Origin: Methylobacterium terrae | GTDB taxonomy: Bacteria > Pseudomonadota > Alphaproteobacteria > Rhizobiales > Beijerinckiaceae | Direction of reading: 5' to 3' | Assembly: GCF_003173755.1 (NCBI RefSeq) | Contig: NZ_CP029553.1 | Coordinates: 5,584,001 to 5,648,000 of the forward strand | DNA length: 64,000 nucleotides | In this document: one piece after another, positions 1-64,000 of the stretch | Position numbering within the stretch: position 1 is the stretch's first letter | Layout of the letters: each line of letters opens with the position of its first letter | Position numbers and translations under genes: made by a program | Notes under the pieces: model-generated | Told to the model about the DNA's origin: nothing | The model's database searches: none | Seen by the model: only the letters and a program-made list of their open reading frames with translations

Positions 1-465
1 AGGTGTCCACCACCGTCGCCAGCGCCTCGCGGGTGTGGTCGTCGACGACGTTCAGGACGCGGAAGCGCCGCCCGTCGGCGAGCGCGTCGCTGACGAAGTC
101 CAATGACCAGCGCTGGTTGGCCTCCTGTGGGATCACCATCGGTGCTCTGGTCCCAAGTGCTCGCTTGCGTCCGCCGCGACGGCGCACGGTGAGCTTCTCC
201 TCTCGATAGAGCCGGTAGACCTTCTTCAGGTTCACGCACGCCCCCTCCCGTTTGAGCAACATCGCCAGCCGCCGGTAGCCGAACCGGCGGCGCTCGCCCG
301 CATGGTGGCGCAGCCGAGCTCGTAGCGCGTCATCGGTGCCGGGCCTGCGCTCATATTGGAAAGCCGAGCGGTCTACCCCGAGAAGCCCGCACGCACGCCG
401 TTCCGAGAAGCCGTGATGTTTGATCACGGCTTCGACAGCAGCAAACCGTGCGGCGGGCGTGGTCA
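1..465 (-). CDS. IS3-family transposase OrfB, partial (-1 frameshift product)
   Basis: The minus strand from 465 to 1 is open in the -1 frame relative to OrfA and has no ATG of its own near the start. That fits expression by frameshifting at 466-472. It reads LTTPAARFAAVEAVIKHHGF, then the HTH_21-type segment with RRFGYRRLAMLLKREG, then the start of the rve integrase core. The first catalytic Asp is in RWSLDFVSDALADG. The second Asp and the Glu are beyond the window edge. No internal stop or frame loss is visible, so nothing here shows that the IS is dead. Confidence 0.85.
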
Positions 466-726
466 GTTTTTTGCCAGCAAATCCTTCAGGGCCGCGTTGT
501 CGAGCACGGCCTCGGCCAGCAGCTTCTTCAGCCGCCGGTTCTCATCCTCCAGGGTGCGCAGTCGCGCTGCCTCGGACACCTTCAGACCGCCGTACTTGGC
601 TTTCCAGTTGTACAGTGTCGCATCGCTGATCCCGTGCTTCCGGCACAGATCGGCGGTCTTCACGCCCGCGTCATGCTCGCGGAGCACCGCGATGATTTGC
701 TCCTCGCAAAACCGGCTCTTGCGCAT
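463..726 (-). CDS. IS3-family transposase OrfA
   Basis: This 87-residue protein binds the IS ends. It begins MRKSRFCEEQIIAVLREH, has an N-terminal helix-turn-helix (DLCRKHGISDATLYNWKAKY at about residues 28-47) and ends in a leucine-zipper-like helix (LRTLEDENRRLKKLLAEAVL). The ATG at 726 is preferred over the upstream in-frame start at 753 because IS407-type OrfA proteins begin MRKS or MKKS. The last codons contain AAAAAAC (466-472 on the minus strand). This is the canonical A_AAA_AAC slippery heptamer, and a -1 slip there enters OrfB, so the active transposase should be an OrfAB fusion. Confidence 0.88.
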   Translation of the reverse strand: MRKSRFCEEQIIAVLREHDAGVKTADLCRKHGISDATLYNWKAKYGGLKVSEAARLRTLEDENRRLKKLLAEAVLDNAALKDLLAKN

Positions 727-801
727 GGTCCATCTCCATCCCGATGGACCCAACTTACGGATGGCAGGAAATCAGGGGAGCAGGTCATATGGTCTCCGGG
801 A

Positions 802-1059
802 TTAGTGGGTGGCGGCGCGGCGAGTGGCATGAGCCGCCGCCCACGCGGTCTTGAGCCCGTGCGCCATCGCGGTGCGCCAGCAGCCGTGAGCGAGGCAGCC
901 GTTCAGGACGGCCCGGGCGTGATGGACGGCGAAGGCCATGATTGCCCGGCGATCGAAGCCGCCCGCCGCCGTCCAGAGCCCGGCCTTGGTGCCGCTCGCG
1001 GCCCGCAGAGCCTTCACCCTGGTGGTTTGGACGCTCTCTAGGTAGCCGCGCCACGCCAC
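802..1059 (-). CDS. Small conserved-type hypothetical protein
   Basis: This is an 85-residue basic, Ala/His/Arg-rich protein with no signal peptide or membrane segment. It carries FDRRAIMAFAVHHAR followed about 25 residues later by LKTAWAAAHA. That spacing (F-x-R-x-AIM-x2-A, then L-x-x-AW-x2-A) resembles a small uncharacterised family often seen on methylobacterial mobile elements; this is from memory and was not searched. It lies immediately beside the IS end and may be the IS neighbour or its target. The function is unknown. The competing plus-strand frames here are longer but look like GC-rich shadows. Confidence 0.5.
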   Translation of the reverse strand: MAWRGYLESVQTTRVKALRAASGTKAGLWTAAGGFDRRAIMAFAVHHARAVLNGCLAHGCWRTAMAHGLKTAWAAAHATRRAATH

Positions 1060-1175
1060 TGCCGGCCCGCGCTCGGCCTGAAGCTCGCAGCGAACTGCCG
1101 GCTAGTGGAGCAGGAGGCATCGAAAAGTGCTGTTAGGGCGTTGAGGGGCTTCCCTCACAGCGGTGGGATCGCTCC

Positions 1176-1406
1176 ATGACGACAGAGCAGATGCGCCTCA
1201 TGACCCACCTCGATCACGTCGGAGGCTGGATCACGCTCTACGAGCTATCCGGGGCCACTCCCCTCGCTCAGGATGACGACCTCTTCGTCCCCAGCGTCGT
1301 CGCGCGAGGATGGGCCGACCATGATCCTGTCGGCGCCGCGGTTCGCATCACGAATGAGGGCCGCAGCGCGCTGGAGGACAGTGTTTTCCCGCAGCGTCGG
1401 CGATGA
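1176..1406 (+). CDS. Small hypothetical protein, possibly winged-helix
   Basis: This 76-residue acidic protein starts MTTEQMRLMTHLDHVGGWIT and has a segment of the kind seen in short winged-helix proteins (VVARGWADHDPVGAAVRITN followed by EGRSALED). That resemblance is weak and the function is unknown. It is convergent with the coiled-coil gene that ends at 1413, only six bases away. The start at 1176 has a weak Shine-Dalgarno sequence. Confidence 0.5.
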   Translation: MTTEQMRLMTHLDHVGGWITLYELSGATPLAQDDDLFVPSVVARGWADHDPVGAAVRITNEGRSALEDSVFPQRRR

Positions 1407-1412
1407 GGAGCT

Positions 1413-1631
1413 TCAGACCCGCTCGCTCTGCTGCGGCGGGCTTCCTTGTGGGCGCCCTGCAGCGTGCTCAGCCTCGACGGCGGCAAGGCGGGCCTGAAGC
1501 TCCTTGATCGTGGCGTGCAGCTCACCGGCATCAACAGCCAGCTCCACGCACTGCTCCTGCGCGTCAGCCAGTGCGAGGCGCAGCTCGGCGTTCTCGACAG
1601 CGAGTGCGAGCAGATCAGTCTCAGTGCTCAT
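1413..1631 (-). CDS. Short coiled-coil hypothetical protein
   Basis: This 72-residue protein is almost entirely one amphipathic helix. A leucine heptad pattern runs through LLALAVENAELRLALADAQE and LHATIKELQARLAAVEAEHA, followed by a charged Gln/Pro/Ser tail. Such short coiled coils on mobile elements often act as oligomerisation or scaffold factors, but nothing here points to a specific role. It is convergent with the gene ending at 1406. No transmembrane segment is present. Confidence 0.5.
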   Translation of the reverse strand: MSTETDLLALAVENAELRLALADAQEQCVELAVDAGELHATIKELQARLAAVEAEHAAGRPQGSPPQQSERV

Positions 1632-2173
1632 TCGTGATTCAGGCCAAGCCGCATCGCGGAAGGGAGCGGCAGCTACAGCAGGTCAGGACGCAGCCGCCGC
1701 TCTCGCCGGCTTGGGGAGGCCCCTGTCCGGCTCGCTGGCAAGGTCGGCTAACGCAGTTAACGAAACGTGGACAGGGGGCCGTTGCCGAACCGGCTGCTGC
1801 CATAATCCATCACGGTCCCGTGAACCGGCGAGGAGTTCAAGAAGTTAACGCACGCTAACCGAGCTCCGGGTCAGATGTCGAACGCCAGCGCCAACCTCAC
1901 GAACGCCAATGTGCCGACAAGAAGCTTCGGCAGCGAACACGACCCGGTCCTCGACGGCATTACCCGTGGGCTCGAGACGCTGTTCCCGCCCGTCTACCAA
2001 CTCGGGGGCGTAGACCTTAGATTGGAGTTGGTGCGGGACGACCTCACGAGCGACATCGCTCAGCGTTCGGACCTCAGCTGCTGAGCCTGCGCTGTCCAGC
2101 ATCCCAACGCAGGACAATCACGCACGACCTTGTTGCCCTATATACAGTTGCGCATGGGCAATGAGGGCACGCT
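1632..2173. other. Gene-poor stretch, no convincing CDS
   Basis: Two overlapping weak reading frames occur (1875-2084 plus, 69 residues; 1845-2117 minus, 90 residues). Neither has a recognisable motif or a good ribosome site, so neither is called. GTTAACG occurs twice, near 1750 and 1843, in the AT-richer part. A TATATA element near 2140 could serve as a -10 box for the small gene at 2174, but no matching -35 box is clear. Confidence 0.4.
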
Positions 2174-2407
2174 ATGAACTTCCCCGACGCATCATCCGAA
2201 GCCGCACCGCTGGTAGCCGCCTTAGCTGAGGAGCTGGCCTTCGCCCTGACTGCCGACCTCATGGCCGAGCAGTATCGCCGGCCGAGCCCAGCCCTCGACA
2301 GGATCGCGGCAGCGAAGGCCTTCCTCGAACGGCAGCGACACCCTGTCGGCCCGACCGTGCTGGAGGTGGTGGAAATCGCCACTGCGCAGGGCGGGCTGCC
2401 GAGCTAG
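2174..2407 (+). CDS. Small hypothetical protein
   Basis: This 77-residue, Ala/Glu-rich, mostly helical protein starts MNFPDASSEAAPLVAALAEE and ends EVVEIATAQGGLPS. It is convergent with the histidine kinase gene, with 21 bases between the two stops. TATATA lies about 30 bases upstream and may be its -10 box. No domain is recognised and no role can be suggested from context. Confidence 0.5.
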   Translation: MNFPDASSEAAPLVAALAEELAFALTADLMAEQYRRPSPALDRIAAAKAFLERQRHPVGPTVLEVVEIATAQGGLPS

Positions 2408-2428
2408 TGCCAGCAGCCCAACACTCTA

Positions 2429-5068
2429 TCACTCTGACACCGCAGCAACCTCAACTTGGCGGTTGTCGAGCTTTCGCAACTCGGTGGCGATGTCCTGCAA
2501 GCTGGCGTTGCCTTTGCGCAGAACTTGATTCGCCTCGGACAAGCGGTCGCGTTCTGCGGCAGTGACATCGCGGGCGCTGAGCACCACCACGGGAACTTCG
2601 GCGCAGCCGGGCGTGACACGCAACTGGTCGAGGAACGAGAACCCGTCCATCACCGGCATGGTCAGGTCGAGGAGCACAAGCCGGGGCACACCGTGCCGGA
2701 CTTGGTTAAGCGCCTCGCATCCATTCCCGGCTTCGCGAACGGTCCAGCCGTTGCGCTCTAGAACCGTCCGGAGGCGGTGGCGCATGTCGGCATCATCGTC
2801 GACCACGAGCACGTCGCCGTCCGCGGCTCGAAACTGGTCCAGGATCGTCCGGAGGCGTGTCCAGTCCACCGGTTTCGGCACAGCCTCGACTGCTCCGAGG
2901 GACGCACTGAGCGCCGCATCGGCAACGAAGCTGACCATCACCACGGGGATGCCGGCGGTCTCCTGGTCAGCTTTCAGGGCGGCAAGCACCGACCAACCAT
3001 CCATCTCCGGCATCATCACGTCGAGCAGGATCGCCCGCGGCCGAAGCGACCGTGCAAGGCCGAGCCCTGTGTGCCCGTCTCCAGCTGTGCGGACGGCGAA
3101 GGACTGGCGTTCGAGGAACCGGGCCATCAGCTCGCGCTGACTGGCCTCGTCGTCGATCACGAGCACAAGGTCGCCTGACGTGACCCGGTTCTCGGAAGCC
3201 GCTGACTCCGCCTCGCTGGTTTGCTCCGGGGCCACCGCCGGAACTCGAAGGGTGAAGCTCGTGCCTTGACCCTCCACGCTCTCCACCGTGATGTCACCGC
3301 CGAGTAGCTGCGCGAAGGCGCGGCTCAGCGCCAGTCCAAGGCCAGTCCCACCGTAGTTGCGCGTGGTGCTCTCATCGGCCTGGGTGAAGCGTTGGAACAG
3401 GCGCCCGACCTGCTCCGGACTCATGCCAATGCCGGTATCCTGGACAGTGAACCGGAGCCACTCCCCGCTGGCGTCAGCCTCACGGCCGGCCCGCAGGGTG
3501 ATGGTCCCACCCTCGGTGAACTTCGCCGCATTCGATAGCAGGTTGAACAGGCATTGGCGCAGCTTCACTGCGTCCGTACGCGCTTGGCCGATGTCGCCAG
3601 CCACGTCGAGCACCAGGACGTTGCCCTTCTTACCCACCAGGGCGTCGACGGTGGCCGCGGCATCGGTGACGAAAGTAGCAACGTCTACATCCTCTGGATA
3701 GATTTCCATCTTCTCCGCCTCGACCTTCGATAGATCGAGCACGTCGTTAATCAAGCCAAGCAGATGCTGTGCATTCGATTTGATCTTCCCGAGATCTTTT
3801 AGGAGGCTGTCCTGCCCGAGTTCTTCGGCCTCCTCCTCCAGCATCTCCGAGTAGCCAATGACCGCCGAGAGCGGCGTGCGTAGTTCATGGCTCATGTTGG
3901 CGAGGAAGCGGCTCTTGGCGCGGCTGTGCTCCTCGGCCGAATCGCGCGCCTCCTTCAGGGCTTGCTCATGTACGTGGCGCTCGGTGACGTCTACGTGCAC
4001 TCCGACCCATTCCCGGATCGCCTCATCGGCATCACGCACGGGTACGGCGCGCACGGAATAGTGACGCCATGAGCCCTCCGGCGAACGGACCCGGTGCTCG
4101 ACGACGTAGGGCGTTCCCTTCCGGACGGCCTCGACCCAGACCCGTTGTGTCTCCGCCAGGTCCTCGGGATGGATGGAAGCGGACCAACCGCCGCCCCGAT
4201 ACTCGGCGAAGGCCTGTCCGGAAATCCGCTCCCAGCCAGGCTGCTCCTCGACGAAGTTCCCGGCGGCATCGGTCGTCCACATCACACCGTCCACCGCCTG
4301 CACGGCCGAACGGAATCGCTGCTCGCTGACGTGGAGGCGCCGCTGCACCCGTCGCTGATCGAGCGAGCCAGCCATCATCGCCAGGAACAGGATGACGAAG
4401 GTCACACCCGCCACCGCGAGAGCCAGATTCTGCTGATCGACGCCTAGCGCGGTCACGTGTGCGGCATGGGCGCCGGCATCTTCGGCGGTGAAGGTCGCCG
4501 CAGCCATGCCCGTGTAGTGCATCCCGGCGACCGCCAGACCCATCACGCATGCCGCGGCGAGCTTCTGCCATGGCTTGTTCTGGCGGAATGTCAGCCAGAG
4601 GGCGGCGGTCGCCGCCGTGACCGCGATGGCAACGGAGGCCGCAACGATGGCAGGGTTGTAGGCGAGGTTGCCCGGCACCCGCATCGCGGCCATGCCGGTG
4701 TAGTGCATCGCCGCCACACCGAGGCCCATCAACGGGCCTGCCACCATCAGCGACGGGACGCTGGTTCCCTGGCGCTCGACCCAGGTGAGGGCGGCGGCCG
4801 TCGATCCGATCGCGATGACGAGGGACGAGAGCGTCAGGCCGAGATCGTAGGTGGCGGGCATGCCCATCTCGAAGGCCAGCATGCCGATAAAGTGCATCGA
4901 CCAGATGCCGCCCCCCATGGCGACCGCCGCCCCTGCTCCCCAGACCCAACGCGGCCCTGGATCGGGCCGCCGAACACGCGCCCCAAGGTCGAGCGCGACG
5001 TAAGACGCGAACACCGCGATGATGATGGAGAGCGCGACGAACGCGGGATTGTAGCCGGTATGGACCAT
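2429..5068 (-). CDS. MHYT-domain hybrid sensor histidine kinase with two receiver domains
   Basis: This 879-residue inner-membrane sensor has an N-terminal MHYT sensor (about 1-240) with seven predicted helices. It carries the repeated motifs MHFIGMLAF, MHYTGMAAM and MHYTGMAAA, which in this family are proposed to bind a metal that senses a diatomic gas. A PAS domain follows (about 245-370), then HisKA with the phospho-accepting His in FLANMSHELRTPLSAVIG (about 394). HATPase_c is next, with N (FNLLSNAAKFTEGG), G1 (DTGIGM) and G2 (GGTGLGLALS) boxes. Two receiver domains end the protein, with phospho-Asp in ILLDVMMPEMDG and LVLLDLTMPVMDG. All catalytic residues are present. No separate output regulator is adjacent. 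It sits inside the integrated element and is therefore probable cargo. MVHTGYNPAF is the natural start of the MHYT region. Confidence 0.93.
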   Translation of the reverse strand: MVHTGYNPAFVALSIIIAVFASYVALDLGARVRRPDPGPRWVWGAGAAVAMGGGIWSMHFIGMLAFEMGMPATYDLGLTLSSLVIAIGSTAAALTWVERQGTSVPSLMVAGPLMGLGVAAMHYTGMAAMRVPGNLAYNPAIVAASVAIAVTAATAALWLTFRQNKPWQKLAAACVMGLAVAGMHYTGMAAATFTAEDAGAHAAHVTALGVDQQNLALAVAGVTFVILFLAMMAGSLDQRRVQRRLHVSEQRFRSAVQAVDGVMWTTDAAGNFVEEQPGWERISGQAFAEYRGGGWSASIHPEDLAETQRVWVEAVRKGTPYVVEHRVRSPEGSWRHYSVRAVPVRDADEAIREWVGVHVDVTERHVHEQALKEARDSAEEHSRAKSRFLANMSHELRTPLSAVIGYSEMLEEEAEELGQDSLLKDLGKIKSNAQHLLGLINDVLDLSKVEAEKMEIYPEDVDVATFVTDAAATVDALVGKKGNVLVLDVAGDIGQARTDAVKLRQCLFNLLSNAAKFTEGGTITLRAGREADASGEWLRFTVQDTGIGMSPEQVGRLFQRFTQADESTTRNYGGTGLGLALSRAFAQLLGGDITVESVEGQGTSFTLRVPAVAPEQTSEAESAASENRVTSGDLVLVIDDEASQRELMARFLERQSFAVRTAGDGHTGLGLARSLRPRAILLDVMMPEMDGWSVLAALKADQETAGIPVVMVSFVADAALSASLGAVEAVPKPVDWTRLRTILDQFRAADGDVLVVDDDADMRHRLRTVLERNGWTVREAGNGCEALNQVRHGVPRLVLLDLTMPVMDGFSFLDQLRVTPGCAEVPVVVLSARDVTAAERDRLSEANQVLRKGNASLQDIATELRKLDNRQVEVAAVSE

Positions 5069-5205
5069 GGGACTTCCGGAAAGTTACTGGGGAAGCCATG
5101 CCACAGAAACGCAGCGGTGTTGGGTCAATCGCCTCTTCGTGAACATCATGGCTGGTGTGGCATCCTGACCGGGGAACAGGTCCGGACCCTCTAAGCGGAA
5201 CAGCC

Positions 5206-5847
5206 TCACACCCCCAGGCGCGCACGGCCGAACCGCAACACCGCGACCACCACGTCCTGGCGGCGCGCGGCAGCCTCGAGCGCCATCAGGTCGACGCCGC
5301 AGGCCTCGAACGTGCCGGACACCAGCTCTTCGCGCCGCCGGGCCTCGCCCTCGGCAATGCCGGCTTCCTCGGGGTCGCCGATGACCCGGTACAGGGCCGC
5401 TTCGAGGTCCAAGCCGTCACCACCCTGGCGGCTCCAGATGCCGGGTGCGGCATAGAGGGCGAGCAAGGCATCGAGCACGTCAGCCACCGATGGCGGGGCG
5501 AGGTCCGCGACCGCGGCGGCGCGGTCGTCGGCTGTCTCGGCGAGGCGGTGGACGTGCAGCTCGGTCGCGCCGGCCGGGACGCTGCCGATTGCCAGCAAGG
5601 CCGCGGCGCCAGCCGCGTTGCGGGCTACCGCCAGCACCAGGGCCGCGGCATCCCCTACGAGGTCGCGGGCGGCGCTGGCGGGATAGACGCTGCAAACGTA
5701 GCGGCGCCCGGAGCAGCCCCGCCACGCGGTGAGGTCGCCAGTGGCCCCAGAGCGCAACCGCTCCTCGCGCACCGGCTGCCGGGCGGCACGGCTGGCCTTC
5801 ATGCCATGGACGGCGACGCTCCAGTGAAGGGTACGGCGAGAGGTCAT
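5206..5847 (-). CDS. Hypothetical protein divergent from an XRE regulator
   Basis: This is a 213-residue soluble, Ala-rich protein with a basic N-terminus (MTSRRTLHWSVAVHGMKASR) and a mainly acidic helical C-terminal half. No family was recognised. The start at 5847 is supported by AAAAGGA on the minus strand just upstream. The nearer operator (5863-5881) sits directly before that ribosome site, so the gene is very likely controlled by the divergently transcribed XRE protein at 5928. The arrangement resembles a regulator-plus-partner module such as a toxin-antitoxin or phage control pair, but no toxin signature is visible. Confidence 0.65.
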   Translation of the reverse strand: MTSRRTLHWSVAVHGMKASRAARQPVREERLRSGATGDLTAWRGCSGRRYVCSVYPASAARDLVGDAAALVLAVARNAAGAAALLAIGSVPAGATELHVHRLAETADDRAAAVADLAPPSVADVLDALLALYAAPGIWSRQGGDGLDLEAALYRVIGDPEEAGIAEGEARRREELVSGTFEACGVDLMALEAAARRQDVVVAVLRFGRARLGV

Positions 5848-5862
5848 CGAGGCGTCCTTTTC

Positions 5863-5924
5863 ATCAACATTTTATGTTGATATGAGTACGTACGGCCGAT
5901 AGGGCCGTCAACAGAAAATGTTGA
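5863..5924. promoter_or_regulatory. Two matched operators, TCAACA-N5-TGTTGA
   Basis: The 80-bp gap between the divergent genes contains two copies of the same dyad. The first is at 5864-5880, extended to 8-bp arms (ATCAACAT and ATGTTGAT) at 5863-5881. The second is at 5908-5924. Their centres are 44 bp apart, about four helical turns, so both would face the same side of the DNA. The first abuts the ribosome site of the minus-strand gene. The second ends 3 bp before the ATG of the XRE gene. This is the layout expected for autoregulation by a dimeric XRE repressor. Confidence 0.8.
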
Positions 5925-5927
5925 TAG

Positions 5928-6182
5928 ATGATGAATGCCGCTCAGTGCCGGGCCGCCCGGGCCCTCCTCAACTGGACACAGCCGCAGCTCGCGGAGGCCG
6001 CTGGTGTCGGCCTGTCCACCGTGGTCGATTTCGAGAAGGGGCGCCGCGCCGTCTCGTCGGAAGGCGTAGAGAAGTTGGCGACTGCCCTCGAAGCTGCCGG
6101 CGTGTCGCTTATAGCCGAGGGCAGCACCAGCACGGGCGGCGGCCCTGGCGTGCGCCTTCGGGACCGTGAGGAGGGAGTATAA
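5928..6182 (+). CDS. XRE-family transcriptional regulator
   Basis: This 84-residue single-domain DNA-binding protein has a classic helix-turn-helix at about residues 5-60: RALLNWTQPQLAEAAGVGLS, then TVVDFEKGRRAVS, then EKLATALEAAG. The C-terminal 20 residues are a Gly-rich tail. Two ATG codons in tandem open the frame. There is no Shine-Dalgarno sequence because the second operator lies immediately upstream, so the mRNA may be leaderless or nearly so. It most likely represses itself and the divergent 213-residue gene through the sites at 5863-5924. Confidence 0.85.
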   Translation: MMNAAQCRAARALLNWTQPQLAEAAGVGLSTVVDFEKGRRAVSSEGVEKLATALEAAGVSLIAEGSTSTGGGPGVRLRDREEGV

Positions 6183-6405
6183 CTGTCGAAGTTCTGGTTA
6201 GAACCGAGATCTTGGTGGACACGCTCAACCTCAAGAGCGTGCGTGTCCTGCTCATCTAGTGAACAGAGCTACGCCGCTTGACGAACAGCAAGCCCGGCAT
6301 GTGGTTCCTGATGTATTCGCAAATAAAATGTATAACAATGTATTTAGTGCGCCTTCAGAACTCTAATCAAAGAAACATATTTTATGACAATATTATATTG
6401 ATGAG
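6183..6405. other. Transition into AT-rich DNA
   Basis: Base composition drops sharply from about 6270 and stays AT-rich to about 6780. No protein longer than a shadow frame is convincing here. The stretch is downstream of both flanking genes (XRE on plus, RHH on minus), so terminator function is plausible, but no hairpin with a T run was found. Confidence 0.4.
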
Positions 6406-6609
6406 TTATTGCTTCAAACTCCTTAAGTATCGTTCTATGGCGATAGCGATAGCATCACTTCGAGATATGCCATTTTGTATTGCGAAAAGTTCTATACCCT
6501 TCAACAAGTCTCGATAGATCAACGTCTTTATTTTCACGTTTCCTGCGGCCGGAATTCCCTTTTTATCTTTTAGGCGCGGCTTTTTATCGCCTTTGTCTTC
6601 GTTGCTCAT
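6406..6609 (-). CDS. Ribbon-helix-helix-type small DNA-binding protein
   Basis: This 67-residue, strongly basic protein has a Lys/Asp-rich N-terminus (MSNEDKGDKKPRLKDKKG). Its second half fits a MetJ/Arc fold: strand NVKIKTLIYRDLLKGIELFA and helices NGISRSDAIAIAIERYLRSL. Proteins of this size and pattern are usually plasmid or phage copy-control, partition or antitoxin repressors. Codons are AT-rich and unlike all other genes in the window, which points to separate acquisition. No partner toxin is adjacent. The start at 6609 is followed upstream by AT-rich DNA that would suit a promoter. Confidence 0.7.
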   Translation of the reverse strand: MSNEDKGDKKPRLKDKKGIPAAGNVKIKTLIYRDLLKGIELFAIQNGISRSDAIAIAIERYLRSLKQ

Positions 6610-7073
6610 GACACACCATAATAGAATTGTGGTCCAAATCCGATGTTAATCACAAATATAATCGGTAGAAAGATTTTTATTTTTTATATCATAGGGAACG
6701 AATTCGATGGAAAGCACATAATGATATTGGATATTTTTACTTGTACGATTCGTACTTAGGATCGTTGCGACAGATCAATGCGGCTTGATCGCGCGATGAG
6801 CCCCGCATGCAAATCGCGCTGGCCTACTGCCCACTCGACCAGACGGGCGGTGCTACAGACGGAGAGACTAGACACCGGGCCGAAGGTCCCTTAGACCTTC
6901 CACCAAGGGGCACTGAGCCCTTGGTGGATGAGCGCATTGATCAGCCGCGCGCTCAATGACCGGACTACCGCACGCTGAACGGCCGGGGTCGCCCGTGTCG
7001 CAGCACGTCGCATCGCATTGGCGGCACCCCGAACAACTGACGCGCTTCAGGCGCATCAGCGGAGCCATATGCG
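6610..7073. other. Intergenic region, AT-rich then hairpin-bearing
   Basis: Positions 6610-6770 are AT-rich and probably hold the promoter of the ribbon-helix-helix gene. Positions 6780-7073 return to normal GC and carry two adjacent hairpins listed separately. The longest reading frame here (6868-7290, minus) has a Pro/Gly/Arg-rich composition with no domain and is rejected. Confidence 0.5.
6882..6927. repeat. Two adjacent perfect hairpins
   Basis: The first hairpin has 7-bp arms GAAGGTC (6882-6888) and GACCTTC (6894-6900). The second has 10-bp arms CCACCAAGGG (6900-6909) and CCCTTGGTGG (6918-6927), so they share base 6900. There is no T run on either strand. The position, about 370 bases past the tape measure stop, could mark a factor-dependent terminator of the tail operon or a recombination site of the element. 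Which of these is not clear from sequence. Confidence 0.55.
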
Positions 7074-7253
7074 ATGACGACCACCTCTGCTCAGAACAGT
7101 GACCGTGAACACGCCATTCTCTCGGCGGTGACTGCGGCCTTCGTCTACTCGGACCACCTCTTGGGTAAGGCCAGAATCGGCGGCCTCTCAGATAACGAAG
7201 CGCGCCGCCTGCTGGCGGAGGCCCGGAAGGCTCGGGCGCGCCTCGCAGGCTGA
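7074..7253 (+). CDS. Small hypothetical protein (59 residues)
   Basis: The reading frame gives MTTTSAQNSDREHAILSAVT and ends RRLLAEARKARARLAG, a helical Ala/Arg-rich protein with the codon usage of a real gene. It converges with the tape measure gene, with 43 bases between the stops. No domain is recognised. It may be phage-derived. Confidence 0.5.
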   Translation: MTTTSAQNSDREHAILSAVTAAFVYSDHLLGKARIGGLSDNEARRLLAEARKARARLAG

Positions 7254-7296
7254 GGTCCAAGCCGCGATGGAACGGCCCTTGGCCCCCCATCGCGGC

Positions 7297-10200
7297 TTAC
7301 CCGCCGGCCGACACCCGCTTGATGAGCTGCTTGATCGCGCCGCCCCGCTGTATGTCGCTGCCGATGATGTGGACGATCTCGTTGGGGCCGGGCGGCGGCA
7401 CCTGATCCCGATCGACCACATAGACGCTGGTCTCGGCCCGGGCCGAGCTGGCGAACCGCGACGGCTCCACCGGCGGAGCCTTCGCCATCACGCCCGCACC
7501 CATGGCGTTCATGCGGTCCAGGCTCTCCCGGCCGATCACGTCCACCGCGCTCCGCTTCAGGACGAACTCACCAGGCATGAGGGTCCGGGGGACGCTATCC
7601 CGGTTCGGCACCCCGCCCGTGACCAGGCCGCCGGTCGCCATGCCGGGCGCCGCTGGCGCTCCGATGAAGGCACCGAGGATGCTGCCGAGCAACCCGCCGC
7701 CCGCACCGGCACCGCCCATCAGGCCCCCGAACAGGGCCTTCATGATCTCGTTCGAGGCGGCCTTGCTCGCGATCTGGAGCATGTCGGTGAGGATCGACGT
7801 GGCGAAGGCCTTGAAGGCGTCCTTCCCCTTGATGGTGCCGGAGGCGAGCCCGGTGAACAGGTTCGTCATGCTGTTCGACATGCCGCCCATCGCCTGCTGC
7901 CAGTAGCCGGCCATCTCCTGCGCCGCCGTCTTGAACTCGCCGGTCTTGCGGTCGATCATCCCGGCCGACGTGAAGAAGTCGAGGGACCCGCGACTGAGCG
8001 CGGCCCCGAAGTCGTCCTTCCGCGCCTCCACCCCACGCTGGAGGCCCGCGTTGGCCGCGTACTCGGCCTCCTTTTTCTTCAGCTCGGTGATGCGCTCCTG
8101 GAGCGCCGCGCGCCCGGTCTCGGACACCAAGCCCTTGTCCCGGAGCTGAGCGAGCTGCTGTTCGAGCGCCAGTTCCTCTGCCCGCACCGCGGCGGCCTGG
8201 CCCTCCAGCTTCAGCCGGTCGGCCGCCTGGCGCGCCGCGGTGTCAGCGGCCTGCACCTCGCCGGCCGACACCTTGCCCGAGGTCTCCTCACCCTTGAGGA
8301 AGTCGGCCCGGGCCTTGGTGCGCTCGGCCTCTTCCCGGTAGGTCTTCAGCGTGGCCTCACCGATGGCCTTGGCGTTCTCCTCCACCAGCCTGGCGGCGCG
8401 GTCGGCATAGCTGCGCTGGATGCGCGCCACCTGGTCCGTCTTCTCGTCGGGCGCGAGGGACGTGAAGCGGTCGCTGGCTTTCTCCCGCTCCAGCTCCTTA
8501 TCCCGGAGGGCCGCCAAGGCGGTGATGGTGCGGGAGGCCGGCGCGAGGTCGGCCGTCCGGCCCACGGCCCGCTTGTCGAGCGACAGCCGGTCGGACAGGG
8601 CCTGTTCGTCACGGGCGAGCTGGCGCTGCTCCAGCGCCAGGCGCTTCTGGCGGACAGCCCGGGTATTGGCTTCCTCGGTCGCCGCGGCCTCCGCCCGCGC
8701 CTTCCGGCCGGCGGCCTCGCCCTCATCGAGCGCATCCCCGGTGGGAGCCACCAGGCGGTCGGCCCGGGAGGCCTTGGCGTTGAAGGCGGCCAGCAGCCGG
8801 GTGACGAACTCGGCCGACGTGTCGTCGGCCCGGCCACCGTTGGCGGTGATGGCCTGCCGCGCCCGGCCCGCCTCCACCCCGGCATCGATCAAGGCCTGAA
8901 CCGCGCCCTTGCCGGGGTTGCCCAGCAGCGCCGAGCCGCCGCCCTCGCCCTGGTTGTACAGGACATAGCGGTTGTCGTCGGACAGGTTCAGGCCCTTCGA
9001 GCGAAGGGTCTTGTCGATCTGGTCAAAGTACCGGATCGCGGCCAGGGCCGACTGAGCCACGTTGGTGGGGTCCGACAGGCCGAAATCGGAGGCGGTGCCT
9101 CTGGTGAACTGGAACACGCCGCGCGCCCCGGTAGAGCTGACGGCCTGCGGGTTGAAGTCGCTCTCGAACGACCCGAACCGCAGCAAGGTCCGCAGCCGGT
9201 CGTTCCGGCCCGCGCCCTCTGCCGCATCCGCGACCTGGCGCGCCACCGCGTTGGCGCTCTCGGACAGGGCCGGGGTCCGGTTGAACCCGACCGGGGCGCT
9301 CACCGCCTCCCGGGCCAAGCGGATCTGGCCCTGCTGGTCCACGATGCCGATGGCCTGCTGCAACAGCTCGCGCACCTTGGCGGCCAGCTCGGCCGCCTTG
9401 TCCACGGTGGTAGCCGGGTCGCGGATCTGCTTATCGAGCTGCGCCACCTGCGCGTCGATCACGGTCTTCTGCCGGCCGAGCGCCCGTTCCTGCGCGGTGA
9501 GCACCGCTTCCGTGACCCGCTTGCGGGCCTCCACCAGCCGGTCGGTGTAGCCGGCCAGGCGCGCGTCCAGCTCCTCATTCGCGGCGGCCAGACGCTCGCG
9601 CAGCTCGGCCCGGTTCACCACCTCATCCGGGTTGGCGGTCTCGGCCTCGATGAGCTGCCGGGCGATGGTGCGCTGGCGCTCCACCAGCGCCTTCACCTGC
9701 GCTTCGATCTCGCCCGGCCCTGCCGCGTCGCGCGTGGTGCCGGCGCGCTTCATGAGCGTGTCGATCTGCGCCGCGGTCGCCTTCCGCTCGGCCTGCAGCT
9801 CGCGCGTCAGGTCCGGCCGGATGCTGGACGCGATCTCGTCCAGCTCCTTCGTGACGCCGCGCCGGAGGCTCTTGAGCTGGTCCACGATGCGGGCACCGGC
9901 CTCGGTGACCGTCTTGTCCGCCGCACCGGCTGCCCGCAGGCCGTCCAGGTACTGGCCGAACTCGGCCTCCAGGCGCGCGGCGTCGCCCTGCGCCTCCCGG
10001 ATCACGGCAACGATCCGGTCCTTCTTCTCGGTGCCGGACAGGCCGCGGTCCGCATCCACCGCCCGGCTGCGCTCGACCAGCCCCGCCTGGAGGTCGGCGG
10101 CTCGCTGGCCGAAGGCCTGGAACTCGGGAGCCTGCTGGAGGCGGGAGACATCGGCCCGGGCCGACAGCTCGGTGAGCTTGCCCTGCGCCGCCACCGCGTT

Positions 10201-12567
10201 GCTGTTGGTCTTCACCGCGTCTGCGAACAGGGCCGCGATCTTGTCGAGACGGTCGAGGGTGTCGGTGATCCCCGCGAGCCGCACCGGACTGGCGCCGTTG
10301 AGCCGGAGCGGCGCGGCCTCGCGCTCCAGGCGCTGGCGCTCATCAAGGATGAGCTGCTGGTAGCGGGACACCCCGAGCGGATCGTCCTTCCCGAGCGTGG
10401 CCGGGTTGCGGATCACGTCCAGCAGCGGCTTCAGCGCGGTGAGGCCGGCGCGGGCGAGCGCGGCGTCATCCGTCCGGGGGCCGGTGACCGGCCGCACCGG
10501 GTACCGGGGGTCGGCATACTCGGGAGCACCGCCGCCGAGCGCGTCCGCGATGCGCTGATCCGCCGAGCGCCGGTCCACGTTGCCCTTGGTGACCAGGGCG
10601 TCCAGCTCCTTCGCCGTCACCGCGAACTGGCGCTGCAACAGCTCGGTGTTCTGGCCCTGAAGCTCGGTGCGGAGCCGGCGGTAGGCCGCAATCAGCTCAT
10701 CGATGCTGGCCGCGTTGGCCGAGATGGACAGCCCGAGGTCGCCGAACGCCTTCTGCGCCTCCAGGATGGTGTTGCGCCGCAGGACCGGATCAGCGTTCAG
10801 CTTCTCCCGGCGCTCCAGCAAGAGGCCGATCTGCTGGTCCACGCCCGAAATGCCGGTCTCGATGGACTGCTGTTCGGAGAGGACTTCGTTCCGGACGGCG
10901 CGCACCTGGTCCAGGGCGGCCTTGGCGCGCTCGGTGTCCGACAGGATGCGGGCGAGGTAGGCCCCGCCGCCGATCGCCGCGCCGGTCGCCGCGATGGCGA
11001 GCACCGCCGGGTTGGCGAGGCCCGCCAGGAGCGGGGCGAGGCTGGCCCCGAGCGCCCCGAGGCGCAGGCCGGCGGCGGCCACCGCGATGGTGCCGAGCCC
11101 GGTGCCGACGATGGGGAGCACCACCCCGAGCTTATCGGCGGCGGTGGTGAGAGCGGCAGCCCCGTCGACCGCACCGGTGAGCCCGGTGACCATCGGCCGA
11201 AGGCTCTTGTCGAGCACGCCGAAGGCGACGTTGTTGAACCGGGTGAGGCTGGCCGTCAGGCTCTCGTTGGCCTTGGCCGCGCCCTCGGTCGCCGCGCTCG
11301 ACAGCGTGAGGTCGCCCCCGAGCCGCTTGATGGTGTCGAGCTGGCCGAGCATGGCCGAGAAGGCGGAGGCCGCCCGCAGGTCGAGCGAGCGCAGGGCCTC
11401 GGACGTGCCAAAGCCGGCCCGGCGCAGGTTCTCGATGACGCCGATGAGGCCGTTGGCCCGCAGGTCCACATCGGCGAGGCTGAGCCCGACCTGGCGCAGG
11501 CCGTCCTTGAGCTTGTCGGTGGGAGCGGTGAACTCCTGGAAGAACTGCCGCAGGCCGGTGCCGAGCGTCGAACCCGACTTGATGCCGGCCTGCGCCATGC
11601 CGCCGAGCGCCGCCGTCAGCTCGGTGAACGACACGCCGCTGTCGCGCGCCACGTTGGCGGCGTAGCTGATGCCGTACTGAAGCTGCTCCATCCCGAGCTT
11701 GGTGCGGTTCAGGGCACCCACGAACACGTCGGCCACGTCGCCCGAGCGGCTGGCCTCCAGGTTGTAGGCCCCGAGCACCGAGGTGATGGCCTCCACCGAC
11801 TGCTGGAGGGTGGACCCGGACGCGGCGGCCAGGTCGAGCACCGGCTTCAGCGTCTGGCCCACGCCCTTGGCGGACAGGCCGATCTGGCCGAGCTGGATGG
11901 AGACGTTGGCCAACTCGATGACGCTGAAGCGCGAGGTGGCCGCGACGCTCAGGAGCTGGTCCCGGAAGCCGGCCAGCTCGGTGTTGGTGGTCTCGGTGAT
12001 GGCCTGGAATTGGCGAAGCCGGTCATCGAACTCGGCGATGTCCCGGAGGCCGGTGCGCAGCACCGCGATGCCCGCGCCGATGGCGGCATAGTTGGCCGCG
12101 ATCTGAGCTTGGAGCCCGAACAGGCTGCCGCCCGAACCGCCGGCACCGGCACCGCCGGGTGAACCACCAGGCGGGAGGGGCGGGAAGCCCGAACCCGAGC
12201 CGCCGGCACCACCCGAACCCGAGCCGCCCCCGGAGGCCGGTGCGGGCGACGGCGACGGGGCCGAAGCGGCCTGCCGGGCCGCCGTCAGGGCCGCGGTCGC
12301 GGCCCGAAGGTCGGTCTCGGCCTGGCGGAGCTGGTCCCGGAGCCCGGCCTGGACCGGGCTCGCGGCCAGCTCGGCCTTGAGCTTCGTGACCATGGTCAGC
12401 AGCGGTTCGACGGATCGCACCGTCCCCGCGAACTGTTCCTGGAGCGCCCGAGCGCCCTGGACCGTCTCGCGGATACCCTGCGCCGTGCGCTGGAGGCCGG
12501 AGTTCAGGGCGGCATCGTCCAGGACGATGTCCACACCCACCTGGCCGTTGTCGCTGCTGTTAGCCAT
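7297..12567 (-). CDS. Phage tail tape measure protein with lytic transglycosylase domain
   Basis: This 1756-residue protein is the internal ruler of a long phage tail. In order it has an N-terminal coiled coil, a Gly/Pro/Ser linker (about 105-150), and a TP901-type core (about 180-400, with SVIELANVSIQLGQIGLSAK and SFTELTAALGGMAQAGIKSG). Hydrophobic helices follow (about 480-560), then long coiled coils. An SLT-type transglycosylase domain lies at about 1110-1235, with the probable catalytic Glu in FGSFESDFNPQAVS and the supporting GARGVFQFTRGTA. The C-terminal tail domain contains MPGEFVLKRSAVDVIGRESL. The length predicts a tail of roughly 0.25 micrometre by the usual 1.5 angstrom per residue rule. 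It overlaps the upstream chaperone-like gene by 8 bases. No head, portal or terminase gene is in the window. Confidence 0.95.
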   Translation of the reverse strand: MANSSDNGQVGVDIVLDDAALNSGLQRTAQGIRETVQGARALQEQFAGTVRSVEPLLTMVTKLKAELAASPVQAGLRDQLRQAETDLRAATAALTAARQAASAPSPSPAPASGGGSGSGGAGGSGSGFPPLPPGGSPGGAGAGGSGGSLFGLQAQIAANYAAIGAGIAVLRTGLRDIAEFDDRLRQFQAITETTNTELAGFRDQLLSVAATSRFSVIELANVSIQLGQIGLSAKGVGQTLKPVLDLAAASGSTLQQSVEAITSVLGAYNLEASRSGDVADVFVGALNRTKLGMEQLQYGISYAANVARDSGVSFTELTAALGGMAQAGIKSGSTLGTGLRQFFQEFTAPTDKLKDGLRQVGLSLADVDLRANGLIGVIENLRRAGFGTSEALRSLDLRAASAFSAMLGQLDTIKRLGGDLTLSSAATEGAAKANESLTASLTRFNNVAFGVLDKSLRPMVTGLTGAVDGAAALTTAADKLGVVLPIVGTGLGTIAVAAAGLRLGALGASLAPLLAGLANPAVLAIAATGAAIGGGAYLARILSDTERAKAALDQVRAVRNEVLSEQQSIETGISGVDQQIGLLLERREKLNADPVLRRNTILEAQKAFGDLGLSISANAASIDELIAAYRRLRTELQGQNTELLQRQFAVTAKELDALVTKGNVDRRSADQRIADALGGGAPEYADPRYPVRPVTGPRTDDAALARAGLTALKPLLDVIRNPATLGKDDPLGVSRYQQLILDERQRLEREAAPLRLNGASPVRLAGITDTLDRLDKIAALFADAVKTNSNAVAAQGKLTELSARADVSRLQQAPEFQAFGQRAADLQAGLVERSRAVDADRGLSGTEKKDRIVAVIREAQGDAARLEAEFGQYLDGLRAAGAADKTVTEAGARIVDQLKSLRRGVTKELDEIASSIRPDLTRELQAERKATAAQIDTLMKRAGTTRDAAGPGEIEAQVKALVERQRTIARQLIEAETANPDEVVNRAELRERLAAANEELDARLAGYTDRLVEARKRVTEAVLTAQERALGRQKTVIDAQVAQLDKQIRDPATTVDKAAELAAKVRELLQQAIGIVDQQGQIRLAREAVSAPVGFNRTPALSESANAVARQVADAAEGAGRNDRLRTLLRFGSFESDFNPQAVSSTGARGVFQFTRGTASDFGLSDPTNVAQSALAAIRYFDQIDKTLRSKGLNLSDDNRYVLYNQGEGGGSALLGNPGKGAVQALIDAGVEAGRARQAITANGGRADDTSAEFVTRLLAAFNAKASRADRLVAPTGDALDEGEAAGRKARAEAAATEEANTRAVRQKRLALEQRQLARDEQALSDRLSLDKRAVGRTADLAPASRTITALAALRDKELEREKASDRFTSLAPDEKTDQVARIQRSYADRAARLVEENAKAIGEATLKTYREEAERTKARADFLKGEETSGKVSAGEVQAADTAARQAADRLKLEGQAAAVRAEELALEQQLAQLRDKGLVSETGRAALQERITELKKKEAEYAANAGLQRGVEARKDDFGAALSRGSLDFFTSAGMIDRKTGEFKTAAQEMAGYWQQAMGGMSNSMTNLFTGLASGTIKGKDAFKAFATSILTDMLQIASKAASNEIMKALFGGLMGGAGAGGGLLGSILGAFIGAPAAPGMATGGLVTGGVPNRDSVPRTLMPGEFVLKRSAVDVIGRESLDRMNAMGAGVMAKAPPVEPSRFASSARAETSVYVVDRDQVPPPGPNEIVHIIGSDIQRGGAIKQLIKRVSAGG

Positions 12568-12802
12568 TGACCATCTTCGCGAAGGCCAGCATGTCGTCCA
12601 CGCTGGATAGGTTTTTCTCAGGCCCGGACTGCTTCGCCCCGAAGATCTGGCCCGCCGTGTAGAGAAGGCTCTCGGTGAAGGACATAGCCCTCACCATCTC
12701 GGACTGAATCTTCAAATCGGTGAGCGTGATTAGATCTTCGAGTGTGTGCGACCAATACACGGCCGGCAGGGCGCTCGGCTTGACGCCGAGCGTGAAGATC
12801 AC
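12560..12802 (-). CDS. Small phage tail assembly protein
   Basis: This 80-residue protein is encoded between a larger tail assembly protein and the tape measure gene, the usual place of tail assembly chaperones. It starts with GTG inside the stop of the preceding gene (GTGA overlap) and ends 8 bases inside the tape measure gene, so translation is coupled throughout. The N-terminal part (VKPSALPAVYWSHTLEDLIT) resembles the short second chaperone of siphophages. No slippery heptamer was noted at the junction, so coupling by overlap rather than frameshift is inferred. Confidence 0.75.
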   Translation of the reverse strand: MIFTLGVKPSALPAVYWSHTLEDLITLTDLKIQSEMVRAMSFTESLLYTAGQIFGAKQSGPEKNLSSVDDMLAFAKMVNG

Positions 12803-13212
12803 CGTGTCTCGGAAGCTGAGCCCACCAAGCCATTCAGCGACGACCCGACACCCGTCAGTCGATCCCCGTTCGCCTGGAGGCTGAGCAGGTGCTTCTCCAG
12901 CCGCCCGAGAAAAAAATCCGACAGGTGCTCCTTCGCAAAGTCGAGCACCGCCGCCCCGTCCTCAATGGTGAGCCGGTGGAGGATGCCGGCGGCGGTCTCG
13001 CCGTCGATCCGCCGGCCGCGTTCGTCGCGGGGGGCCAGACAGATGTCCAGGACGGCCTCACGGGTGGGGGCGTGGAAGTCCACCTCGGGCAGCCGCTCGA
13101 AGCTGCCGACCATCTCGGCCAGCTCGTTGAGACGGCCGAAGTACATCGTCACTTCGTGCGGCTCGCCGCCGATCTTGATGTTGATGGTCGGGGCGGGGGA
13201 AGTTGCCGTCAT
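12799..13212 (-). CDS. Phage tail assembly chaperone-type protein
   Basis: This 137-residue protein begins MTATSPAPTINIKIGGEPHE. The frame extends 18 codons further upstream, but GGAGA lies just before the ATG at 13212 and supports that start. The body holds a beta-rich N-terminus (VTMYFGRLNELAEMVGSF) and a helical C-terminal half (LTIEDGAAVLDFAKEHLSDF). Its size and place upstream of the tape measure gene fit a tail assembly chaperone. It is the first gene of the surviving tail operon, so the major tail and head genes that should precede it are missing. Confidence 0.7.
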   Translation of the reverse strand: MTATSPAPTINIKIGGEPHEVTMYFGRLNELAEMVGSFERLPEVDFHAPTREAVLDICLAPRDERGRRIDGETAAGILHRLTIEDGAAVLDFAKEHLSDFFLGRLEKHLLSLQANGDRLTGVGSSLNGLVGSASETR

Positions 13213-13278
13213 TTTACATTCTCCGGATGGCTGTCGGAGAAATGGGTATTGTACAGCCCCGTTCAATACGGGATTAAC
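13213..13278 (-). promoter_or_regulatory. Probable control region of the tail operon
   Basis: This 66-bp gap precedes the first tail gene on the minus strand. It contains an inverted repeat with arms GTATTG and CAATAC, about 12 bases apart, near 13236-13260. A TTGAAC hexamer occurs, but no well-spaced -10 partner is present. Promoter or operator function is inferred from position only. Confidence 0.35.
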
Positions 13279-13542
13279 TTACATTTCGATCACCTGCGAG
13301 GGGATCAACTTCAGCATCCGCAGAACAGCGACGTGGGACCACACTAGGCCACGCGGCGCCGGGATGCCGGCGCGGGTGAGGCCGGCGGCCAGGGCGGGGA
13401 GGCTGGTGGCCCCGGCTGCGCGCAGCTCGGCGACGATCGGGGCGAGTGCCGCCGCGCGCTGGCGCGCCCGCTCGGATCGGGCGACGGCAGAGGCGCGGCT
13501 GGCTCGGTGTGCGAGGGCGGGAAGGTGCTGGTGACGTGGCAT
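13279..13542 (-). CDS. Serine-recombinase C-terminal-like short protein or remnant
   Basis: This 87-residue protein (start MPRHQHLPALAHRASRAS) matches the C-terminal DNA-binding tail of the serine recombinase at 15,166-15,843. Compare LAPIVAELRAAGATSLPALA and GIPAPRGLVWSHVAVLRML here with LAPIIGELRASGATSLRSLA and GIAPPRGTTWSPMAVSRTL there. The similarity is also clear in the DNA, with an 18-base identical core. It lacks the catalytic domain. It may be a remnant of an older recombinase or a stand-alone DNA-binding protein. The frame extends upstream to a GTG at 13701 that overlaps the XRE stop, but that extension has noncoding-like sequence. Confidence 0.6.
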   Translation of the reverse strand: MPRHQHLPALAHRASRASAVARSERARQRAAALAPIVAELRAAGATSLPALAAGLTRAGIPAPRGLVWSHVAVLRMLKLIPSQVIEM

Positions 13543-13697
13543 GGCAGAGAGGTGGGCGCCGGCTTGGCAGCGAGCAAGGCAGTGGTGACTGGTGCGTCGG
13601 AGCGAAGATCTCACTTCCCCGGAAATGCCATGGAAATTCCGGGGTATTTCCCTGGAAGCGATGCAGAGCTGGGCCAGGCCAAACAGGGCTCGGGACG

Positions 13698-13886
13698 TCA
13701 CTCGGCCTCGATGCCGGCTTGGGCGGCGACCTCGCGCGCACGCATCTGCGTCAGGTCGCGGCGGCCCCGCTCGATGTCCGAAAGGTGGCGCTGCGAGATC
13801 CCGAGCACTGCCGCCAGCTCGGCCTGGCTGCAGCCGTGGTGCTGACGCGCCGCCGTCACCGGCGAGCCGTACTCGGCCAAGAGCAT
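13698..13886 (-). CDS. Small XRE-type helix-turn-helix protein
   Basis: This 62-residue protein is almost only an HTH_3 domain: VTAARQHHGCSQAELAAVLG, then ISQRHLSDIERGRRDLTQMR. This is a Cro/CI-type fold and probably a phage or plasmid control protein. Its stop overlaps a GTG at 13701 (GTGA), which could couple it to the recombinase-like frame downstream. GGAAAT/ATTTCC half-sites near 13620-13655, just before the next gene, are possible targets, though this is speculative. Confidence 0.75.
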   Translation of the reverse strand: MLLAEYGSPVTAARQHHGCSQAELAAVLGISQRHLSDIERGRRDLTQMRAREVAAQAGIEAE

Positions 13887-14008
13887 GGCGAACCAGTGCG
13901 GGACGGTAGCCTATCCGGTCGCCCCACCGCCTGGCTGTGCAATCAGCGTGTCGTCGTCGCAGTGTTGGAGGAGATGCGCGGTTGGATCGCGCATCGTATT
14001 GGCTCGGG

Positions 14009-14950
14009 TCAGGCCTCCGTTGTTACGTCGACGCCGCGGATCGCATCAACCCACTCCTCAAATTCAGCGACACCGTATTTGTTCTTGGCCCAGTTGCAGG
14101 CGAGATGCGTGACTTGGACGTTGGTGTCGTCGTAAGCCCCGTTGGCGCTGTCAATCCGGTCGGCAGAGGCCTGCATCATCGGATTCTCCGTGCCCGGGAG
14201 GAGCGGCGCGCCGCACAGCGCGCAGCGACCACCCTGCTTCTGCCGCCAGATGCGGGTGAGGAGTGCGTAGAGGTCGGTAAATAGTGGTGCGCTGCGGATT
14301 GGATTGATGGTCACCCTCTCCTCGCCGCCCTTCTTCACGCGGTCGATGATGCGGTTGGCCATGCGCGTCGCTTCCTGCCTTACGTCTCGCGGTAAGTCGA
14401 CGGCGACACTCTCGCGGAACTGAAGGTAGGCTTGCACGGCCGGGGTGAGATTGAGCGGAAGCTCTCGAACCGGGAGCACCATGACCGCGGCACGTTCATC
14501 GTCAAGGGCTTCTACCACGCCGCCGCGGCCAGCTCCGACCGCGAAGGCGCTGTAAGCCCTGGGGATGATCTGGCGAGCGAGCGGGAATGGTGGCCCCTCG
14601 ATGCTGGCGGCGCGCACTACGGCGAGGGAATGAGGCCATTTATCGCCACCGTGCATCTCAACAGAGGCCGCCCAACTCTCCGCTGGGATGATGCGGCGGG
14701 TCTCGAGTATCTGGTTCGGCTCTGGAACGATGGCGGAGATGAGCCGGCTCTTGTGCTCCGGATTTTCCGTTTCTGGCCCTGATGTTCCAACGTAAATTAG
14801 GATATCTCGCCCCGGACGGAACTCTTTGCTTAGGTATTGACCAATAGACATCTTGCTAAAAGATAGTGCAGGCCAGTAATCACTGATGGGTGCCCATTCG
14901 CTCTTAAGGAAAATGCGGCCGTTTGGCATCATCATATCAGCAATTTTCAT
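14009..14950 (-). CDS. HNH endonuclease-like protein with N-terminal putative reader domain
   Basis: This is a 313-residue protein. The C-terminal 80 residues carry a zinc-stabilised HNH-like module: GRCALCGAPL, then ASADRIDSANGAYDDTNVQV, then THLACNWAKNKYG. That order matches the core of McrA/HNH-type nucleases. The N-terminal part (about 30-110) contains RDILIYVGTSGPE and HKSRLISAIVPEP, patterns reminiscent of PUA/EVE-like modified-base readers; this is inference. Together they suggest a modification-dependent (type IV) restriction enzyme. A Shine-Dalgarno sequence (GGGGAAGATGAT) supports the ATG at 14950. No methyltransferase is adjacent, which fits a type IV enzyme. Confidence 0.6.
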   Translation of the reverse strand: MKIADMMMPNGRIFLKSEWAPISDYWPALSFSKMSIGQYLSKEFRPGRDILIYVGTSGPETENPEHKSRLISAIVPEPNQILETRRIIPAESWAASVEMHGGDKWPHSLAVVRAASIEGPPFPLARQIIPRAYSAFAVGAGRGGVVEALDDERAAVMVLPVRELPLNLTPAVQAYLQFRESVAVDLPRDVRQEATRMANRIIDRVKKGGEERVTINPIRSAPLFTDLYALLTRIWRQKQGGRCALCGAPLLPGTENPMMQASADRIDSANGAYDDTNVQVTHLACNWAKNKYGVAEFEEWVDAIRGVDVTTEA

Positions 14951-15165
14951 ATCATCTTCCCCTACTACTATCCACGAGCGTGCCGAGCAGGCGCACCCGC
15001 CGAACCCATCTGACCGCGCCGCGTTGTCCTAGGGACACTCCCCGAAATAACCCCGGGATTTAGAGGGTATTTCAGGGGTATCGGTGCTGACCAGGGCGGC
15101 CTGAGGCCTGAGCCGCCCTGAGCACCCGTCGCACCGTTGTTAGGCTCCAAGCCGGTGTACCTGCG

Positions 15166-15843
15166 TCAGGCTCCGAGCCGCGACAGGGTCCGGCTCACCG
15201 CCATCGGGGACCAGGTGGTGCCCCGCGGCGGGGCGATGCCGGCCCGGTTCAGGCCAGCTGCCAGGGAGCGGAGGCTGGTGGCCCCGGACGCGCGCAGCTC
15301 GCCGATGATCGGGGCGAGGTCGGCGGCGCGGCTCTCGGCCCGGGCCTGGACCGCGGCAACCCCCTTGGCCTTGGCCTCAGTGGAGAGGGTGGCACCCCGG
15401 TCGCCCCCGAGCTTCACCCCGCGCGCCTTCGCTGCCGCGAGCGCGGCCTTGGTGCGGGCCGAGATGGCGCGGCGCTCCTCCTCCGCGACCATGGCCATCA
15501 CCCCGACCGTGAGCCGGTTGGCGTTTGGCATGTCGGCGGCCACGAACTCGATGCCGGCCTTCTCCAGCCCGAGAAGGAAGCCGGCATCGCGGCTGAGCCT
15601 GTCCAGCTTCGCGATGAGGAGCTTGGCCCCATAGACCCGGCACGCCGCAATGGCGCGCTGGAGCTGAGGCCGGTTCGTGTCGGACTTGCCGCTCTCCACC
15701 TCCACGAACTCGCCGGCCACCGTCCAGGCCCCGCCGTTCAGGTAATCCGTCACCGCCCGCTGCTGAGCCTCCAGGCCAAGGCCGCTGTCGCCCTGCCGCT
15801 TGGTGGAGACGCGCAGGTAGGTGACGAACTTGCCCTGAGCCAT
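15166..15843 (-). CDS. Serine recombinase (resolvase/invertase family)
   Basis: This 225-residue site-specific recombinase has its nucleophilic Ser in FVTYLRVSTKRQGDSGLGLE near the N-terminus. The family motif ACRVYGAKLLIAKLDRLSRD follows, then the catalytic-domain end EEERRAISARTKAALAAAKA. The C-terminal part is a helix-turn-helix (SLRSLAAGLNRAGIAPPRG). The ATG at 15843 gives the standard resolvase N-terminus; the in-frame extension to 15867 is not needed. A 32-bp inverted repeat lies directly upstream (15,859-15,890) and is a candidate binding or crossover site. It may mobilise a cassette or resolve cointegrates in the element. Confidence 0.9.
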   Translation of the reverse strand: MAQGKFVTYLRVSTKRQGDSGLGLEAQQRAVTDYLNGGAWTVAGEFVEVESGKSDTNRPQLQRAIAACRVYGAKLLIAKLDRLSRDAGFLLGLEKAGIEFVAADMPNANRLTVGVMAMVAEEERRAISARTKAALAAAKARGVKLGGDRGATLSTEAKAKGVAAVQARAESRAADLAPIIGELRASGATSLRSLAAGLNRAGIAPPRGTTWSPMAVSRTLSRLGA

Positions 15844-15858
15844 GGCCGAACCTCTGTC

Positions 15859-15890
15859 ACGAACCAATCATCGAACGTCGATTGGTTCGT
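15859..15890. promoter_or_regulatory. Perfect 11-bp inverted repeat at recombinase promoter
   Basis: The arms ACGAACCAATC (15859-15869) and GATTGGTTCGT (15880-15890) are separated by 10 bases that contain a further partial dyad (TCGA..TCGA). It lies 15 bp before the recombinase start. Its length and symmetry fit a resolvase subsite or an autoregulatory operator. It is a single site rather than the usual three-part res array. Confidence 0.65.
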
Positions 15891-16083
15891 GGCAGGAATG
15901 GCAGAGGCTGACCTTGTTGGTCAACCAAACAACGACACGAACAAATCAGACAAAGTGCTTGACATCCCGGTTTATCGGGGATGGGTGGGTGTTTTTTTAC
16001 AGATACTAACGCACCTCAATAAATACTATCCGCCATCTATGCTTCCGGAAAATTTTGGTTTTAGCTGGATGATAACAGCGCCT

Positions 16084-16362
16084 TTACGCTTCGCGGTCCA
16101 CGTAGGTCATCCATCCATCTAGGCCAGCGTATTCCTTCGCCATTCCGTCCAAGAGCACGATACGTTGCTTCTCAGACAGCCGATCCACAATCATCATCAA
16201 GAATGCCTGCTGACGGGGATGGTCGCTGTCCGACATAATCATGTCGTACACGTCGCGAAAGCCTTCATTCTTGGCTTCTGCGTTTCCTCGACTGGTGGTC
16301 ACTTGCGCGATGTCGTAGACTTGGCCCTTCAATGCTTCGTACAGGGGAATGTTTAGAGCCAT
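16084..16362 (-). CDS. Small hypothetical protein
   Basis: This 92-residue acidic protein begins MALNIPLYEALKGQVYDIAQ and contains EGFRDVYDMIMSDSDHPRQQ and MMIVDRLSEKQRIVLLDGMA. It is predicted all-helical and soluble. The frame stays open upstream to 16917, but that part is the shadow of the next gene, so the ATG at 16362 is chosen. It is the last gene of a run of element genes on the minus strand. No family is recognised. Confidence 0.6.
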   Translation of the reverse strand: MALNIPLYEALKGQVYDIAQVTTSRGNAEAKNEGFRDVYDMIMSDSDHPRQQAFLMMIVDRLSEKQRIVLLDGMAKEYAGLDGWMTYVDREA

Positions 16363-16409
16363 AGGACCTACCCGCACCAATACCTCGATGCAGGATCGCA
16401 CAACCTGGC

Positions 16410-16907
16410 CTAGGCGGCCAGGAGCGAGGCGAGGTAGTCCCGGAACCCGGTCGGGGTGAAGGTCACGCCACCAGGGAGGCGGGGGCCGGCGGCGCGGGCA
16501 TAGAGGTGCGCCAGCTTCCGCACCTCGGCTGGGTCCGTCACCTCCTGCCCGAGGTCGCGCGCGAGGCTGAGCCGCCAGGTGGTGGGGGTGTCGAGCTGGT
16601 CCCCGCGCCGGGCCGCGAGCCAGCTGAGGATGTCGGACACCCGGTAGACCAGGGGCGAGCCCGACGCGCGCCGGAACCAGGCGGAGGGTAGAGGAGCCGG
16701 TGTGAGGCGACGGTTGCGCCACACGTTCCAGGCCCCGGGGTCGGCCCCGATGGCGGTGGTGACGGCGGCGGAGGTGACCGGAGACCAGGAGAACACGCCC
16801 GGGAAGGTCACCTCGGAGGCCGCCGGCAGGTCCCTCAAGGGCGTCGCCGGCTTCCTCATAATAACCGCAGCGGGCCGCACTGAGCCGAAGCTGTTGTCCT
16901 GGATCAT
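16410..16907 (-). CDS. Putative DNA-binding protein of the integrated element
   Basis: This 165-residue protein has a central segment (WRNRRLTPAPLPSAWFRRAS, then SPLVYRVSDILSWLAARRG) that resembles excisionase/MerR-like DNA-binding proteins, where a basic helix is followed by a phrase such as YRVSDILSWL. The start at 16907 sits two bases after the stop of the HNH gene, with GGAGGATGAG as ribosome site inside that gene's end, so the two are translationally coupled. The role is unknown. Confidence 0.6.
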   Translation of the reverse strand: MIQDNSFGSVRPAAVIMRKPATPLRDLPAASEVTFPGVFSWSPVTSAAVTTAIGADPGAWNVWRNRRLTPAPLPSAWFRRASGSPLVYRVSDILSWLAARRGDQLDTPTTWRLSLARDLGQEVTDPAEVRKLAHLYARAAGPRLPGGVTFTPTGFRDYLASLLAA

Positions 16908-16909
16908 TA

Positions 16910-17587
16910 CTACTCATCCTCCAGCAGTTCGGGGTTATTCTGCCTCCAACTCAGGTAACCGGACCACGCTGCCTGTGTTAGCGATAAATCAAGTCCGTAC
17001 TCTTCCGAGGCAGCGCTTGGCCCAAGCTCCACAAGCGGTTGATGTTCTATCAGCTTCTCGCACACCTCTGCGAAGCTCATCCCTGTACCAGAAGTAGCCG
17101 CCTCAACGGCCGGGGCCTTGTCTAGAATTGATGTGGCATTACTCTTCATATCCACAAGTTCTCGTTTGGACACCACGCCTTTGAGCTGGTTGGGGGAAGG
17201 TCCTTTCACAGTCACATGGTAGGGAGAAACGCACCGGGGATTGACGCAACGGTCAAGCGCCGGCACGTCGTTGATCGGCGTGCAGGTGATAATAGAGTAT
17301 ATAGCCCGGTGCGCCGCAACTTTGCCACCGTATTTCGGGTCATGAACTTGAGGCAGAGCGCGATCTGCTTGGTGACATCCCGCAAAATTGCGGTGACCGC
17401 TGTATGTGTCAGAAACTTTGTACGGTCTGTACCTCAATTTGGCCTGCTTGGTGAAGCCGGTCCACTCCCAGCACTCCACCTTCTTCGAGCCCCGGACAGT
17501 GATTTTTTTCCTGATCCGCTCCGGCAAGTCGTTGAATTTGTACGATTTTATGAGCGGATCGATCGATTTTTCTGGGTGGGGGTACAT
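16910..17587 (-). CDS. HNH-type nuclease-like protein
   Basis: This 225-residue protein has the layout of HNH_3-type homing or element nucleases: VECWEWTGFTKQ, then KVAAHRAIYSIIT, then ALDRCVNPRCVSPYHVTVKG. The last motif corresponds to the family's H-x-C-x-N-x2-C-x-NP-x-HL, but the first His is Asp-Arg and NP is SP. The metal site may therefore be altered. The C-terminal 80 residues are acidic and unrecognised. A ribosome site AAGGAA precedes ATG 17587, a TATATA -10 box lies further upstream, and a perfect 19-bp palindrome sits at 17,622-17,640. It overlaps no gene upstream, so this is probably the first gene of a two- or three-gene unit. Confidence 0.6.
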   Translation of the reverse strand: MYPHPEKSIDPLIKSYKFNDLPERIRKKITVRGSKKVECWEWTGFTKQAKLRYRPYKVSDTYSGHRNFAGCHQADRALPQVHDPKYGGKVAAHRAIYSIITCTPINDVPALDRCVNPRCVSPYHVTVKGPSPNQLKGVVSKRELVDMKSNATSILDKAPAVEAATSGTGMSFAEVCEKLIEHQPLVELGPSAASEEYGLDLSLTQAAWSGYLSWRQNNPELLEDE

Positions 17588-17621
17588 GCCATTTCCTTCT
17601 TATATATTTTTGTACATCCCA

Positions 17622-17640
17622 GGGATGTACGAGTTTTCCC
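17622..17640. promoter_or_regulatory. Perfect 19-bp palindrome upstream of HNH gene
   Basis: GTACATCCC (17622-17630) and GGGATGTAC (17632-17640) flank a single central A. The site is 35-53 bp before the ATG at 17587, next to a TATATA-type -10 box read on the minus strand. It would overlap the -35 region, the classic place for a repressor. The small HTH proteins in the same element are candidates to bind it. Confidence 0.65.
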
Positions 17641-17774
17641 CATAAGCTGACTTACCCTTCCCCCCACCCCTATTAGAGAGGAGAAAAGAGAAGAAAGAAG
17701 TAAGATATATCTTATTTTTCAGTTTCTTAGATCGTGAACCCCCACCCATAAATCGCGTGCGCTAGCCGAGCCAC
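17641..17774. other. AT-rich intergenic stretch
   Basis: This polypurine/AT-rich stretch lies between the palindrome and the next gene's stop and holds no gene. It contains repeated GAAAAGAGAAG-like tracts. It is probably part of the promoter and terminator region. Confidence 0.4.
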
Positions 17775-18203
17775 CTACGGTCCCGCAGCCGCCCCCGCGC
17801 GCTTCTGGTCGAGCATGCGTAGGTGACGCCGTTTCTCCGCTCGCCAGAGCCGCGCGACCCTCCGGGTCAATACGTAAAGTTCGCTGTCTCTAGGCGCATA
17901 GTCGATTACAAAATCCATGAATGCGGGAGACATGCCTGTAAGATCTGCGTAATGCTTAGGCGGGAAAAGTCCAAACTTATCTCTATGATAGTAAATTGCA
18001 CCAAGCGAAGATAGTATCATGCGGGACTGCCATCGATTTTTTAGTTCAAATTTTGCATATTTTGTCATTCTACCAAGTATAAGAGCACTACAACGATCGA
18101 CATTTATGAAAGCTTCCGAGGATTCTGTGAGTGGCGCGTCTGGTCCCCGTAGACTATAACCGGTCTGTAGAGAAGGAAGGCGGCTTGAACGCTTAGCGGC
18201 CAT
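17775..18203 (-). CDS. Hypothetical protein of the integrated element
   Basis: This 142-residue basic protein begins MAAKRSSRLPSLQTGYSLRG. GGGAGGA in front of the ATG at 18203 supports the start. It contains FELKNRWQSRMILSSLGAIY and LTRRVARLWRAEKRRHLRML. It may bind nucleic acid, judging from charge only. It overlaps the 3' end of the HTH gene upstream by 11 bases, so the two are likely coupled. Codons in the middle part are AT-rich. No family is recognised. Confidence 0.6.
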   Translation of the reverse strand: MAAKRSSRLPSLQTGYSLRGPDAPLTESSEAFINVDRCSALILGRMTKYAKFELKNRWQSRMILSSLGAIYYHRDKFGLFPPKHYADLTGMSPAFMDFVIDYAPRDSELYVLTRRVARLWRAEKRRHLRMLDQKRAGAAAGP

Positions 18204-18363
18204 GGGTTTGTCCTCCCGACAGCAGGCGATTGAGCGCGTCCACGGGGATCAGAACCTTGCGTCCAACGGTCACTCGAGGAAGGTGCTGATCGATGAACCG
18301 AAGGCTCCAGCCGGTCCGATCGCGAACTTGCTGCCTGGTCAGGAAGTTGTTGAGCGCGTCCAC
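18193..18363 (-). CDS. Excisionase/MerR-like small helix-turn-helix protein
   Basis: This 56-residue protein has the pattern LTRQQVRDRTGWSLRFIDQH, then RVTVGRKVLIPVDALNRLL, which is the HTH_17 excisionase form. The GTG at 18363 is chosen because AGGAG lies 9 bases upstream; a longer frame starts at a GTG at 18411. It probably acts as a recombination directionality factor or small regulator for the integrase of this element. Confidence 0.75.
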   Translation of the reverse strand: MDALNNFLTRQQVRDRTGWSLRFIDQHLPRVTVGRKVLIPVDALNRLLSGGQTHGR

Positions 18364-18558
18364 GAAGAATTTCTCCTGTTCCGAATGACACCGACGTATG
18401 CGTCGATGCACTCAGATTCCAGAGAATGCACTTCAGGCTTCCCGGGGAAATCAGGGGAAGCCTCCGTGAACTCCAATGCGTTTGGCGACAACGTCGGCAC
18501 TGCCCGAACTGGGACCCTGCCCTCGGCAGAGCACCCGACGTTGCTGCACCGCCGCCGA

Positions 18559-18831
18559 TCACAGGCCTATGCCTCGCCGTAGCCGCTCTATCGCAGCCTC
18601 GAGCGGCGACCCTCGCTCGTCCTCGCCCATAATCATCCTCCTTTCCGGGGAGCTTTGCTTTTGCGCGAGTTGGGGGGCGGGCATGGGCCTGACGACCGCA
18701 TCGTGGGCCGTGGGCGCCCGTTGGGGCTCAGGATGCGGTATGGGCGCCGAACCGGCGCCGGGCTCCACGGGCCGCCTGAGCCCGTGCATTGGCCGCCGTG
18801 AACGCGACCGCGAATTTCTCGCCGCCGCCAA
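18559..18831 (-). CDS. Doubtful small hypothetical protein
   Basis: This 90-residue frame lies 11 bases downstream of the AlpA-like gene. The Arg/Pro/Ala-rich N-terminal half looks noncoding, while the end (GEDERGSPLEAAIERLRRGI) resembles a real small helix. If real, translation may begin at the internal ATG near 18633. It is listed with low confidence because the flanking genes are tightly spaced. Confidence 0.3.
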   Translation of the reverse strand: MAAARNSRSRSRRPMHGLRRPVEPGAGSAPIPHPEPQRAPTAHDAVVRPMPAPQLAQKQSSPERRMIMGEDERGSPLEAAIERLRRGIGL

Positions 18832-18842
18832 GATGTGGACGT

Positions 18843-19058
18843 TCAGCCGCCACAGCGCCGGCTATTGATCCACTCGTCCAGGTCATCGCGCCGAATGCCG
18901 ATACGGCGCTCGCTCAGGCGCAGGATGCGCGGGCCGCACCCCGCCTTGACCAGCCTGCGCATGGTCGAGACGGAGAGATTGGCGGCCTCGCACGCGGCGT
19001 TGAAGTTGATGACAGGGGCGTTCGGGCGCGCTTCGCCCGCCGGTACGGTATGCGGCAC
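18843..19058 (-). CDS. AlpA-type phage transcriptional regulator
   Basis: This 71-residue protein has an excisionase-like DNA-binding domain: FNAACEAANLSVSTMRRLVK, then GPRILRLSERRIGIRRDDLD, then EWINSR. AlpA-family proteins usually activate the adjacent integrase or excision genes. The GTG at 19058 is chosen because GGAGA precedes it by 7 bases; the open frame extends to 19130. It sits just downstream of the integrase on the same strand, which fits that role. Confidence 0.78.
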   Translation of the reverse strand: MPHTVPAGEARPNAPVINFNAACEAANLSVSTMRRLVKAGCGPRILRLSERRIGIRRDDLDEWINSRRCGG

Positions 19059-19331
19059 GGCATGTCTCCAGCGTTGGAAGAAGCTGGGGATCGGTCTGCC
19101 GGGATCAGCAGCCTCTAATCTGACCCGCACCCAGCGTGCGCGCCCAAATTGTGATTGCGAGCTTGAACTGAGGCGACACTAGACAACCAAAAGCGGTCAC
19201 GCAAGCTTATAAGCTGCCACCAGATGTCATTTCTGGTCCAGGCACATCCTTACGATGTGCTGTTCTGCGACTAGACATCCATTGCCGTTGAGAGTGGCTC
19301 TGCCATTGTGGCCCAGCACATCCCCGGCTGT

Positions 19332-19354
19332 GTGCCGGTGGTCCCCACCGGCAC
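19332..19354. terminator. Strong hairpin downstream of integrase
   Basis: GTGCCGGTGG (19332-19341) and CCACCGGCAC (19345-19354) form a perfect 10-bp stem with a 3-base loop, 15 bases after the integrase stop. A T-rich tract on the minus strand precedes rather than follows it, so it is not a standard intrinsic terminator. It could protect the mRNA end. Confidence 0.5.
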
Positions 19355-19369
19355 GACCTGAGAAAAAAT

Positions 19370-20587
19370 TTAAGCGCTCGCTTGGGGAGGAGCCTCCTCC
19401 CGCATCTCGCAAAGGCCAGCCACATGGGCGGCCCATAGGTCCAGGGCTGCCCGCTTTTCAACCGCGTAGGACGCTCTGTTGTAGACGCCCGCGACACCGG
19501 CCCGGGCCCCGGAGACGTGGTTCAGGATTGCCTCGATGATGTGCGGCGCGACCCCGAGCCGATCCGCCATCATCGTCGCGGCCGTCCGGCGCAGGTCGTG
19601 CAGGGTCCAGGGCGCCAGCGGCGTCCCCGCCTCCGTGAGCCGGCTGTCCAGCGCATTCTTGGCTCGTGACCAGCCGGAGAAGCCACCGGCCCCCTCACCA
19701 AAGACGAGCGAGCGGCCCTCGAGGCGTGGCGCCTCTCGCAGGATTGCCACCGCGGGAGCCGAGAGCGGAACAAGGTGCTCTCGATGGTTCTTCGCCCGGG
19801 CAGCGGGCAGGGTCCACAGGGCGGCGTCCAGATCCAGCTCCGTCTCAGCCATCCCGCCCACCTCCTCCCGGCGCTGGGCCGTAAGGATCAGCATTCGGAC
19901 GATGCGCCCATAGGCATCGTTGCGGCATGTCCCCCAGATCGCCTTCAGCTCGGCGTCGCTCAGGACACGCTCGCGCGTCTTCTCCTCGGCAGGCTTGTGG
20001 GTCCCGACTACCGGGTTGGCTTCCGTCAGCCCCTCCCCAATCGCCCACGCGAAGAGCGCCGAGAGAGCCGACCGGCTCCGGTTCGCGGACACCCCACCGC
20101 TGCTGTCGCGCAACTCCGTAAGCCTGGTGGCCACGTCGGCCCGCCGCACCTTATGCAACGGGAGGCCCCGCAGGGGCGCCCAATGCTTTGTCAGGTGGAG
20201 CTTGGTCTGATAGAATGTCCCGGGCTTCTGCCGGACCTCGCAGTGCTTCAGGTAGGCATCTGCAACGCTGCCGAGCGTGACAGCGGCAGCCTTTTTCGCG
20301 GCAGCCTTCTCGGCGTGCGGGTCGTTGCCGGTCAGGGCGTTGGCGAGAAGCGTCCGGGCCTGTCGCCGGGCCTCATCGACGCTAAGGGTGTCCACTGCAC
20401 CGATGCTGAGCTTCTTCGTAGCTCGCTGCCCAGGCACCCGGTACTGGACGACGTAGCGGCGGCTTCCCCCGGCACTGGCGCGGACGCCGAAGCCCTTGAC
20501 CTCTGCATCCCACAGGAACGCCTCAAGCTTGCCGGGCGGGACCGTCAGGGCGGCGACGGTCTGGCGGGTGAGGCGCTGCGCAGTCAT
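19370..20587 (-). CDS. Tyrosine-recombinase integrase of the island
   Basis: This 405-residue integrase has an N-terminal DUF4102-type arm-binding domain (MTAQRLTRQTVAALTVPPGK, then AFLWDAEVKGFGVRASAGG), a core-binding SAM-like domain (about 110-200) and a C-terminal catalytic domain. The catalytic residues are all present: Arg in LILTAQRREEVGG, His and Arg in WTLHDLRRTAATMM, His in ILNHVSGAR and Tyr in GVYNRASYAV. It is of the P4/CP4 type that uses tRNA 3' ends. It lies about 140 bp from the tRNA-Pro half-gene at 20,731-20,775, which is therefore the attachment site. Confidence 0.95.
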   Translation of the reverse strand: MTAQRLTRQTVAALTVPPGKLEAFLWDAEVKGFGVRASAGGSRRYVVQYRVPGQRATKKLSIGAVDTLSVDEARRQARTLLANALTGNDPHAEKAAAKKAAAVTLGSVADAYLKHCEVRQKPGTFYQTKLHLTKHWAPLRGLPLHKVRRADVATRLTELRDSSGGVSANRSRSALSALFAWAIGEGLTEANPVVGTHKPAEEKTRERVLSDAELKAIWGTCRNDAYGRIVRMLILTAQRREEVGGMAETELDLDAALWTLPAARAKNHREHLVPLSAPAVAILREAPRLEGRSLVFGEGAGGFSGWSRAKNALDSRLTEAGTPLAPWTLHDLRRTAATMMADRLGVAPHIIEAILNHVSGARAGVAGVYNRASYAVEKRAALDLWAAHVAGLCEMREEAPPQASA

Positions 20588-20730
20588 TTTCCGGAAGCCA
20601 ATCGGAAGCCACAGACCCGAATGCCTGTGGAATCAGGATACCGTTTCTGCGCTCTAAAAACTAGAGGTTCAGAGGGAAAATGACGCCGCTTGATGGCTTC
20701 CGGACACTTCTGAAAGCTCATCCTCGAAGA

Positions 20731-20775
20731 CTGGGGGACTAGGGGTCGGAGGTTCGAATCCTCTCGCTCCGACCA
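20731..20775 (+). pseudogene. 3' half of a tRNA-Pro gene (attachment site)
   Basis: Reading 5' to 3' there is an anticodon loop CTGGGGG (anticodon GGG, proline), an anticodon 3' stem ACTAG, a variable GGGTC, a T-arm GGAGG-TTCGAAT-CCTCT, an acceptor 3' strand CGCTCCG, a discriminator A and CCA. The upstream bases do not pair: the expected acceptor CGGAGCG, D-arm and 5' anticodon stem are all missing. It is therefore a partial copy left by site-specific integration into the anticodon/T-arm region. The complete gene should lie at the other end of the element, left of position 1. Confidence 0.85.
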
Positions 20776-21197
20776 TTCACATCAAGCATTGAGGCTTGGT
20801 TCTCGAGGGTGCCGGACCCTCGGCTTCCAAAACGGTTTGCAAGGTTCAGCGCTCCGAACGGGGCGCTTTTCGCGTTTGCGGGCCCGCCAGGCCGCCTTCC
20901 GGTGCTCGAAGAGCGGAAGACTCGAACAGCAGCAGACCTGCGCAGCCGCTGACGCAGAGGCCGGCCGCCTCGCCGAGGTGCCTCCCCCCGAGCGCCCTAG
21001 CCGATCCTGCTCCGGCAGGAGGTGGGAGCGTGGTATCGTCCTCACCCTGAATCGCGTGCTGGGTGCCCACGCACGACCTCTGGCAGGCCGGACGACCGGG
21101 TCACCCCGCCACGGCGCGCTGAAGCGGCAGGACCCTGGCAGGCGGGCCGAGGAAGGCCGGAACGAGTCGCGGAACCGCAAGGAAACGGTCTGGCGGG
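20776..21197. other. Chromosomal intergenic region after the island
   Basis: No CDS is convincing here; several frames are Arg/Ala/Pro-rich shadows. It contains a small hairpin (CGAGGGT 20804-20810, ACCCTCG 20816-20822) and the terminator listed next. The remainder to 21197 appears to be spacer between the tRNA locus and the chemoreceptor gene. Confidence 0.5.
20848..20870 (+). terminator. Intrinsic terminator, probably of the original tRNA-Pro gene
   Basis: AGCGCTCC (20848-20855) pairs with GGGGCGCT (20860-20867) around GAAC, with one wobble pair, and is followed by TTT (after the T of the stem, TTTT). It lies 73 bp after the CCA of the tRNA remnant, in the right orientation. It supports the view that chromosome resumes at 20,776. 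Confidence 0.65.
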
Positions 21198-22679
21198 CTA
21201 TGCAACGGCTTGCGAGACCGTTCGCACCTGCAGGGTGGCGCGCTCGACCTGTGCGACGGCACCGGCGATGGCGCCCACCCCCGTGGAGATCTCCTGGGCA
21301 CCACGAGAGGCCGTCTGCATCGATCCCGACATCTCCCGCGTCACCACGGCCTGCTCCTCGACTGCGGCCGCGATCGCCGCGGAGACCGCGTTCAGCTGCC
21401 GAATGGTCTCCTGGATCGTGCCGATGGCGAGGACGGCCTCGCCGGTGGCCGCGCGCGTGGCGTCGATCTGGGTGCGGATCCCTTCGGTCGCCCTGGCCGT
21501 CTGACCGGCCAGGGCCTTGACCTCGGCGGCGACGACGGAGAAGCCCTTGCCGGCCGGTCCGGCTCGTGCCGCCTCGATGGTCGCGTTGAGCGCCAGCAGG
21601 TTCGTCTGCTCGGCGATGGTCTGGATCAGGCTGACCACCTCGCCGATCTGCTGCGCCTGGCTGCTCAGGCCGGCGACGATCGCGCTGGTGTTCTGCGCCT
21701 GCGTCACGGCCGCCTGCGAGATCGCGGCGGCATGGGTGACCTGGTGGCTGATCTCGGCGACGGAGGCGGCCAGTTCCTCCGCTCCGGCCGCCACGGCCTG
21801 GATGTCGCCCGAAACGCGCGCGACGGCAGTGGCGGCCCGGCCGCTCTGCTCGGTGACGCCGCTCACCGCATTGCCGATGACGGCGAGATCGCCGGCGATC
21901 ACGCGACCCGCCTCGGCGCGACGTTGCCGCTCACGGACCCGAGAGGTGACGTCGGTGGCGAACTTCACGACGCGCAGGACCCTGCCATGTGGATCGAGGA
22001 TGGGGTTGTAGGTCGCCTGGATCCAGACTTCGCGCCGATCCTTGCCGAGGCGCCGATACTCGGCCGCTTGAAACTCGCCCGCCCGCAGGGCCGCCCAGAA
22101 CTCCCGGTAGGCGGGCGTGTCCCACTCGGCGGGATCCACGAACACGTGGTGATGCAATCCGCGAACGTCCTCGAGGCGGTAGCCCAGGGCGTCGAGGAAG
22201 TTCCGGTTGGCGTCCTCGATCGTCCCGTCGGGGGCAAAGGTGATCACGGCCTGGGACCGGTCGAGGGCAGCCAACCGTCCCTCCGCTTCGAGGGCGCGCA
22301 GCTTCCATTCCGTCACGTCCGTCGCGAGCGTGACGATCCTGGTGATGCGCCCGCTCCGGCCGCGCACCGGCGTGTAGCTCGCCTGGAGCCACACCTCGCG
22401 GTCTCCCCTCGCGAGGCGCAGGACCTCCGCCTTGTGGGACCGGCCATCGCGCAGCGTATCCCAGAACGCCCGATAGGCCGCCGTCTCCCGCTCGAAAACG
22501 GGCACGAACATGCAGTGGTTCATGCCTTTTATTTCGAATAATTGATATTCCATTATTTCCAGAAATTTGTCGTTCGCGGAAACGATCGTTCCATCCGGAT
22601 CGAACTCGATGATTGCTTGAGACCGGTGAATGGCGCGGAGCGTGGAAGGCGCGACGAAGCCATCGAGGTTGAACAACAT
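21198..22679 (-). CDS. Soluble chemoreceptor with two PAS domains
   Basis: This 493-residue methyl-accepting chemotaxis-type protein has no membrane segment. Two PAS/PAC modules come first (about 12-130 and 135-250, each with [11 protein letters not shown] or [15 protein letters not shown] cores). They may bind FAD or heme and sense redox or oxygen; this is inference. The signalling domain (about 260-493) carries the conserved hairpin tip ([18 protein letters not shown], then [20 protein letters not shown]). The layout resembles Aer-like or BdlA-type receptors that act in the cytoplasm. GAGGACGGAG before the ATG at 22679 supports the start. No che genes are adjacent, so it is an orphan receptor. 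Confidence 0.92.
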
Positions 22680-22851
22680 GCCAGCTCCGTCCTCATGACC
22701 GGCGCGGCGGATCCCTGCATCCGGTATCGTTGTGACCGAAGGGCATTGATGGTTTTTAATGATGATAAAAAGATTTAAATTCGATCATCGCAAATTTTGC
22801 ATCGCGTTTCGCGATCATGATATTCCGATGATCGAGCGCCCCCTGTCGCCG

Positions 22852-23904
22852 TCATCGCCGGCGCGTGTCCGTGGGCGTGCAGCCGAAGCGCTTGCGGTAG
22901 CGCTGGGTGAAGTCGCTGATATGCACGAAGCCCCAGCGACGCGCCACATCGGCGATCGATCGATCCGCATCGGCGTGGGAGCGAAGGTCCCCGTGGACCC
23001 GCTGCAGGCGCCTCTCGACGATGAAGCCCAGGGGCGTCGTGCCCAGCTCGCGCTTGAAGGAATTCTGGAGCGTTCGCACGCTGACGCCGGCGGCCGCCGC
23101 GATGTCGGCGAGCCTCAGGGGCTGCGCGAGATGGGCATCGATGAACGCCATGGCATCGCGCAATTGTGCCGACGAGGCCTTGAGGCTGTAGGATTCCGGC
23201 GCGGGCTGCCGACGAGGCCAGCACGACAGGAGCTGGTAGCTGACGATCTCTTCAAACAGCGTGAAGAACAGGTCGTGCCCTGGATCAACCTGCTGCAGTC
23301 GCCTGTGCAACCGCCGGAAGCACAGCAGGAAGGATTGCATGGCGAGCGTATCGACGGGCGCGACGGGTTCCAGGTCGGGGAACGCGGCATCGTCCTCGGC
23401 TTAGAGGGCCCGATGGCTGGCCAGGAGGGCGGACCGCGTGATCGTTCCGCTGATCGCCGCGAAATGGGCCGACGCCTCTTCGTTGCGCATGTCCTCGAAG
23501 GCGACGAACATGGCTTGGCCGGGATATCCGAGATGCTCGCTCGTCCGGCTCCGCCGGGTCATCCGGCCGCTGGTCACGAAGCGGATCGTGAACAGGTCGG
23601 CCTCGAGCTTCGGCACCGTGACGAAGCCCGTCCTCGTCTGCGTGAGCCACAGGCTCATCGAACGGCTTTGTCCACCCTCGACGGCCAGGTGTGGGCGTGT
23701 CTTGCGAAGAGCGTGGAAATCGACCGCGATACCGCCATGCTCGTTCAAAATCTCGAATGCTCGCGCGCTGTTCGATTGATGAGAAAAATAAGACTGCGGA
23801 CGCCACGGGACGGATTTTTTTGCATCTCCCGACATCCGCATCATGCTCTCACTGCAGAACGACCAGTCCATGCATAAATTACAGTATCGATTTGTCTGTT
23901 GCAA
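22852..23904 (-). pseudogene. AraC-family regulator interrupted by an in-frame stop
   Basis: Two pieces lie in the same minus-strand frame. Positions 23,904 to 23,401 encode the N-terminal AraC-binding-like region (LWLTQTRTGFVTVPKLEADL, ending ALLASHRAL). A TAA at 23,401-23,403 follows, and the frame continues AEDDAAFPDLEPVAPVDTLA into a complete C-terminal double HTH (QPLRLADIAAAAGVSVRTLQ, then SIADVARRWGFVHISDFTQR). Together they give the length of a normal AraC_binding_2 regulator. One base change explains the break. The downstream piece has its own ATG at 23,340, so a truncated DNA-binding protein might still be made. The real start may be an internal ATG near 23,835. Confidence 0.8.
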
Positions 23905-24197
23905 GCCAATAAATCTGAATATATTCCTTTATTGAAGAAAATTTCGTAGATTTTTGATATTCGGAGTGTGTTTCAAGCGCGAGTTCATCGGCCGGCGAGG
24001 CGTCGTCTCCGACGACATGGATCGCGTTGCGACGGGAAGAGCGGGACAGGCTGGAATCGGCCCCGAGGCCGATCACCGCCGTCCCCGGCAATCCCGGCGC
24101 TCGTCCCGGCGCTCGCCGGGGCTTTTCGCGAGGACCGCGAGGCCGGGCGCTTCGGCCGGCTCGCGGCACGGGGGCGTTCGTGCGACAAGCCCGGGCC
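23905..24197. other. Intergenic region between AraC pseudogene and methyltransferase
   Basis: This stretch is AT-rich near 23,905-23,970 and GC-rich after. The divergent arrangement makes promoters for both sides likely. The long minus-strand frame here (23,985-26,495) is a shadow. Confidence 0.4.
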
Positions 24198-25091
24198 ATG
24201 AGACCCGGCTCCCTCTCCCTCGACGCCTTCCTGGGCCGCCGTGCCGCCGACCGGCGGCTGGCGCGGCTGACCCACGACATGCCCCTGCCGGAGGCGCGCG
24301 GGCTCGAATTCGGGCCCGGGGACAACCCCACCCCCCTGCCCGAGGGCGTGCGCGTCGCCACGATCGACCACGCCCTCGATGCCGGCGCCGGGCTGCCGGG
24401 CGCCGCGCCGATCGACCACGCCTGGGCGGGATCCGGGGCGCTCGCCCCGATCGTCGGCCCCGAGCCATACGACTTCGCCATCGCCGCGCAGGTGGCGCAG
24501 TACGTGCCGAACCTGCTCGGCTGGCTGCGCGGCATCCACGGGGTGCTGCGCGCGGGCGGCGTGCTCAACCTGTCGCTGCCCGACAAGCGCTTCATGTTCG
24601 ACGCCGCGCGGTCGCCGAGCACCCTGGCGGAGCTGGTCGAGGCGGACCTGCTCGGCCTTACGCGGCCGAGCCCGCGCCAGCTCTTCTCCCACGCGAGCGA
24701 GGCCCGGGCGGTGGCGCCGGAGCGGATCTGGGCCGGCGACGACCCGGCCGCGGCGCCGCGCCTCGCCGAGGGGGACGCCCTCGCCCACGCCTACGCGGAG
24801 ACCTCGGCGGCGCTGGCGTCCGGGGCCTACGTGGCGTGCCATTGCTGGGTGTTCACGCCGGAGAGCTTCCTTGCCCTCGTCGCGGGGGCGACGCGGCTCG
24901 GGCTGTTCCCGTTCGTGCTGAACCGGATCGGCGCGACGGAGGCCGGCGGGTTCGAGTTCTACGTCTCGATGCGGCGCGACGGCGAGGAGGAGCCCGGCGC
25001 CCTGCGCCGGCTGCAGGAGGGGGCGATCGACCATCTCGACCGCGTCCTCTCGCAGCAGCACCGGATCGCGGCGCTGCTGGCGGGACGCTGA
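24198..25091 (+). CDS. SAM-dependent methyltransferase-like protein
   Basis: This 297-residue cytoplasmic protein has the class I methyltransferase motif I as RGLEFGPGDNPTPLPEG followed by an acidic strand end (RVATIDHALD). The post-I phrase PYDFAIAAQVAQYVPNLLGW and the motif IV/V region GGVLNLSLPDKRFMFDAAR are present. This form is common in methyltransferases linked to sugar or polysaccharide modification. The substrate is unknown. The ATG at 24198 (MRPGSLSLDAFLGRRAADRR) is preferred over the in-frame 24027 because the first 57 codons look noncoding. It stands alone. Confidence 0.7.
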   Translation: MRPGSLSLDAFLGRRAADRRLARLTHDMPLPEARGLEFGPGDNPTPLPEGVRVATIDHALDAGAGLPGAAPIDHAWAGSGALAPIVGPEPYDFAIAAQVAQYVPNLLGWLRGIHGVLRAGGVLNLSLPDKRFMFDAARSPSTLAELVEADLLGLTRPSPRQLFSHASEARAVAPERIWAGDDPAAAPRLAEGDALAHAYAETSAALASGAYVACHCWVFTPESFLALVAGATRLGLFPFVLNRIGATEAGGFEFYVSMRRDGEEEPGALRRLQEGAIDHLDRVLSQQHRIAALLAGR

Positions 25092-25211
25092 GACGCTCCC
25101 GGCCGAGGCGCTGCCGGGCCGGGCGCCGAATGGCCGCGCCCTGCGCGCCGGAACCTCGGCCGGCCCTCCCCCGTTCCAACCGATCCCATCGATCTCAACC
25201 GGAGGCCTCCC

Positions 25212-25475
25212 ATGCGAGCTCTCACGATCCGGGCATCCGTCGCGGCGGCCCTCGTCCTCGGGACGGCGGGCGCGGCGCTCGCCCGCAACAGCGATTCCGG
25301 CAGCGGCCTGTCGCCCTACGCGGCGCTGAACGGCAACGACCGCTCGGCCGGCGTCAACAACGGCAATTACCGCCAGCCGCGCTACGACCCGTACCTGCGC
25401 ACCTACGGCCGCCCGCCGGTCGGCACCTACTATCGCGAGGTGCCGCCGCCCGCCTATTACGGCTACCCCTATTGA
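25212..25475 (+). CDS. Small exported hypothetical protein
   Basis: This 87-residue protein has a clear signal peptide (MRALTIRASVAAALVLGTAG, cleavage near AALA-RNS). A Tyr/Pro/Asn-rich mature part follows (RQPRYDPYLRTYGRPPVGTY, ending PPAYYGYPY). Such Tyr/Pro-rich exported peptides are common in methylobacteria; the role is unknown. GGAGG lies 6 bases before the start. Confidence 0.75.
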   Translation: MRALTIRASVAAALVLGTAGAALARNSDSGSGLSPYAALNGNDRSAGVNNGNYRQPRYDPYLRTYGRPPVGTYYREVPPPAYYGYPY

Positions 25476-25613
25476 GGCGGGCGCCCGCGGCCCCTTGATC
25501 CGGCCGCGTTTCCCGGCGACCACCACCCGGCGGCGAAGCGGCCGCGCCGCCGGGAGACGATTGATGCCGACACGACCCTGGCCGACACGACACATGGCCC
25601 CGGGCCGGACGCC

Positions 25614-26987
25614 GTGACTCCGCCGGCGATCCATCCACCGGGCATGGGTCCTCCGCCCGCGGCCGGCGGCCTGTTGGCGGCCCTGCGCCGGGGCGACCTC
25701 GCCGGGGCCCGGGAGCTGCGGCTCCTCGGCGGGCCGGAGGGGCGGCTCGCCGAGGTGCCGCCCGAGATCCTCGGCCTCGCCGACACGCTCGAGTTCCTCG
25801 ATCTCGGCCACAACGACCTCGCGGCCCTGCCCGGCTGGTTCGGCCGCCTGCATCGGCTGCGGGTCCTGTTCTGCTCCGGCAACCGCTTCGCGCGGCTGCC
25901 GCCGGTCCTCGGCGATTGCGCGGCCCTGAGCCAGGTCGGGTTTCGCGGCTCCGGCCTCGTCGAGGTGCCGGGCGAGGCGCTGCCGCCGGCCCTGCGCTGG
26001 CTCACCCTCACCGACAACCGCATCGCGGCCCTGCCGGACGCGCTCGGCGCGCGCCCGCTGCTGCAGAAGCTGATGCTCGCCGGCAACCGCCTGCGGGCCC
26101 TGCCGGAAAACCTCGCGGGGGCGGAGAGCCTCGAACTCCTGCGCATCGCCGCCAACGGCTTCGAGGCGCTGCCGGCCGGCCTCGCCGCCCTGCCCCGGCT
26201 CGCCTGGCTGTCCTGGGCCGGCAACCCGTTCGAGGACCGGGCGGCACCGGCCCCGAATGCGGCGCCGCCGGTGGCGTGGTCCGACCTCGCGCCCGGCCCG
26301 CTGCTCGGCGAGGGCGCGTCCGGACGGGTGATGCGGGCGACGTGGCGGCGGGAGGGCGCGGAGCGGCCGGTCGCCCTCAAGCTGTTCAAGGGGGCGATGA
26401 CCAGCGACGGGCTGCCCGCGCGCGAGATGGCGGCCTGCCTGACGGCGGGCGCGCACCCGCACCTCACCGGCGGCCTCGGCCGCCTCGTCGACCATCCGGA
26501 GGGCACGCAGGGGCTGCTGATGCCGCTATTGCCGGAGGGCTGGCGGGTGCTGGCCGGGCCGCCGAGCCTCGAGAGCTGCAGCCGCGACGTCTACGATCCG
26601 GCCTTGCGCCTGACGCGAGAGGCGGCCCTGCGGCTCCTGCGGGGCGTGGCGGCGGGCGCCGCCCACCTGCACGCCCGGGGGTTCGGCCACGGCGACCTCT
26701 ACGGCCACAACGTCCTGTGGGACGGGACGCGCGGCGAGGCGGTGCTGAGCGATTTCGGCGCCGCCTCCGCCCTGGTCCCGGGGCCGGAGGGCGCGGTCCT
26801 GCAGCGCCTCGACGTGCGGGCCTTCGGGATCCTCGCCGAGGAGCTGCGCGGCCTCGCGCCCCTCGCCGATCCGGCCCTCGACGCGCTGGTGCAGGCCTGC
26901 ACCGGGCCCGACCCGGCGGCGCGCCCCAGCATGGCCGAGGTGCTGCGTGCGCTCGACGCCGTCGCCGAGGAGGCGAGGCCGGCCTGA
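25614..26987 (+). CDS. Leucine-rich-repeat protein with protein kinase domain
   Basis: This 457-residue protein has an N-terminal LRR region of about seven repeats (TLEFLDLGHNDLAALPGWFG, then LRWLTLTDNRIAALPDALG, and more). A Hanks-type kinase domain follows at about 225-450: glycine loop LLGEGASGRVMRA, Lys in PVALKLFKG, catalytic loop GHGDLYGHNVLW and metal-binding DFG in AVLSDFGAASAL. The catalytic loop has HGD instead of HRD, which is common in the bacterial LRR-kinase group. There is no signal or membrane segment, so it is cytoplasmic. The target is unknown. The frame starts with GTG at 25614; the ATG at 25644 is an alternative. It is convergent with the manganese catalase gene. Confidence 0.85.
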   Translation: MTPPAIHPPGMGPPPAAGGLLAALRRGDLAGARELRLLGGPEGRLAEVPPEILGLADTLEFLDLGHNDLAALPGWFGRLHRLRVLFCSGNRFARLPPVLGDCAALSQVGFRGSGLVEVPGEALPPALRWLTLTDNRIAALPDALGARPLLQKLMLAGNRLRALPENLAGAESLELLRIAANGFEALPAGLAALPRLAWLSWAGNPFEDRAAPAPNAAPPVAWSDLAPGPLLGEGASGRVMRATWRREGAERPVALKLFKGAMTSDGLPAREMAACLTAGAHPHLTGGLGRLVDHPEGTQGLLMPLLPEGWRVLAGPPSLESCSRDVYDPALRLTREAALRLLRGVAAGAAHLHARGFGHGDLYGHNVLWDGTRGEAVLSDFGAASALVPGPEGAVLQRLDVRAFGILAEELRGLAPLADPALDALVQACTGPDPAARPSMAEVLRALDAVAEEARPA

Positions 26988-27006
26988 GCCGGCCCCGCTC
27001 CCGCCC

Positions 27007-27921
27007 TCAGCGGCTCTTCTTGTAGAGCTTGCTGGCGATCTCGAAGATCTCCTCGGGCTTGTAGTTCGGCGCGAAGGCGCCGTAATTGCCGTCGAGCTCC
27101 GGGATCTTGCCGCCCTCGGGCGCGCCGTCGACCACCTCGAGGTTGCCCGGCGGATCGCCCGGCAGCGCCACCTCGTCGTTCGACCACACGCCGGCCGCCT
27201 CCTGGTAGTCCGGCGAGTTGAACCGGTAGAGGCGGCGGTGGCTGCCCTCCTGGAGGTACTTCTGGCATTCCGGGATGCGGTCGAGGTTGATGTTGGGCGT
27301 CGGCAGCATCTGCTCGATGGCGACACCCGTGAGCTTCTTGAGCGCCAGCGCGTAGGCGTGGGCGTGGACCGAGCCGCGCACCAGGAGGTAGCCGCAGACC
27401 TCGCGCCCGGTCGGGTCCTTCAGGGTCTCGTAGACGCGCAGCTTGTGGATGCGCGCGCCGCATTCGAGGTGGAAGTTGTGCAGGAGGTCGATGATGATGT
27501 TCCCGGTCGTGGTGACCATGTCCATGTTCCACGACGCGGCGTTCGCGTTCATCGGCATCGCGCCGCCGCCGTTGCTCAGGAAGCTGCCGGCGAGGCGCAC
27601 GTCCTGCATGTCGTGGAACGGGGCCTTCGACACGTCGACGTCCGGCGTCGGGTCGCCCGGGCCGTTGTTGAGCATCGACACGCCGGTCGAGACCAGCTCG
27701 ACGTGGCCGAGCTCCTCCATGAAGATGCTCGAGACCAGGCTGTAGAACGGCCGCAGCTTGGACTTGTCGCGGAAGTTGAAGCTCTGGAACATGTAGTTCC
27801 CGAGCGTCGACATCTCGCCGTACTTGCCCCCGAGCAGCTCCTGCAGGGCGGCGGCGGCGTTCGGGTCGGGCCTCTTGGGCTGCGGCAGCTCGGCCTGCAG
27901 GCGGTCGATCCTCATGAACAT
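27007..27921 (-). CDS. Manganese catalase
   Basis: This 304-residue di-manganese catalase converts hydrogen peroxide to water and oxygen without heme. Candidate metal ligands are visible: Glu in GGKYGEMSTLGNYM, Glu and His in SIFMEELGHVELV, Glu in NFHLECGARIHKL and His in RGSVHAHAYAL. The start MFMRIDRLQAELPQPK is the usual N-terminus; the frame extends upstream to 28437 only as shadow. It is convergent with the LRR-kinase gene. The upstream region has three dyads (27,943-28,005) likely to hold its promoter and operator. Confidence 0.92.
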   Translation of the reverse strand: MFMRIDRLQAELPQPKRPDPNAAAALQELLGGKYGEMSTLGNYMFQSFNFRDKSKLRPFYSLVSSIFMEELGHVELVSTGVSMLNNGPGDPTPDVDVSKAPFHDMQDVRLAGSFLSNGGGAMPMNANAASWNMDMVTTTGNIIIDLLHNFHLECGARIHKLRVYETLKDPTGREVCGYLLVRGSVHAHAYALALKKLTGVAIEQMLPTPNINLDRIPECQKYLQEGSHRRLYRFNSPDYQEAAGVWSNDEVALPGDPPGNLEVVDGAPEGGKIPELDGNYGAFAPNYKPEEIFEIASKLYKKSR

Positions 27922-27942
27922 GGGCACGGCACCTTCTTCGTC

Positions 27943-28005
27943 GGGGGTACTCCCCCGGTCCACCCGGGATAGTCCCGGGGGGCATCGGTTTGACCCATGT
28001 TGGGT
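27943..28005. promoter_or_regulatory. Cluster of three dyads upstream of manganese catalase
   Basis: Three short inverted repeats lie within 63 bp: GGGGG/CCCCC (27943-27947, 27952-27956), CCCGGGA/TCCCGGG with a 3-base centre (27963-27979), and ACCCA/TGGGT (27993-28005). They sit 22-84 bp before the catalase start, where an operator or mRNA leader structure is expected. Which protein binds is unknown. Confidence 0.5.
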
Positions 28006-28226
28006 TCCCGCCCGCTCAGGCGTCCGGGCGCATCGGTCGCAGGGGGAGGACGGGGCGCCCCGTGCACCGATTGGGGCATCCGCGCCGCATCGGTCGGCAA
28101 AGCACCGGGCGGCGGGGCAAGCTGCGCGATGGCGCTTGACCGCGGCGGGCCGGCAGGTCCCCCTTGAGAGATCGCCCCCTCTGGGGGAATCGCCGCCCGG
28201 CTCCGGGCCCCGACGATACGGACCCG

Positions 28227-28754
28227 ATGACCGCCCCGATCGACACCGGCACCATCCTGACCCTGCTGCAGCGCGCGACCGAGACGGTGCGCGCCTCGAC
28301 CGCCCGCGCCGTCGCGGCCGAGGCCCGGGCCGACCGGCTCGGCCGCGAGGTCGGCGCCCTGCTCGGCCGGGTCGAGGAGGCCCTGCGGGCCGCCGCCGCC
28401 GAGGCGGCCGAGGCGCGCCAGGCTGCCGCCGAGGCACGCCAGGCCGCCGCCGAGGCCGAGAACGCCGCCGCCGAGGCCGAGCAGGCCGCCGCCGAGGCCG
28501 AGAACTCCGCCGCCGAGGCGCAGGCCCGGGCCGGCGCGGCCGAGGTCAAGCTGTCGGCCGAGCGGGCGACGCTGCGCCGGCTGGAGGAGCGCCTGGCCGA
28601 GGCGACGGCCGAGACGAAGGCCGCCCGCCAGGCCGCCGTCGCGGCGGAGGCCGGCCGCGAGGCGGCGGAGGCCCGCCTCGCCCGCATCCGCGCGGCGCTC
28701 CTCGACGAGGCGGTTCCGCCGGCCGGGGCGGAGCGGCCGGCGGCCCTGCACTGA
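28227..28754 (+). CDS. Ala/Glu-rich coiled-coil protein
   Basis: This 175-residue cytoplasmic protein begins MTAPIDTGTILTLLQRATET. Most of it is one long coiled coil built from near-repeats of AAAEA(E/R) at about residues 50-105, followed by LSAERATLRRLEERLAEAT. The repeats are also visible in the DNA (gccgccgaggcc units at 28,380-28,530), which could change in length by slippage. No signal peptide is present. It may be a structural or scaffold protein; the function is unknown. The start at 28227 is preferred over 28164. Confidence 0.65.
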   Translation: MTAPIDTGTILTLLQRATETVRASTARAVAAEARADRLGREVGALLGRVEEALRAAAAEAAEARQAAAEARQAAAEAENAAAEAEQAAAEAENSAAEAQARAGAAEVKLSAERATLRRLEERLAEATAETKAARQAAVAAEAGREAAEARLARIRAALLDEAVPPAGAERPAALH

Positions 28755-28757
28755 CGC

Positions 28758-28786
28758 CTGCCCGGGACGATCGCCCGCGCGGGCAG
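28758..28786. terminator. Hairpin between convergent genes
   Basis: CTGCCCG (28758-28764) and CGGGCAG (28780-28786) pair around a 15-base loop, in the 37-bp gap between the coiled-coil gene and the MFS gene. There is no T run, so terminator function is weakly supported. Confidence 0.35.
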
Positions 28787-28791
28787 TCCCC

Positions 28792-30252
28792 TCACCCCGC
28801 CTTCGACAGCGGATCGGCGATGCTCTCCAGCGACTTGCCCTCCGCGTCGACCCCGAGCCGCCACTCCGTCACCGCGGCGATCACGAGCAGCAGGGCCGCC
28901 CCCGCATAGCCCCCGGCGAGCGCCCAGTGCTGGCCGGATTCGATCAGGTGGGTGAACAGCCACGGCGCCATCACGCCGCCGGCGCCGGTGCCGAGCGCGT
29001 AGAACACCGCGATGGCGAGCGCCCGGGTCTCGAGCGGGAAGATCTCGCTCGCCGTGAGGTAGGCGGAACTCGCCGCCGCCGAGGCGACGAAGAAGATCGC
29101 GATCCAGGCGAAGGTCTGGGTCCAGGCGGTGAACAGGTCGAGACCGAACACTACCGCCGTCGCCATCAGCAGCACGCCACTGAGCGCGAAGGTGCCGGCG
29201 ATCATCCGGCGCCGGCCGATCGTGTCGAAGAAGTGGCCGAGGAGCAGCGGGCCCAGGAAGTTGCCGACGGCGAGCGGCACCAGGAACACGCCGGCCTTGT
29301 TCTCCGGCACGCCGTAGAACTTCGCGAGCACCAGCCCGTAGGTGAAGAACACCGCGTTGAACAGGAACGCCTGGGCGATCATCAGCACCAGGGCGAGGAT
29401 GCTGCGGCCGCGGTGCTTGTGCACCATCGACGTAAAAATCTCGCCGAAGCCGAAGCTCTTCCTCGGGTGCACCTCGAGGATGCCCTCGGCCTTCGGGAGC
29501 TTCCGGCCCGTCTCGGCCTCGACCGTGCGCTCGATCTCCGCCACCGTGCGCTCGGCCTCGTCCTCGCGGCCGTGGGTGACGAGCCAGCGCGGGCTCTCGG
29601 GCACGTAGCGGCGCAGGAACAGGATGCCGAGGCCGAGCACGCCGCCGATGCCGAAGCCGAGCCGCCAGCCGAAATCCGGGTCGAGGAAATCGGGATCGAG
29701 GAGGAGCAGCGAGGCCCCCGCGCCGGCCGCGGCGCCGAGCCAGAAGCTGCCGTTGACGATGAGGTCGACCCGGCCGCGGTACTTGGCCGGGATCAGCTCG
29801 TCGATCGCCGAGTTGATCGCCGCGTACTCGCCGCCGATGCCGAGGCCAGTGACGAGGCGAAACAGCGCGAAGCTCCAGAAGTCCCAGGCGAGCGCGCTGG
29901 CGATGACGCCGCCGACGTAGATCATCAGCGTGGCGTAGAAGACGAGGCGGCGCCCGAACCGGTCGGTGAGCCAGCCGAAGACCAGGGCGCCGACGACGGC
30001 GCCGACGACGTAGAACGAGGCCGAGGCGCCGATCTGCTGGAGGGTGAGGCCGAGCGCCCTTTGGTCCTGCAGCACCGGGCCGATCGCCCCGACGATCGTG
30101 ACCTCGAGCCCGTCGAGCACCCAGGTGATGCCGAGCGCGACGACGAGGAGCAGGTGGAAGCGGCTCCACGGCAGCCGGTCCATCCGGGCCGGCACGTCGC
30201 TGCGGACCACGCCCGTTCCGGCGTCCCGCGCCGTTCCCGCTGCTGCAGCCAC
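28792..30252 (-). CDS. MFS transporter, sugar-porter type
   Basis: This 486-residue inner-membrane transporter has twelve helices. Family signatures are WLTDRFGRRLVFYATLMIYV after helix 2 and its repeat HFFDTIGRRRMIAGTFALSG, plus YVPESPRWLVTHGRE before the central loop. This matches the sugar porter family (TC 2.A.1.1-like), also found in aromatic acid transporters; the substrate is unclear. GTG at 30252 is chosen because GGAGG lies 8 bases upstream; the first ATG of the frame at 30327 lacks one. It diverges from the fetAB pair. Confidence 0.85.
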   Translation of the reverse strand: MAAAAGTARDAGTGVVRSDVPARMDRLPWSRFHLLLVVALGITWVLDGLEVTIVGAIGPVLQDQRALGLTLQQIGASASFYVVGAVVGALVFGWLTDRFGRRLVFYATLMIYVGGVIASALAWDFWSFALFRLVTGLGIGGEYAAINSAIDELIPAKYRGRVDLIVNGSFWLGAAAGAGASLLLLDPDFLDPDFGWRLGFGIGGVLGLGILFLRRYVPESPRWLVTHGREDEAERTVAEIERTVEAETGRKLPKAEGILEVHPRKSFGFGEIFTSMVHKHRGRSILALVLMIAQAFLFNAVFFTYGLVLAKFYGVPENKAGVFLVPLAVGNFLGPLLLGHFFDTIGRRRMIAGTFALSGVLLMATAVVFGLDLFTAWTQTFAWIAIFFVASAAASSAYLTASEIFPLETRALAIAVFYALGTGAGGVMAPWLFTHLIESGQHWALAGGYAGAALLLVIAAVTEWRLGVDAEGKSLESIADPLSKAG

Positions 30253-30353
30253 GTCGCATCCTCCCGCATCATCCGTGGGAGTGAGAACCGCAGCACGGCC
30301 GTTGCGTTCCGCCCGCGCCTCCCGCACACCGGGTGGAATCCGGCGCCGCCCCC

Positions 30354-30944
30354 ATGCTCCGCATCGAATCCCTCCGCCGCGGCCGCTTCGGCCCCTTCGA
30401 CCTCGCGCTGGCGCCCGGCGAGGCCTGCGCGGTCACCGGACCGTCGGGGGCGGGCAAGAGCGTCTTCCTGCGCATGATCGCCGACCTCGACCCGTCCGAG
30501 GGCCGGGTCAGCCTCGACGGGACCGACCGGGAGGCGATGGCAGCCCCGCTCTGGCGCCGGTGCGTGACCTATCTCGCCGCGGAGCCCGGCTGGTGGGCCG
30601 AGGGCGTGGCCGAGCACTTCCCCGCCGACGCCCCCTCCCGCCTCGCCCCCGAGCGGGAGGCCTTGCTTCTGCCACCGGAGGTGTTCGGCTGGCCGGTGGC
30701 GCGGCTCTCCACCGGCGAGCGCCAGCGCCTCGCGCTCCTGCGCGCGCTCGCCGGCGGGCCGCGGGTGCTGCTCCTCGACGAGCCGACCGCCTCCCTCGAT
30801 CCCGACAGCGTGCGCGGCGCCGAGGCGGTGATCGCGGGGCGCCGCGCCGCCGGGCTGATCGTGCTCCTGGTCTCGCACGACCCCGCCCAGGTGGCGCGCC
30901 TCGCCTCGCGCCGGCTCGCGGTGGCGGGCGGGCGTCCCGCGTGA
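30354..30944 (+). CDS. fetA: ABC transporter ATP-binding protein, FetA-like
   Basis: This 196-residue ATPase has Walker A (TGPSGAGKSVFLRMIA), the signature LSTGERQRLALLRAL, Walker B (VLLLDEPTASLDP) and the switch His (LLVSHDPAQ). The short ATPase paired with a FetB-type permease fits the FetAB system, an exporter linked to iron homeostasis and oxidative stress in E. coli. The stop is 10 bases from the fetB start. ATG at 30354 is chosen; the longer frame from GTG 30333 has no ribosome site. The iron role is from family knowledge. Confidence 0.8.
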   Translation: MLRIESLRRGRFGPFDLALAPGEACAVTGPSGAGKSVFLRMIADLDPSEGRVSLDGTDREAMAAPLWRRCVTYLAAEPGWWAEGVAEHFPADAPSRLAPEREALLLPPEVFGWPVARLSTGERQRLALLRALAGGPRVLLLDEPTASLDPDSVRGAEAVIAGRRAAGLIVLLVSHDPAQVARLASRRLAVAGGRPA

Positions 30945-30954
30945 CACGGTTCCC

Positions 30955-31740
30955 ATGATCTCGTCGCCCGGCCCGCTCGATCTCGCCCTCGGGGCGGGCT
31001 TCGTCCTCGCCAATGCCGGCCTGTCGGCGATGCTGGGCTTGGGGCTCGCCCGCACCATGCTGGTGGCGGCAATCCGGCTGATGGTGCAGCTCACCCTGGT
31101 CGGGCTCGCCTTGCGCACGGTGTTCGGCCTCGGGGCGCCGGGGCCGGTGGTCGGGGTGGTCTGCGTGATGGCGCTCGCCGCCGCCTACGAGATCGGCGCC
31201 CGGCAGGAGCGGCCCTTGCGGGGGGCGTGGGCTTACGCGCTCGGCGGCCTCGTCACCGCGGGGGCGACCGTCCTCGCCGTCGCGGTCGGCCTCGCGGCGT
31301 TGCGCCCGCATCCGTGGTGGGACCCGCACGCGCTGATCCCGCTCGCCGGCATCGTGCTCGGCTCGGTGATGAGCGGGGTCGCGATCGGGCTCAACGGCTT
31401 CACCTCCGCGGTGCGGCGGGAGCGCGGGGGCATCGAGGCGCGGCTCGCGCTCGGCGCCACGCGGGACGAGGCGCTGGCGCCGCTCGTCCGCAGCGCGATC
31501 CGGGCCGGGCTGATCCCGGTGCTCAACCAGATGGCGGCGGCGGGGCTGATCACCCTGCCGGGGATGATGACCGGCCAGATCCTCGCCGGGCAGGACCCGC
31601 AAGGGGCGGCCTCGTCGCAGATCCTGATCCTGTTCCTGCTCGCGGGGGCGAGCGGCCTCGGGGTGACGGGTGCGGTCCTCGCCGCGTCGCGCCGGCTCAC
31701 CGATGCCCGGCACCGCCTGCGGCTCGACCGGCTGGCGTGA
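30955..31740 (+). CDS. fetB: ABC transporter permease, FetB-like
   Basis: This 261-residue inner-membrane protein has about seven hydrophobic helices. FetB/YbbM signatures are visible: LARTMLVAAIRLMVQLTLVG, then GSVMSGVAIGLNGFTSAVRR, then LITLPGMMTGQILAGQDPQG. It should form the channel for the ATPase encoded just upstream. It ends 4 bases before the stop of the convergent cell wall hydrolase gene. Confidence 0.88.
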   Translation: MISSPGPLDLALGAGFVLANAGLSAMLGLGLARTMLVAAIRLMVQLTLVGLALRTVFGLGAPGPVVGVVCVMALAAAYEIGARQERPLRGAWAYALGGLVTAGATVLAVAVGLAALRPHPWWDPHALIPLAGIVLGSVMSGVAIGLNGFTSAVRRERGGIEARLALGATRDEALAPLVRSAIRAGLIPVLNQMAAAGLITLPGMMTGQILAGQDPQGAASSQILILFLLAGASGLGVTGAVLAASRRLTDARHRLRLDRLA

Positions 31741-31743
31741 GGA

Positions 31744-32460
31744 TCAGCCCGGGCTGCGGCCGGTCTCGGCGGCGGCGACGCGGCAGACGTTGCGGGCCGG
31801 GCCGAGCTCGGCGAGCGGGGTCTGCTGGGTGCTGCGCGCGACCCGGACCGGGTGCGAGGTCCAGCGGGCGGCTCCAGCCGAGCCGGACTGGACTTGAGCG
31901 AGCTGGGTCGCGGCGGACGGCGCCCGGCGCGCGATCGTTCCCTCGCGGTCGTACCACGGGCGCTTCTCGTAGAAGGCGTTGCCGCCGGCGAGCGCGACGT
32001 AGTGCATGTTGCGGTAGGAGAAGGTGTAGCCGGCGGTGTGGAAGAACATCGCGCCGCCGACCTTCTCGTGGCGCTCGCCGGCCAGGATCGCGTCGGCGAC
32101 CTGCACGGCCTTCTCGCGCTCGCGGTCGCGCATCGGCTTGTGCAGCACGCCGGCGGCGAACTGGCGCTTCTGGCCGACCACGCCGCAGATCGAGTTCGGG
32201 TAGGCCGGCGCCTCGAGCCGGTTCATCACCACGGTGCCGACCGCGAGCAGGCCCTCCTCGCTCGAGCGGTTGGACTCGAAGTACATCGCCCGGGCGAGGC
32301 AGTCCCGGTCGGCGCTGGTGACGGCGGCGAGCTGCTTGCGGTCCGGAAGGCTTCCCGTCGTGTCGACCCCGGCCGGCAACATTCCGCAGGCGCCGAGCTG
32401 GGGCGCCGTGGCGAGAACCGCGAGGGCGGCGGTGATGGGGAAAGTCCGGTTCCGCGTCAT
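31744..32460 (-). CDS. Cell wall hydrolase, SleB-type lipoprotein
   Basis: This 238-residue protein has a lipoprotein-type signal (MTRNRTFPITAALAVLATAP, then LGAC as lipobox). Its Hydrolase_2 (SleB) domain at about 45-165 carries the probable catalytic Glu in DCLARAMYFESNRSSEEG, then VVMNRLEAPAYPNSICGVV and FFHTAGYTFSYRNMHY. SleB-type enzymes cleave the glycan strand of peptidoglycan as transglycosylases. In this genus they are probably housekeeping envelope enzymes. The C-terminal tail is unstructured. Confidence 0.85.
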   Translation of the reverse strand: MTRNRTFPITAALAVLATAPQLGACGMLPAGVDTTGSLPDRKQLAAVTSADRDCLARAMYFESNRSSEEGLLAVGTVVMNRLEAPAYPNSICGVVGQKRQFAAGVLHKPMRDREREKAVQVADAILAGERHEKVGGAMFFHTAGYTFSYRNMHYVALAGGNAFYEKRPWYDREGTIARRAPSAATQLAQVQSGSAGAARWTSHPVRVARSTQQTPLAELGPARNVCRVAAAETGRSPG

Positions 32461-32684
32461 GCAGGCCCCTCTCGTTGCATTGGCCGGGCCCGGCCGGAAC
32501 GGCCGCGCTCGAGGTCAAGCTTGGGGCGGAATGTGGCGAAGACGGGGCACGGATACGGTTCGTAAACCAATCCGCGAGCGTGGCAATAAGATAGGGGCGG
32601 CGTGGTGCAAACGGGAAACACCGCCGGCGCGCCGCCGAAGCGTCGCGCCACCGGCCGCGACAGGACGGCACGATCACGGCGCGA

Positions 32685-33008
32685 TCATGGCCAGTCGACG
32701 GCAGCGCGGCGGTGCGGCGACGGGGCCGCGCGCCCGGTTTCGTCCGGCCCGCGACAGTCCTGCGGTGATGGAGCGGGTCGTCCCGCTCCGGCCGGATCGG
32801 CGCAGGACAGGGGCACGAAGTCGAAGCCCGCCGCGGAGGCCTCGCGGCGCAGGCCCATGTCGCGCAGCAACCTGTCGTCGAGGCCGGCCAATCTGGTGCG
32901 GTCGCGGACCTGCCGCAGCTTTCGCGCCCACGCGCCCTCCCCGGGCGGGCCGCTCCCGGGCGCGGGCGGGCGGCGAAAGGCGAGGAGGCGGCGAATCAGC
33001 GGCAGCAT
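32685..33008 (-). CDS. DUF1127-domain protein
   Basis: This 107-residue protein has the short DUF1127 motif as RDRTRLAGLDDRLLRDMGLR at about 35-55, preceded by a basic N-terminus (MLPLIRRLLAFRRPPAPGSG). It has a Pro/Ser/Arg-rich tail of about 50 residues that is longer than in typical family members. Small DUF1127 proteins in other alphaproteobacteria bind RNA and affect phosphate or carbon stress responses. Start 33008 is preferred over 33041 because it fits the family. The six palindromic repeats lie just upstream. Confidence 0.7.
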   Translation of the reverse strand: MLPLIRRLLAFRRPPAPGSGPPGEGAWARKLRQVRDRTRLAGLDDRLLRDMGLRREASAAGFDFVPLSCADPAGAGRPAPSPQDCRGPDETGRAAPSPHRRAAVDWP

Positions 33009-33065
33009 GGCGTAGGCTCTTCCCGGTTGCGGACGGGCCACCCTCGCCCGGGCTCCGGGCGCCGT

Positions 33066-33245
33066 GCTTCGGCCCCGGCCGAAGCGTCACAGCTCAGATT
33101 TCGGCCCCGGCCGAAGCGTCACGCCTCATGCTTCGGCCCCGGCCGAAGCGTCACGCCTCATGCTTCGGCCGGGGCCGAAGCGTCACGCCTCATGCTTCGG
33201 CCCCGGCCGAAGCGTCACGCCTCATGCTTCGGCCCCGGCCGAAGC
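33066..33245. repeat. Six tandem 32-bp repeats, each a 20-bp palindrome plus 12 bp
   Basis: The palindrome GCTTCGGCCCCGGCCGAAGC begins at 33066, 33098 (first bases changed), 33130, 33162, 33194 and 33226, exactly 32 bp apart. The units between it read GTCACGCCTCAT, nearly identical each time. In the fourth copy the centre is reversed (CCGGGG in place of CCCCGG), which suggests inversion or gene conversion of one unit. The period is not a multiple of three, so it is not coding, and the spacers are identical, so it is not a CRISPR. It lies between the start of the DUF1127 gene (minus) and the ArsR-type regulator (plus), the shared regulatory region. Confidence 0.92.
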
Positions 33246-33296
33246 GTCGGGCGCCGCCCCGGCCTATGATCGCCGGCGGAAAAAGAGGAGAGCCCC

Positions 33297-34025
33297 ATGG
33301 TGACCGTCACCGCGCTGGCCCGCACCGCCGCCCTGGTGGGCGACCCGGCCCGCGCCGGCATGCTGGCCGTGCTGATGGACGGCCGGGCGCTCACCGCGGC
33401 GGAGCTCGCCCGCGCCGCCGGCGTGACCCCGCAGACCGCGAGCGGCCATCTCGCGCAGCTGACCGAGGCCGGCCTCCTCGCGGTCGCGCGCCAGGGACGC
33501 CACCGCTATCACCGCCTCGCCTCCCCGGCGGTGGCGCGGATGCTGGAGGGTGTGATGGCGGTGGCGGCCGGCCCGCCCGCGGACGCGGTCCGGTCGCCGT
33601 CGCTGCGCGGACCCCGGGACGCCGGGTTGCGCGAGGCCCGCACCTGCTACGACCACCTCGCCGGCCGCCTCGCCGTCGCGATGACGGACGCCCTCGTGGC
33701 GCGGGGCGCGGTCGAGCTCGGGGCCGATGGCGGCGCCCTCACCCCGGCGGGCGAGGATTTCCTGCGCGGCCTCGGGGTCGACCTCGCGGCCGCGCAGGCC
33801 GGTCCGTCCCGCCGGCGGGTGTTCTGCCGCCCCTGCCTCGACTGGAGCGAGCGCCGGCCCCACATCGCCGGCGCCCTCGGGGCGGCGCTGCTCGCGACCT
33901 GCCTCGACCGGGACTGGCTGCGCCGGATCGAGGGCAGCCGCGCCGTCGCGGTGACGCCCGGCGGGCGCCTCGCCCTGCGGCAGGCCTTCGGCTACGGGCG
34001 CGACTGCGCCTGCGGCGAGGCCTGA
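33297..34025 (+). CDS. ArsR-type winged-helix regulator with Cys-rich C-terminal domain
   Basis: This 242-residue repressor-type protein has a winged helix at about 5-85 (TAAELARAAGVTPQTASGHL, then QGRHRYHRLAS). A conserved C-terminal domain follows with RTCYDHLAGRLAVAMTDAL and VFCRPCLDWSERRPHIAGAL. That C-terminal phrase recurs in a group of ArsR-like regulators found in methylobacteria; the Cys pairs could bind metal or sense redox. GAGGAGAG precedes the start. The adjacent palindromic array is a natural candidate operator region. Confidence 0.85.
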   Translation: MVTVTALARTAALVGDPARAGMLAVLMDGRALTAAELARAAGVTPQTASGHLAQLTEAGLLAVARQGRHRYHRLASPAVARMLEGVMAVAAGPPADAVRSPSLRGPRDAGLREARTCYDHLAGRLAVAMTDALVARGAVELGADGGALTPAGEDFLRGLGVDLAAAQAGPSRRRVFCRPCLDWSERRPHIAGALGAALLATCLDRDWLRRIEGSRAVAVTPGGRLALRQAFGYGRDCACGEA

Positions 34026-34176
34026 GCCGGGACCCGGGCGGCCCGACGGGGCGCGCATCGACCGCCGGCCGCGCGCAGGCCTCGGCGCGCCCAGGCGCCG
34101 TGCAGAGGACCGTTGCGGTTCGGGGGATCCCCGTTCAGACTGCCGCCAGCCGTCACCGCCCGGAGCATGTCGCGCA

Positions 34177-34389
34177 GTGCCCGATGAATCGACCAAGGGA
34201 CCGGCTTCGTATTTCCCGTCGATCGAGAAGACGTACGGTCGGCCCGTGAGCGAGTGGCAGCAGCTCGTCCGTGCGAGGCTCCCGGCCAGGCACATGGAAC
34301 TGGTCGCGATGCTGAAGGCCGACCACGGGATGGGCCACGGACACGCCAACGCGATCGTGGCGCACGTCCTGGCATCCGAGACGACGTGA
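34177..34389 (+). CDS. DUF4287-domain small protein
   Basis: This 70-residue protein has the pattern ASYFPSIEKTYGRPVSEWQQ, then MELVAMLKADHGMGHGHANA, then IVAHVLA. This matches the short DUF4287 family found in many soil bacteria. It is soluble and helical. The function is unknown. Start GTG 34177 is inferred. Confidence 0.75.
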   Translation: MPDESTKGPASYFPSIEKTYGRPVSEWQQLVRARLPARHMELVAMLKADHGMGHGHANAIVAHVLASETT

Positions 34390-34588
34390 CGGTTCTTCGG
34401 TTCCCGTCGCTCGGCCCGCGCGACATCCGCCGTCAGACATCCCGCGCCGCGTGACGATCCGGCGGGAGGACGCCGAGGGCGACGCGAGGGGAGCCTTGCG
34501 GCGAACCTTGCGGCAGGGCCTTGAATCCGGCGCACATCCCCGCCACCTGCCGGTCGCGCCTGCGGTTGGGCGCTCTTCGGAGAAGATC

Positions 34589-35080
34589 ATGCCGCACCAC
34601 GACACCACCGCCCTCTCGGGCACGATCCAGCACGTCTTCGCGCACCGCTTCACCCTGGAGGCGGACGGCGCGGTCCACCTCGCCGATCTCGGGCCGAAGG
34701 GCGCGGAGGCCTTCCCCCTCGCCGCCGGCCTGCACGTGACCCTGGAGGGCGAGCGCCGCCCCTCCGAGATCAAGGTCGCGCGGATCGCCGCCCCGGGGCG
34801 GGACCCGGTCGAGATCCACCACAAGAAGCCGCATCATCCGGGCAGGAAGCCCCACCCGGACGCGCGCGTCGATCCCCTCGTGGATCCCTTGGCCGCCCTC
34901 GCCGCCGTGACGGCGGCGGGCTGGACGCCGACGGGCGAGCCGCGCAGCAAGCCGAAGCACGTCGAGGTGCTGGCGCGCCGGGGCGACGGGGCCTGGACCG
35001 AGCTCCACGTCGACGCGTCCGGTACCGTCTACAAGGAGAAGGCACCGGACGCGGCGAAGTGGGGCGCGGCTCTCGCCTGA
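34589..35080 (+). CDS. Hypothetical protein
   Basis: This 163-residue protein begins MPHHDTTALSGTIQHVFAHR. The N-terminal 70 residues look like an OB-type beta barrel (FTLEADGAVHLADLGPKGAE, then VTLEGERRPSEIKVARIAAP). A His-rich linker follows and then a C-terminal domain (KPKHVEVLARRGDGAWTELH). No family name is certain. The ATG at 34589 is chosen over the in-frame 34451. Confidence 0.65.
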   Translation: MPHHDTTALSGTIQHVFAHRFTLEADGAVHLADLGPKGAEAFPLAAGLHVTLEGERRPSEIKVARIAAPGRDPVEIHHKKPHHPGRKPHPDARVDPLVDPLAALAAVTAAGWTPTGEPRSKPKHVEVLARRGDGAWTELHVDASGTVYKEKAPDAAKWGAALA

Positions 35081-35153
35081 TCCCTTCGGCCCGAATTCCT
35101 TCGGCCTGATCCCAACGAGAACCGAATCGGGGCCGCGCGCGAGCGCGGTCCCT

Positions 35154-35876
35154 TCACGTCCGTACGGGTTCCATGCCCGTCCGCCGGATCGCCGCCGCGG
35201 CCTCGGCCGAGACGAGATGGGCGATCAGCGCCCGCGCCGGCTCGACCGCGCCCGAGCCCGCGACGATCGCCGCCGTGAAGGTCTGGACCAGCTGGACCTC
35301 GTCGGGCAGCGGCCCGACCACGTCGATCCCCGGCACATCGACGAGCTCGCTCACTGGCCCGAGGGCGAGGTCGGCCTCGCCCGCCGCCAGGGCGGCGGCG
35401 GAGTCGGTGCCGCGGGGCAGCATCGTCACCCGCACCGCCCCGGCGAGGCCGAGCCGCGGAAACACGCTGTCCCGGATGAACAGGCCGCTGGTGCTGCCCG
35501 GCATCACGACGTGGCGGGCCTGCGCCAGGGTGCGGGCGAGCGAAGCGACGGTGTCGATCGGGGGCCTCGGCGCGCCCGTCCGCACCGCGGCGGCGAGCGG
35601 CGCGGTGGCGAGCTCCACCGCCGACCCTTCGGCGATCCGGCCGTCCTGCGTCAGCTCGTGCAGGCCCTCGTTCGAGAGGATCACCACGTCGACGCGCGCG
35701 CCGTGCGCGAGCTGGTGCCGGATGGTCCGCGGCCCCTGCCCCTGCGAGGCGCCGGACAGGGTCCGGACCGTCAGCCCGGTCGCCCGCTCGAAATCCGGCA
35801 GCACCGCCCGGTAGGCGAGCGCGAAGCCGCCCGAGATCATGACGGTGAGGGCGGCGGTCTCGTCCGAAGGGGTCAT
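35154..35876 (-). CDS. Substrate-binding protein-like, ModA family, no signal peptide
   Basis: This 240-residue type II solute-binding fold protein has LTVMISGGFALAYRAVLPDF, DVVILSNEGLHELTQDGRI, HVVMPGSTSGLFIRDSVFPR and ALAAGEADLALGPVSELVDV, in the order seen in molybdate-type binding proteins. It lacks an export signal: the ATG at 35876 leads straight into the domain. It is probably cytoplasmic and may act as a sensor or lone ligand binder. No ABC genes are adjacent. It diverges from the NCS2 permease gene. Confidence 0.75.
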   Translation of the reverse strand: MTPSDETAALTVMISGGFALAYRAVLPDFERATGLTVRTLSGASQGQGPRTIRHQLAHGARVDVVILSNEGLHELTQDGRIAEGSAVELATAPLAAAVRTGAPRPPIDTVASLARTLAQARHVVMPGSTSGLFIRDSVFPRLGLAGAVRVTMLPRGTDSAAALAAGEADLALGPVSELVDVPGIDVVGPLPDEVQLVQTFTAAIVAGSGAVEPARALIAHLVSAEAAAAIRRTGMEPVRT

Positions 35877-36041
35877 CGCGGTCGCTCCCGGCCTCGAGGC
35901 GGATCTTTGGTGCCGGATCCTTGGGACGAGATCGCCCGCCGGCGCAAGCCCGGCCACGATCCGCGAGCCTCTCCTATTCCCGGACCCGCATCCGATCCTC
36001 TAAGGCCCTCCCGGGACACGCGGGATCATGGGGGAGACACG

Positions 36042-37340
36042 ATGGAACCGGCGGAACGAAGCGAGGAGCGGGGCTTTCCCCGCTGGCGGCTCGCCCGGGG
36101 GGCGGTGGTGCTGCCGGACGAGCGCCCGCCGCTCGCGCAGGCCGTGGTGCTGGCGCTCCAGCACGTGGTGGCGATGTTCGGCTCCACCGCGCTCGCGCCC
36201 CTGCTGATGGGCTTCGACCCCAACCTCGCGATCCTGTTCTCAGGGCTCGCGACGCTGCTGTTCTTCGTCGTGGTCGGCGGGCGGGTGCCGAGCTACCTCG
36301 GCTCGAGCTTCGCCTTCATCGCCGTGGTGATCGCCGCCACCGGCTATGCGGGGAGCGGCCCGAACCCGAACCTGCCGGTCGCCCTCGGGGGCATCGTGGC
36401 GGCGGGCGCGGTCTACGCCCTGATCGGTCTCGCCGTGATGCGGGCGGGTGACGCCTGGATCGGCCGGCTGATGCCGCCCGCCGTCACCGGGGCGATCGTC
36501 GGGGCGATCGGCCTCAACCTCGCGCCGATCGGCGTGAAGGGCATCTCGGGCTCCGGCCTCGATGTCGGGATCGGGCTGTTCACGGTGCTGGCGGTCGGGC
36601 TTGCCGCCTCGTACCTGCCGGGCGCCGCGCGGCGCCTGCCGCTCCTCATCGGGGCCTTGGCCGCCACCCTGCTCTACGGCGTGCTGGCGAACGGGCTCGG
36701 GCTCGCCAAGCCCCTCGATGTCGGGCGGATCGCCGACGCGCCGTGGTTCGGCTGGCCGCACTTCGCGACGCCGGTCTTCGAGCCCTCCGCGATCTGGCTG
36801 ATCGCCCCCGTCGCCCTGGTGCTGGTCGCCGAGAATCTCGGCCACGTGAAGGCGATCGGGGCGATGACCGGGCGCAACCTCGACCCCTGGCTCGGCCGGG
36901 CGTTCCTCGGCGACGGGCTCGCCACGATGCTGTCGGGGTTCTTCGGCGGCACCGGCGTGACGACCTACGCCGAGAACATGGGCGTGATGGCGGTGACCCG
37001 GATCTACTCGACCCTGGTCTTCGCCTTCGCGGGCGTCGTCGCGATCCTGTTCGGGCTGTCGCCGAAATTCGGCGCCGCGATCCTGGTGATCCCCGGCCCG
37101 GTGATCGGCGGCCTGTCGGTGGTGGTGTTCGGGCTGATCACCGCCGCGGCGGGGCGGATCTTCGTCGAGAACCGGGTCGATTTCTCGCGCACCCGGGTCC
37201 TGCTCACCGTCGGCACGGCGCTCGTGCTCGGCGCCGGCGACTTCACGGTCTCCCTGGGCAGCTTCAAGCTCGGCGGGATCGGCACCGCCACGGCGGCGGC
37301 CATCCTGCTCTACCACCTGCTGCGCGACGAGCCGGCCTGA
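36042..37340 (+). CDS. NCS2-family nucleobase permease, uracil-type
   Basis: This 432-residue inner-membrane transporter has fourteen helices. NCS2 signatures are ALQHVVAMFGSTALAPLLMG near the start, the glutamate-containing core ALVLVAENLGHVKAIGAMTG, and the second half GFFGGTGVTTYAENMGVMAV. The latter matches the UraA/RutG uracil subgroup rather than xanthine or urate carriers. ATG 36042 has GGGGGAG upstream; the longer frame from 35217 is shadow. No pyrimidine-degradation genes are beside it. Confidence 0.9.
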   Translation: MEPAERSEERGFPRWRLARGAVVLPDERPPLAQAVVLALQHVVAMFGSTALAPLLMGFDPNLAILFSGLATLLFFVVVGGRVPSYLGSSFAFIAVVIAATGYAGSGPNPNLPVALGGIVAAGAVYALIGLAVMRAGDAWIGRLMPPAVTGAIVGAIGLNLAPIGVKGISGSGLDVGIGLFTVLAVGLAASYLPGAARRLPLLIGALAATLLYGVLANGLGLAKPLDVGRIADAPWFGWPHFATPVFEPSAIWLIAPVALVLVAENLGHVKAIGAMTGRNLDPWLGRAFLGDGLATMLSGFFGGTGVTTYAENMGVMAVTRIYSTLVFAFAGVVAILFGLSPKFGAAILVIPGPVIGGLSVVVFGLITAAAGRIFVENRVDFSRTRVLLTVGTALVLGAGDFTVSLGSFKLGGIGTATAAAILLYHLLRDEPA

Positions 37341-37514
37341 CGCGGGCGGCCGGCAAGGCCATCTCCTGCTTGCCGGCCCGTCCACGACGTGGCTGCCAGC
37401 TCCGGGAAAAGCTGACAGCCGGGCGAGACCAGTTCAGCCACAGTAGCATGGCGGTCGCGACCATGCTCTAATCAGGCCTTTCTCCCCTCTCGCCCGGGGC
37501 GTCAGGAGGCCGGC

Positions 37515-38933
37515 ATGCAGCCAGGACTGCGCGCGCAGCAGCATCCGCCCCGCGGGGTGGCGCCGGGCGGCGGCACGGCGGACCGTCTCGCCGATCCCTT
37601 CGCCCATCCGCTCTCCGCCCCGCTCGCGGGCGACCTCGTCGCCGGGCTGATGCGCCGCCACGAGGTCGCGGCCGAGCGGCTGATCGGCTGGCTGCGGGTG
37701 GGGATCGGGGCCTGCGTCTTCGTCACGGTGATCGCCGCCGGCCACGTGCTGGACGGGGCGGTCGGCGCGTCGCTGGCGCTGTTCCAGCGCAACGCCTGGA
37801 TCGCCGCCCTCGGCTTCCTCCTCGTCGGCGCCGCCAGCCTCGCGCTCGCGGTGCCGCAGCGCTGGCATCACGGCTACGCCTACCTGTTCATGGTCCTGGA
37901 TGTCGGGCTGGTGCTGGCCATCACGGTCCTGGCGCTCGGCGAGCGCGGCCTGCCCGGCAACGCCGTGCCCTCCGCCCCGATCGCGTGGGCGATCCCCCTG
38001 GTCCTGGCGGTGGGCGCGCTGCGCTACGACGTGAAGGTCCAGCTCTCGGCGATCGCGCTCCTCGCCCTCGGCCTCGTCGGGATCGCGGCCGGGCTCGAGC
38101 ACCCCCTGGTGCCGGATCCGGCCGCCGCCGGCATGCCGGCCTGGACGCAGGCGTTCTCGATGCCCGTCAACGCGATGCGGCTGACGCTGCTGCTGCTCGC
38201 CGGCGCCGCCACGGCCTTCGGCATCGTGCGCTCGCGGCGGCTCCTCGCCTCGGCGGTCCGGGACGCGGTCGGGCGCGCCAGCCTGTCGCGCTTCCTGCCG
38301 GCCGAGATCGCGCCCCGGCTGGCGGCGGGCGACGCCGCGCTGCGCCGCGGCCGCCGCCAGCGGGCGGTGATCGCCTTCGTGGACATCCGCGATTCGACCG
38401 GGATGGCCGAGGGCATGGATCCGGAAGGCCTGTCGCGGTTCTTCACCGCCTTCCGGACCCGCATCCTCGCCTGCGTGCGCCGGCATCACGGCTTCGTCGA
38501 CAAGTTCATCGGCGACGGCGCGCTGATCCTGTTCGGCGTGCCCGACGAGGGCGGCGACGACGCGGCCCGGGCGCTCGCCTTCGCGCAGGACCTCACCGGC
38601 ATCGTCGAGGCCTGGAACGAGAGCCGGGAGCTGCCCCACGCGGTCCGGATCGGCATCGGCATCCATGTCGGCGAGGTCTTCTGCGGCATCGTCGGCGACG
38701 AGGAGCGGATGGAGTTCACGGTGCTCGGCGACGCGGTCAACGTCGCCTCGCGCCTCGAACAGGCGACCAAGCGCTACGGCGCGGTCGTGCTCGCCTCGGA
38801 AGCCGCCGTCGCCGGCTCGTCGGATCCCGCCGCCTGGCGGGAGGTCGGCCGCGAGCCCCTCGCCGGCCGCAAGCAGCCCATCGCGATCTTCGCCCCGGTC
38901 CCTCCTTCGGGCGCCGGACGAAGCCTCCCCTGA
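37515..38933 (+). CDS. Membrane-anchored class III adenylate/guanylate cyclase
   Basis: This 472-residue protein has an N-terminal membrane domain of about six helices (residues 60-240). A short linker follows (SRFLPAEIAPRLAAGDAALR), then the cyclase domain at about 275-455. Metal-binding Asp residues are in VIAFVDIRDSTGMAEG and DKFIGDGALILFG. The transition-state region is EFTVLGDAVNVASRLEQATK. All catalytic residues look intact, so it should form a cyclic nucleotide from inside the membrane. GGAGG lies near the ATG. The hairpin at 38,941 probably ends the transcript. Confidence 0.9.
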   Translation: MQPGLRAQQHPPRGVAPGGGTADRLADPFAHPLSAPLAGDLVAGLMRRHEVAAERLIGWLRVGIGACVFVTVIAAGHVLDGAVGASLALFQRNAWIAALGFLLVGAASLALAVPQRWHHGYAYLFMVLDVGLVLAITVLALGERGLPGNAVPSAPIAWAIPLVLAVGALRYDVKVQLSAIALLALGLVGIAAGLEHPLVPDPAAAGMPAWTQAFSMPVNAMRLTLLLLAGAATAFGIVRSRRLLASAVRDAVGRASLSRFLPAEIAPRLAAGDAALRRGRRQRAVIAFVDIRDSTGMAEGMDPEGLSRFFTAFRTRILACVRRHHGFVDKFIGDGALILFGVPDEGGDDAARALAFAQDLTGIVEAWNESRELPHAVRIGIGIHVGEVFCGIVGDEERMEFTVLGDAVNVASRLEQATKRYGAVVLASEAAVAGSSDPAAWREVGREPLAGRKQPIAIFAPVPPSGAGRSLP

Positions 38934-38940
38934 CGAAGAA

Positions 38941-38960
38941 GGCCCCGCCGCAGCGGGGCC
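38941..38960. terminator. Terminator-type hairpin after the cyclase gene
   Basis: GGCCCCGC (38941-38948) and GCGGGGCC (38953-38960) form a perfect 8-bp stem around CGCA, 7 bases after the cyclase stop and before the convergent small gene. There is no T tract, so it may need a factor or serve as a bidirectional barrier. Confidence 0.55.
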
Positions 38961-38990
38961 CCTCGTCCCTCGTCCGGGTCGGGCGGCCGC

Positions 38991-39230
38991 TCACTCGCGC
39001 CCGGGGCGCAGCCGCACCGCCTGGGCGAGGCGGATCAGCTCGCGCGCGGTCAGGCCGCGGCGGTCCTGCGCGGACCAGATCTCCCCCACGGGCCGCGCCG
39101 CGCCGTGTCCCTCGCCCTGTTCCCGGCCCCGTTCCCGGCCGCGGCGCGTCTCGCGGGACCGGCCGGAGAGGCGGGGCTCCCCGCCCGACAATCCGCCCAC
39201 GGACCGGTCGGCTCTCGCTGCCGTTCTCAT
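38991..39230 (-). CDS. Small Arg-rich hypothetical protein
   Basis: This 79-residue protein begins MRTAARADRSVGGLSGGEPR. The middle is an Arg/Glu-rich disordered run, and the end IWSAQDRRGLTARELIRLAQ (then AVRLRPGRE) is a helical motif repeatedly seen in small methylobacterial proteins. An alternative start lies at 39242. The function is unknown. Confidence 0.55.
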   Translation of the reverse strand: MRTAARADRSVGGLSGGEPRLSGRSRETRRGRERGREQGEGHGAARPVGEIWSAQDRRGLTARELIRLAQAVRLRPGRE

Positions 39231-39645
39231 GCGTGCTCCCATGCGAACCCCTCGGCGAACCGGGCGCATGGTTAGCGAAGCGTGGCTGTTTGCGGAATTC
39301 TTGAAGTGGCGCCGCGGCGCTCTACCCGGGCGATATCCCGGGCCGGGGCACGGGCGAATGTGTGGGCCATCAGCCGGCGACGCGGTTCCTGTTCCCCGCT
39401 GCGCCGACCCTCCCGCAACCACCCGGCCCACTGAGCCTCACAGGCTGGCGGGGAGAACTGGTCCACCGCCAACTCGTCGTCACGAGCTCCCTCACGGTCC
39501 AGCCTGTCGGCGGAGCCGGAGCGCCACAGGATACGTCCACGAGGGAGACGTGTCGTCTAACAGGTCACCGGCGGGGGGCAAGGGGCGGTTTGCCGCCGCG
39601 GCGGGCCGTCGCCCCCGCCGCCATGCTCGGCAAGCATGGCCGTCG
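39231..39645. other. Intergenic region with no gene recognised
   Basis: All frames are Arg/Ala/Gly/Pro-rich shadows. It is probably the promoter side of the minus-strand small gene at 38,991-39,230 and upstream sequence of the candidate small RNA. Confidence 0.4.
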
Positions 39646-39689
39646 TGCGGGGCCTCCGGTTGCTGTGTGCGCTGCAACATGGGAGAGGG

Positions 39690-39783
39690 TTTGTGCACCG
39701 CAGCGATGGCGTCGCGGCGGTGCAGCCCTCTTTGGGCGTTTCCTCCCTAGACTTCGGGCCGCCTCGCAAGGGCGGCCTTTTTT
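39690..39783 (+). ncRNA. Candidate small RNA with anti-Shine-Dalgarno loop and intrinsic terminator
   Basis: A stem of TGCACCGC (39694-39701) with GCGGTGCA (39717-39724) is followed by a short GCCC/GGGC stem. A single-stranded stretch then carries CCTCCC (39742-39747), complementary to Shine-Dalgarno sites. It ends with a terminator made of GGCCGCC (39757-39763) and GGCGGCC (39771-39777) and TTTTTT (39778-39783). This order (structured 5' part, exposed CCTCCC, intrinsic terminator) resembles the alphaproteobacterial trans-acting sRNA families. No protein frame explains it. The 5' end is not known; the transcript may begin as early as about 39,650. Confidence 0.55.
39757..39783 (+). terminator. 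Intrinsic terminator
   Basis: A perfect 7-bp GC stem with a 7-base loop is followed by six T, the best intrinsic terminator on the plus strand in this window. It ends the candidate small RNA rather than any visible gene. Confidence 0.85.
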
Positions 39784-39845
39784 CTGTTGCGCGGGACCCC
39801 GGCGCGGCGACACTGGCGGCGCGGCGCCCGACGGGAGAGGTTGGC

Positions 39846-40127
39846 ATGGATCGTCCACGAAGCGTCGGCATCGCCTGGTACGAGCCGGGCGACTATTCGC
39901 GGGTCCGGGAGGCGATGGCGGATTCCGGCCTGCCCGAGAGCTACGCGACCTGGCAGATGTCGGCGGTCCAGGTCGAGCGCGAGGTCTCGCGCAGCGGGGT
40001 CGCGGTCGCTCGCATCCGGATCGAGCCGGAGGCCTTCCTCGCCTGGTGCGGCGCGAGGGGCGTCGCGCCCGACGCGAAGGCGCGCGCCGCCTTCGTGCGC
40101 GAGACGCACGAGGCGCAAGGGGGCTGA
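39846..40127 (+). CDS. Conserved-type hypothetical protein
   Basis: This 93-residue protein begins MDRPRSVGIAWYEPGDYSRV and contains YATWQMSAVQVEREVSRSGV. The pattern I-A-W-(Y/F)-x-P-x-D(Y/F) at the start recurs in small proteins of Rhizobiales; the function is unknown. It is soluble. It lies downstream of the sRNA terminator and has its own start region. Confidence 0.65.
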   Translation: MDRPRSVGIAWYEPGDYSRVREAMADSGLPESYATWQMSAVQVEREVSRSGVAVARIRIEPEAFLAWCGARGVAPDAKARAAFVRETHEAQGG

Positions 40128-40248
40128 GCGCCGGTCCGGCCGCGAGCGGAGCCGCCGGCCCCGCGAGGGGACCGGGCCCAGGATCGACCGTCGCCGTGCC
40201 GACGCAACGCGGCGAGCGGCCGGGCGAGGACGCGGACAGCCGCTCCGA

Positions 40249-41157
40249 TCACGCCGCGGCCGCGACGGGATCGAGGACCGCCAGCGCCGCGGCCAGCGCG
40301 GCCTCCGTCTCCGGCCGCGGCCGCACCAGGGGCAGGCGCAGGTCGGGGGCGAGGCCCGGCCGCAGGAGCGCGAGGGCGAGCTTGACCGGGCCCGGATCGG
40401 TCTCACGCGACAGGGCGGCGATCAGCGGCATCAGCCCGGCCTGGAGCGCCCGGGCGCGGGCAAAGTCGCCGGCCCGGGCGGCGCGCTGCAGGGCGGCGCA
40501 GGCCCCCGGCACCAGGTTGGCGACCGCCGAGACGCAGCCCTGCCCGCCCAGCATCGCGTGGGCGGCGGCGGTGGCGTCGTCCCCGGAGAGCCGGAGGAGG
40601 TCCGGGCCGGCGGCCCGCCCGACGGTCGGCGGCCGGGCGAGGTCTCCCGTCCCATCGACGAATCCCGCGATCCCCGGCAGGGCGGCGAGGCGCGCCAGGG
40701 TGTCGGGGAGGCAGTCGATCCCGGTGCGGGCCGGCGCGACGTGGACGAGGAGCGGCAGGTCGACCGCGGCGGCGATCGCCGCGTAGTGCCGGACGAGGCC
40801 CTCCTGCGTCGGGCGGTTGTAGTAGGGCGTGACCGAGAGCGCGGCGGCGGCCCCGGCCTCGGCCGCCGCCCGGGTCCGGGCGATGGCGGTGCGGGTGCAG
40901 GGGCCGCCGGTGGCGGCGATCACCGGCACCCGGCCCCGCGCCGCCTCGAGGACGACGCGCAGGGCGAGGCCGCGCTCGGCCTCCGTCAGGGTCGGCCCCT
41001 CGCCGGTGGCGCCGCCGACCACCAGCCCCTCCGTGCCCTGCGCGACCTGCCAGGCGACGAGGTCGCCGAGCGCCCGCTCGTCGAGCCGGGTCCCGCCCGC
41101 CGCGAACGGCGTGACGAGGGCGGTGAGGGCGCCGCCGAGCCTGGGTGCGGGTGTCAC
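40249..41157 (-). CDS. DapA-superfamily protein lacking the Schiff-base lysine
   Basis: This 302-residue TIM-barrel protein belongs to the dihydrodipicolinate synthase/N-acetylneuraminate lyase family (GGATGEGPTLTEAERGLALR, then SVTPYYNRPTQEGLVRHYAA, with the catalytic-type Tyr). The strand that normally reads G-I-K-E-A-T-G-D reads IAGFVDGTGDL here, so the Lys that forms the Schiff base is Val, and GTTGE is GATGE. It should not be a normal aldolase or DHDPS. It may bind a ligand or do non-Schiff-base chemistry. It starts with GTG inside the stop of the small gene upstream (GTGA). Confidence 0.85.
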   Translation of the reverse strand: MTPAPRLGGALTALVTPFAAGGTRLDERALGDLVAWQVAQGTEGLVVGGATGEGPTLTEAERGLALRVVLEAARGRVPVIAATGGPCTRTAIARTRAAAEAGAAAALSVTPYYNRPTQEGLVRHYAAIAAAVDLPLLVHVAPARTGIDCLPDTLARLAALPGIAGFVDGTGDLARPPTVGRAAGPDLLRLSGDDATAAAHAMLGGQGCVSAVANLVPGACAALQRAARAGDFARARALQAGLMPLIAALSRETDPGPVKLALALLRPGLAPDLRLPLVRPRPETEAALAAALAVLDPVAAAA

Positions 41158-41387
41158 GGGACGAGGGCCAGGGTGGTGTCGGCGAGGCGCACCGCGTCGG
41201 GCCGGCGGCCGGTCTCGGCGGCGGCGTAATGCAGCGCGTCGCGGCGGCTGCGGAAGATGCCGCCGCCGAGGCCGTGGGTCTCGACCGCGAGCCAGTGGCC
41301 CTCGGCGCTCCGGCCGACCAGGAAGGCGAGCGGCAGACGGGCGGGGGCGGCGACGTTCGCGGTGGCGTCGATCAGGGGTCGGGGCAT
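41154..41387 (-). CDS. Small DUF2188-like hypothetical protein
   Basis: This 77-residue protein begins MPRPLIDATANVAAPARLPL, with a middle that resembles DUF2188-like small proteins (HWLAVETHGLGGGIFRSRRD, then ALHYAAAETGRRP). It is translationally coupled to the DapA-like gene by a 4-base overlap, so the two may work together. The start at 41387 is preferred; the frame extends further upstream. Confidence 0.6.
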   Translation of the reverse strand: MPRPLIDATANVAAPARLPLAFLVGRSAEGHWLAVETHGLGGGIFRSRRDALHYAAAETGRRPDAVRLADTTLALVP

Positions 41388-41603
41388 CGGGGGGATCGGG
41401 TTCGCGCGGCCGTCCCGCGGCCGCACCCTCAAGGTGTCCCGGACGCCGTGAAGGATCGAGGCGGACGGACCGGCCCCGGCATCAGGATCCCGTATGGTTT
41501 TGCCGAGGCCCCGCGGGCGCTCCCCCACAGGGCGACGCCCCCGCGGAGGACCGCGAGGGCGAGGACGAGGCCGGCGAGGAGGCGGATCACCCCCATCGGT
41601 GCC
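41388..41603. other. Intergenic region with no gene recognised
   Basis: This is the gap between the small gene start at 41,387 and the MFS stop at 41,604. All genes here are on the minus strand. It should contain the promoter or mRNA leader of the DUF2188-like/DapA-like pair. No hairpin stood out. Confidence 0.35.
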
Positions 41604-42941
41604 TCACGGCCGCAAGTCGACCCGGCGGATCTCGCCGACCACCACGAGGTAGCACAGGCCCGCCACCAGGGCGTTGAGGCCGACGAAGACCAGGGCGCCG
41701 TTGAACGAGCCGGTCTGCTGCACGATGTAGCCGATGACGATCGGCGTGGTGATGCCCGCGAGGTTGCCGAAGGTGTTGAACAGCCCGCCGCTCAGGCCCC
41801 CCGATTCCTTCGGCGAGGTGTCCGAGACCACCGCCCAGCCGAGCGCGCCGATGCCCTTGCCGAAGAAGGCGAGCGCCATCAGGCCGACCACCAGGGCGTC
41901 CGCCTGGACGTAGTTGCAGCCGATGATCGCCATCGAGAGCAGCATGCCCGACACGATCGGGATCTTGCGGGCGGCGGTGAGCGAGTAGCCGCGGCGCAGG
42001 AGCTGGTCCGAGATCACGCCGCCGAGGATGCCGCCGAGGAACCCGCACAGGGCCGGCAGCGTCGCGGCGAAGCCCGCCTGCAGGATCGACAGGCCGCGCT
42101 CCTTCACCAGGTAGACCGGGAACCAGGTGAGGAAGAAGTAGGTCAGCGTGTTGATGCAGTACTGCCCGACATAGATCCCGAGCAGCATCCGCTCGGAGAG
42201 GAGCTGGCGCAGGGTGCGGCCGGCCCGGGTCGCGGTCTCCGCGCGGCGCCCGTCCATGTCCATCATGGCGCCGCCGGCCTCGAGGTAGTCGCGCTCGGCC
42301 GGGTTGATGCCGGGATGCTCGCGCGGCCCGTGCACCACCTGGGTCCAGAGCAGCGCGAAGGCGATGCCGAGCGCCCCCATCACCGTGAAGACGTGGTGCC
42401 AGCCGAGCGTGTGGACGATCCAACCCATCAGCGGCGCGAACAGCACGGTGGCGAAGTACTGGGCCGAGTTGAAGAAGGCCGAGGCCATGCCGCGCTCGTT
42501 CGCCGGGAACCAGGCCGCGGTGATGCGGGCATTGGCCGGGAAGACCGGCGCCTCGGCGAGGCCGACCGCGAGGCGAAGCGAGAACAGCACCGCGACGGCG
42601 GTAAAGCCGGAGAAGAAGCCGACGGCGCCCTGCATCAGCGTGAAGGCCGACCACAGGAAGATCGCCGCGGCGTAGACCCATTTCACGCCGTAGCGGTCGA
42701 GCAGCCAGCCGCCGGGAAGCTGGGCCAGCACGTAGGACCAGGCGAAGGCCGAGAACACGTAGCCCATGGTCACGGCGTCGAGGCCGAGCTCCTTGGCCAT
42801 GGCCGGTCCGGCGATGGCGATGGTCGCCCGGTCGGCGTAGTTGATGGCGGTGGCGGCAAACAGCATCGCCAGGATGACGAGGCGGATGCGGCTCCGCTTC
42901 GCGGCCGAAAGGCCGGTGGCTGCGCTCGTGATTGCGCTCAT
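41604..42941 (-). CDS. MFS transporter, anion:cation symporter (glucarate/galactarate-type)
   Basis: This 445-residue inner-membrane transporter begins MSAITSAATGLSAAKRSRIR. The N-terminal part (AATAINYADRATIAIAGPAM, then AWSYVLAQLPGGWLLDRYGV) and WFPANERGMASAFFNSAQYF match the ACS family, which carries hexuronates, glucarate and similar sugar acids. GGGAGGAG precedes the ATG at 42941. A DapA-superfamily neighbour is typical of sugar-acid loci, where 5-keto-4-deoxyglucarate dehydratase belongs to the same fold, but the neighbour here is catalytically altered. Confidence 0.88.
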   Translation of the reverse strand: MSAITSAATGLSAAKRSRIRLVILAMLFAATAINYADRATIAIAGPAMAKELGLDAVTMGYVFSAFAWSYVLAQLPGGWLLDRYGVKWVYAAAIFLWSAFTLMQGAVGFFSGFTAVAVLFSLRLAVGLAEAPVFPANARITAAWFPANERGMASAFFNSAQYFATVLFAPLMGWIVHTLGWHHVFTVMGALGIAFALLWTQVVHGPREHPGINPAERDYLEAGGAMMDMDGRRAETATRAGRTLRQLLSERMLLGIYVGQYCINTLTYFFLTWFPVYLVKERGLSILQAGFAATLPALCGFLGGILGGVISDQLLRRGYSLTAARKIPIVSGMLLSMAIIGCNYVQADALVVGLMALAFFGKGIGALGWAVVSDTSPKESGGLSGGLFNTFGNLAGITTPIVIGYIVQQTGSFNGALVFVGLNALVAGLCYLVVVGEIRRVDLRP

Positions 42942-43136
42942 GGGATCTCCTCCCGGGGGCCCGCGAGGGGGCCGACGGCGTCTTGTTCGCGCCCCGCATT
43001 CGGGCAGGGGCGTTCCGGGACGGGACACTAGGGGCGCGGCGCGCGGCAGGTCCAAGTCAAAGGCTGAATGGGTCGATGCGCCGGCCGCATCGACGAAGGC
43101 CCGGCGATGCGGATGGCGGCATCGATGCGGGGCGCG

Positions 43137-43664
43137 TCAGGAGGCGAGGCCGTAGACCGCGTCGCCGAGGCGGCGGAAGACGCTGCCGCTTCCCTGGGTG
43201 CGCTTCCACAGCCGGGTGTTGAGGGCGGCGACCGGGTCGTGGCCCGGCAGGGTCAGGCCGCGGGCGGCGAGCTGCTCCCAGATCTCGGCGGCGTGCATCG
43301 GCCGCCCGGCCCCGGCCAGGATCTCTTCGGCCGCCTCGATCAGCCGGCGGCCCTCCCGGCGCGAGGCGGCGCCCGGGGGCTCGGATTCGGCCTGCGAGGC
43401 GGGACCGGGCTGGGCAGGAGCGGGCCGGACGGGTGCGGGATCGGGCGCCTGGGTGGGGGCCGGCGCGGAACGCGGAGAGGGATCCGGGCCCGGGGCCCGT
43501 GCCGGAGCGGGCGCGGGACGGACCGGTTCCGCGGCGCCCGGCCGGGCGAGCCGGCGGCCGAGATCGAGGTAGAGTTCGTACTCGGCGATGGCCCGGTCGA
43601 GGGCGGCGCGCTGACGCCGCAGCTCGTCCAGCCGGGCCTCCGTCTCCGCTTCCGACAGGAACAT
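43137..43664 (-). CDS. HARE-HTH domain protein
   Basis: This 175-residue protein has an N-terminal coiled coil (MFLSEAETEARLDELRRQRA, then AIAEYELYLDLGRRLA) and a long Pro/Ala linker. The C-terminal HARE-HTH domain at about 105-175 contains LIEAAEEILAGAGRPMHAAE, IWEQLAARGLTLPGHDPVAA and LNTRLWKRTQGSGSVFRRLG. HARE-HTH domains occur in DNA-modification and plasmid proteins and in RNA polymerase delta subunits. GGGGG upstream supports ATG 43664. GGAATATTCC lies directly upstream, so it may control itself. Confidence 0.75.
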   Translation of the reverse strand: MFLSEAETEARLDELRRQRAALDRAIAEYELYLDLGRRLARPGAAEPVRPAPAPARAPGPDPSPRSAPAPTQAPDPAPVRPAPAQPGPASQAESEPPGAASRREGRRLIEAAEEILAGAGRPMHAAEIWEQLAARGLTLPGHDPVAALNTRLWKRTQGSGSVFRRLGDAVYGLAS

Positions 43665-43675
43665 GATACCCCCTT

Positions 43676-43739
43676 GGAATATTCCATATTCCTGGTCGGA
43701 GCCGAAGGCCCTCAGGATGATCGAGAATAAGAATATTCC
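43676..43739. promoter_or_regulatory. GGAATATTCC palindromes upstream of the HARE-HTH gene
   Basis: A perfect 10-bp palindrome GGAATATTCC lies at 43676-43685, overlapped by a half-site GGAATATGG read on the minus strand (43684-43692). GAATATTCC occurs again at 43731-43739. They sit 12-75 bp before the start at 43664, where a promoter is expected. Related motifs occur at 43871-43881 (ATTCCATATTC) and 46350-46356 (GGAATAT). Confidence 0.55.
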
Positions 43740-44165
43740 ACCCGGGCGCAAGCCCTGTGTCGCTCATCCTGCCTGCGTTCCACGGTCGATGGGCGGCGAC
43801 GGGCCTGTGCCTCCCCGTCTCGGTGGGATCGGTCCCGACCTCGCCTCATTACGTGGAAAGAATTCGAAACATTCCATATTCTCGCAAGGGTTTCGCTGTC
43901 CCGCATTCCGTTGTCGCGGGATGGCATGGCGGTCCGTGACGCGACAGTCGCGAATGAGCGTATCGACCGAGCGGACGACCCTCTCCGAGGCCCCGCCCCT
44001 GTCCCGCACGAGAGCAGCGAAGAGCCGAATGAGACCCGGGAAAGGGCGGAGAGCACGGTCCACGACACTGGCGCAAAGCCTCGTGATCGTCAGGCTGTTC
44101 CCCTCTGCACCCTCATCCTGAGAGCCTGTTTGAGCGGGTTGTACTCGGTAAATCTGGTAGAATTT
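43740..44165. other. Noncoding region downstream of RepA gene
   Basis: No gene is recognised; all frames are shadows. It contains CCTCATCCTGAG at 44111-44122, a REP-like string that recurs at 44187-44198. The stretch lies upstream of the HARE-HTH gene and downstream of repA. Confidence 0.45.
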
Positions 44166-44211
44166 ATGGGATATCCCATCCTCTCACCTCATCCTGAGAT
44201 GAGAGGATGGG
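44166..44211. repeat. Overlapping palindromes and long hairpin
   Basis: ATGGGATATCCCAT (44166-44179) is a perfect 14-bp palindrome. Its right part overlaps a hairpin with 12-bp arms CCCATCCTCTCA (44175-44186) and TGAGAGGATGGG (44200-44211), whose loop contains CCTCATCCTGAG. The structure lies 228 bp after the repA stop. It may be a terminator, a REP-type element or a termination site for replication; the sequence does not decide. Confidence 0.5.
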
Positions 44212-44438
44212 AGGCGGTGCCGCCGCGGCCAGAAAGCCGTGTCGTGGACCGTGGGCGGAGAGGCTTCGCGATCAGGCGGTGCCCACCCCTTGCGCAGCAC
44301 CCCGACCCTGCCGCATGGCGAGGCCCGGGGTCCGGGGCGGACGACGAGACCGGCGGGAGCACGGGCGGCGTATCCGCTTTGCCTTCCGGTCCCTCGCGGC
44401 TCGGGAGCCCGGGGCGGCGCGTCGAAGCGGGAGCGCCC

Positions 44439-45530
44439 TCAGGCCGCCCCTGCCCCGGCGGCCTTGCGGCGCGTGGCTTTCGGCGGGACCAGGAGGGAGC
44501 CGGGATCGGTCGGCATCAGCTGCAGGCCGGCCTCGTCGAGGCTGATCGGCAGCTTCGGAAACACCTCCTTGACGTGGGCCACGTCGGCCTTGAAGGCCTG
44601 GCGGAAGCTCCTGAGGGAGGCGTTGTCGGCGCCGAACTGCTTGTGGACCGTGTCCCAGCTCAGGCGCAGCGGCCGCTGCAGGCTGCGCAGCCGGTAGCCG
44701 ATCCAGAACAAGAGGTCGAGCTTGCGCGCCGAGCCCGAGAAGGCGCGGGCGGCCCGGATGTCGACCGGCAGGGCGTGCTGGACCAGGTTGTCGTAGAAAT
44801 CCTGGTGGAACTGCACCGTCTTCGACCAGGCGATGCCGTCCTGGCCGCCGACGCGCCACAGGTCGAGCTGGCGGAACGGCGGCATGGTGATGGTCGAGGA
44901 GCGCGACTGCCCGTCCCACAGGCCGATCTGCATCGTGCAGGCGGCGAGCCGGTGCAGTTGCTCCTTGAACTGCCGGATCGTGCCGCGCTCGCCGCCGGTG
45001 ACGGCAAAGCCCATCTCGCGCATGAAGCCCGACAGGCTGTCGGCGACCTCGACCGTGGGGCTGCGCTGGCGCACCGCCTCGGTGCAGAGGTGCAGCAGCA
45101 CCAGCCGGGCCTTGGGGCCGTAGGGGAGCCCTTGCAGTTCCATCTGGCCGGTGGCCGGGTTCTTCAGCCGCCCGGCCAGGATGCTCAGCGTGTTGCGGCC
45201 GTATTCCCGGAAGAATTCGCGCTCGTCGCCGGGATCGCGGTACGGCAGCCCGCAGAGCGCCAGGACGGAATGGATGTGCTGGATCGTGTCCGGGGTGACG
45301 GGCTCGGCCTCGATCACCATCCGCACCGCGTCGCGCCGGCGCTGGTCGCGCCCCATCGCGGCGCGGGTCTCCTGCTTCCGGCCGGCCTCGGCCCGCTCGG
45401 CGTCGCGCAAGGCCTGGCGGTGGGCGATGTGCTCGACGATGACCGCGAACAGGAACCCGCCCCGGGCCGCTTCCAGCTCGGCCAGCAGGTCCTCGTCGTG
45501 GATCGCCGCGATCTTGGCCTCGATGCTCAT
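44439..45530 (-). CDS. repA: Plasmid-type replication initiator RepA
   Basis: This 363-residue protein matches the plasmid-encoded RepA family (RepA_C type). The key region is LVLLHLCTEAVRQRSPTVEV, ADSLSGFMREMGFAVTGGER and GTIRQFKEQLHRLAACTMQI, followed by LDLLFWIGYRLRSLQRPLRL. These proteins bind iterons and open the origin. The ATG at 45530 (MSIEAKIAAIHDEDLLAELE) is used; the frame extends to 45602. The iterons begin about 400 bp upstream. No frameshift is visible. The flanks (HARE-HTH on one side, mazG on the other) suggest a plasmid captured by or integrated in the chromosome. Confidence 0.85.
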   Translation of the reverse strand: MSIEAKIAAIHDEDLLAELEAARGGFLFAVIVEHIAHRQALRDAERAEAGRKQETRAAMGRDQRRRDAVRMVIEAEPVTPDTIQHIHSVLALCGLPYRDPGDEREFFREYGRNTLSILAGRLKNPATGQMELQGLPYGPKARLVLLHLCTEAVRQRSPTVEVADSLSGFMREMGFAVTGGERGTIRQFKEQLHRLAACTMQIGLWDGQSRSSTITMPPFRQLDLWRVGGQDGIAWSKTVQFHQDFYDNLVQHALPVDIRAARAFSGSARKLDLLFWIGYRLRSLQRPLRLSWDTVHKQFGADNASLRSFRQAFKADVAHVKEVFPKLPISLDEAGLQLMPTDPGSLLVPPKATRRKAAGAGAA

Positions 45531-46470
45531 GCCTGCCGGTGTCGCCTGGTGACGTTGGCCCGGTGCCGCGGCGCTCCCGCCGGTCTGGTCCCAAACCTTC
45601 ATGCACGATTCGGCTCCCGGGATTCCGTAGCCCCGGGCGGGTTATCCCAAGATTCCCACCACTCGTCCCCGTTATCCCGCGGGGATTCCGGCCCCGGCAT
45701 GCCCCGAGGCCGGCGACAGGCCCGTCCGGGCGCCCGGGAGCCCCGTGGAGGCCCGGATCGGGTTCGGAACGAGTCCGCACCCTTCCCCGCCCGGACGGGC
45801 CTGTGGGCCGCCTGTGCACGGCCCTGTCGGCCGGGCGGGACGAAGCCTGTGGCCGATCCGGGGCGAGCCCTGTGGCAAATCCTGTGGCGAGCCCTGTGGG
45901 TGGAGGGTGGCCGAGCCGGTGGAGACCCGGTGCAGGAGCGGCGCAGAGTTCGATACGGGGGCGGGTCGCGGGCCGGCGGCCCGCGCAGAGTTCGATACGC
46001 GAGGGCGGATCGAAACCGGCCGGATTCCGAGGGGTTGGGCGGGGCCCGACGCCGAATCCGATGCGCATCCACGCCGAATCCGATGCGCGAACCCCCGGAA
46101 TCCCCGCAGAATCCGATGCGCGTCCACGCAGAATCCGATGCCGATCCACGCAGAGCCGTATGCGCAACCACCCTGCAAGCCACTGGTGGGTCAGCGAAAT
46201 TCGCCCCTCCATATAATCCCCATAACTGACTCTCTGAGAATCCATGACTGATAAGTCACCTATAGGCCCGAGAGAGGGTTCGTTATGAAGAACGATCGGC
46301 CGCGCCTTCGGCGCCGATTGGATACAATCCCGCCGGTGAGGGAATTTATGGAATATGCGAGGAATTCCAGGCCCCTGCCCTGCCCGTCGCGGTGCTTCAC
46401 CGAGGCCGCTCCGGCGCCTATGAGCGGGGTCGGGCGCCGTCCGATGCGGCGCGCAGGAACCGGCCGGACC
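45531..46470. other. Candidate replication origin region
   Basis: This noncoding stretch lies between repA and mazG. It holds, from left to right, TTATCCC-type near-matches to DnaA boxes (TTATCCCAA at 45642-45650 and TTATCCC from 45672), a GC-rich section, seven iterons (separate entry) and an AT-richer stretch (46,195-46,300) of the kind where origins open. Frames that cross the iterons are repeat-driven and rejected. The mazG promoter should lie at its right end. Confidence 0.7.
45942..46165. repeat. Seven 17-bp iterons, consensus CGC(A/C)GAATCCGATGCGC
   Basis: Copies start at 45942 and 45984 (diverged, CGCAGAGTTCGATACG-type), then 46050, 46072, 46105, 46127 and 46149. The last five are spaced 22, 33, 22 and 22 bp, that is two or three helical turns, so bound proteins would sit on one face. 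The direct orientation and spacing are classic for RepA-bound iterons. The last copy is degenerate (CGCAGAGCCGTATGCGC). Confidence 0.88.
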
Positions 46471-47286
46471 ATGAGCACCACCCCGATCGCGCGGCTCCTC
46501 GGGATCATGGCCGCCTTGCGCGACCCGGAGGGCGGCTGTCCCTGGGACCTGGCGCAGACCCATGCCAGCATCGTCCCCTACACGATCGAGGAGGCCTACG
46601 AGGTCGCCGACGCGGTCGAGGGCGGCGACCCGGAGGAGCTGCGCGACGAGCTCGGCGACCTCCTGTTCCAGGTCGTGTTCCAGGCCCGCATCGCCGAGGA
46701 GGCCGGCACCTTCGCCTTCGACGACGTCGCCACCGCCATCGCCGACAAGATGGTGCGCCGCCACCCCCACATCTTCGGCGAGGTCCGCGGCCTCGATCAG
46801 GCGGCGGTGAACGCGCAATGGGCGACGATCAAGGCCGAGGAGCGCGCCGCCAAGGCGGAGCGCGACGCGGCCTCCGGCCGGCCGCCGGCGGAGGGGACTC
46901 TCGCCGGCGTGGCCCTGGCGCTGCCCGCCCTCGCCCGGGCGGAGAAGATCTCGCGCAAGGCGGCGGCCGTCGGCTTCGACTGGCCGGATGCGGGGCAAGT
47001 CGTCGCCAAGGTGCGCGAGGAGACCGACGAGGTGGCGCAGGCGCTCGCCGGGGAAGGCCCCGAGGCGGTGGCCGAGGAGATCGGCGACCTCCTGTTCTCG
47101 GTCGCCAACCTCGCCCGCCACGCGGGCGTCGATCCGGAGGAGGCCCTGCGGCGGGCGAACCTGAAATTCCAGCGCCGCTTCTCCGCGATGGAGGCGGAGG
47201 TGACGCAGGACGGCCGCACCCTGCCGGAGGCCGGCCTCGACGCGATGGAGGCGGCCTGGGCCGCGGTGAAGCGGCGGGAGCGCTGA
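46471..47286 (+). CDS. mazG: Nucleoside triphosphate pyrophosphohydrolase MazG
   Basis: This 271-residue enzyme hydrolyses NTPs to NMP and pyrophosphate and is thought to clear aberrant nucleotides and modulate stress. Two MazG domains are present: GGCPWDLAQTHASIVPYTIE and ELRDELGDLLFQVVFQARIA with the metal-binding E-x2-E/D pattern, then a second copy with VREETDEVAQALAGEGPEAV and EIGDLLFSVANLARHAGVDP. The length matches family members. The ATG at 46471 (MSTTPIARLLGIMAALRDPE) gives the normal N-terminus; the frame is open to 46285. Confidence 0.92.
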   Translation: MSTTPIARLLGIMAALRDPEGGCPWDLAQTHASIVPYTIEEAYEVADAVEGGDPEELRDELGDLLFQVVFQARIAEEAGTFAFDDVATAIADKMVRRHPHIFGEVRGLDQAAVNAQWATIKAEERAAKAERDAASGRPPAEGTLAGVALALPALARAEKISRKAAAVGFDWPDAGQVVAKVREETDEVAQALAGEGPEAVAEEIGDLLFSVANLARHAGVDPEEALRRANLKFQRRFSAMEAEVTQDGRTLPEAGLDAMEAAWAAVKRRER

Positions 47287-47455
47287 CGGGCAGCGTCTCC
47301 ATAACGAGGGACGGCCGGCCGTTCGGGCCCCGCCGGCATGACGCGGAGGGGGCGAGGAGGCCGGCGCGACGGCTTAGCGCCCCTGAGGACGGGCTGCGAC
47401 GGGGAGCCGACATCCGGGCTTGACCGCCGATCGAACGTGAGAGAATTTCTCGATT

Positions 47456-48040
47456 ATGAGAGACGCTCTCGCGCCCGATTCCCCGGCCTCCGCCATCGAC
47501 CTGCGGCTCGCCGCCCGGCTCGCCTCGTTGCGCCAGGAGCACGGCCTGTCCCTCGACGCGCTCGCCGCCGCGAGCGGCATCAGCCGGGCGACCCTGTCGC
47601 GGCTGGAGCGGGCTGAGACCAGCCCGACCGCCTCCCTCCTCGGCCGGCTCTGCACCGTCTACGGCCGGCCGATGTCGCGGCTGCTCGCCGAGATCGAGGC
47701 CGACCCGGGCCAGGTGGTGCGCCACGACGACCAGGCCGTCTGGGTCGATCCGGAGACGGGCTTTCGCCGCCGGGGCGTCTCGCCGCCGGCGCGCGGCTTC
47801 GCGGCGGAACTCGTCCTCGGCACCCTGCCGGAGGGGGCGACCATCGCGTACGCGGCGCCGCCGGTCGGCGGCCTCGAGCATCACCTCTGGATGCTGGAGG
47901 GCCGCCTCGACCTCACCCTCGACGGCGTCGCCCACGCCCTCTCGCCGGGGGATTGCCTGCGCTACCAGCTCGCCGGCGCCTCGCGGTTTTCCTGCCCGGG
48001 CCCGGAGGCCCGCTACCTCATCGCGATCTGCCGGCCGTGA
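47456..48040 (+). CDS. XRE-family regulator with C-terminal cupin
   Basis: This 194-residue protein has an N-terminal helix-turn-helix (LRQEHGLSLDALAAASGISR, then ATLSRLERAETSPTASLLG) and a C-terminal cupin (LEHHLWMLEGRLDLTLDGVA, then ALSPGDCLRYQLAGASRFSC). The cupin probably binds a small ligand. It is followed 11 bases later by a GNAT gene, a common pairing in which the regulator controls the acetyltransferase. Confidence 0.88.
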   Translation: MRDALAPDSPASAIDLRLAARLASLRQEHGLSLDALAAASGISRATLSRLERAETSPTASLLGRLCTVYGRPMSRLLAEIEADPGQVVRHDDQAVWVDPETGFRRRGVSPPARGFAAELVLGTLPEGATIAYAAPPVGGLEHHLWMLEGRLDLTLDGVAHALSPGDCLRYQLAGASRFSCPGPEARYLIAICRP

Positions 48041-48051
48041 GACCCCCCGTC

Positions 48052-48594
48052 ATGACATCGATCGAGACCCTGTCCCCCGCGGAAGCGGAGACCGCCCTGC
48101 CCGACCTCGCCGCCCTGCTCCGGGCCTGCGTCCTCGACGGGGCCAGCATCGGCTTCGTGCTGCCCTTCGCCCTGTCCGAGGCCGAGGCGTTCTGGCGCGA
48201 CGGGCTGCCGGCCCTGCAGAGCGGCGCGCGCCGGCTGCTGGTGGCGCGTCACGAGGACCGCATCGTCGGCAGCACCCAGGTCGGCCTCGCGAGCCCGCCG
48301 AACGGCCGCCACCGGGCCGAGATCACCAAGGTGCTGGTCCATCCGGACGCGCGCCGCCGCGGGCTCGGCCGGGCCTTGATGCTCGAGGCCGAGCGGGTCG
48401 CCGCCGCCGAGGGGCGCACGCTCCTGATCCTCGACACCCGGGCCGACGATGCCGGCGAGGCGCTCTACCGCGCGCTCGGCTACGCCGTCACCGGCGTGGT
48501 GCCGGACTATGCCTGCTCGCCTTCGGGCGTGCCGGAGGCCTGCACCTTCATGCACAAGCGGCTGCCGGGGGCTCCGCGCCAGTTTGGAGCTTGA
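48052..48594 (+). CDS. GNAT-family N-acetyltransferase
   Basis: This 180-residue enzyme has the GNAT motif A region ITKVLVHPDARRRGLGRALM, with the R-R-G-L-G acetyl-CoA loop, then LILDTRADDAGEALYRALGY. The substrate is unknown, possibly an amine drug or small metabolite. It is in an operon with the XRE-cupin gene. ATG 48052 (MTSIETLSPAEAETALPDLA) is chosen; the open frame extends upstream through the regulator. Confidence 0.85.
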   Translation: MTSIETLSPAEAETALPDLAALLRACVLDGASIGFVLPFALSEAEAFWRDGLPALQSGARRLLVARHEDRIVGSTQVGLASPPNGRHRAEITKVLVHPDARRRGLGRALMLEAERVAAAEGRTLLILDTRADDAGEALYRALGYAVTGVVPDYACSPSGVPEACTFMHKRLPGAPRQFGA

Positions 48595-48685
48595 CGAATT
48601 TTTGATGGGCGTTCGCTTGCGCGCAATCGAATCGTCGGGTCATGTCGCCCCGGGCCGACTCGGTTCTGTCAGGGGATCACCGACC

Positions 48686-49705
48686 ATGACCCAGGCCCTC
48701 CCGATCCAAGCCATTCTCCGGCGCACGCTCCTCGGCGGCGCCCTGGTGCTCGCCGCGCCCGCCGCCTTCGTCCAGAAGGCCCGCGCTCAGGACGCCGCGA
48801 CCACGGCCGAGCAGACCATCGCGGCCATGACCAAGATCTTCGGCGACCATCCGGGCAAGCGCTCGAACCACGCCAAGGGCGTGGTGGTGGAGGGTAGCTT
48901 CACCCCCTCGGCGGACGCCAAGACCTTGAGCAAGGCGAGCGTGTTCGCCGGCCCCGCCGTGCCGGTGACGGTGCGCTTCTCCGACGCGACCGGCCTGCCG
49001 CAGATCCCGGACGGCGCGCCGGAGGCCAACCCGCACGGCCTGTCGATCAAGTTCAAGCCCGCCGACGGCACCGAGATGGACGTCGTCGCGAACTCGCTGA
49101 AGTTCTTCCCCGTCGCGACCGGCGAGGAGTTCCGCGATCTCCTGGTGGCGATCACCCGGAGCGGCCCCGACGCCCAGAAGCCCACCCCGGTCGAGCAGTT
49201 CATGGCGGCGCACCCGAGCGCCCCGAAGGCGCTCGCCACCGCCAGGACCCCGTCGAGCTTCGGCCGCCAGGTCTATCACGGCGTCAACGCCTTCCTGCTG
49301 GTCGATGCCGTCGGCAAGCGCAACGCCTTCCGCTACCGCTTCGTCCCGGTGGCCGGCGAGGAGATCCTGAGCGCCGACGACGCCAAGGCTAAGGCGCCGA
49401 ACTACCTCGTCGAGGAGATGCCGGCGCGCCTCGCCAAGGAGCCGGTGGCGTTCCGGGTCGAGGCGCAGATCGCTCAAGCCGGCGATTCGACCAAGGACTC
49501 GACGATCCCCTGGCCCGACGACCGCCGCTTCGTCGATCTCGGCACCCTGACCCTGACCAAGGCGGTGCCCGACAGCCAGACCGTCGAGAAGGCGCTGCTG
49601 TTCATGCCCAACAACCTGCCCGACGGCGTCGAGGTCTCGGACGACCCGCTGATCGACGCCCGGGTCCAGGCCTACGCGATCTCGTTCGGCCGCCGCTCGC
49701 AGTGA
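48686..49705 (+). CDS. Exported catalase-family peroxidase
   Basis: This 339-residue heme protein is a short catalase-fold peroxidase (SrpA/KatE-like small type). Its signal peptide with twin Arg (IQAILRRTLLGGALVLAAPA) suggests Tat or Sec export to the periplasm. The distal His is in KRSNHAKGVVVEGSFTPSAD, and the proximal Tyr in DARVQAYAISFGRRS near the end. The full-length catalase core is shortened, as in family members of about 350 residues. The frame extends upstream to 48449, but the ATG at 48686 is the natural start. Confidence 0.85.
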   Translation: MTQALPIQAILRRTLLGGALVLAAPAAFVQKARAQDAATTAEQTIAAMTKIFGDHPGKRSNHAKGVVVEGSFTPSADAKTLSKASVFAGPAVPVTVRFSDATGLPQIPDGAPEANPHGLSIKFKPADGTEMDVVANSLKFFPVATGEEFRDLLVAITRSGPDAQKPTPVEQFMAAHPSAPKALATARTPSSFGRQVYHGVNAFLLVDAVGKRNAFRYRFVPVAGEEILSADDAKAKAPNYLVEEMPARLAKEPVAFRVEAQIAQAGDSTKDSTIPWPDDRRFVDLGTLTLTKAVPDSQTVEKALLFMPNNLPDGVEVSDDPLIDARVQAYAISFGRRSQ

Positions 49706-49849
49706 GCGATGACGGCGCGCGGCCCGGGGGCTCGCCCGGGCCGCGCGCCCTCACGCGGCCTCCCGCGCCAGGGGCCGGATGCGGTCGACCTCCGCGCCGA
49801 TCCGCCTACCCCCATTGTCGACCCGCATCCCCCCGCCGACCCCCGCCCC

Positions 49850-51073
49850 ATGACCCCCTTCCTCAAGGCCAACCTGCGCTGGCTCGCGGCCGGGTTCCTG
49901 CTCCTGTTCTGCTCCTGCTTCGGCCAGACCTTCGTGATCGCCCTGTCGGGCGGGGCGATCCGGCGGGACTTCGGGCTGTCGGACGGGGCGTTCGGGACGC
50001 TCTATGCCGGCGTCACCCTGGCCTCGGCCGCGGCGCTCGCGGGGCTCGGCGGGCTCCTCGACCGCTGGCCGGCCTCCCGGGTGGTCGGCCTCGCCGCTCT
50101 CCTGCTCGCGGCGGGCGCCGCCGGCCTCAGCGTCGCGCCGAACCTCCTCGTGCTGGCCTCGAGCCTGTTCCTGCTCCGCCTCGCCGGCCAGGGGCTGATG
50201 CTGCAGACCGCCTATACCCTGCTCGGGCGCTGGTTCTCGGCGGAGCGGGGCCGGGCGGTGTCGCTCGCCGCCACCGGGCTCAATGCCGGCCAGGCCTGCC
50301 TGCCGCTCGGATTCGTGGCCGCCGCGGCGGCGCTCGGCTGGCGCGGCGCCTGGCTGGGGGTCGCGGCCCTGCTGCTCGTCGGGGCGCTTCCCCTCGCCCG
50401 CCACCTCGTGCGGCGCGAGCGGGTGCCGGAGGCGGCGACCCGAACCGGCCCGGCCGAGGGGGCGACCCGGGCGGAAGCCCTCGCCGACCCGTTCCTCTAC
50501 GGGCTGCTCGCGGCGATGCTGCCGCCCTCCTTCATCAGCAACACGATCTTCTTCCACCAGGTGCATCTCGCCGAGAGCCGGGGCTGGCCGCCGGAGGTGC
50601 TGGCCGCCGCCTTCCCGCCCTACGCGGTCGCGACCCTGGTCTTCCTGCTCGTGGCCGGCCGCCTCGTCGACCGGTACTCGGCCCTGGCGCTGCTGCCCGT
50701 CTACCTGGTGCCGTTCGGGTGCGGCTGCCTGATTCTCGGCGGGGTCGAGGCTCGTTCGGCCGCCTTCGCCTTCATGCTGCTCTACGGCGTCACCGACGGG
50801 ATCTCGCTGACCCTGTTCGGCGCCCTGTGGCCGGAGGTCTACGGCACCCGCCATCTCGGGGCGATCCGCGCCGCCATCGTGGCGATCATGGTGCTGGGCA
50901 CGGCGCTCGGCCCCGGCCTGTCGGGCCTGCTCGTCGATCGCGGCGTGCCCTTCGCCGGCATCGTGACCGGGATGGGCGCGTACTGCCTGATCGTCTCGGG
51001 CGCCCTCGTCCTGGTCCGGCGCCGGCTCGCCGCGCATCTGCGCGGGCGCCGCTTCGGAGGTGCGGCGGCGTGA
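49850..51073 (+). CDS. MFS transporter
   Basis: This 407-residue inner-membrane transporter has twelve predicted helices. Typical features are GGAIRRDFGLSDGAFGTLYA, GLGGLLDRWPASRVVGLAAL (motif A-like) and GLMLQTAYTLLGRWFSAERG. It shares no clear substrate signature; closest in style are OFA/nitrate-nitrite or aromatic acid-type carriers. The ATG at 49850 is used; the earlier in-frame start at 49709 lacks membrane logic. It ends 7 bases before the stop of the convergent ATPase gene. Confidence 0.82.
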   Translation: MTPFLKANLRWLAAGFLLLFCSCFGQTFVIALSGGAIRRDFGLSDGAFGTLYAGVTLASAAALAGLGGLLDRWPASRVVGLAALLLAAGAAGLSVAPNLLVLASSLFLLRLAGQGLMLQTAYTLLGRWFSAERGRAVSLAATGLNAGQACLPLGFVAAAAALGWRGAWLGVAALLLVGALPLARHLVRRERVPEAATRTGPAEGATRAEALADPFLYGLLAAMLPPSFISNTIFFHQVHLAESRGWPPEVLAAAFPPYAVATLVFLLVAGRLVDRYSALALLPVYLVPFGCGCLILGGVEARSAAFAFMLLYGVTDGISLTLFGALWPEVYGTRHLGAIRAAIVAIMVLGTALGPGLSGLLVDRGVPFAGIVTGMGAYCLIVSGALVLVRRRLAAHLRGRRFGGAAA

Positions 51074-51080
51074 GGGCCGT

Positions 51081-52241
51081 CTACCGCTTCGGCCAGGTCC
51101 AGGATGGCGGGTCGTGATCCGGCGCCAGGGTCTCGCCGAGGCGCTTCTCGAGCGTGATGCGGGAGGCGCCCTCCCGCTCCAGGGCCGCCACCAGGGCGGC
51201 GGCGTGCGAGACCACCAGGACCTGCGTGCTCTCGGCGGCCCGCGCGATCAGCCCGGCCAGCGGCGCCAGGAGGTCGGCGTGCAGGCTGGTCTCGGGCTCG
51301 TTGAGCACCATCAGGTCGGGCGGGCGCGGCGACAGGAGGGCTGCCGCGAGCAGGATGTAGCGCAGGGTCCCGTCGGAGAGTTCCGGTCCCCGCAGCGGCC
51401 GCAGCAGCCCGTGCTGGCGGAAGTCCAGCGAGAACTGCCCGTCATTCGCCGCGACCGACAGCACCGCGCCCGGGAACGCCTCGGCGACCGTCGCCGCGAG
51501 GGCGTCGGGGTCGCCGATCTCCAGGATGGTCTGGATCGCCGCCGCCACGTCGGCGCCGTCGCCGGCCAGCACCGGCGTGCGGGTGCCGATCTGCGGCCGG
51601 CGCGCCGGCGCGTCGCGGTCGGTGCGGAAATGGTCGTAGAAGCGCCAGGCCCGCATCCGCTCGCGCAAGGCCAGCACCTCGAGGGCGTCGCGGGGATCGG
51701 CGCTGTGGGTCATCAGGCTGTCGAAGGTCGCGAGGTCGCGAAGGGCCTCGCGCCAGGCGCCGGATTCGTCGCGCAGGCGCAAGAGCGGCCCGCGGCGCTC
51801 AGCGAACACGTTCGCCCGCCCGACGATCGGCCCGGTCCAGACGCTCTCCGCCTTGATCTCGGGATCGTGGGAAAAGAACGTGTCCTCGCGGGACGCCGCC
51901 GGCAGGCCGAGGGCGATGGCGTAGCCGTAATCGTCGTCGGAGAAGCCGAGCTTCAGCTCGACCGGGTGACGCCGCACCGTGCCCTCGACCCGGTGCGTGC
52001 CGTCGAGGACCCGGCGCCCGAACGTCTCGGGCCCGGCCCAGAGCGCCGAGGCAAAGCCCCCTTCCTGCGCGAGCGACGGGACCGCCCGCCCCTGCGCCAC
52101 CTCGGCGAGGAGGCGAAGCGCGCGGTAGAGGCTCGACTTGCCGCTCCCGTTCGCCCCCGTCACCACGGTCAGCCGGTCGAGGCCGAGCACGCTGTCGCGC
52201 AGGGAGCGGTAGCCGGAGATGGCGAGGCGGTGGATCGGCAC
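51081..52241 (-). CDS. AAA-type ATPase, RecF/OLD-like
   Basis: This 386-residue ATPase begins at a GTG (52241). Walker A is LTVVTGANGSGKSSLYRALR near residue 27. The C-terminal half has the signature and Walker B phrases (GPELSDGTLRYILLAAALLS, then DLMVLNEPETSLHADLLAPL) and a switch His (LVVSHAAALV). It lacks a coiled-coil arm or TOPRIM domain. Such small AAA proteins (COG4637-type) are often in defence or DNA-repair-related modules. It is 17 bases downstream of the DUF4926-type gene and probably co-transcribed. Confidence 0.8.
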   Translation of the reverse strand: MPIHRLAISGYRSLRDSVLGLDRLTVVTGANGSGKSSLYRALRLLAEVAQGRAVPSLAQEGGFASALWAGPETFGRRVLDGTHRVEGTVRRHPVELKLGFSDDDYGYAIALGLPAASREDTFFSHDPEIKAESVWTGPIVGRANVFAERRGPLLRLRDESGAWREALRDLATFDSLMTHSADPRDALEVLALRERMRAWRFYDHFRTDRDAPARRPQIGTRTPVLAGDGADVAAAIQTILEIGDPDALAATVAEAFPGAVLSVAANDGQFSLDFRQHGLLRPLRGPELSDGTLRYILLAAALLSPRPPDLMVLNEPETSLHADLLAPLAGLIARAAESTQVLVVSHAAALVAALEREGASRITLEKRLGETLAPDHDPPSWTWPKR

Positions 52242-52258
52242 GGGATCTCGCCGCCTCG

Positions 52259-52522
52259 TCAGAGCGCGACGGGTACGAGATCGTCCGCCGCCACCGGTGC
52301 CAGGACGCCGGGCGGCTGCGCGAACTCGACCTCGTCGGCGGCACCGCCGCGCCAGACGGCCACCACGGTGCCCTCCGTGCCGGCGGGGATCCGGTCGCCC
52401 TCGTCCGTCGTGACGGGGAGGGTCACCAGGACCTGGTCGAGGTCCCGGAATCGCGACGGCTTTTCGCCGCATCGCACCAGATGGACCGTGTCGGGCAAGG
52501 GCGAACTCCGGCTGATCTGCAT
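52259..52522 (-). CDS. DUF4926-type small protein
   Basis: This 87-residue protein has the beta-rich pattern DQVLVTLPVTTDEGDRIPAG, TEGTVVAVWRGGAADEVEFA and QPPGVLAPVAADDLVPV. This matches DUF4926, small proteins often encoded next to toxins or ATPases. The ATG at 52522 is chosen over 52564. It shares a unit with the ATPase downstream. Confidence 0.7.
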   Translation of the reverse strand: MQISRSSPLPDTVHLVRCGEKPSRFRDLDQVLVTLPVTTDEGDRIPAGTEGTVVAVWRGGAADEVEFAQPPGVLAPVAADDLVPVAL

Positions 52523-52636
52523 CGCGCGCCGCTCATCGCGGACACCGTCGGATCGCGAAATCACGACGCGAAGTTTGCACCAATGTGACGAAGCCGGCTC
52601 GATCGCCGTCGCCCGTCCGGCGCGGTCGGGACTGCC

Positions 52637-54016
52637 TCACCCACCCCCCCGCAACCGCCGCGCCGCGCCGAACCGGTTCAGGAACCGCGGCTCCTTCTCG
52701 GGCGCGACCCGCACGACGAGGTGCATGTCGCCCGACGCGTCCTCGCGCCGGTCGAGCACCTCGGCATTCTCGTAGAGCCAGTGCAGCTCGGCGCCCTGCG
52801 CCGGCTCCAGGATCACCGCGAAGCTCGTGCGGGTCGCGGCGATCCGGGCCTCGATCCGGCTCATCAGGCGGTCGATGCCCTCGCCGGTGAGCGCCGAGAG
52901 CAGGACCGGGCCGGCGCCCTTCGCGCCGTTCGGCCGGCTCAGGTTGAGCAGGCGCTCGCGCTCCGCCTCGTCGAGGAGGTCGGCCTTGTTCCAGACCTCG
53001 ATGATGCGGTCGGTGTCGGGCTCGATGCCGAGTTCGGCGAGCACCTGCGCCACGTCGGCGCCTTGAGCCTGCGCGTCCTCGTGGGCGATGTCGCGGACGT
53101 GGAGCAGGATGTCGGCCTCGATCACGTCCTCGAGCGTCGCCCGGAAGGCGGCGATCAGCATCGTCGGCAGGTCGGAGATGAAGCCGACGGTGTCGGACAG
53201 GATCGCGGTCTCGCCGTGCGGCAGCTTGATCGCGCGCGCCGTCGGGTCGAGGGTGGCAAACAGCATGTCCTCGGCCAGGACCTCGGCCCGGGTCAGGCGG
53301 TTGAACAGGGTCGACTTGCCGGCATTGGTGTAGCCGACGAGCGCGACGATCGGGTACGGCACCCGGCGCCGGGAGCGGCGGTGCAGGCCGCGGGTGCGCG
53401 TCACGGTCTCGAGGTCGCGCTCGATCCGGGTCATCCGCTCCTGGATCATCCGCCGGTCGGCCTCGATCTGGGTCTCGCCCGGGCCGCCGAGGAAGCCGAA
53501 TCCGCCGCGCTGGCGCTCGAGGTGGGTCCAGGACCGCACGAGCCGGCTGCGCTGGTAGGCGAGATGCGCGTGCTCGACCTGCAGCGTGCCCTCGCGGGTC
53601 GAGGCGCGCCGCCCGAAGATCTCGAGGATCAGCCCGGTGCGGTCGATGACCTTGACGCCCCAGGCCTTCTCCAGGTTGCGCTGCTGCACCGGCGAGAGCG
53701 CGCAATCCATCACGACGAGGCGGATGCCCTCGGCCTCGATCCGCCCGGCGATCTCCTCCACCCGGCCCTTGCCGAGATAAGTCGAGGGGCGGATCTGCTG
53801 GATCGTGACGAGGAGCTTGTCGGCCACGTCGAGCTCGATCGCGGCGGCCAGGCCCACCGCCTCGTCGAGGCGGGCGAGCGGGGCGCGGGGCTCGGCGCCG
53901 GCATCGCGCTTCGTCTGGTAGGGGCCGATCACCAGCGTGCGGGTCTCGGCCGCGATCGCGGCCTCCGCCTCGGCCTGGCGCTGCAGGCGGATCTCGCCCG
54001 GTATCCGCGGTTCCAT
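52637..54016 (-). CDS. hflX: GTPase HflX
   Basis: This 459-residue ribosome-associated GTPase splits stalled or heat-damaged 70S ribosomes in other bacteria. The N-terminal HflX domain has [20 protein letters not shown] and [20 protein letters not shown]. The G domain has G1 [20 protein letters not shown]2/G3 ([20 protein letters not shown], then [12 protein letters not shown]) and the G4-type [13 protein letters not shown]. The C-terminal part matches family length. hfq is the upstream neighbour, as usual, but a terminator stands between them. Confidence 0.95.
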
Positions 54017-54135
54017 CGTGTCTCCGGCTGCCCCCGTCTTCAGTCGGGAGTCCATCGGACAGAGGTTGGATGGAGGCGTGCGATAATCAAGCGGCGGGGC
54101 GCGCCCGCGGCCCGGGATTCGCGGGCCTCGCCGTC

Positions 54136-54162
54136 AAAAAACAGGCCGCGTCGTGCGGCCTG
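54136..54162 (-). terminator. Intrinsic terminator of hfq
   Basis: Read on the minus strand, a perfect stem CAGGCCGC/GCGGCCTG (54142-54149 and 54155-54162, 5-base loop) is followed by six T (54136-54141). It lies about 100 bp past the hfq stop and before hflX, so hflX probably needs its own promoter or readthrough. Confidence 0.88.
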
Positions 54163-54263
54163 GACACTGGCATGGCGCGAAGGCGAGGAGCGTCGGCGCG
54201 GACGCGCGAACGGGGGCCGGATCGACGGGCCCGCGGCGCTCGCGCCGGTTCCTCCGCGGGGGA

Positions 54264-54518
54264 TCAGGCCTTCTCGGCCCCTTCCTCACCCTGCTCGAAC
54301 AGCTGCACGGGATGGCCCGGCATGATGGTCGAGATCGCGTGCTTGTAGACCAGCTGCGAGTGGCCGTCGCGCCGCAGCAGCACGCAGAAGTTGTCGAACC
54401 AGGTCACGACACCCTGCAACTTCACGCCGTTGACCAGGAAGATCGTCAGCGGAATCTTGTTCTTGCGAACGTGGTTGAGGAAGGTGTCCTGCAGATTCTG
54501 AGCGCGTTCGCCCGCCAT
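54264..54518 (-). CDS. hfq: RNA chaperone Hfq
   Basis: This 84-residue Sm-like hexameric RNA chaperone helps sRNAs pair with mRNAs. Sm1 ([20 protein letters not shown], then [18 protein letters not shown]) and Sm2 ([20 protein letters not shown]) motifs are complete, including the KH residues of the proximal RNA site. The short acidic tail is typical of alphaproteobacteria. AAAGGA before the ATG supports the start. Its target RNAs may include the candidate sRNA near 39,700. Confidence 0.97.
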
Positions 54519-54803
54519 TCTTCTTGTCCTTTGAACCCGCTGCCAGTCCCGGTTGACGGGTCGGTCCGTGTTGTTGTGCTGCGGGAGGCGCGACGCGCCG
54601 CCCGGGGAACCGGCCGCCCCATTACACGGTGAAGCTCGCCCGGGCGCAAGTGCAGACTGGCCGCAGGGGAGGTCCCCCGGGCCGCCGAATCCGCCGCGTC
54701 CGGCCGTGCCCGCGATCCTGTCGCGTCCCGGCCACAGGCCGCCTTAGCAGAACGACCCGAGCTTGGCACTTGCAAATGCGCGATCCCGGGTCTCGTCCCG
54801 CTC
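54519..54803. other. hfq promoter region
   Basis: This noncoding stretch lies between ntrX and hfq. It should hold the hfq promoter; no hairpin or clear -10/-35 pair was found. Confidence 0.5.
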
Positions 54804-56174
54804 TCAGGCGCCGATGCCCAGCGACTTGAGCTTCCGGTGCAGGGCCGAGCGCTCCATGCCGATGAACTCGGCGGTGCGCGAGATGTTGCCGGAGAAGCGG
54901 GCGATCTGCGCCACCAGGTACTCGCGCTCGAAGATCTCGCGCGCCTCGCGCAGCGCCAGGCTCATCAGCTTCTCGCCGCCGGCGCCGCTCGGGGTGGTCG
55001 GCACCAAGGCACCGACCTCGCTCGGCAGCATCTCGGTCGTGACCTCGGTCTCGGGATCGCCCTGCGTCAGGATCATCAGCCGCTCGACGTTGTTGCGCAG
55101 CTGGCGCACGTTTCCGGGCCAGTCGTGCGACTGCAGCACCGCCATCGCGTCGGCGGCGATGCGCCGCTGCGGCAGGCCGGTGGCGCCCGAGATCTGCTCC
55201 ATGAAGAACGCGATCAATTCCGGCACGTCCTCGCGCCGCTCGGCGAGCGAGGGGATGCGGATCGGCACCACGCTCAGGCGGTGGAACAGGTCCTCGCGGA
55301 AGCGGCCTCCCGCGATCTCCTCGGCGAGGTCGCGCGACGAGGACGAGATGATCCGCACGTCGACATGGACCCGGGTGGTGCCGCCGACGCGCTGGAAGTT
55401 CTGGTCGACGAGGACCCGCAGGATGCGGTTCTGGGTCTCGCGCGGCATGTCCGCGACCTCGTCGATGTAGAGGCTGCCGCCATGGGCCTCCTCGAGCGCC
55501 CCGACCCGGCGCGGCTTGCCGTCCTGGGCCTCGACCCCGAACAGCTCGGCCTCCATCGTCTCCGGCGTGATCGTGGCGGCGTTGATCACCACGAAGGGCC
55601 CGCTCGCCCGCGTCGAGGCGGCGTGGATGGTGCGGGCCGAGAGCTCCTTGCCGGAGCCCGGCGCGCCCGAGATCATCACCCGGGCGTTGGTGGGCGCCAC
55701 CCGCTCGACGGTCTGGCGCAGCTGGTTGGCGGCGACGGAGGCGCCGACGATCCGGCTCGCCTGGCCGGAGCGCGCCTTGAGGTCGCGCACCTCGCGCTTG
55801 AGGCGCGAGGCCTCCAGCGCCCGCTCGGCGACCAGGATCAGCCGGTCGGCCTTGAACGGCTTCTCGATGAAGTCGTAGGCGCCCGCCTTGATCGCCGAGA
55901 CCGCGGTCTCGATGTTGCCGTGGCCCGAGATCATCACCACCGGCAGGTCCGGGGCCTGGGCCTTGATCACGTCGAGCACCTGCAGCCCGTCGAGGCGCGA
56001 GCCCTGGAGCCAGATGTCGAGGAAGACGAGGTGGGGGCGGCGCGCCTCGATCGCCGCCAGCGCCTCGTCGGAGGAGCCGGCGGTGCGGGTGCGGTGGCCC
56101 TCGTCGTCGAGGATGCCGGCGACGAGCTCGCGGATGTCGGCCTCGTCATCGACGATCAGAATGTCGGCGCTCAT
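54804..56174 (-). CDS. ntrX: Nitrogen-stress response regulator NtrX
   Basis: This 456-residue regulator has an N-terminal receiver with phospho-Asp in LVFLDIWLQGSRLDGLQ, a central AAA+ domain and a C-terminal Fis-type HTH (NISRTAEFIGMERSALHRKL). Walker A is VMISGAPGSGKELSARTIH, not the usual GESGTGKE. The GAFTGA loop that binds sigma-54 is absent: the segment reads GKPRRVGALEEAHGGSLYID. It therefore may not activate sigma-54 promoters, as noted for NtrX in this class. It is paired with NtrY just upstream and controls nitrogen, redox and envelope genes in relatives. Confidence 0.95.
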   Translation of the reverse strand: MSADILIVDDEADIRELVAGILDDEGHRTRTAGSSDEALAAIEARRPHLVFLDIWLQGSRLDGLQVLDVIKAQAPDLPVVMISGHGNIETAVSAIKAGAYDFIEKPFKADRLILVAERALEASRLKREVRDLKARSGQASRIVGASVAANQLRQTVERVAPTNARVMISGAPGSGKELSARTIHAASTRASGPFVVINAATITPETMEAELFGVEAQDGKPRRVGALEEAHGGSLYIDEVADMPRETQNRILRVLVDQNFQRVGGTTRVHVDVRIISSSSRDLAEEIAGGRFREDLFHRLSVVPIRIPSLAERREDVPELIAFFMEQISGATGLPQRRIAADAMAVLQSHDWPGNVRQLRNNVERLMILTQGDPETEVTTEMLPSEVGALVPTTPSGAGGEKLMSLALREAREIFEREYLVAQIARFSGNISRTAEFIGMERSALHRKLKSLGIGA

Positions 56175-56296
56175 GGCTCAGGGCTCCCCGCGACGCGGGC
56201 GGCCGGCCTGGCGGCCGCGCACCCGGTGCTGCATCGAATTCGGCTGTGTGGAAGGGCGGTGCGAGGTCCGGCGCCCCCGGCGATGGGCCGGGCGCG

Positions 56297-58627
56297 TCAC
56301 GCGGCGGGCTCCGGCGAGGTCTCGGCCGGCCGCGCGGGCCTGGCGGCGCCGGCCGCCGCCGGCTCGTCGCGCCGCACCTCCCTGAGGACCCGCATGCGCA
56401 CCTGCCCGCCGCGCCCGCGCGGGTTGTCGTTCAGCTCGATGCCGCCGCCGTGCTCTTCCAAGACCTTGCTCACGATCGCCAATCCGAGGCCCGTGCCCCC
56501 CTCGCGGGTGGTCATATAGGGTTCGAGCAGCCGCTGGCGCCCTTCCTGGGGGAATCCCTTGCCGGTATCGGTGATCTCGATCACCGCGGCCTCGCCCTCC
56601 TCGTAGAGCCGCACCGCGATCAGGCTCTCACCCCTGACGTCCTCGGGCACCGCCTGCACCGCCTCGACGGCGTTCTTGAGGATGTTGGTGATCGCCTGGG
56701 ACAGGAGCCGCGTGTCGAAGGCGGCGCTGACGCGGTTCACCCCCTCCTCCAGCGTGAAGGTCACGTCGGGGTGGGCCACCCGCATCATGAACAGGTTCTG
56801 CTTCACGATCTCGGTCAGGTCGTTGCGGGCGATCGCGGGCTTCGGCATCCGGGCGAAGGACGAGAACTCGTCCACCATCCGCTTGATGTCGTCGACCTGG
56901 CGCACGATCGTGGCGACGCACTGCTCGAACACCTCCTTGTCGGCGGTGATCACCTTCCCGTACTTGCGCCGGATGCGCTCGGCCGAGAGCTGAATCGGGG
57001 TCAGCGGGTTCTTGATCTCGTGGGCGATGCGGCGGGCGACGTCGGCCCAGGCCGAGGTGCGCTGCGCGGTCACGAGGTCGGTGATGTCGTCGAGGGTGAC
57101 GACGTAGCCCCGGTCGCCGTCCTGCGACTGCTCGCTCGTCGTGCGCACGTCGATGGTGCGCTCGCGGCCGTTGCGGGCGATCTGGATCTGCTGCTGGGTC
57201 GGGCGGGCGCGGGCGTCGCCCGGCAGGCCGCCGAACTCGGGCATCACCGCCTCCAGGGGCTCGCCGACAAGGTCGGCGACGGAGCGCCCGAGCATCCGCT
57301 CGGCGGACGGGTTGGCGATGGTGATGACCCCGCGCCCGTCGACGCCGATGATTCCGGCCGGCACCCCGGCCAGCACCGCCTCGGTGAAGCGGCGGCGGCT
57401 GTCGATCTGCTCGCTCTGCTCGATCAGGGTGGTGCGCTGGCGGCTGAGCTCCTGCGTCATCTTGTTGAAGCTCTCGCCGAGATGCTGCAGGTCGCCCTCG
57501 GTCTTCCGGAACGGCACCTGGGCGTAGTAGTTGCCCGACGCCACCTGGTCGGCGGCGTTGATCAGCCGGCGGATCGGCACCACGAAGCGGTTGGCGAAGT
57601 TGAGCCCGAACCACACCGCCGAGAGGAGCGCGATCAGGGCGATCAGCGCGAACATCGTCGCGAAGGCGATCTGGACGCTGCGCCGCCCGGCATCGATGGT
57701 CAGGAATTCGGTCGCCGCCGCCCGCGACACGCCCGGGAACTCGACGGCGAGCCGCGTCACCTCGCGCTCGACCAGCAGGAAGGCGTCGTCGTAGGCCGGC
57801 AGCCGCATCAGCGTGCCGAAGATCCGGCCCTCCCGCGGCAGCAGGCAGGTGGCGTCGGCGGATTTCGCCGCCTCCTCGAAGTCGTTGGCGGAGGGGAGCG
57901 GCGGGTCCTTGAGGATGTCGATGTTGGCCCGCGCCACGGTCTCGGTCGGCGAGCGCATGATCCGGGCGATCGGCAGGCCGAGCGAGGCGGCCCGCGCGGT
58001 GAGGAAGGTCTCGAACCAGACGCGCTCGACGTCGAAGGCGGGCCGGGCCCGGGTGAGGTCGTCGGAGAGGATGCGGGCCTCGCGGGCGAGGCTCTGGCAC
58101 TGGTTGGTCAGGTAGGCGTCGGCCACGTCGACCGACATCAGCACGACGTTGCGCATCCGGTCCGAGAACCAGGGCGACAGGCCGCGCTCGAGCGTGATCG
58201 ACGCCACCACGGCGAGCAGCACCGTCGGCAGGGTCGCGATCAGGCTGAACAGGCCGACGATGCGGGTGTGGAGCCGCGCCGCCGCCGCGTTGGTGCGGCG
58301 CGCCCGCAGGAAGACCCGGGCCTCCCAGGCGATCACCACCACGAGCAGCAGCACCAGGACGACGTTGCTCAGGAGCAGCGTCACCACCACCGTGTGGGTC
58401 GGCGCGATCGCGGTGGCGCCGACCAGGATCAGGAAGGTGGCGAGCGCCAGCGCCAGGGCGACGATGACCGCGAGCGCGCCGAACCAGCCCGGACCCCGCG
58501 GGGCGGCGTCCTGAGCCGGCCTGGCCGGGGCCGGGGCCGGGATCGGCCCGGGCGGGGTCGTCCCGTGATGAGGACCGACCGCGCCGGAAGGGGGCGCCGG
58601 AGCCCGGGGGCGTCGTGTGAACAGCAT
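56297..58627 (-). CDS. ntrY: Sensor histidine kinase NtrY
   Basis: This 776-residue inner-membrane kinase has N-terminal membrane helices (about 50-105 and 125-145), a periplasmic domain, another helix (about 305-330), HAMP (RFVVPIRRLINAADQVASGN), a PAS domain and HisKA with the phospho-His in [20 protein letters not shown]. HATPase_c has N and G boxes (NILKNAVEAVQAV, DTGKGFPQEG, GGTGLGLAIV). The long Pro-rich N-terminus is common in this genus. It phosphorylates NtrX. Confidence 0.95.
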   Translation of the reverse strand: MLFTRRPRAPAPPSGAVGPHHGTTPPGPIPAPAPARPAQDAAPRGPGWFGALAVIVALALALATFLILVGATAIAPTHTVVVTLLLSNVVLVLLLVVVIAWEARVFLRARRTNAAAARLHTRIVGLFSLIATLPTVLLAVVASITLERGLSPWFSDRMRNVVLMSVDVADAYLTNQCQSLAREARILSDDLTRARPAFDVERVWFETFLTARAASLGLPIARIMRSPTETVARANIDILKDPPLPSANDFEEAAKSADATCLLPREGRIFGTLMRLPAYDDAFLLVEREVTRLAVEFPGVSRAAATEFLTIDAGRRSVQIAFATMFALIALIALLSAVWFGLNFANRFVVPIRRLINAADQVASGNYYAQVPFRKTEGDLQHLGESFNKMTQELSRQRTTLIEQSEQIDSRRRFTEAVLAGVPAGIIGVDGRGVITIANPSAERMLGRSVADLVGEPLEAVMPEFGGLPGDARARPTQQQIQIARNGRERTIDVRTTSEQSQDGDRGYVVTLDDITDLVTAQRTSAWADVARRIAHEIKNPLTPIQLSAERIRRKYGKVITADKEVFEQCVATIVRQVDDIKRMVDEFSSFARMPKPAIARNDLTEIVKQNLFMMRVAHPDVTFTLEEGVNRVSAAFDTRLLSQAITNILKNAVEAVQAVPEDVRGESLIAVRLYEEGEAAVIEITDTGKGFPQEGRQRLLEPYMTTREGGTGLGLAIVSKVLEEHGGGIELNDNPRGRGGQVRMRVLREVRRDEPAAAGAARPARPAETSPEPAA

Positions 58628-58746
58628 CCGTGGTGCAAGGCCACTACAGTGTGGCGAAATTAATACGGATGCCGCCGCGGCGGCAATCGGGCCGCCGGCG
58701 GCGTCGTGTGCGGACCGGCCCGGGGGCGGCCCGCGCGCAGGTCAGG

Positions 58747-59184
58747 TCAGGCGGCCTGCGTCGAGCGCGGGCGGCGCACCACCGGCTTCTGGCCGAGCCC
58801 GATGCTCTTGGCGAGCTCGGAGCGCTGGGCCGCGTAGTTGGCGGCGACCATGGGATAGTCCGGCGGCAGGCCCCACTTCTGGCGGTAGGCCTCCGGGGTG
58901 AGCCCGCGGCCGGCGAGGTGGCGCTTCAGCGTCCGGTACCGGCGCCCGTCCTCGAGGCTGATCAGGTAGTCGGGCGAGACGGTCTTCTTGATCGGCACCG
59001 GCGGGGTCAGCCGCTCGGGCTCCGCCGGAACGGCCGTGCCGAGCCGGCTCACCGCCTCGTGGACGCTGCGGATCAGGCTCGACAGCTCGCCCACCGGCAC
59101 GCTGTTGTTCGACACGTAGGCCGACACAATATCGGACACCAGGCCGATCATCTGAGGCGTTTCGACGTGGTCAGCTGAACTCAT
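58747..59184 (-). CDS. mucR: MucR/Ros-family regulator with altered zinc finger
   Basis: This 145-residue regulator has the MucR core LRRHL-type motif region: KKTVSPDYLISLEDGRRYRT, LKRHLAGRGLTPEAYRQKWG, then LPPDYPMVAANYAAQRSELA. The usual first zinc ligand Cys (I-I-C-L-E-D-G) is Ser here (L-I-S-L-E-D-G), and the second His after RHL is replaced (AGRG). It should fold without zinc or bind it differently, as some relatives do. GAGGA before ATG 59184 supports the start. It lies between ntrC and ntrY, which is unusual. Confidence 0.85.
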   Translation of the reverse strand: MSSADHVETPQMIGLVSDIVSAYVSNNSVPVGELSSLIRSVHEAVSRLGTAVPAEPERLTPPVPIKKTVSPDYLISLEDGRRYRTLKRHLAGRGLTPEAYRQKWGLPPDYPMVAANYAAQRSELAKSIGLGQKPVVRRPRSTQAA

Positions 59185-60052
59185 TGCGGTCCTCGAGAAG
59201 TGCGGGCCCCCGTCCGAGGTGATGGATGTTACGCCAGTCTCCGTCAACTGCAAGGTGTCTGGATCAACACAAGAGGCGGATCTGCTTTAGAGGAATTTCA
59301 TTCCGTAGGGGCATGAGTGCCCGTCGACGTGGCGGGCCGGACCGGGAAATACCGTCGCGGGACCGCGGGCGGGGCAAAGGCGGGACACCGCGAGCCGGTG
59401 CGAACTGGCCGCGAAAACGTTTTCAGATCAACGATTTGCGCGTGAGGCGGGCGCTCGCGGGCGCGGCGTTCGTCGGCGTGCCGTGCGCTCCGGCCGGGCG
59501 CGCCGCGCCGATCCGGCCCGCGGTTAATAAATGGTAATGTCGGCCGGCCAATACGTTTTCGGCATTCTCATCGGCGCGCAGAAGTCCAATCCAGGCCCGC
59601 CCGCTCCGGCCGTCGCGGCCCCGCGTGATCGCGCGAAACCGCGAGATCGACCTGCTCTCGCGGTCGCGTCCGCGCTCCCAGGCCGGCGGTCGATGTGATC
59701 GCCAGATCACGCGAAGTGTTTCGGCCGAACGTGGAACCTGGATGACTTTGCGTCACGCCGAATCGGCGCAGGAAAAGCTTCCTTGGCGGGTGCCATGCCG
59801 CCGGCTGATCGCCGGACGGACGGTCCCGGATCGAGGATGAGCGCGGGCACCGGCCATCCTCGCGTCGGGTCGGGTCGAAGGGCATGCGCTGCCCGGCAGG
59901 CCAAAAACGGGCCAGGCCGGCGCTTCCCCGGCGCGGCCTTGCCGGATTGTCCCGAGCGGCAGGGTCGCACGGCGCCCCGGTCACGTGGATGCGTCGGAAT
60001 GCCGCGCGCGACCGGGCCGGTTGTCCACCGGCCCGGAGGCGGTCCGGCGGCC
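59185..60052. other. Long intergenic region upstream of mucR
   Basis: This noncoding stretch of 868 bases separates ntrC from mucR. It has AT-richer patches at about 59,260-59,310, 59,395-59,430 and 59,520-59,560. A possible mucR promoter pair (TTGCAG and TAACAT, 16 bp apart on the minus strand) is seen near 59,226-59,253. MucR proteins usually bind T-rich sites and regulate themselves, so the patches may be operators. The frames here are shadows. Confidence 0.45.
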
Positions 60053-61510
60053 TCAGCGCGGGGTGCGGAAGACCTGCAGGTCGAGGTCGCGCACCTTCTT
60101 GCGCAGGGTGTTGCGGTTCACCCCCAGCAACTCGGCGGCGCGGATCTGGTTGCCGCGGGTCGCCGCCAGCGCCGCGCCGATCAGCGGGCCCTCGATCTCG
60201 CGCAGCACCCGGTGATAGAGGCCGGGCGGCGGCAGGGTGTCCCGGTAGCCGGAGAAGTACTCCGACAGGTGCCGCTCCACCGCCGCCGACAGGCCCTCGG
60301 CCTCCCCGTTCCCCTTGCGCGCATTCCCGCCTTGCGCGGGCGCGGCGAGCGGCAGGGTGTCGAGCTCGGCCTCGATCACCGGGCCGGTGATCGTCTCCTG
60401 GGGGTAGAGCGCCGCCAGGCGCCGCACCAGGTTCTCGAGTTCGCGGACGTTGCCGGGCCAGCGGTAGCGCTTGAGCTTCTCCATGGCGTCGCCGTCGAGC
60501 TGCTTGCGCGTCAGGCCCTCGCGCTCGACCAGGACGAAGAAGTGGCGCACGAGATCCGGCACGTCCTCGGAGCGCTCGCGGAGCGCCGGCAGGCGCAGGG
60601 GCACGACGTTGAGGCGGAAGAACAGGTCCTCGCGGAAGATCCCCTGCTGGATCGAGACCCGGAGGTCCTTGTTCGTCGCCGCGATGATGCGGACGTTGGT
60701 CTTGATCGGCACCCGGCCGCCGACGGTGGTGTACTCGCCCTGCTGGAGCACCCGCAGGAGCCGGGTCTGGGCCTCCATCGGCATGTCGCCGATCTCGTCG
60801 AGGAAGAGGGTCCCGCCCTCGGCCTGCTCGAAGCGGCCGGCGGAGCGCGCGGTGGCGCCCGTGAAGGCCCCCTTCTCGTGGCCGAACAATTCGGATTCGA
60901 TCAGGTCGCGCGGGATCGCCGCCATGTTGACCGGCACGAACGGCCCGGAGCGGCGCCTTCCGTAATCGTGGAGGGCACGCGCCACCAGCTCCTTGCCGGT
61001 GCCGGATTCGCCCGTGATCATCACGGTCAGGTCGGTCGGCATCAGGCGGGCCAGCGAGCGGTAGATCTCCTGCATCGCCGGCGAGCGGCCGACGAGCGGG
61101 ATGTCCTCGTTCTCCGGCGGCGCGCCGGGCGCCGTGCTGCCCCGCGGGCGCGACAGGGCGCGGCCGACGATCGCGGTCAGCTCCTTCAGGTCGAAGGGCT
61201 TCGGGAGATACTCGTAGGCGCCGCGCTCGGAGGCCCGGATCGCCGTCATGAAGGTGTTCTGCGCGCTCATCACGATGATCGGCAGGTCCGGCCTCACCCG
61301 CTTGATGCGGGGCAGGAGGTCGAAGGCGTTCTCGTCGGGCATCACCACGTCGGTGATGACGAGGTCGCCCTCCCCCTGCGCCACCCAGCGCCACAGGGTG
61401 GCGGCGTTGCCGGTCGAGCGGACCTCGTAGCCGGCGCGCGACAAGGCCTGGTTGAGCACGGTGCGGATGGCGGCGTCGTCGTCCGCCACGATGATGTGTC
61501 CGTTCGGCAT
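60053..61510 (-). CDS. ntrC: Nitrogen regulatory response regulator NtrC
   Basis: This 485-residue sigma-54 activator has a receiver with Asp in [19 protein letters not shown], an AAA+ domain with Walker [21 protein letters not shown] and GAFTGA in [20 protein letters not shown], and a Fis-type HTH ([20 protein letters not shown]). All motifs are canonical, in contrast to NtrX. When phosphorylated by NtrB it activates nitrogen-scavenging genes. The stop is followed by the long gap before mucR. Start 61510 is the natural receiver N-terminus. Confidence 0.97.
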
Positions 61511-61515
61511 GGCGC

Positions 61516-62676
61516 TCACTCGGTCTCGGCGGAGGATTCGCGCCCGTCGCGGGCATGCGACATCGGCAGGAGGACGCGGAAGGTGGTGCGGCGGGGGGCG
61601 GGGTCGCACTCGACGATGCCGCCGTGGTCGCCGACGATCTTGGCGACGAGCGCGAGGCCGAGGCCCGACCCTTGCGCCTTGGTGGTGACGAAGGGGTCGA
61701 ACAGGTCCGGCAGGAGCTCGGCCGAGACGCCCGGGCCGTTGTCGCGGACGGCCACCTCGATCGGCAGGCTCACCCGCTCGCGCGAGCCCGGCACCTGGAG
61801 GCGAAGCCCCGTGCGGAAGGCGGTCGACAGGACGATCTCGCCGTCGACCGCGTCGGCGCCGATCGCCTCGGCGGCGTTCTTGACAAGATTCAGGATGACC
61901 TGGATCAGCTGGTCGCGGTTGCCGAGCACCGGCGGCAGCGAGGGATCGTAGTTCTCGACGAAGCGGATGTGGCGGGCGAAGCCCGACTGGGCCGAGCGCT
62001 TCACCTGGTCGAGGACGCCGTGGACGTTGACGGGCCCGCGCTCGACCGGACGCTCGTCGCCGAACAGCTCCATCCGCTCGACGATGCGCACGATCCGGTC
62101 CGATTCGTCGCAGATCAGCCGGGTGAGCAGCCGGTCGTCCTCGGCGGCCGACTGCTCGAGGAGCTGGGCCGCGCCGCGGATGCCGGCGAGCGGGTTCTTG
62201 ATCTCGTGGGCGAGCATCGCGCCGAGCGCCACCATCGAGCGGGCGGCCCCCCGATGGGTGAGCTGGCGGTTCATCTTGTCGGCGATGGTGCGCTCCTGGA
62301 GCATCAGCACCACGAGGTCGTCGTCGAGATGGGTCGCGAACACGTCGACGCTGCGCTCGATGCCGGTGCGCGGCGAGGCGAGCTCGACCCGGTACTCGCT
62401 GACGCTGGCCCGGCGCCGGCGCACCTCGTTCACCAGGGCGATGATCGGCGAGGAGAACGGGATGATGTCGCGCAGGCGCTGGCGCTGCATCATCCGGCGC
62501 GAGTAGTCGAAGAAGTGCTCCGCCGCCATGTTGACCTGCAGGATGCGCTCGTCCGGACCGATGGTCAGGACGGGCAGCGGCAGGGCGTTGATGATCATCT
62601 CGCTCGTCGGGTCGCTCATGAGCGAGGCCTTCCGGGTGCGGGCGGCAGGGGGGGCTGGCGCATCGCTCATCCTCAT
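61516..62676 (-). CDS. ntrB: Nitrogen regulation sensor histidine kinase NtrB
   Basis: This 386-residue soluble kinase/phosphatase has an N-terminal PAS ([20 protein letters not shown]), HisKA with the phospho-His in [20 protein letters not shown], and HATPase_c with [18 protein letters not shown] and [11 protein letters not shown]. Its activity is set by PII proteins in relatives. It overlaps the dusB stop by 4 bases (ATGA), so the two are translationally coupled, and ntrC follows 5 bases downstream. Confidence 0.96.
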
Positions 62677-63761
62677 GCGGCCTGCTGTGCAGACCGTGCG
62701 GCCTGATGCTCAGGCCGTGCGGCCGGGCCCTCGAAGGCGCGCCGCAGGAGCCGCGCGGCCTCGTCCGGGTCGGTGGTGGTGACGAGCCGGGTCCGCTCGG
62801 AGGGATCGAGCCCGCCGGCATGGTCGGCATAGGCCGCGAGGTGCTTGCGGGCGTGGCGCACGCCCATCCGGGCGCCGTAGAGCGCGAGCAGGCCGTCGTA
62901 ATGCTCGGCGGCGAGCTCGGCTTTTGCCACGGCGTCGGGCTCCGCGACCGCCTCGCCGCCGAGCCCCGCGGCGACCGCCGCGACGAGCCAGGGCCGCCCG
63001 ACCGCCGCCCGGCCGATCATCACCGCGTCGGCGCCCGAGGCCGCGAGGCAGGCCCGGGCGTCGTCGAGGTTCGCTATGTCGCCGTTGGCGACGACCGGGA
63101 TCGCGACCGCCTCGCGGACAGGGCGGATCGCCGCCCAGTCGGCGCGGCCGGTGTAGAATTGCTGCCGGGTGCGGCCGTGCACCGTGACGGCGGCGTAGCC
63201 GAGCCGCTCGGCCCGCCGCGCCAGGTCGGGGGCGTTGCGGGTGGCGTCGTCCCAGCCGAGCCGCATCTTGACGGTGACCGGCACCGAGACCGCCTCGCGC
63301 ACCGCGGCGAGCAGGCGCTCGGCATGGTCGAGGTCGCGCATCAGCGCCGAGCCGGCCTGGCCGCCGGTCACGGCCTTGGCCGGGCAGCCCATGTTGACGT
63401 CGATCACGTCGGCGCCGTTGGCTTCGGCGAGGCGCGCGCCCTCCGCCATCCAGCGCGGGTCGCAGCCGGCGAGCTGGACGATGTGGGGCAGCACGCCCTC
63501 CCCCTCGGCCCGCAGGCGAGCCTCCGCGATCCCGCGGGCGAAATCCTCCGCCGCCACCATCTCGGAGACGGTCGCGGTGGCGCCGAGCCGGCGGGCGATC
63601 CGGCGCATGTGCAGGTCGGTGACCCCCGACAGGGGCGCCAGCAGCGCCCCGCGAGCGAGCAGCGCCCCGCGCGCTGACCGCGCGGCGGACGGCGATCCCG
63701 TTGGCAGCGCTGCCGGCCCGGCCCCCGGGGCTTCGTCGCTCAAATAATGGTCAGTCGTCAT
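62673..63761 (-). CDS. dusB: tRNA-dihydrouridine synthase DusB (NifR3-type)
   Basis: This 362-residue flavoenzyme reduces uridines in the D-loop of tRNAs. TIM-barrel signatures are [20 protein letters not shown], the FMN-site region [20 protein letters not shown], the catalytic Cys in [19 protein letters not shown] and [18 protein letters not shown]. In alphaproteobacteria it precedes ntrBC, as here. Start 63761 ([20 protein letters not shown]) is chosen; the frame extends to 63947. Confidence 0.95.
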
Positions 63762-64000
63762 TGTGCACAGCAAATAGCCAAAACCCGGTCGGACGCAAGC
63801 GCGTTCGGACTTCGATCCTCGAATTGCCCGTGAATGGGGTGGTGGGTGGCCCAGGCCCGAGCCCTGTCTCAAGACGGCGGCCGGCGGCCGGCGTGCGGTG
63901 GCGTTCCGCGGCGGCTCTCGCCTATGCGGAGCAGGATAAGGATGCATCGCGGCGAAATGGAAGCGGCGGCGTCCGGGCTTTGCTGCGCTGCGGATGGCTG
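63762..64000. other. Upstream region of the dusB-ntrBC unit
   Basis: Nothing coding is convincing. It should contain the promoter of the dusB-ntrB-ntrC operon. A gene on the plus strand would start beyond the window. Confidence 0.5.

What the first reader, a model, noticed from the sequence alone, without database searches (positions are those of the whole stretch)
44439..46300. Plasmid-type RepA and iteron origin next to core chromosomal genes
A full-length RepA-family initiator sits about 400 bp from seven iterons. Five of these are in a tight cluster spaced 22, 33, 22 and 22 bp and are followed by AT-rich DNA. Core genes (mazG, hfq, ntr, dusB) start just beyond. Either an iteron plasmid has been captured in the chromosome, or the chromosome keeps a second initiator system. 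No parAB genes are visible. An active second origin in a chromosome would be notable.
Basis: partly seen in the sequence, partly recalled or inferred. Interest (0 to 1): 0.72.

Follow-up and report, generated by a model that had tools for sequence, protein, structure and literature searches.

The report
Plasmid origin kept at chromosome terminus
A plasmid-style DNA replication start site, with its starter protein, sits near the end-of-replication region of Methylobacterium chromosomes and has been preserved almost unchanged across the genus, which suggests that it still does a job, although whether it fires has not been tested.

Summary
The window lies on a 6.16-Mb Methylobacterium chromosome. 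RepA (44439-45602, -) is an iteron initiator by family (RepA_C) and predicted fold (best PDB matches RctB and RepE). Seven iterons (45943-46164) and an AT-rich block (46200-46260) lie beside it. The set is kept: a RepA homologue in 59 of 59 genus genomes (58 of this type), dN/dS 0.07-0.28, and four or five iterons in the 22-33-22-22 phase in 67 of 69 loci. Five of five related plasmids show nearly the same phasing, so this is a captured plasmid origin under strong selection. In 15 of 15 measurable genomes it lies 19-568 kb from a Xer (dif-like) site and repA points toward that site. FtsK-motif (KOPS) polarity shows that it is not where replichores diverge. Firing is untested. Unexpectedly, the same chromosome holds a paralogous module (partition genes repA-repB, RepA_C initiator, iterons) at 0.69 Mb that lies at or near a KOPS divergence, plus three Xer sites with different centres, suggesting a three-domain, possibly multi-origin chromosome. 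Closest precedents are fused Agrobacterium and Vibrio cholerae chromosomes. New variant of a known kind; the multi-origin reading would be categorically new.

The parts
44439..45602 (-). repA1, RepA_C-family iteron initiator
   Evidence: predicted fold matches RctB and RepE; homologue in 59 of 59 genus genomes, 58 of this type; dN/dS 0.07-0.28 in 11 pairs
45943..45957 (+). iteron 1
45985..45999 (+). iteron 2
46051..46065 (+). iteron 3, first of the phased five
46073..46087 (+). iteron 4
46106..46120 (+). iteron 5
46128..46142 (+). iteron 6
46150..46164 (+). iteron 7 (degenerate in the window)
46200..46260 (.). AT-rich block, presumed DNA unwinding element, with CATATAA and AACTGACTCTCTGAGAA
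   Evidence: 67 anchored loci; AT-rich block at the same place in five plasmids
43137..43751 (-). HARE-HTH gene 3' of repA, a recurrent neighbour (64 of 73 loci)
46285..47286 (+). mazG ORF, divergent beyond the origin (true start may be near 46471; homologue in 47 of 73 loci)

Best explanation
SHOWN: the locus has all the sequence parts of a replication origin of the RepA_C iteron-plasmid type (initiator gene, phased iteron array, AT-rich block). It is fixed in Methylobacterium chromosomes, near a Xer terminus site wherever this could be measured, and kept under purifying selection for protein and iteron phase, with the AT block conserved. INFERRED: it descends from a plasmid captured before the genus diversified, plausibly by Xer recombination at dif, and repA was flipped relative to the array (arrays of the plasmids lie 3' of repA, this one 5'). 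INFERRED: RepA1 still binds the array and melts the AT block, making a secondary, late or conditional origin in the terminus region, while the hemE/parS oriC remains the main origin. The AT block is the chief reason to prefer initiation over mere binding.
Against: No replication data. KOPS do not diverge at repA1: they point along repA transcription on both sides (G019 and G026), so the site has left no FtsK-polarity mark. GC skew is near zero and uninformative. DnaA boxes are not consistent: a match of 8 or more of 9 in 29 of 67 loci. Nearness to dif could be inertia, since inversions about the ori-ter axis keep it. G035 is far (568 kb). L105 has lost the phase. G011 showed only the paralogue type. 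In Microvirga repA points away from dif in the two genomes measured, and GACTCTCT is exact in only 2 of 10 loci.
Confidence: 0.55

Rival explanations
1. The captured origin has been retooled for a job other than initiation: RepA bound to the array works as a fork barrier, a terminus anchor or a handcuffing device near dif, or only controls repA/mazG transcription.
For: Near a Xer site and one orientation toward it in 15 of 15 measurable genomes; no KOPS divergence.
Against: Keeping the plasmid oriV phase and a conserved AT block is not needed for a barrier. The array sits on one arm only.
Confidence: 0.3
2. A silent relic or a recently integrated plasmid, possibly still mobile, kept by chance.
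For: A plasmid origin inside a chromosome is often an integration scar.
Against: RepA1 type in 58 of 59 genomes, recurrent HARE (64 of 73) and mazG (47 of 73) neighbours, purifying selection, phased iterons in 67 of 69 loci.
Confidence: 0.08
3. The RepA1 locus is the main origin of the chromosome.
For: dnaA is far from hemE in the own genome, so the textbook origin position is not trivial here.
Against: hemE lies roughly opposite repA1 in 9 of 12 measurable complete genomes, with parS hits near it. KOPS converge on dif on the repA1 side of the chromosome in G019 and G026.
Confidence: 0.02

Closest known systems
RepA_C iteron plasmids of Alphaproteobacteria (parA-type gene, repA, iterons; Xanthobacter, Bradyrhizobium, Mesorhizobium, Aureimonas, Rhizobium; pVS1-like by recall)
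   Same: Homologous initiator (43-48% identity for these five), nearly the same iteron phasing in 5 of 5, AT block after the array
   Different: Array is 5' not 3' of repA; no parA found beside it; on the chromosome and kept throughout a genus
RctB/ori2 of Vibrio cholerae chromosome 2 and the fused strains NSCV1 and NSCV2 (PMC6284228: abstract and first part of Discussion read)
   Same: Plasmid-type initiator of the same fold; a second origin type on one chromosome, active in NSCV1 and silent in NSCV2
   Different: Rare strains there; here fixed genus-wide, near dif. A crtS-like site was not searched for
Dicentric Agrobacterium chromosomes (PMC12153318: abstract and passages read)
   Same: More than one origin system on one molecule; dif at KOPS (GGGNAGGG) convergence
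   Different: Two origins and one dif on a linear fusion made by homologous recombination. Own genome G000 shows three Xer sites with different centres, each near a KOPS convergence
Bartonella run-off replication origin (PMC2697382: abstract and passages read)
   Same: A second, foreign-derived origin kept on an alphaproteobacterial chromosome
   Different: Putatively phage-derived and tied to gene transfer agents; here plasmid-derived RepA and iterons
Pseudoalteromonas chromids (PMC7858055: outline, abstract and one results section read)
   Same: RepA-driven plasmid-type origin; ter near ori in the unidirectional ancestor
   Different: Separate replicon; an initiator reported there as without significant hits outside the genus

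Membership tests
Iteron-plasmid initiators (RepA_C / RepE-RctB fold) | Family profile over its cut-off | tested here: met
   PF04796 69.4 bits vs 26; no NCBIfam model matches
Iteron-plasmid initiators (RepA_C / RepE-RctB fold) | Two winged-helix domains like RepE/RctB | tested here: met
Iteron plasmid origin | Phased direct repeats next to rep, conserved | tested here: met
Iteron plasmid origin | AT-rich unwinding element beside the array | tested here: met
   (composition and conservation only)
Iteron plasmid origin | DnaA boxes | tested here: inconclusive
   matches of 8 or more of 9 in 29 of 67 loci, not at one place in those shown
Iteron plasmid origin | RepA-dependent autonomous replication | not testable with these tools
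   needs an experiment
Chromid / secondary chromosome | Own replicon separate from the chromosome | tested here: not met
   single 6.16-Mb contig carrying dnaA, hemE and mazG
Chromid / secondary chromosome | Own partition genes next to the initiator | tested here: not met
   window locus is flanked by HARE-HTH and mazG. The paralogue at 0.69 Mb does have RepA/RepB partition genes
Fused multi-origin chromosome (own genome) | Several KOPS divergences and convergences, dif at convergences | tested here: met
   in silico on 45 sampled pieces (898 kb of 6.16 Mb) of G000: 6 switches beat 2 by 38.8 log units, convergences bracket the three Xer sites. Divergence beside repA2 by the 8-mer, 0.26-0.61 Mb by a 7-mer
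Fused multi-origin chromosome (own genome) | More than one active origin | not testable with these tools
   needs marker frequency analysis
Bartonella-type run-off replication | Phage-derived helicase and gene transfer agent link | not tested
   -
Tus-Ter type fork trap | Polar fork arrest at the sites | not testable with these tools
   -

The most novel reading that the evidence does not exclude
Methylobacterium chromosomes are natural multi-origin chromosomes. The genus keeps a RepA1/iteron origin in the dif region, and in the M. aquaticum-like clade a second module (partition genes repA-repB, initiator RepA2, iterons) founds a replichore domain of its own, so one circular molecule carries three alternating origin and terminus domains, each terminus with a Xer site of distinct centre.
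Probability: 0.3. Interest if true: 0.93.

Novelty: new variant of a known kind. Interest (0 to 1): 0.76.

Why it matters
Bacteria are taught as one chromosome, one origin. The two-origin chromosomes that I know of in print are fused strains. A genus-wide plasmid origin preserved near the terminus, and a clade whose chromosome looks like three replicon domains, would give a stable natural system in which to ask how bacteria tolerate, time or silence extra origins, and how Xer/FtsK handles several termini. The first test (marker frequency plus repA deletions) is simple in laboratory-grown methylotrophs.

Tried and rejected
GC skew as a replication marker: weak and inconsistent in G000 samples and near zero in G019 and G026, also at fourfold sites corrected for gene strand; dropped. 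First iteron scan assumed that genome-search loci were oriented; they are not, so minus-strand loci were read on the wrong side; superseded on oriented named loci. First dif pattern (recalled consensus) was too far from the local one; the site was refined from six loci, then a pattern with a free centre was used. Third KOPS divergence in G000 (best interval 2.02-2.11 Mb): no Rep-like ORF was recognised by eye in two sampled 20-kb tiles; 2.02-2.10 Mb was not read. Another purine-rich word tried (GGGCGAGN) showed no domain pattern. Plasmids with closer RepA: none above 60% identity for either copy in PLSDB. Solved relatives by sequence: only chance-level hits. First structure job with 18 sequences was poor (pLDDT 51.5) and was not used. 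Mobile or relic plasmid and main-origin readings rejected as in the rivals. Four of 73 named loci, with repA at a contig start, were left out. A pVS1 relation is recalled, not compared by sequence.

Papers: PMC6284228, PMC7858055, PMC12153318, PMC4161386, PMC12147919 and PMC2697382 opened (parts named in the full report); all others search listings only. That this chromosomal locus is undescribed rests on ten searches of an open-access library, in which 'repa' also matches 'repair'; it may be in papers not held or in supplements, which I did not open.

Full report

GENUS-WIDE CONSERVATION. A RepA homologue is found in 59 of 59 genus genomes. In 58 the best match is of the window type (two, G046 and G050, are cut by contig ends); G011 showed only the paralogue type, 65% identical, which joins the paralogues in the tree. 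In the family sample 19 of 248 genomes match: 16 of the own genus, 2 of genus g32, and one distant g40; the answer does not say how many own-genus genomes were sampled. In g32, to which Microvirga pudoricolor (L063) belongs by its near-identical RepA, 10 of 48 genomes have it, with related arrays, complete in phase in 2 of 10. In 69 of the 73 named loci (four dropped: gene at a contig start) there are 462 iteron hits (12 or more of 15 positions) where 17 are expected. Five iterons sit in the 0-22-55-77-99 phase in 60, four of five in 7; L065 is off by one base and L105 has lost the phase; a further iteron 65-69 bases before is present in 65. In the 67 anchored loci an AT block follows (consensus CATATAA...AACTGACTCTCTGAGAA): TATA at that place in 67, GACTCTCT exact in 64, TGACTCTCTGA exact in 48; in Microvirga GACTCTCT is exact in 2 of 10. 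dN/dS is 0.07-0.28 in 11 pairs. A HARE homologue lies near repA in 64 of 73 loci and a mazG homologue in 47 of 73, some loci being cut by contig ends; mazG is missing throughout the M. brachiatum-like clade.

PLASMID ORIGIN. The closest plasmid RepAs are 45-48% identical, in Xanthobacter, Bradyrhizobium, Mesorhizobium, Aureimonas and Agrobacterium plasmids. In the five plasmids that I fetched iterons lie 3' of repA, with spacings 66-22-33-23-23 (Xanthobacter, after five more widely spaced copies), 66-22-32-22-22 (Bradyrhizobium), 66-22-32-22-23 (Mesorhizobium), 65-22-32-22-22 (Aureimonas) and 66-21-32-23-22 (Rhizobium). An AT-rich block with TATATA or TTATATA follows the array. The chromosomal array thus has the build of a plasmid oriV with repA on its other side. 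In the tree Microvirga (11 rows, 98/89) and the paralogue (4 rows, 100/100) group together (96/86); the 40 Methylobacterium RepA1 rows form a branch of modest support (83/74); plasmids fall outside on long branches whose places are unsure (midpoint root).

POSITION. hemE, near the origin in several Alphaproteobacteria (recalled), lies at about 0.9 or more of the half-chromosome from repA1 in 9 of 12 measurable complete genomes (some contig lengths known only roughly), with parS hits near hemE; G000, G025 and G035 are exceptions and G016 has the two on different contigs. A dif-like site TTCGCATAA-GATATA-TTATGGAA occurs once in 11 of 13 complete or near-complete genomes; G000 and G035 have other centres, and G019 has a second site with one arm mismatch. 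The best single switch of KOPS (GGGNAGGG) polarity falls within about 1.1 kb of it in G019 and G026, so it is dif in all likelihood. Distances from repA1 to the nearest Xer site, kb: G010 19, G025 20, G049 21, G007 22, G275 33, G020 34, G053 65, G039 98, G000 104, G008 133, G019 135, G018 296, G005 297, G026 311, G035 568. repA1 is transcribed toward that site in all 15 (from; in 6 of the 21 genus genomes searched the two were on different contigs). In six named loci dif lies 2-3 kb beyond the repA 3' end. KOPS beside repA1 run along its transcription on both sides: 34+/3- upstream and 38/5 downstream in the M. aquaticum-like loci, 211/55 and 87/38 in 'other', 99/25 and 91/46 in the M. brachiatum-like set, few in the rest; Microvirga L063 is opposite, 0/4 and 0/0. 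Two Microvirga genomes have repA about 390 and 560 kb from dif, transcribed away from it. So repA1 lies in one arm, in the terminus part of the chromosome, and is not a replichore divergence. Inversions symmetric about the ori-ter axis could keep this position without selection on it.

A SECOND MODULE AND A THREE-DOMAIN CHROMOSOME. G000 has a paralogue, repA2, at 688594-689724 (63% identical). Beside it are proteins of TIGR03453 and TIGR03454, the RepA/RepB partition proteins of repABC replicons. 3' of it is an array of different iteron sequence with the same 67-22-33-22-22 phase at 687258-687438, a CATATAA block after it, and further scattered copies on the other strand. Ten genomes of this clade (G035 and G038 included) have 2 to 5 Xer sites with different centres: G000 three on one contig (1.3936 GGTATC, 3.2520 GGTAGG, 5.5247 TTAGCA Mb), G035 three exact ones on one contig, G275 two on one contig, the others on several contigs. 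In 45 sampled pieces of G000 (898 kb, 269 KOPS) six polarity switches fit better than two by 38.8 log units (four: 26.3; eight add 4.2 more). With domain limits set at the Xer sites, each domain switches once from pointing down to pointing up: the convergence at 1.39 Mb is sharp, that at 5.52 Mb is bracketed by 5.48 and 5.60 Mb tiles, and that at 3.25 Mb only by 3.22 and 3.70 Mb. The divergence in the domain 5.52 to 1.39 Mb is placed at 688.5-693.2 kb, at repA2 (support interval 687.6-695.4), and stays there when overlapping hits are collapsed. Against this, a looser 7-mer puts it at 0.26-0.61 Mb, and the backward control pattern shows a weaker bias of the same sign in the six segments. The hemE domain is thinly sampled (30 sites, LLR 5.7) and one 10-kb piece at 5.0 Mb points the wrong way (0+/2-). 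The third divergence (2.02-2.11 Mb) has no initiator identified. G035 around repA1 shows mixed polarity at 6.40-6.46 Mb, then plus up to 7.07 and minus beyond its 7.09 Mb site. The repA2 domain of G000 also carries dnaA (at 478), so it is not a simple chromid. A fusion of replicons at Xer sites followed by gene shuffling is one reading; several inversions are another but would not by themselves put a Xer site at each convergence.

MECHANISM. Shown: parts, phase, conservation, place. Inferred: RepA1 binding, melting, initiation. The retained AT block favours initiation over a passive role. Lack of KOPS divergence means that firing, if any, is late, rare or conditional, or shorter-ranged than FtsK polarity records.

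COMPARISON. V. cholerae NSCV strains (PMC6284228, abstract and first part of Discussion) show that a plasmid-type origin on a fused chromosome can be active or silent. Agrobacterium dicentric chromosomes (PMC12153318, abstract and passages) have GGGNAGGG KOPS converging on dif and both origins active. In Pseudoalteromonas chromids ter2 moved from near ori2 to opposite it (PMC7858055, outline, abstract and one section). Bartonella keeps a putatively phage-derived second origin (PMC2697382, abstract and passages). The M. oryzae genome paper (PMC4161386, passages) puts the origin upstream of dnaA; its one word-start hit for 'RepA' appears to be the word 'repair', so the passages that I saw do not describe this locus. 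PMC12147919 (passages) was read for pVS1 background only. Ten library searches found no description of it.

Noticed in passing
G000:C1:687258-692190 (L127): Second RepA_C module with RepA/RepB partition genes and its own iteron array on the same chromosome, at or near a KOPS divergence.
   Followed up: partly
G000:C1 1393555, 3252027, 5524740; also G035, G275, G012, G015, G020, G038, G040, G053, G264: Several Xer sites with conserved arms and different 6-bp centres per genome; in G000 each lies near a KOPS convergence; several centres are shared between genomes.
   Followed up: partly
G005:C2, G026:C2, G049:C2 and C3: Smaller contigs (probably plasmids) carry one Xer site each, same arms, own centre.
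   Followed up: no
G000:C1:478 and 4421198: dnaA is about 1.7 Mb from hemE and the one parS-like hit; placing the origin at dnaA in this genus may be off.
   Followed up: partly
RepA1 homologues in public sources: Several are named 'pirin' or hypothetical protein, which may be why the locus went unnoticed.
   Followed up: no
window 39718-39793 (+): suhB/mmgR small RNA (RF00519), 67.8 bits.
   Followed up: no
window 44174-44212: Strong hairpin (18-nt arms, 94% complementary) downstream of repA, perhaps a terminator.
   Followed up: no
window 6001-7000 and 14001-24000: GC drops to about 0.50-0.71 against 0.69-0.80 in most of the window beyond 24 kb, suggesting foreign DNA.
   Followed up: no
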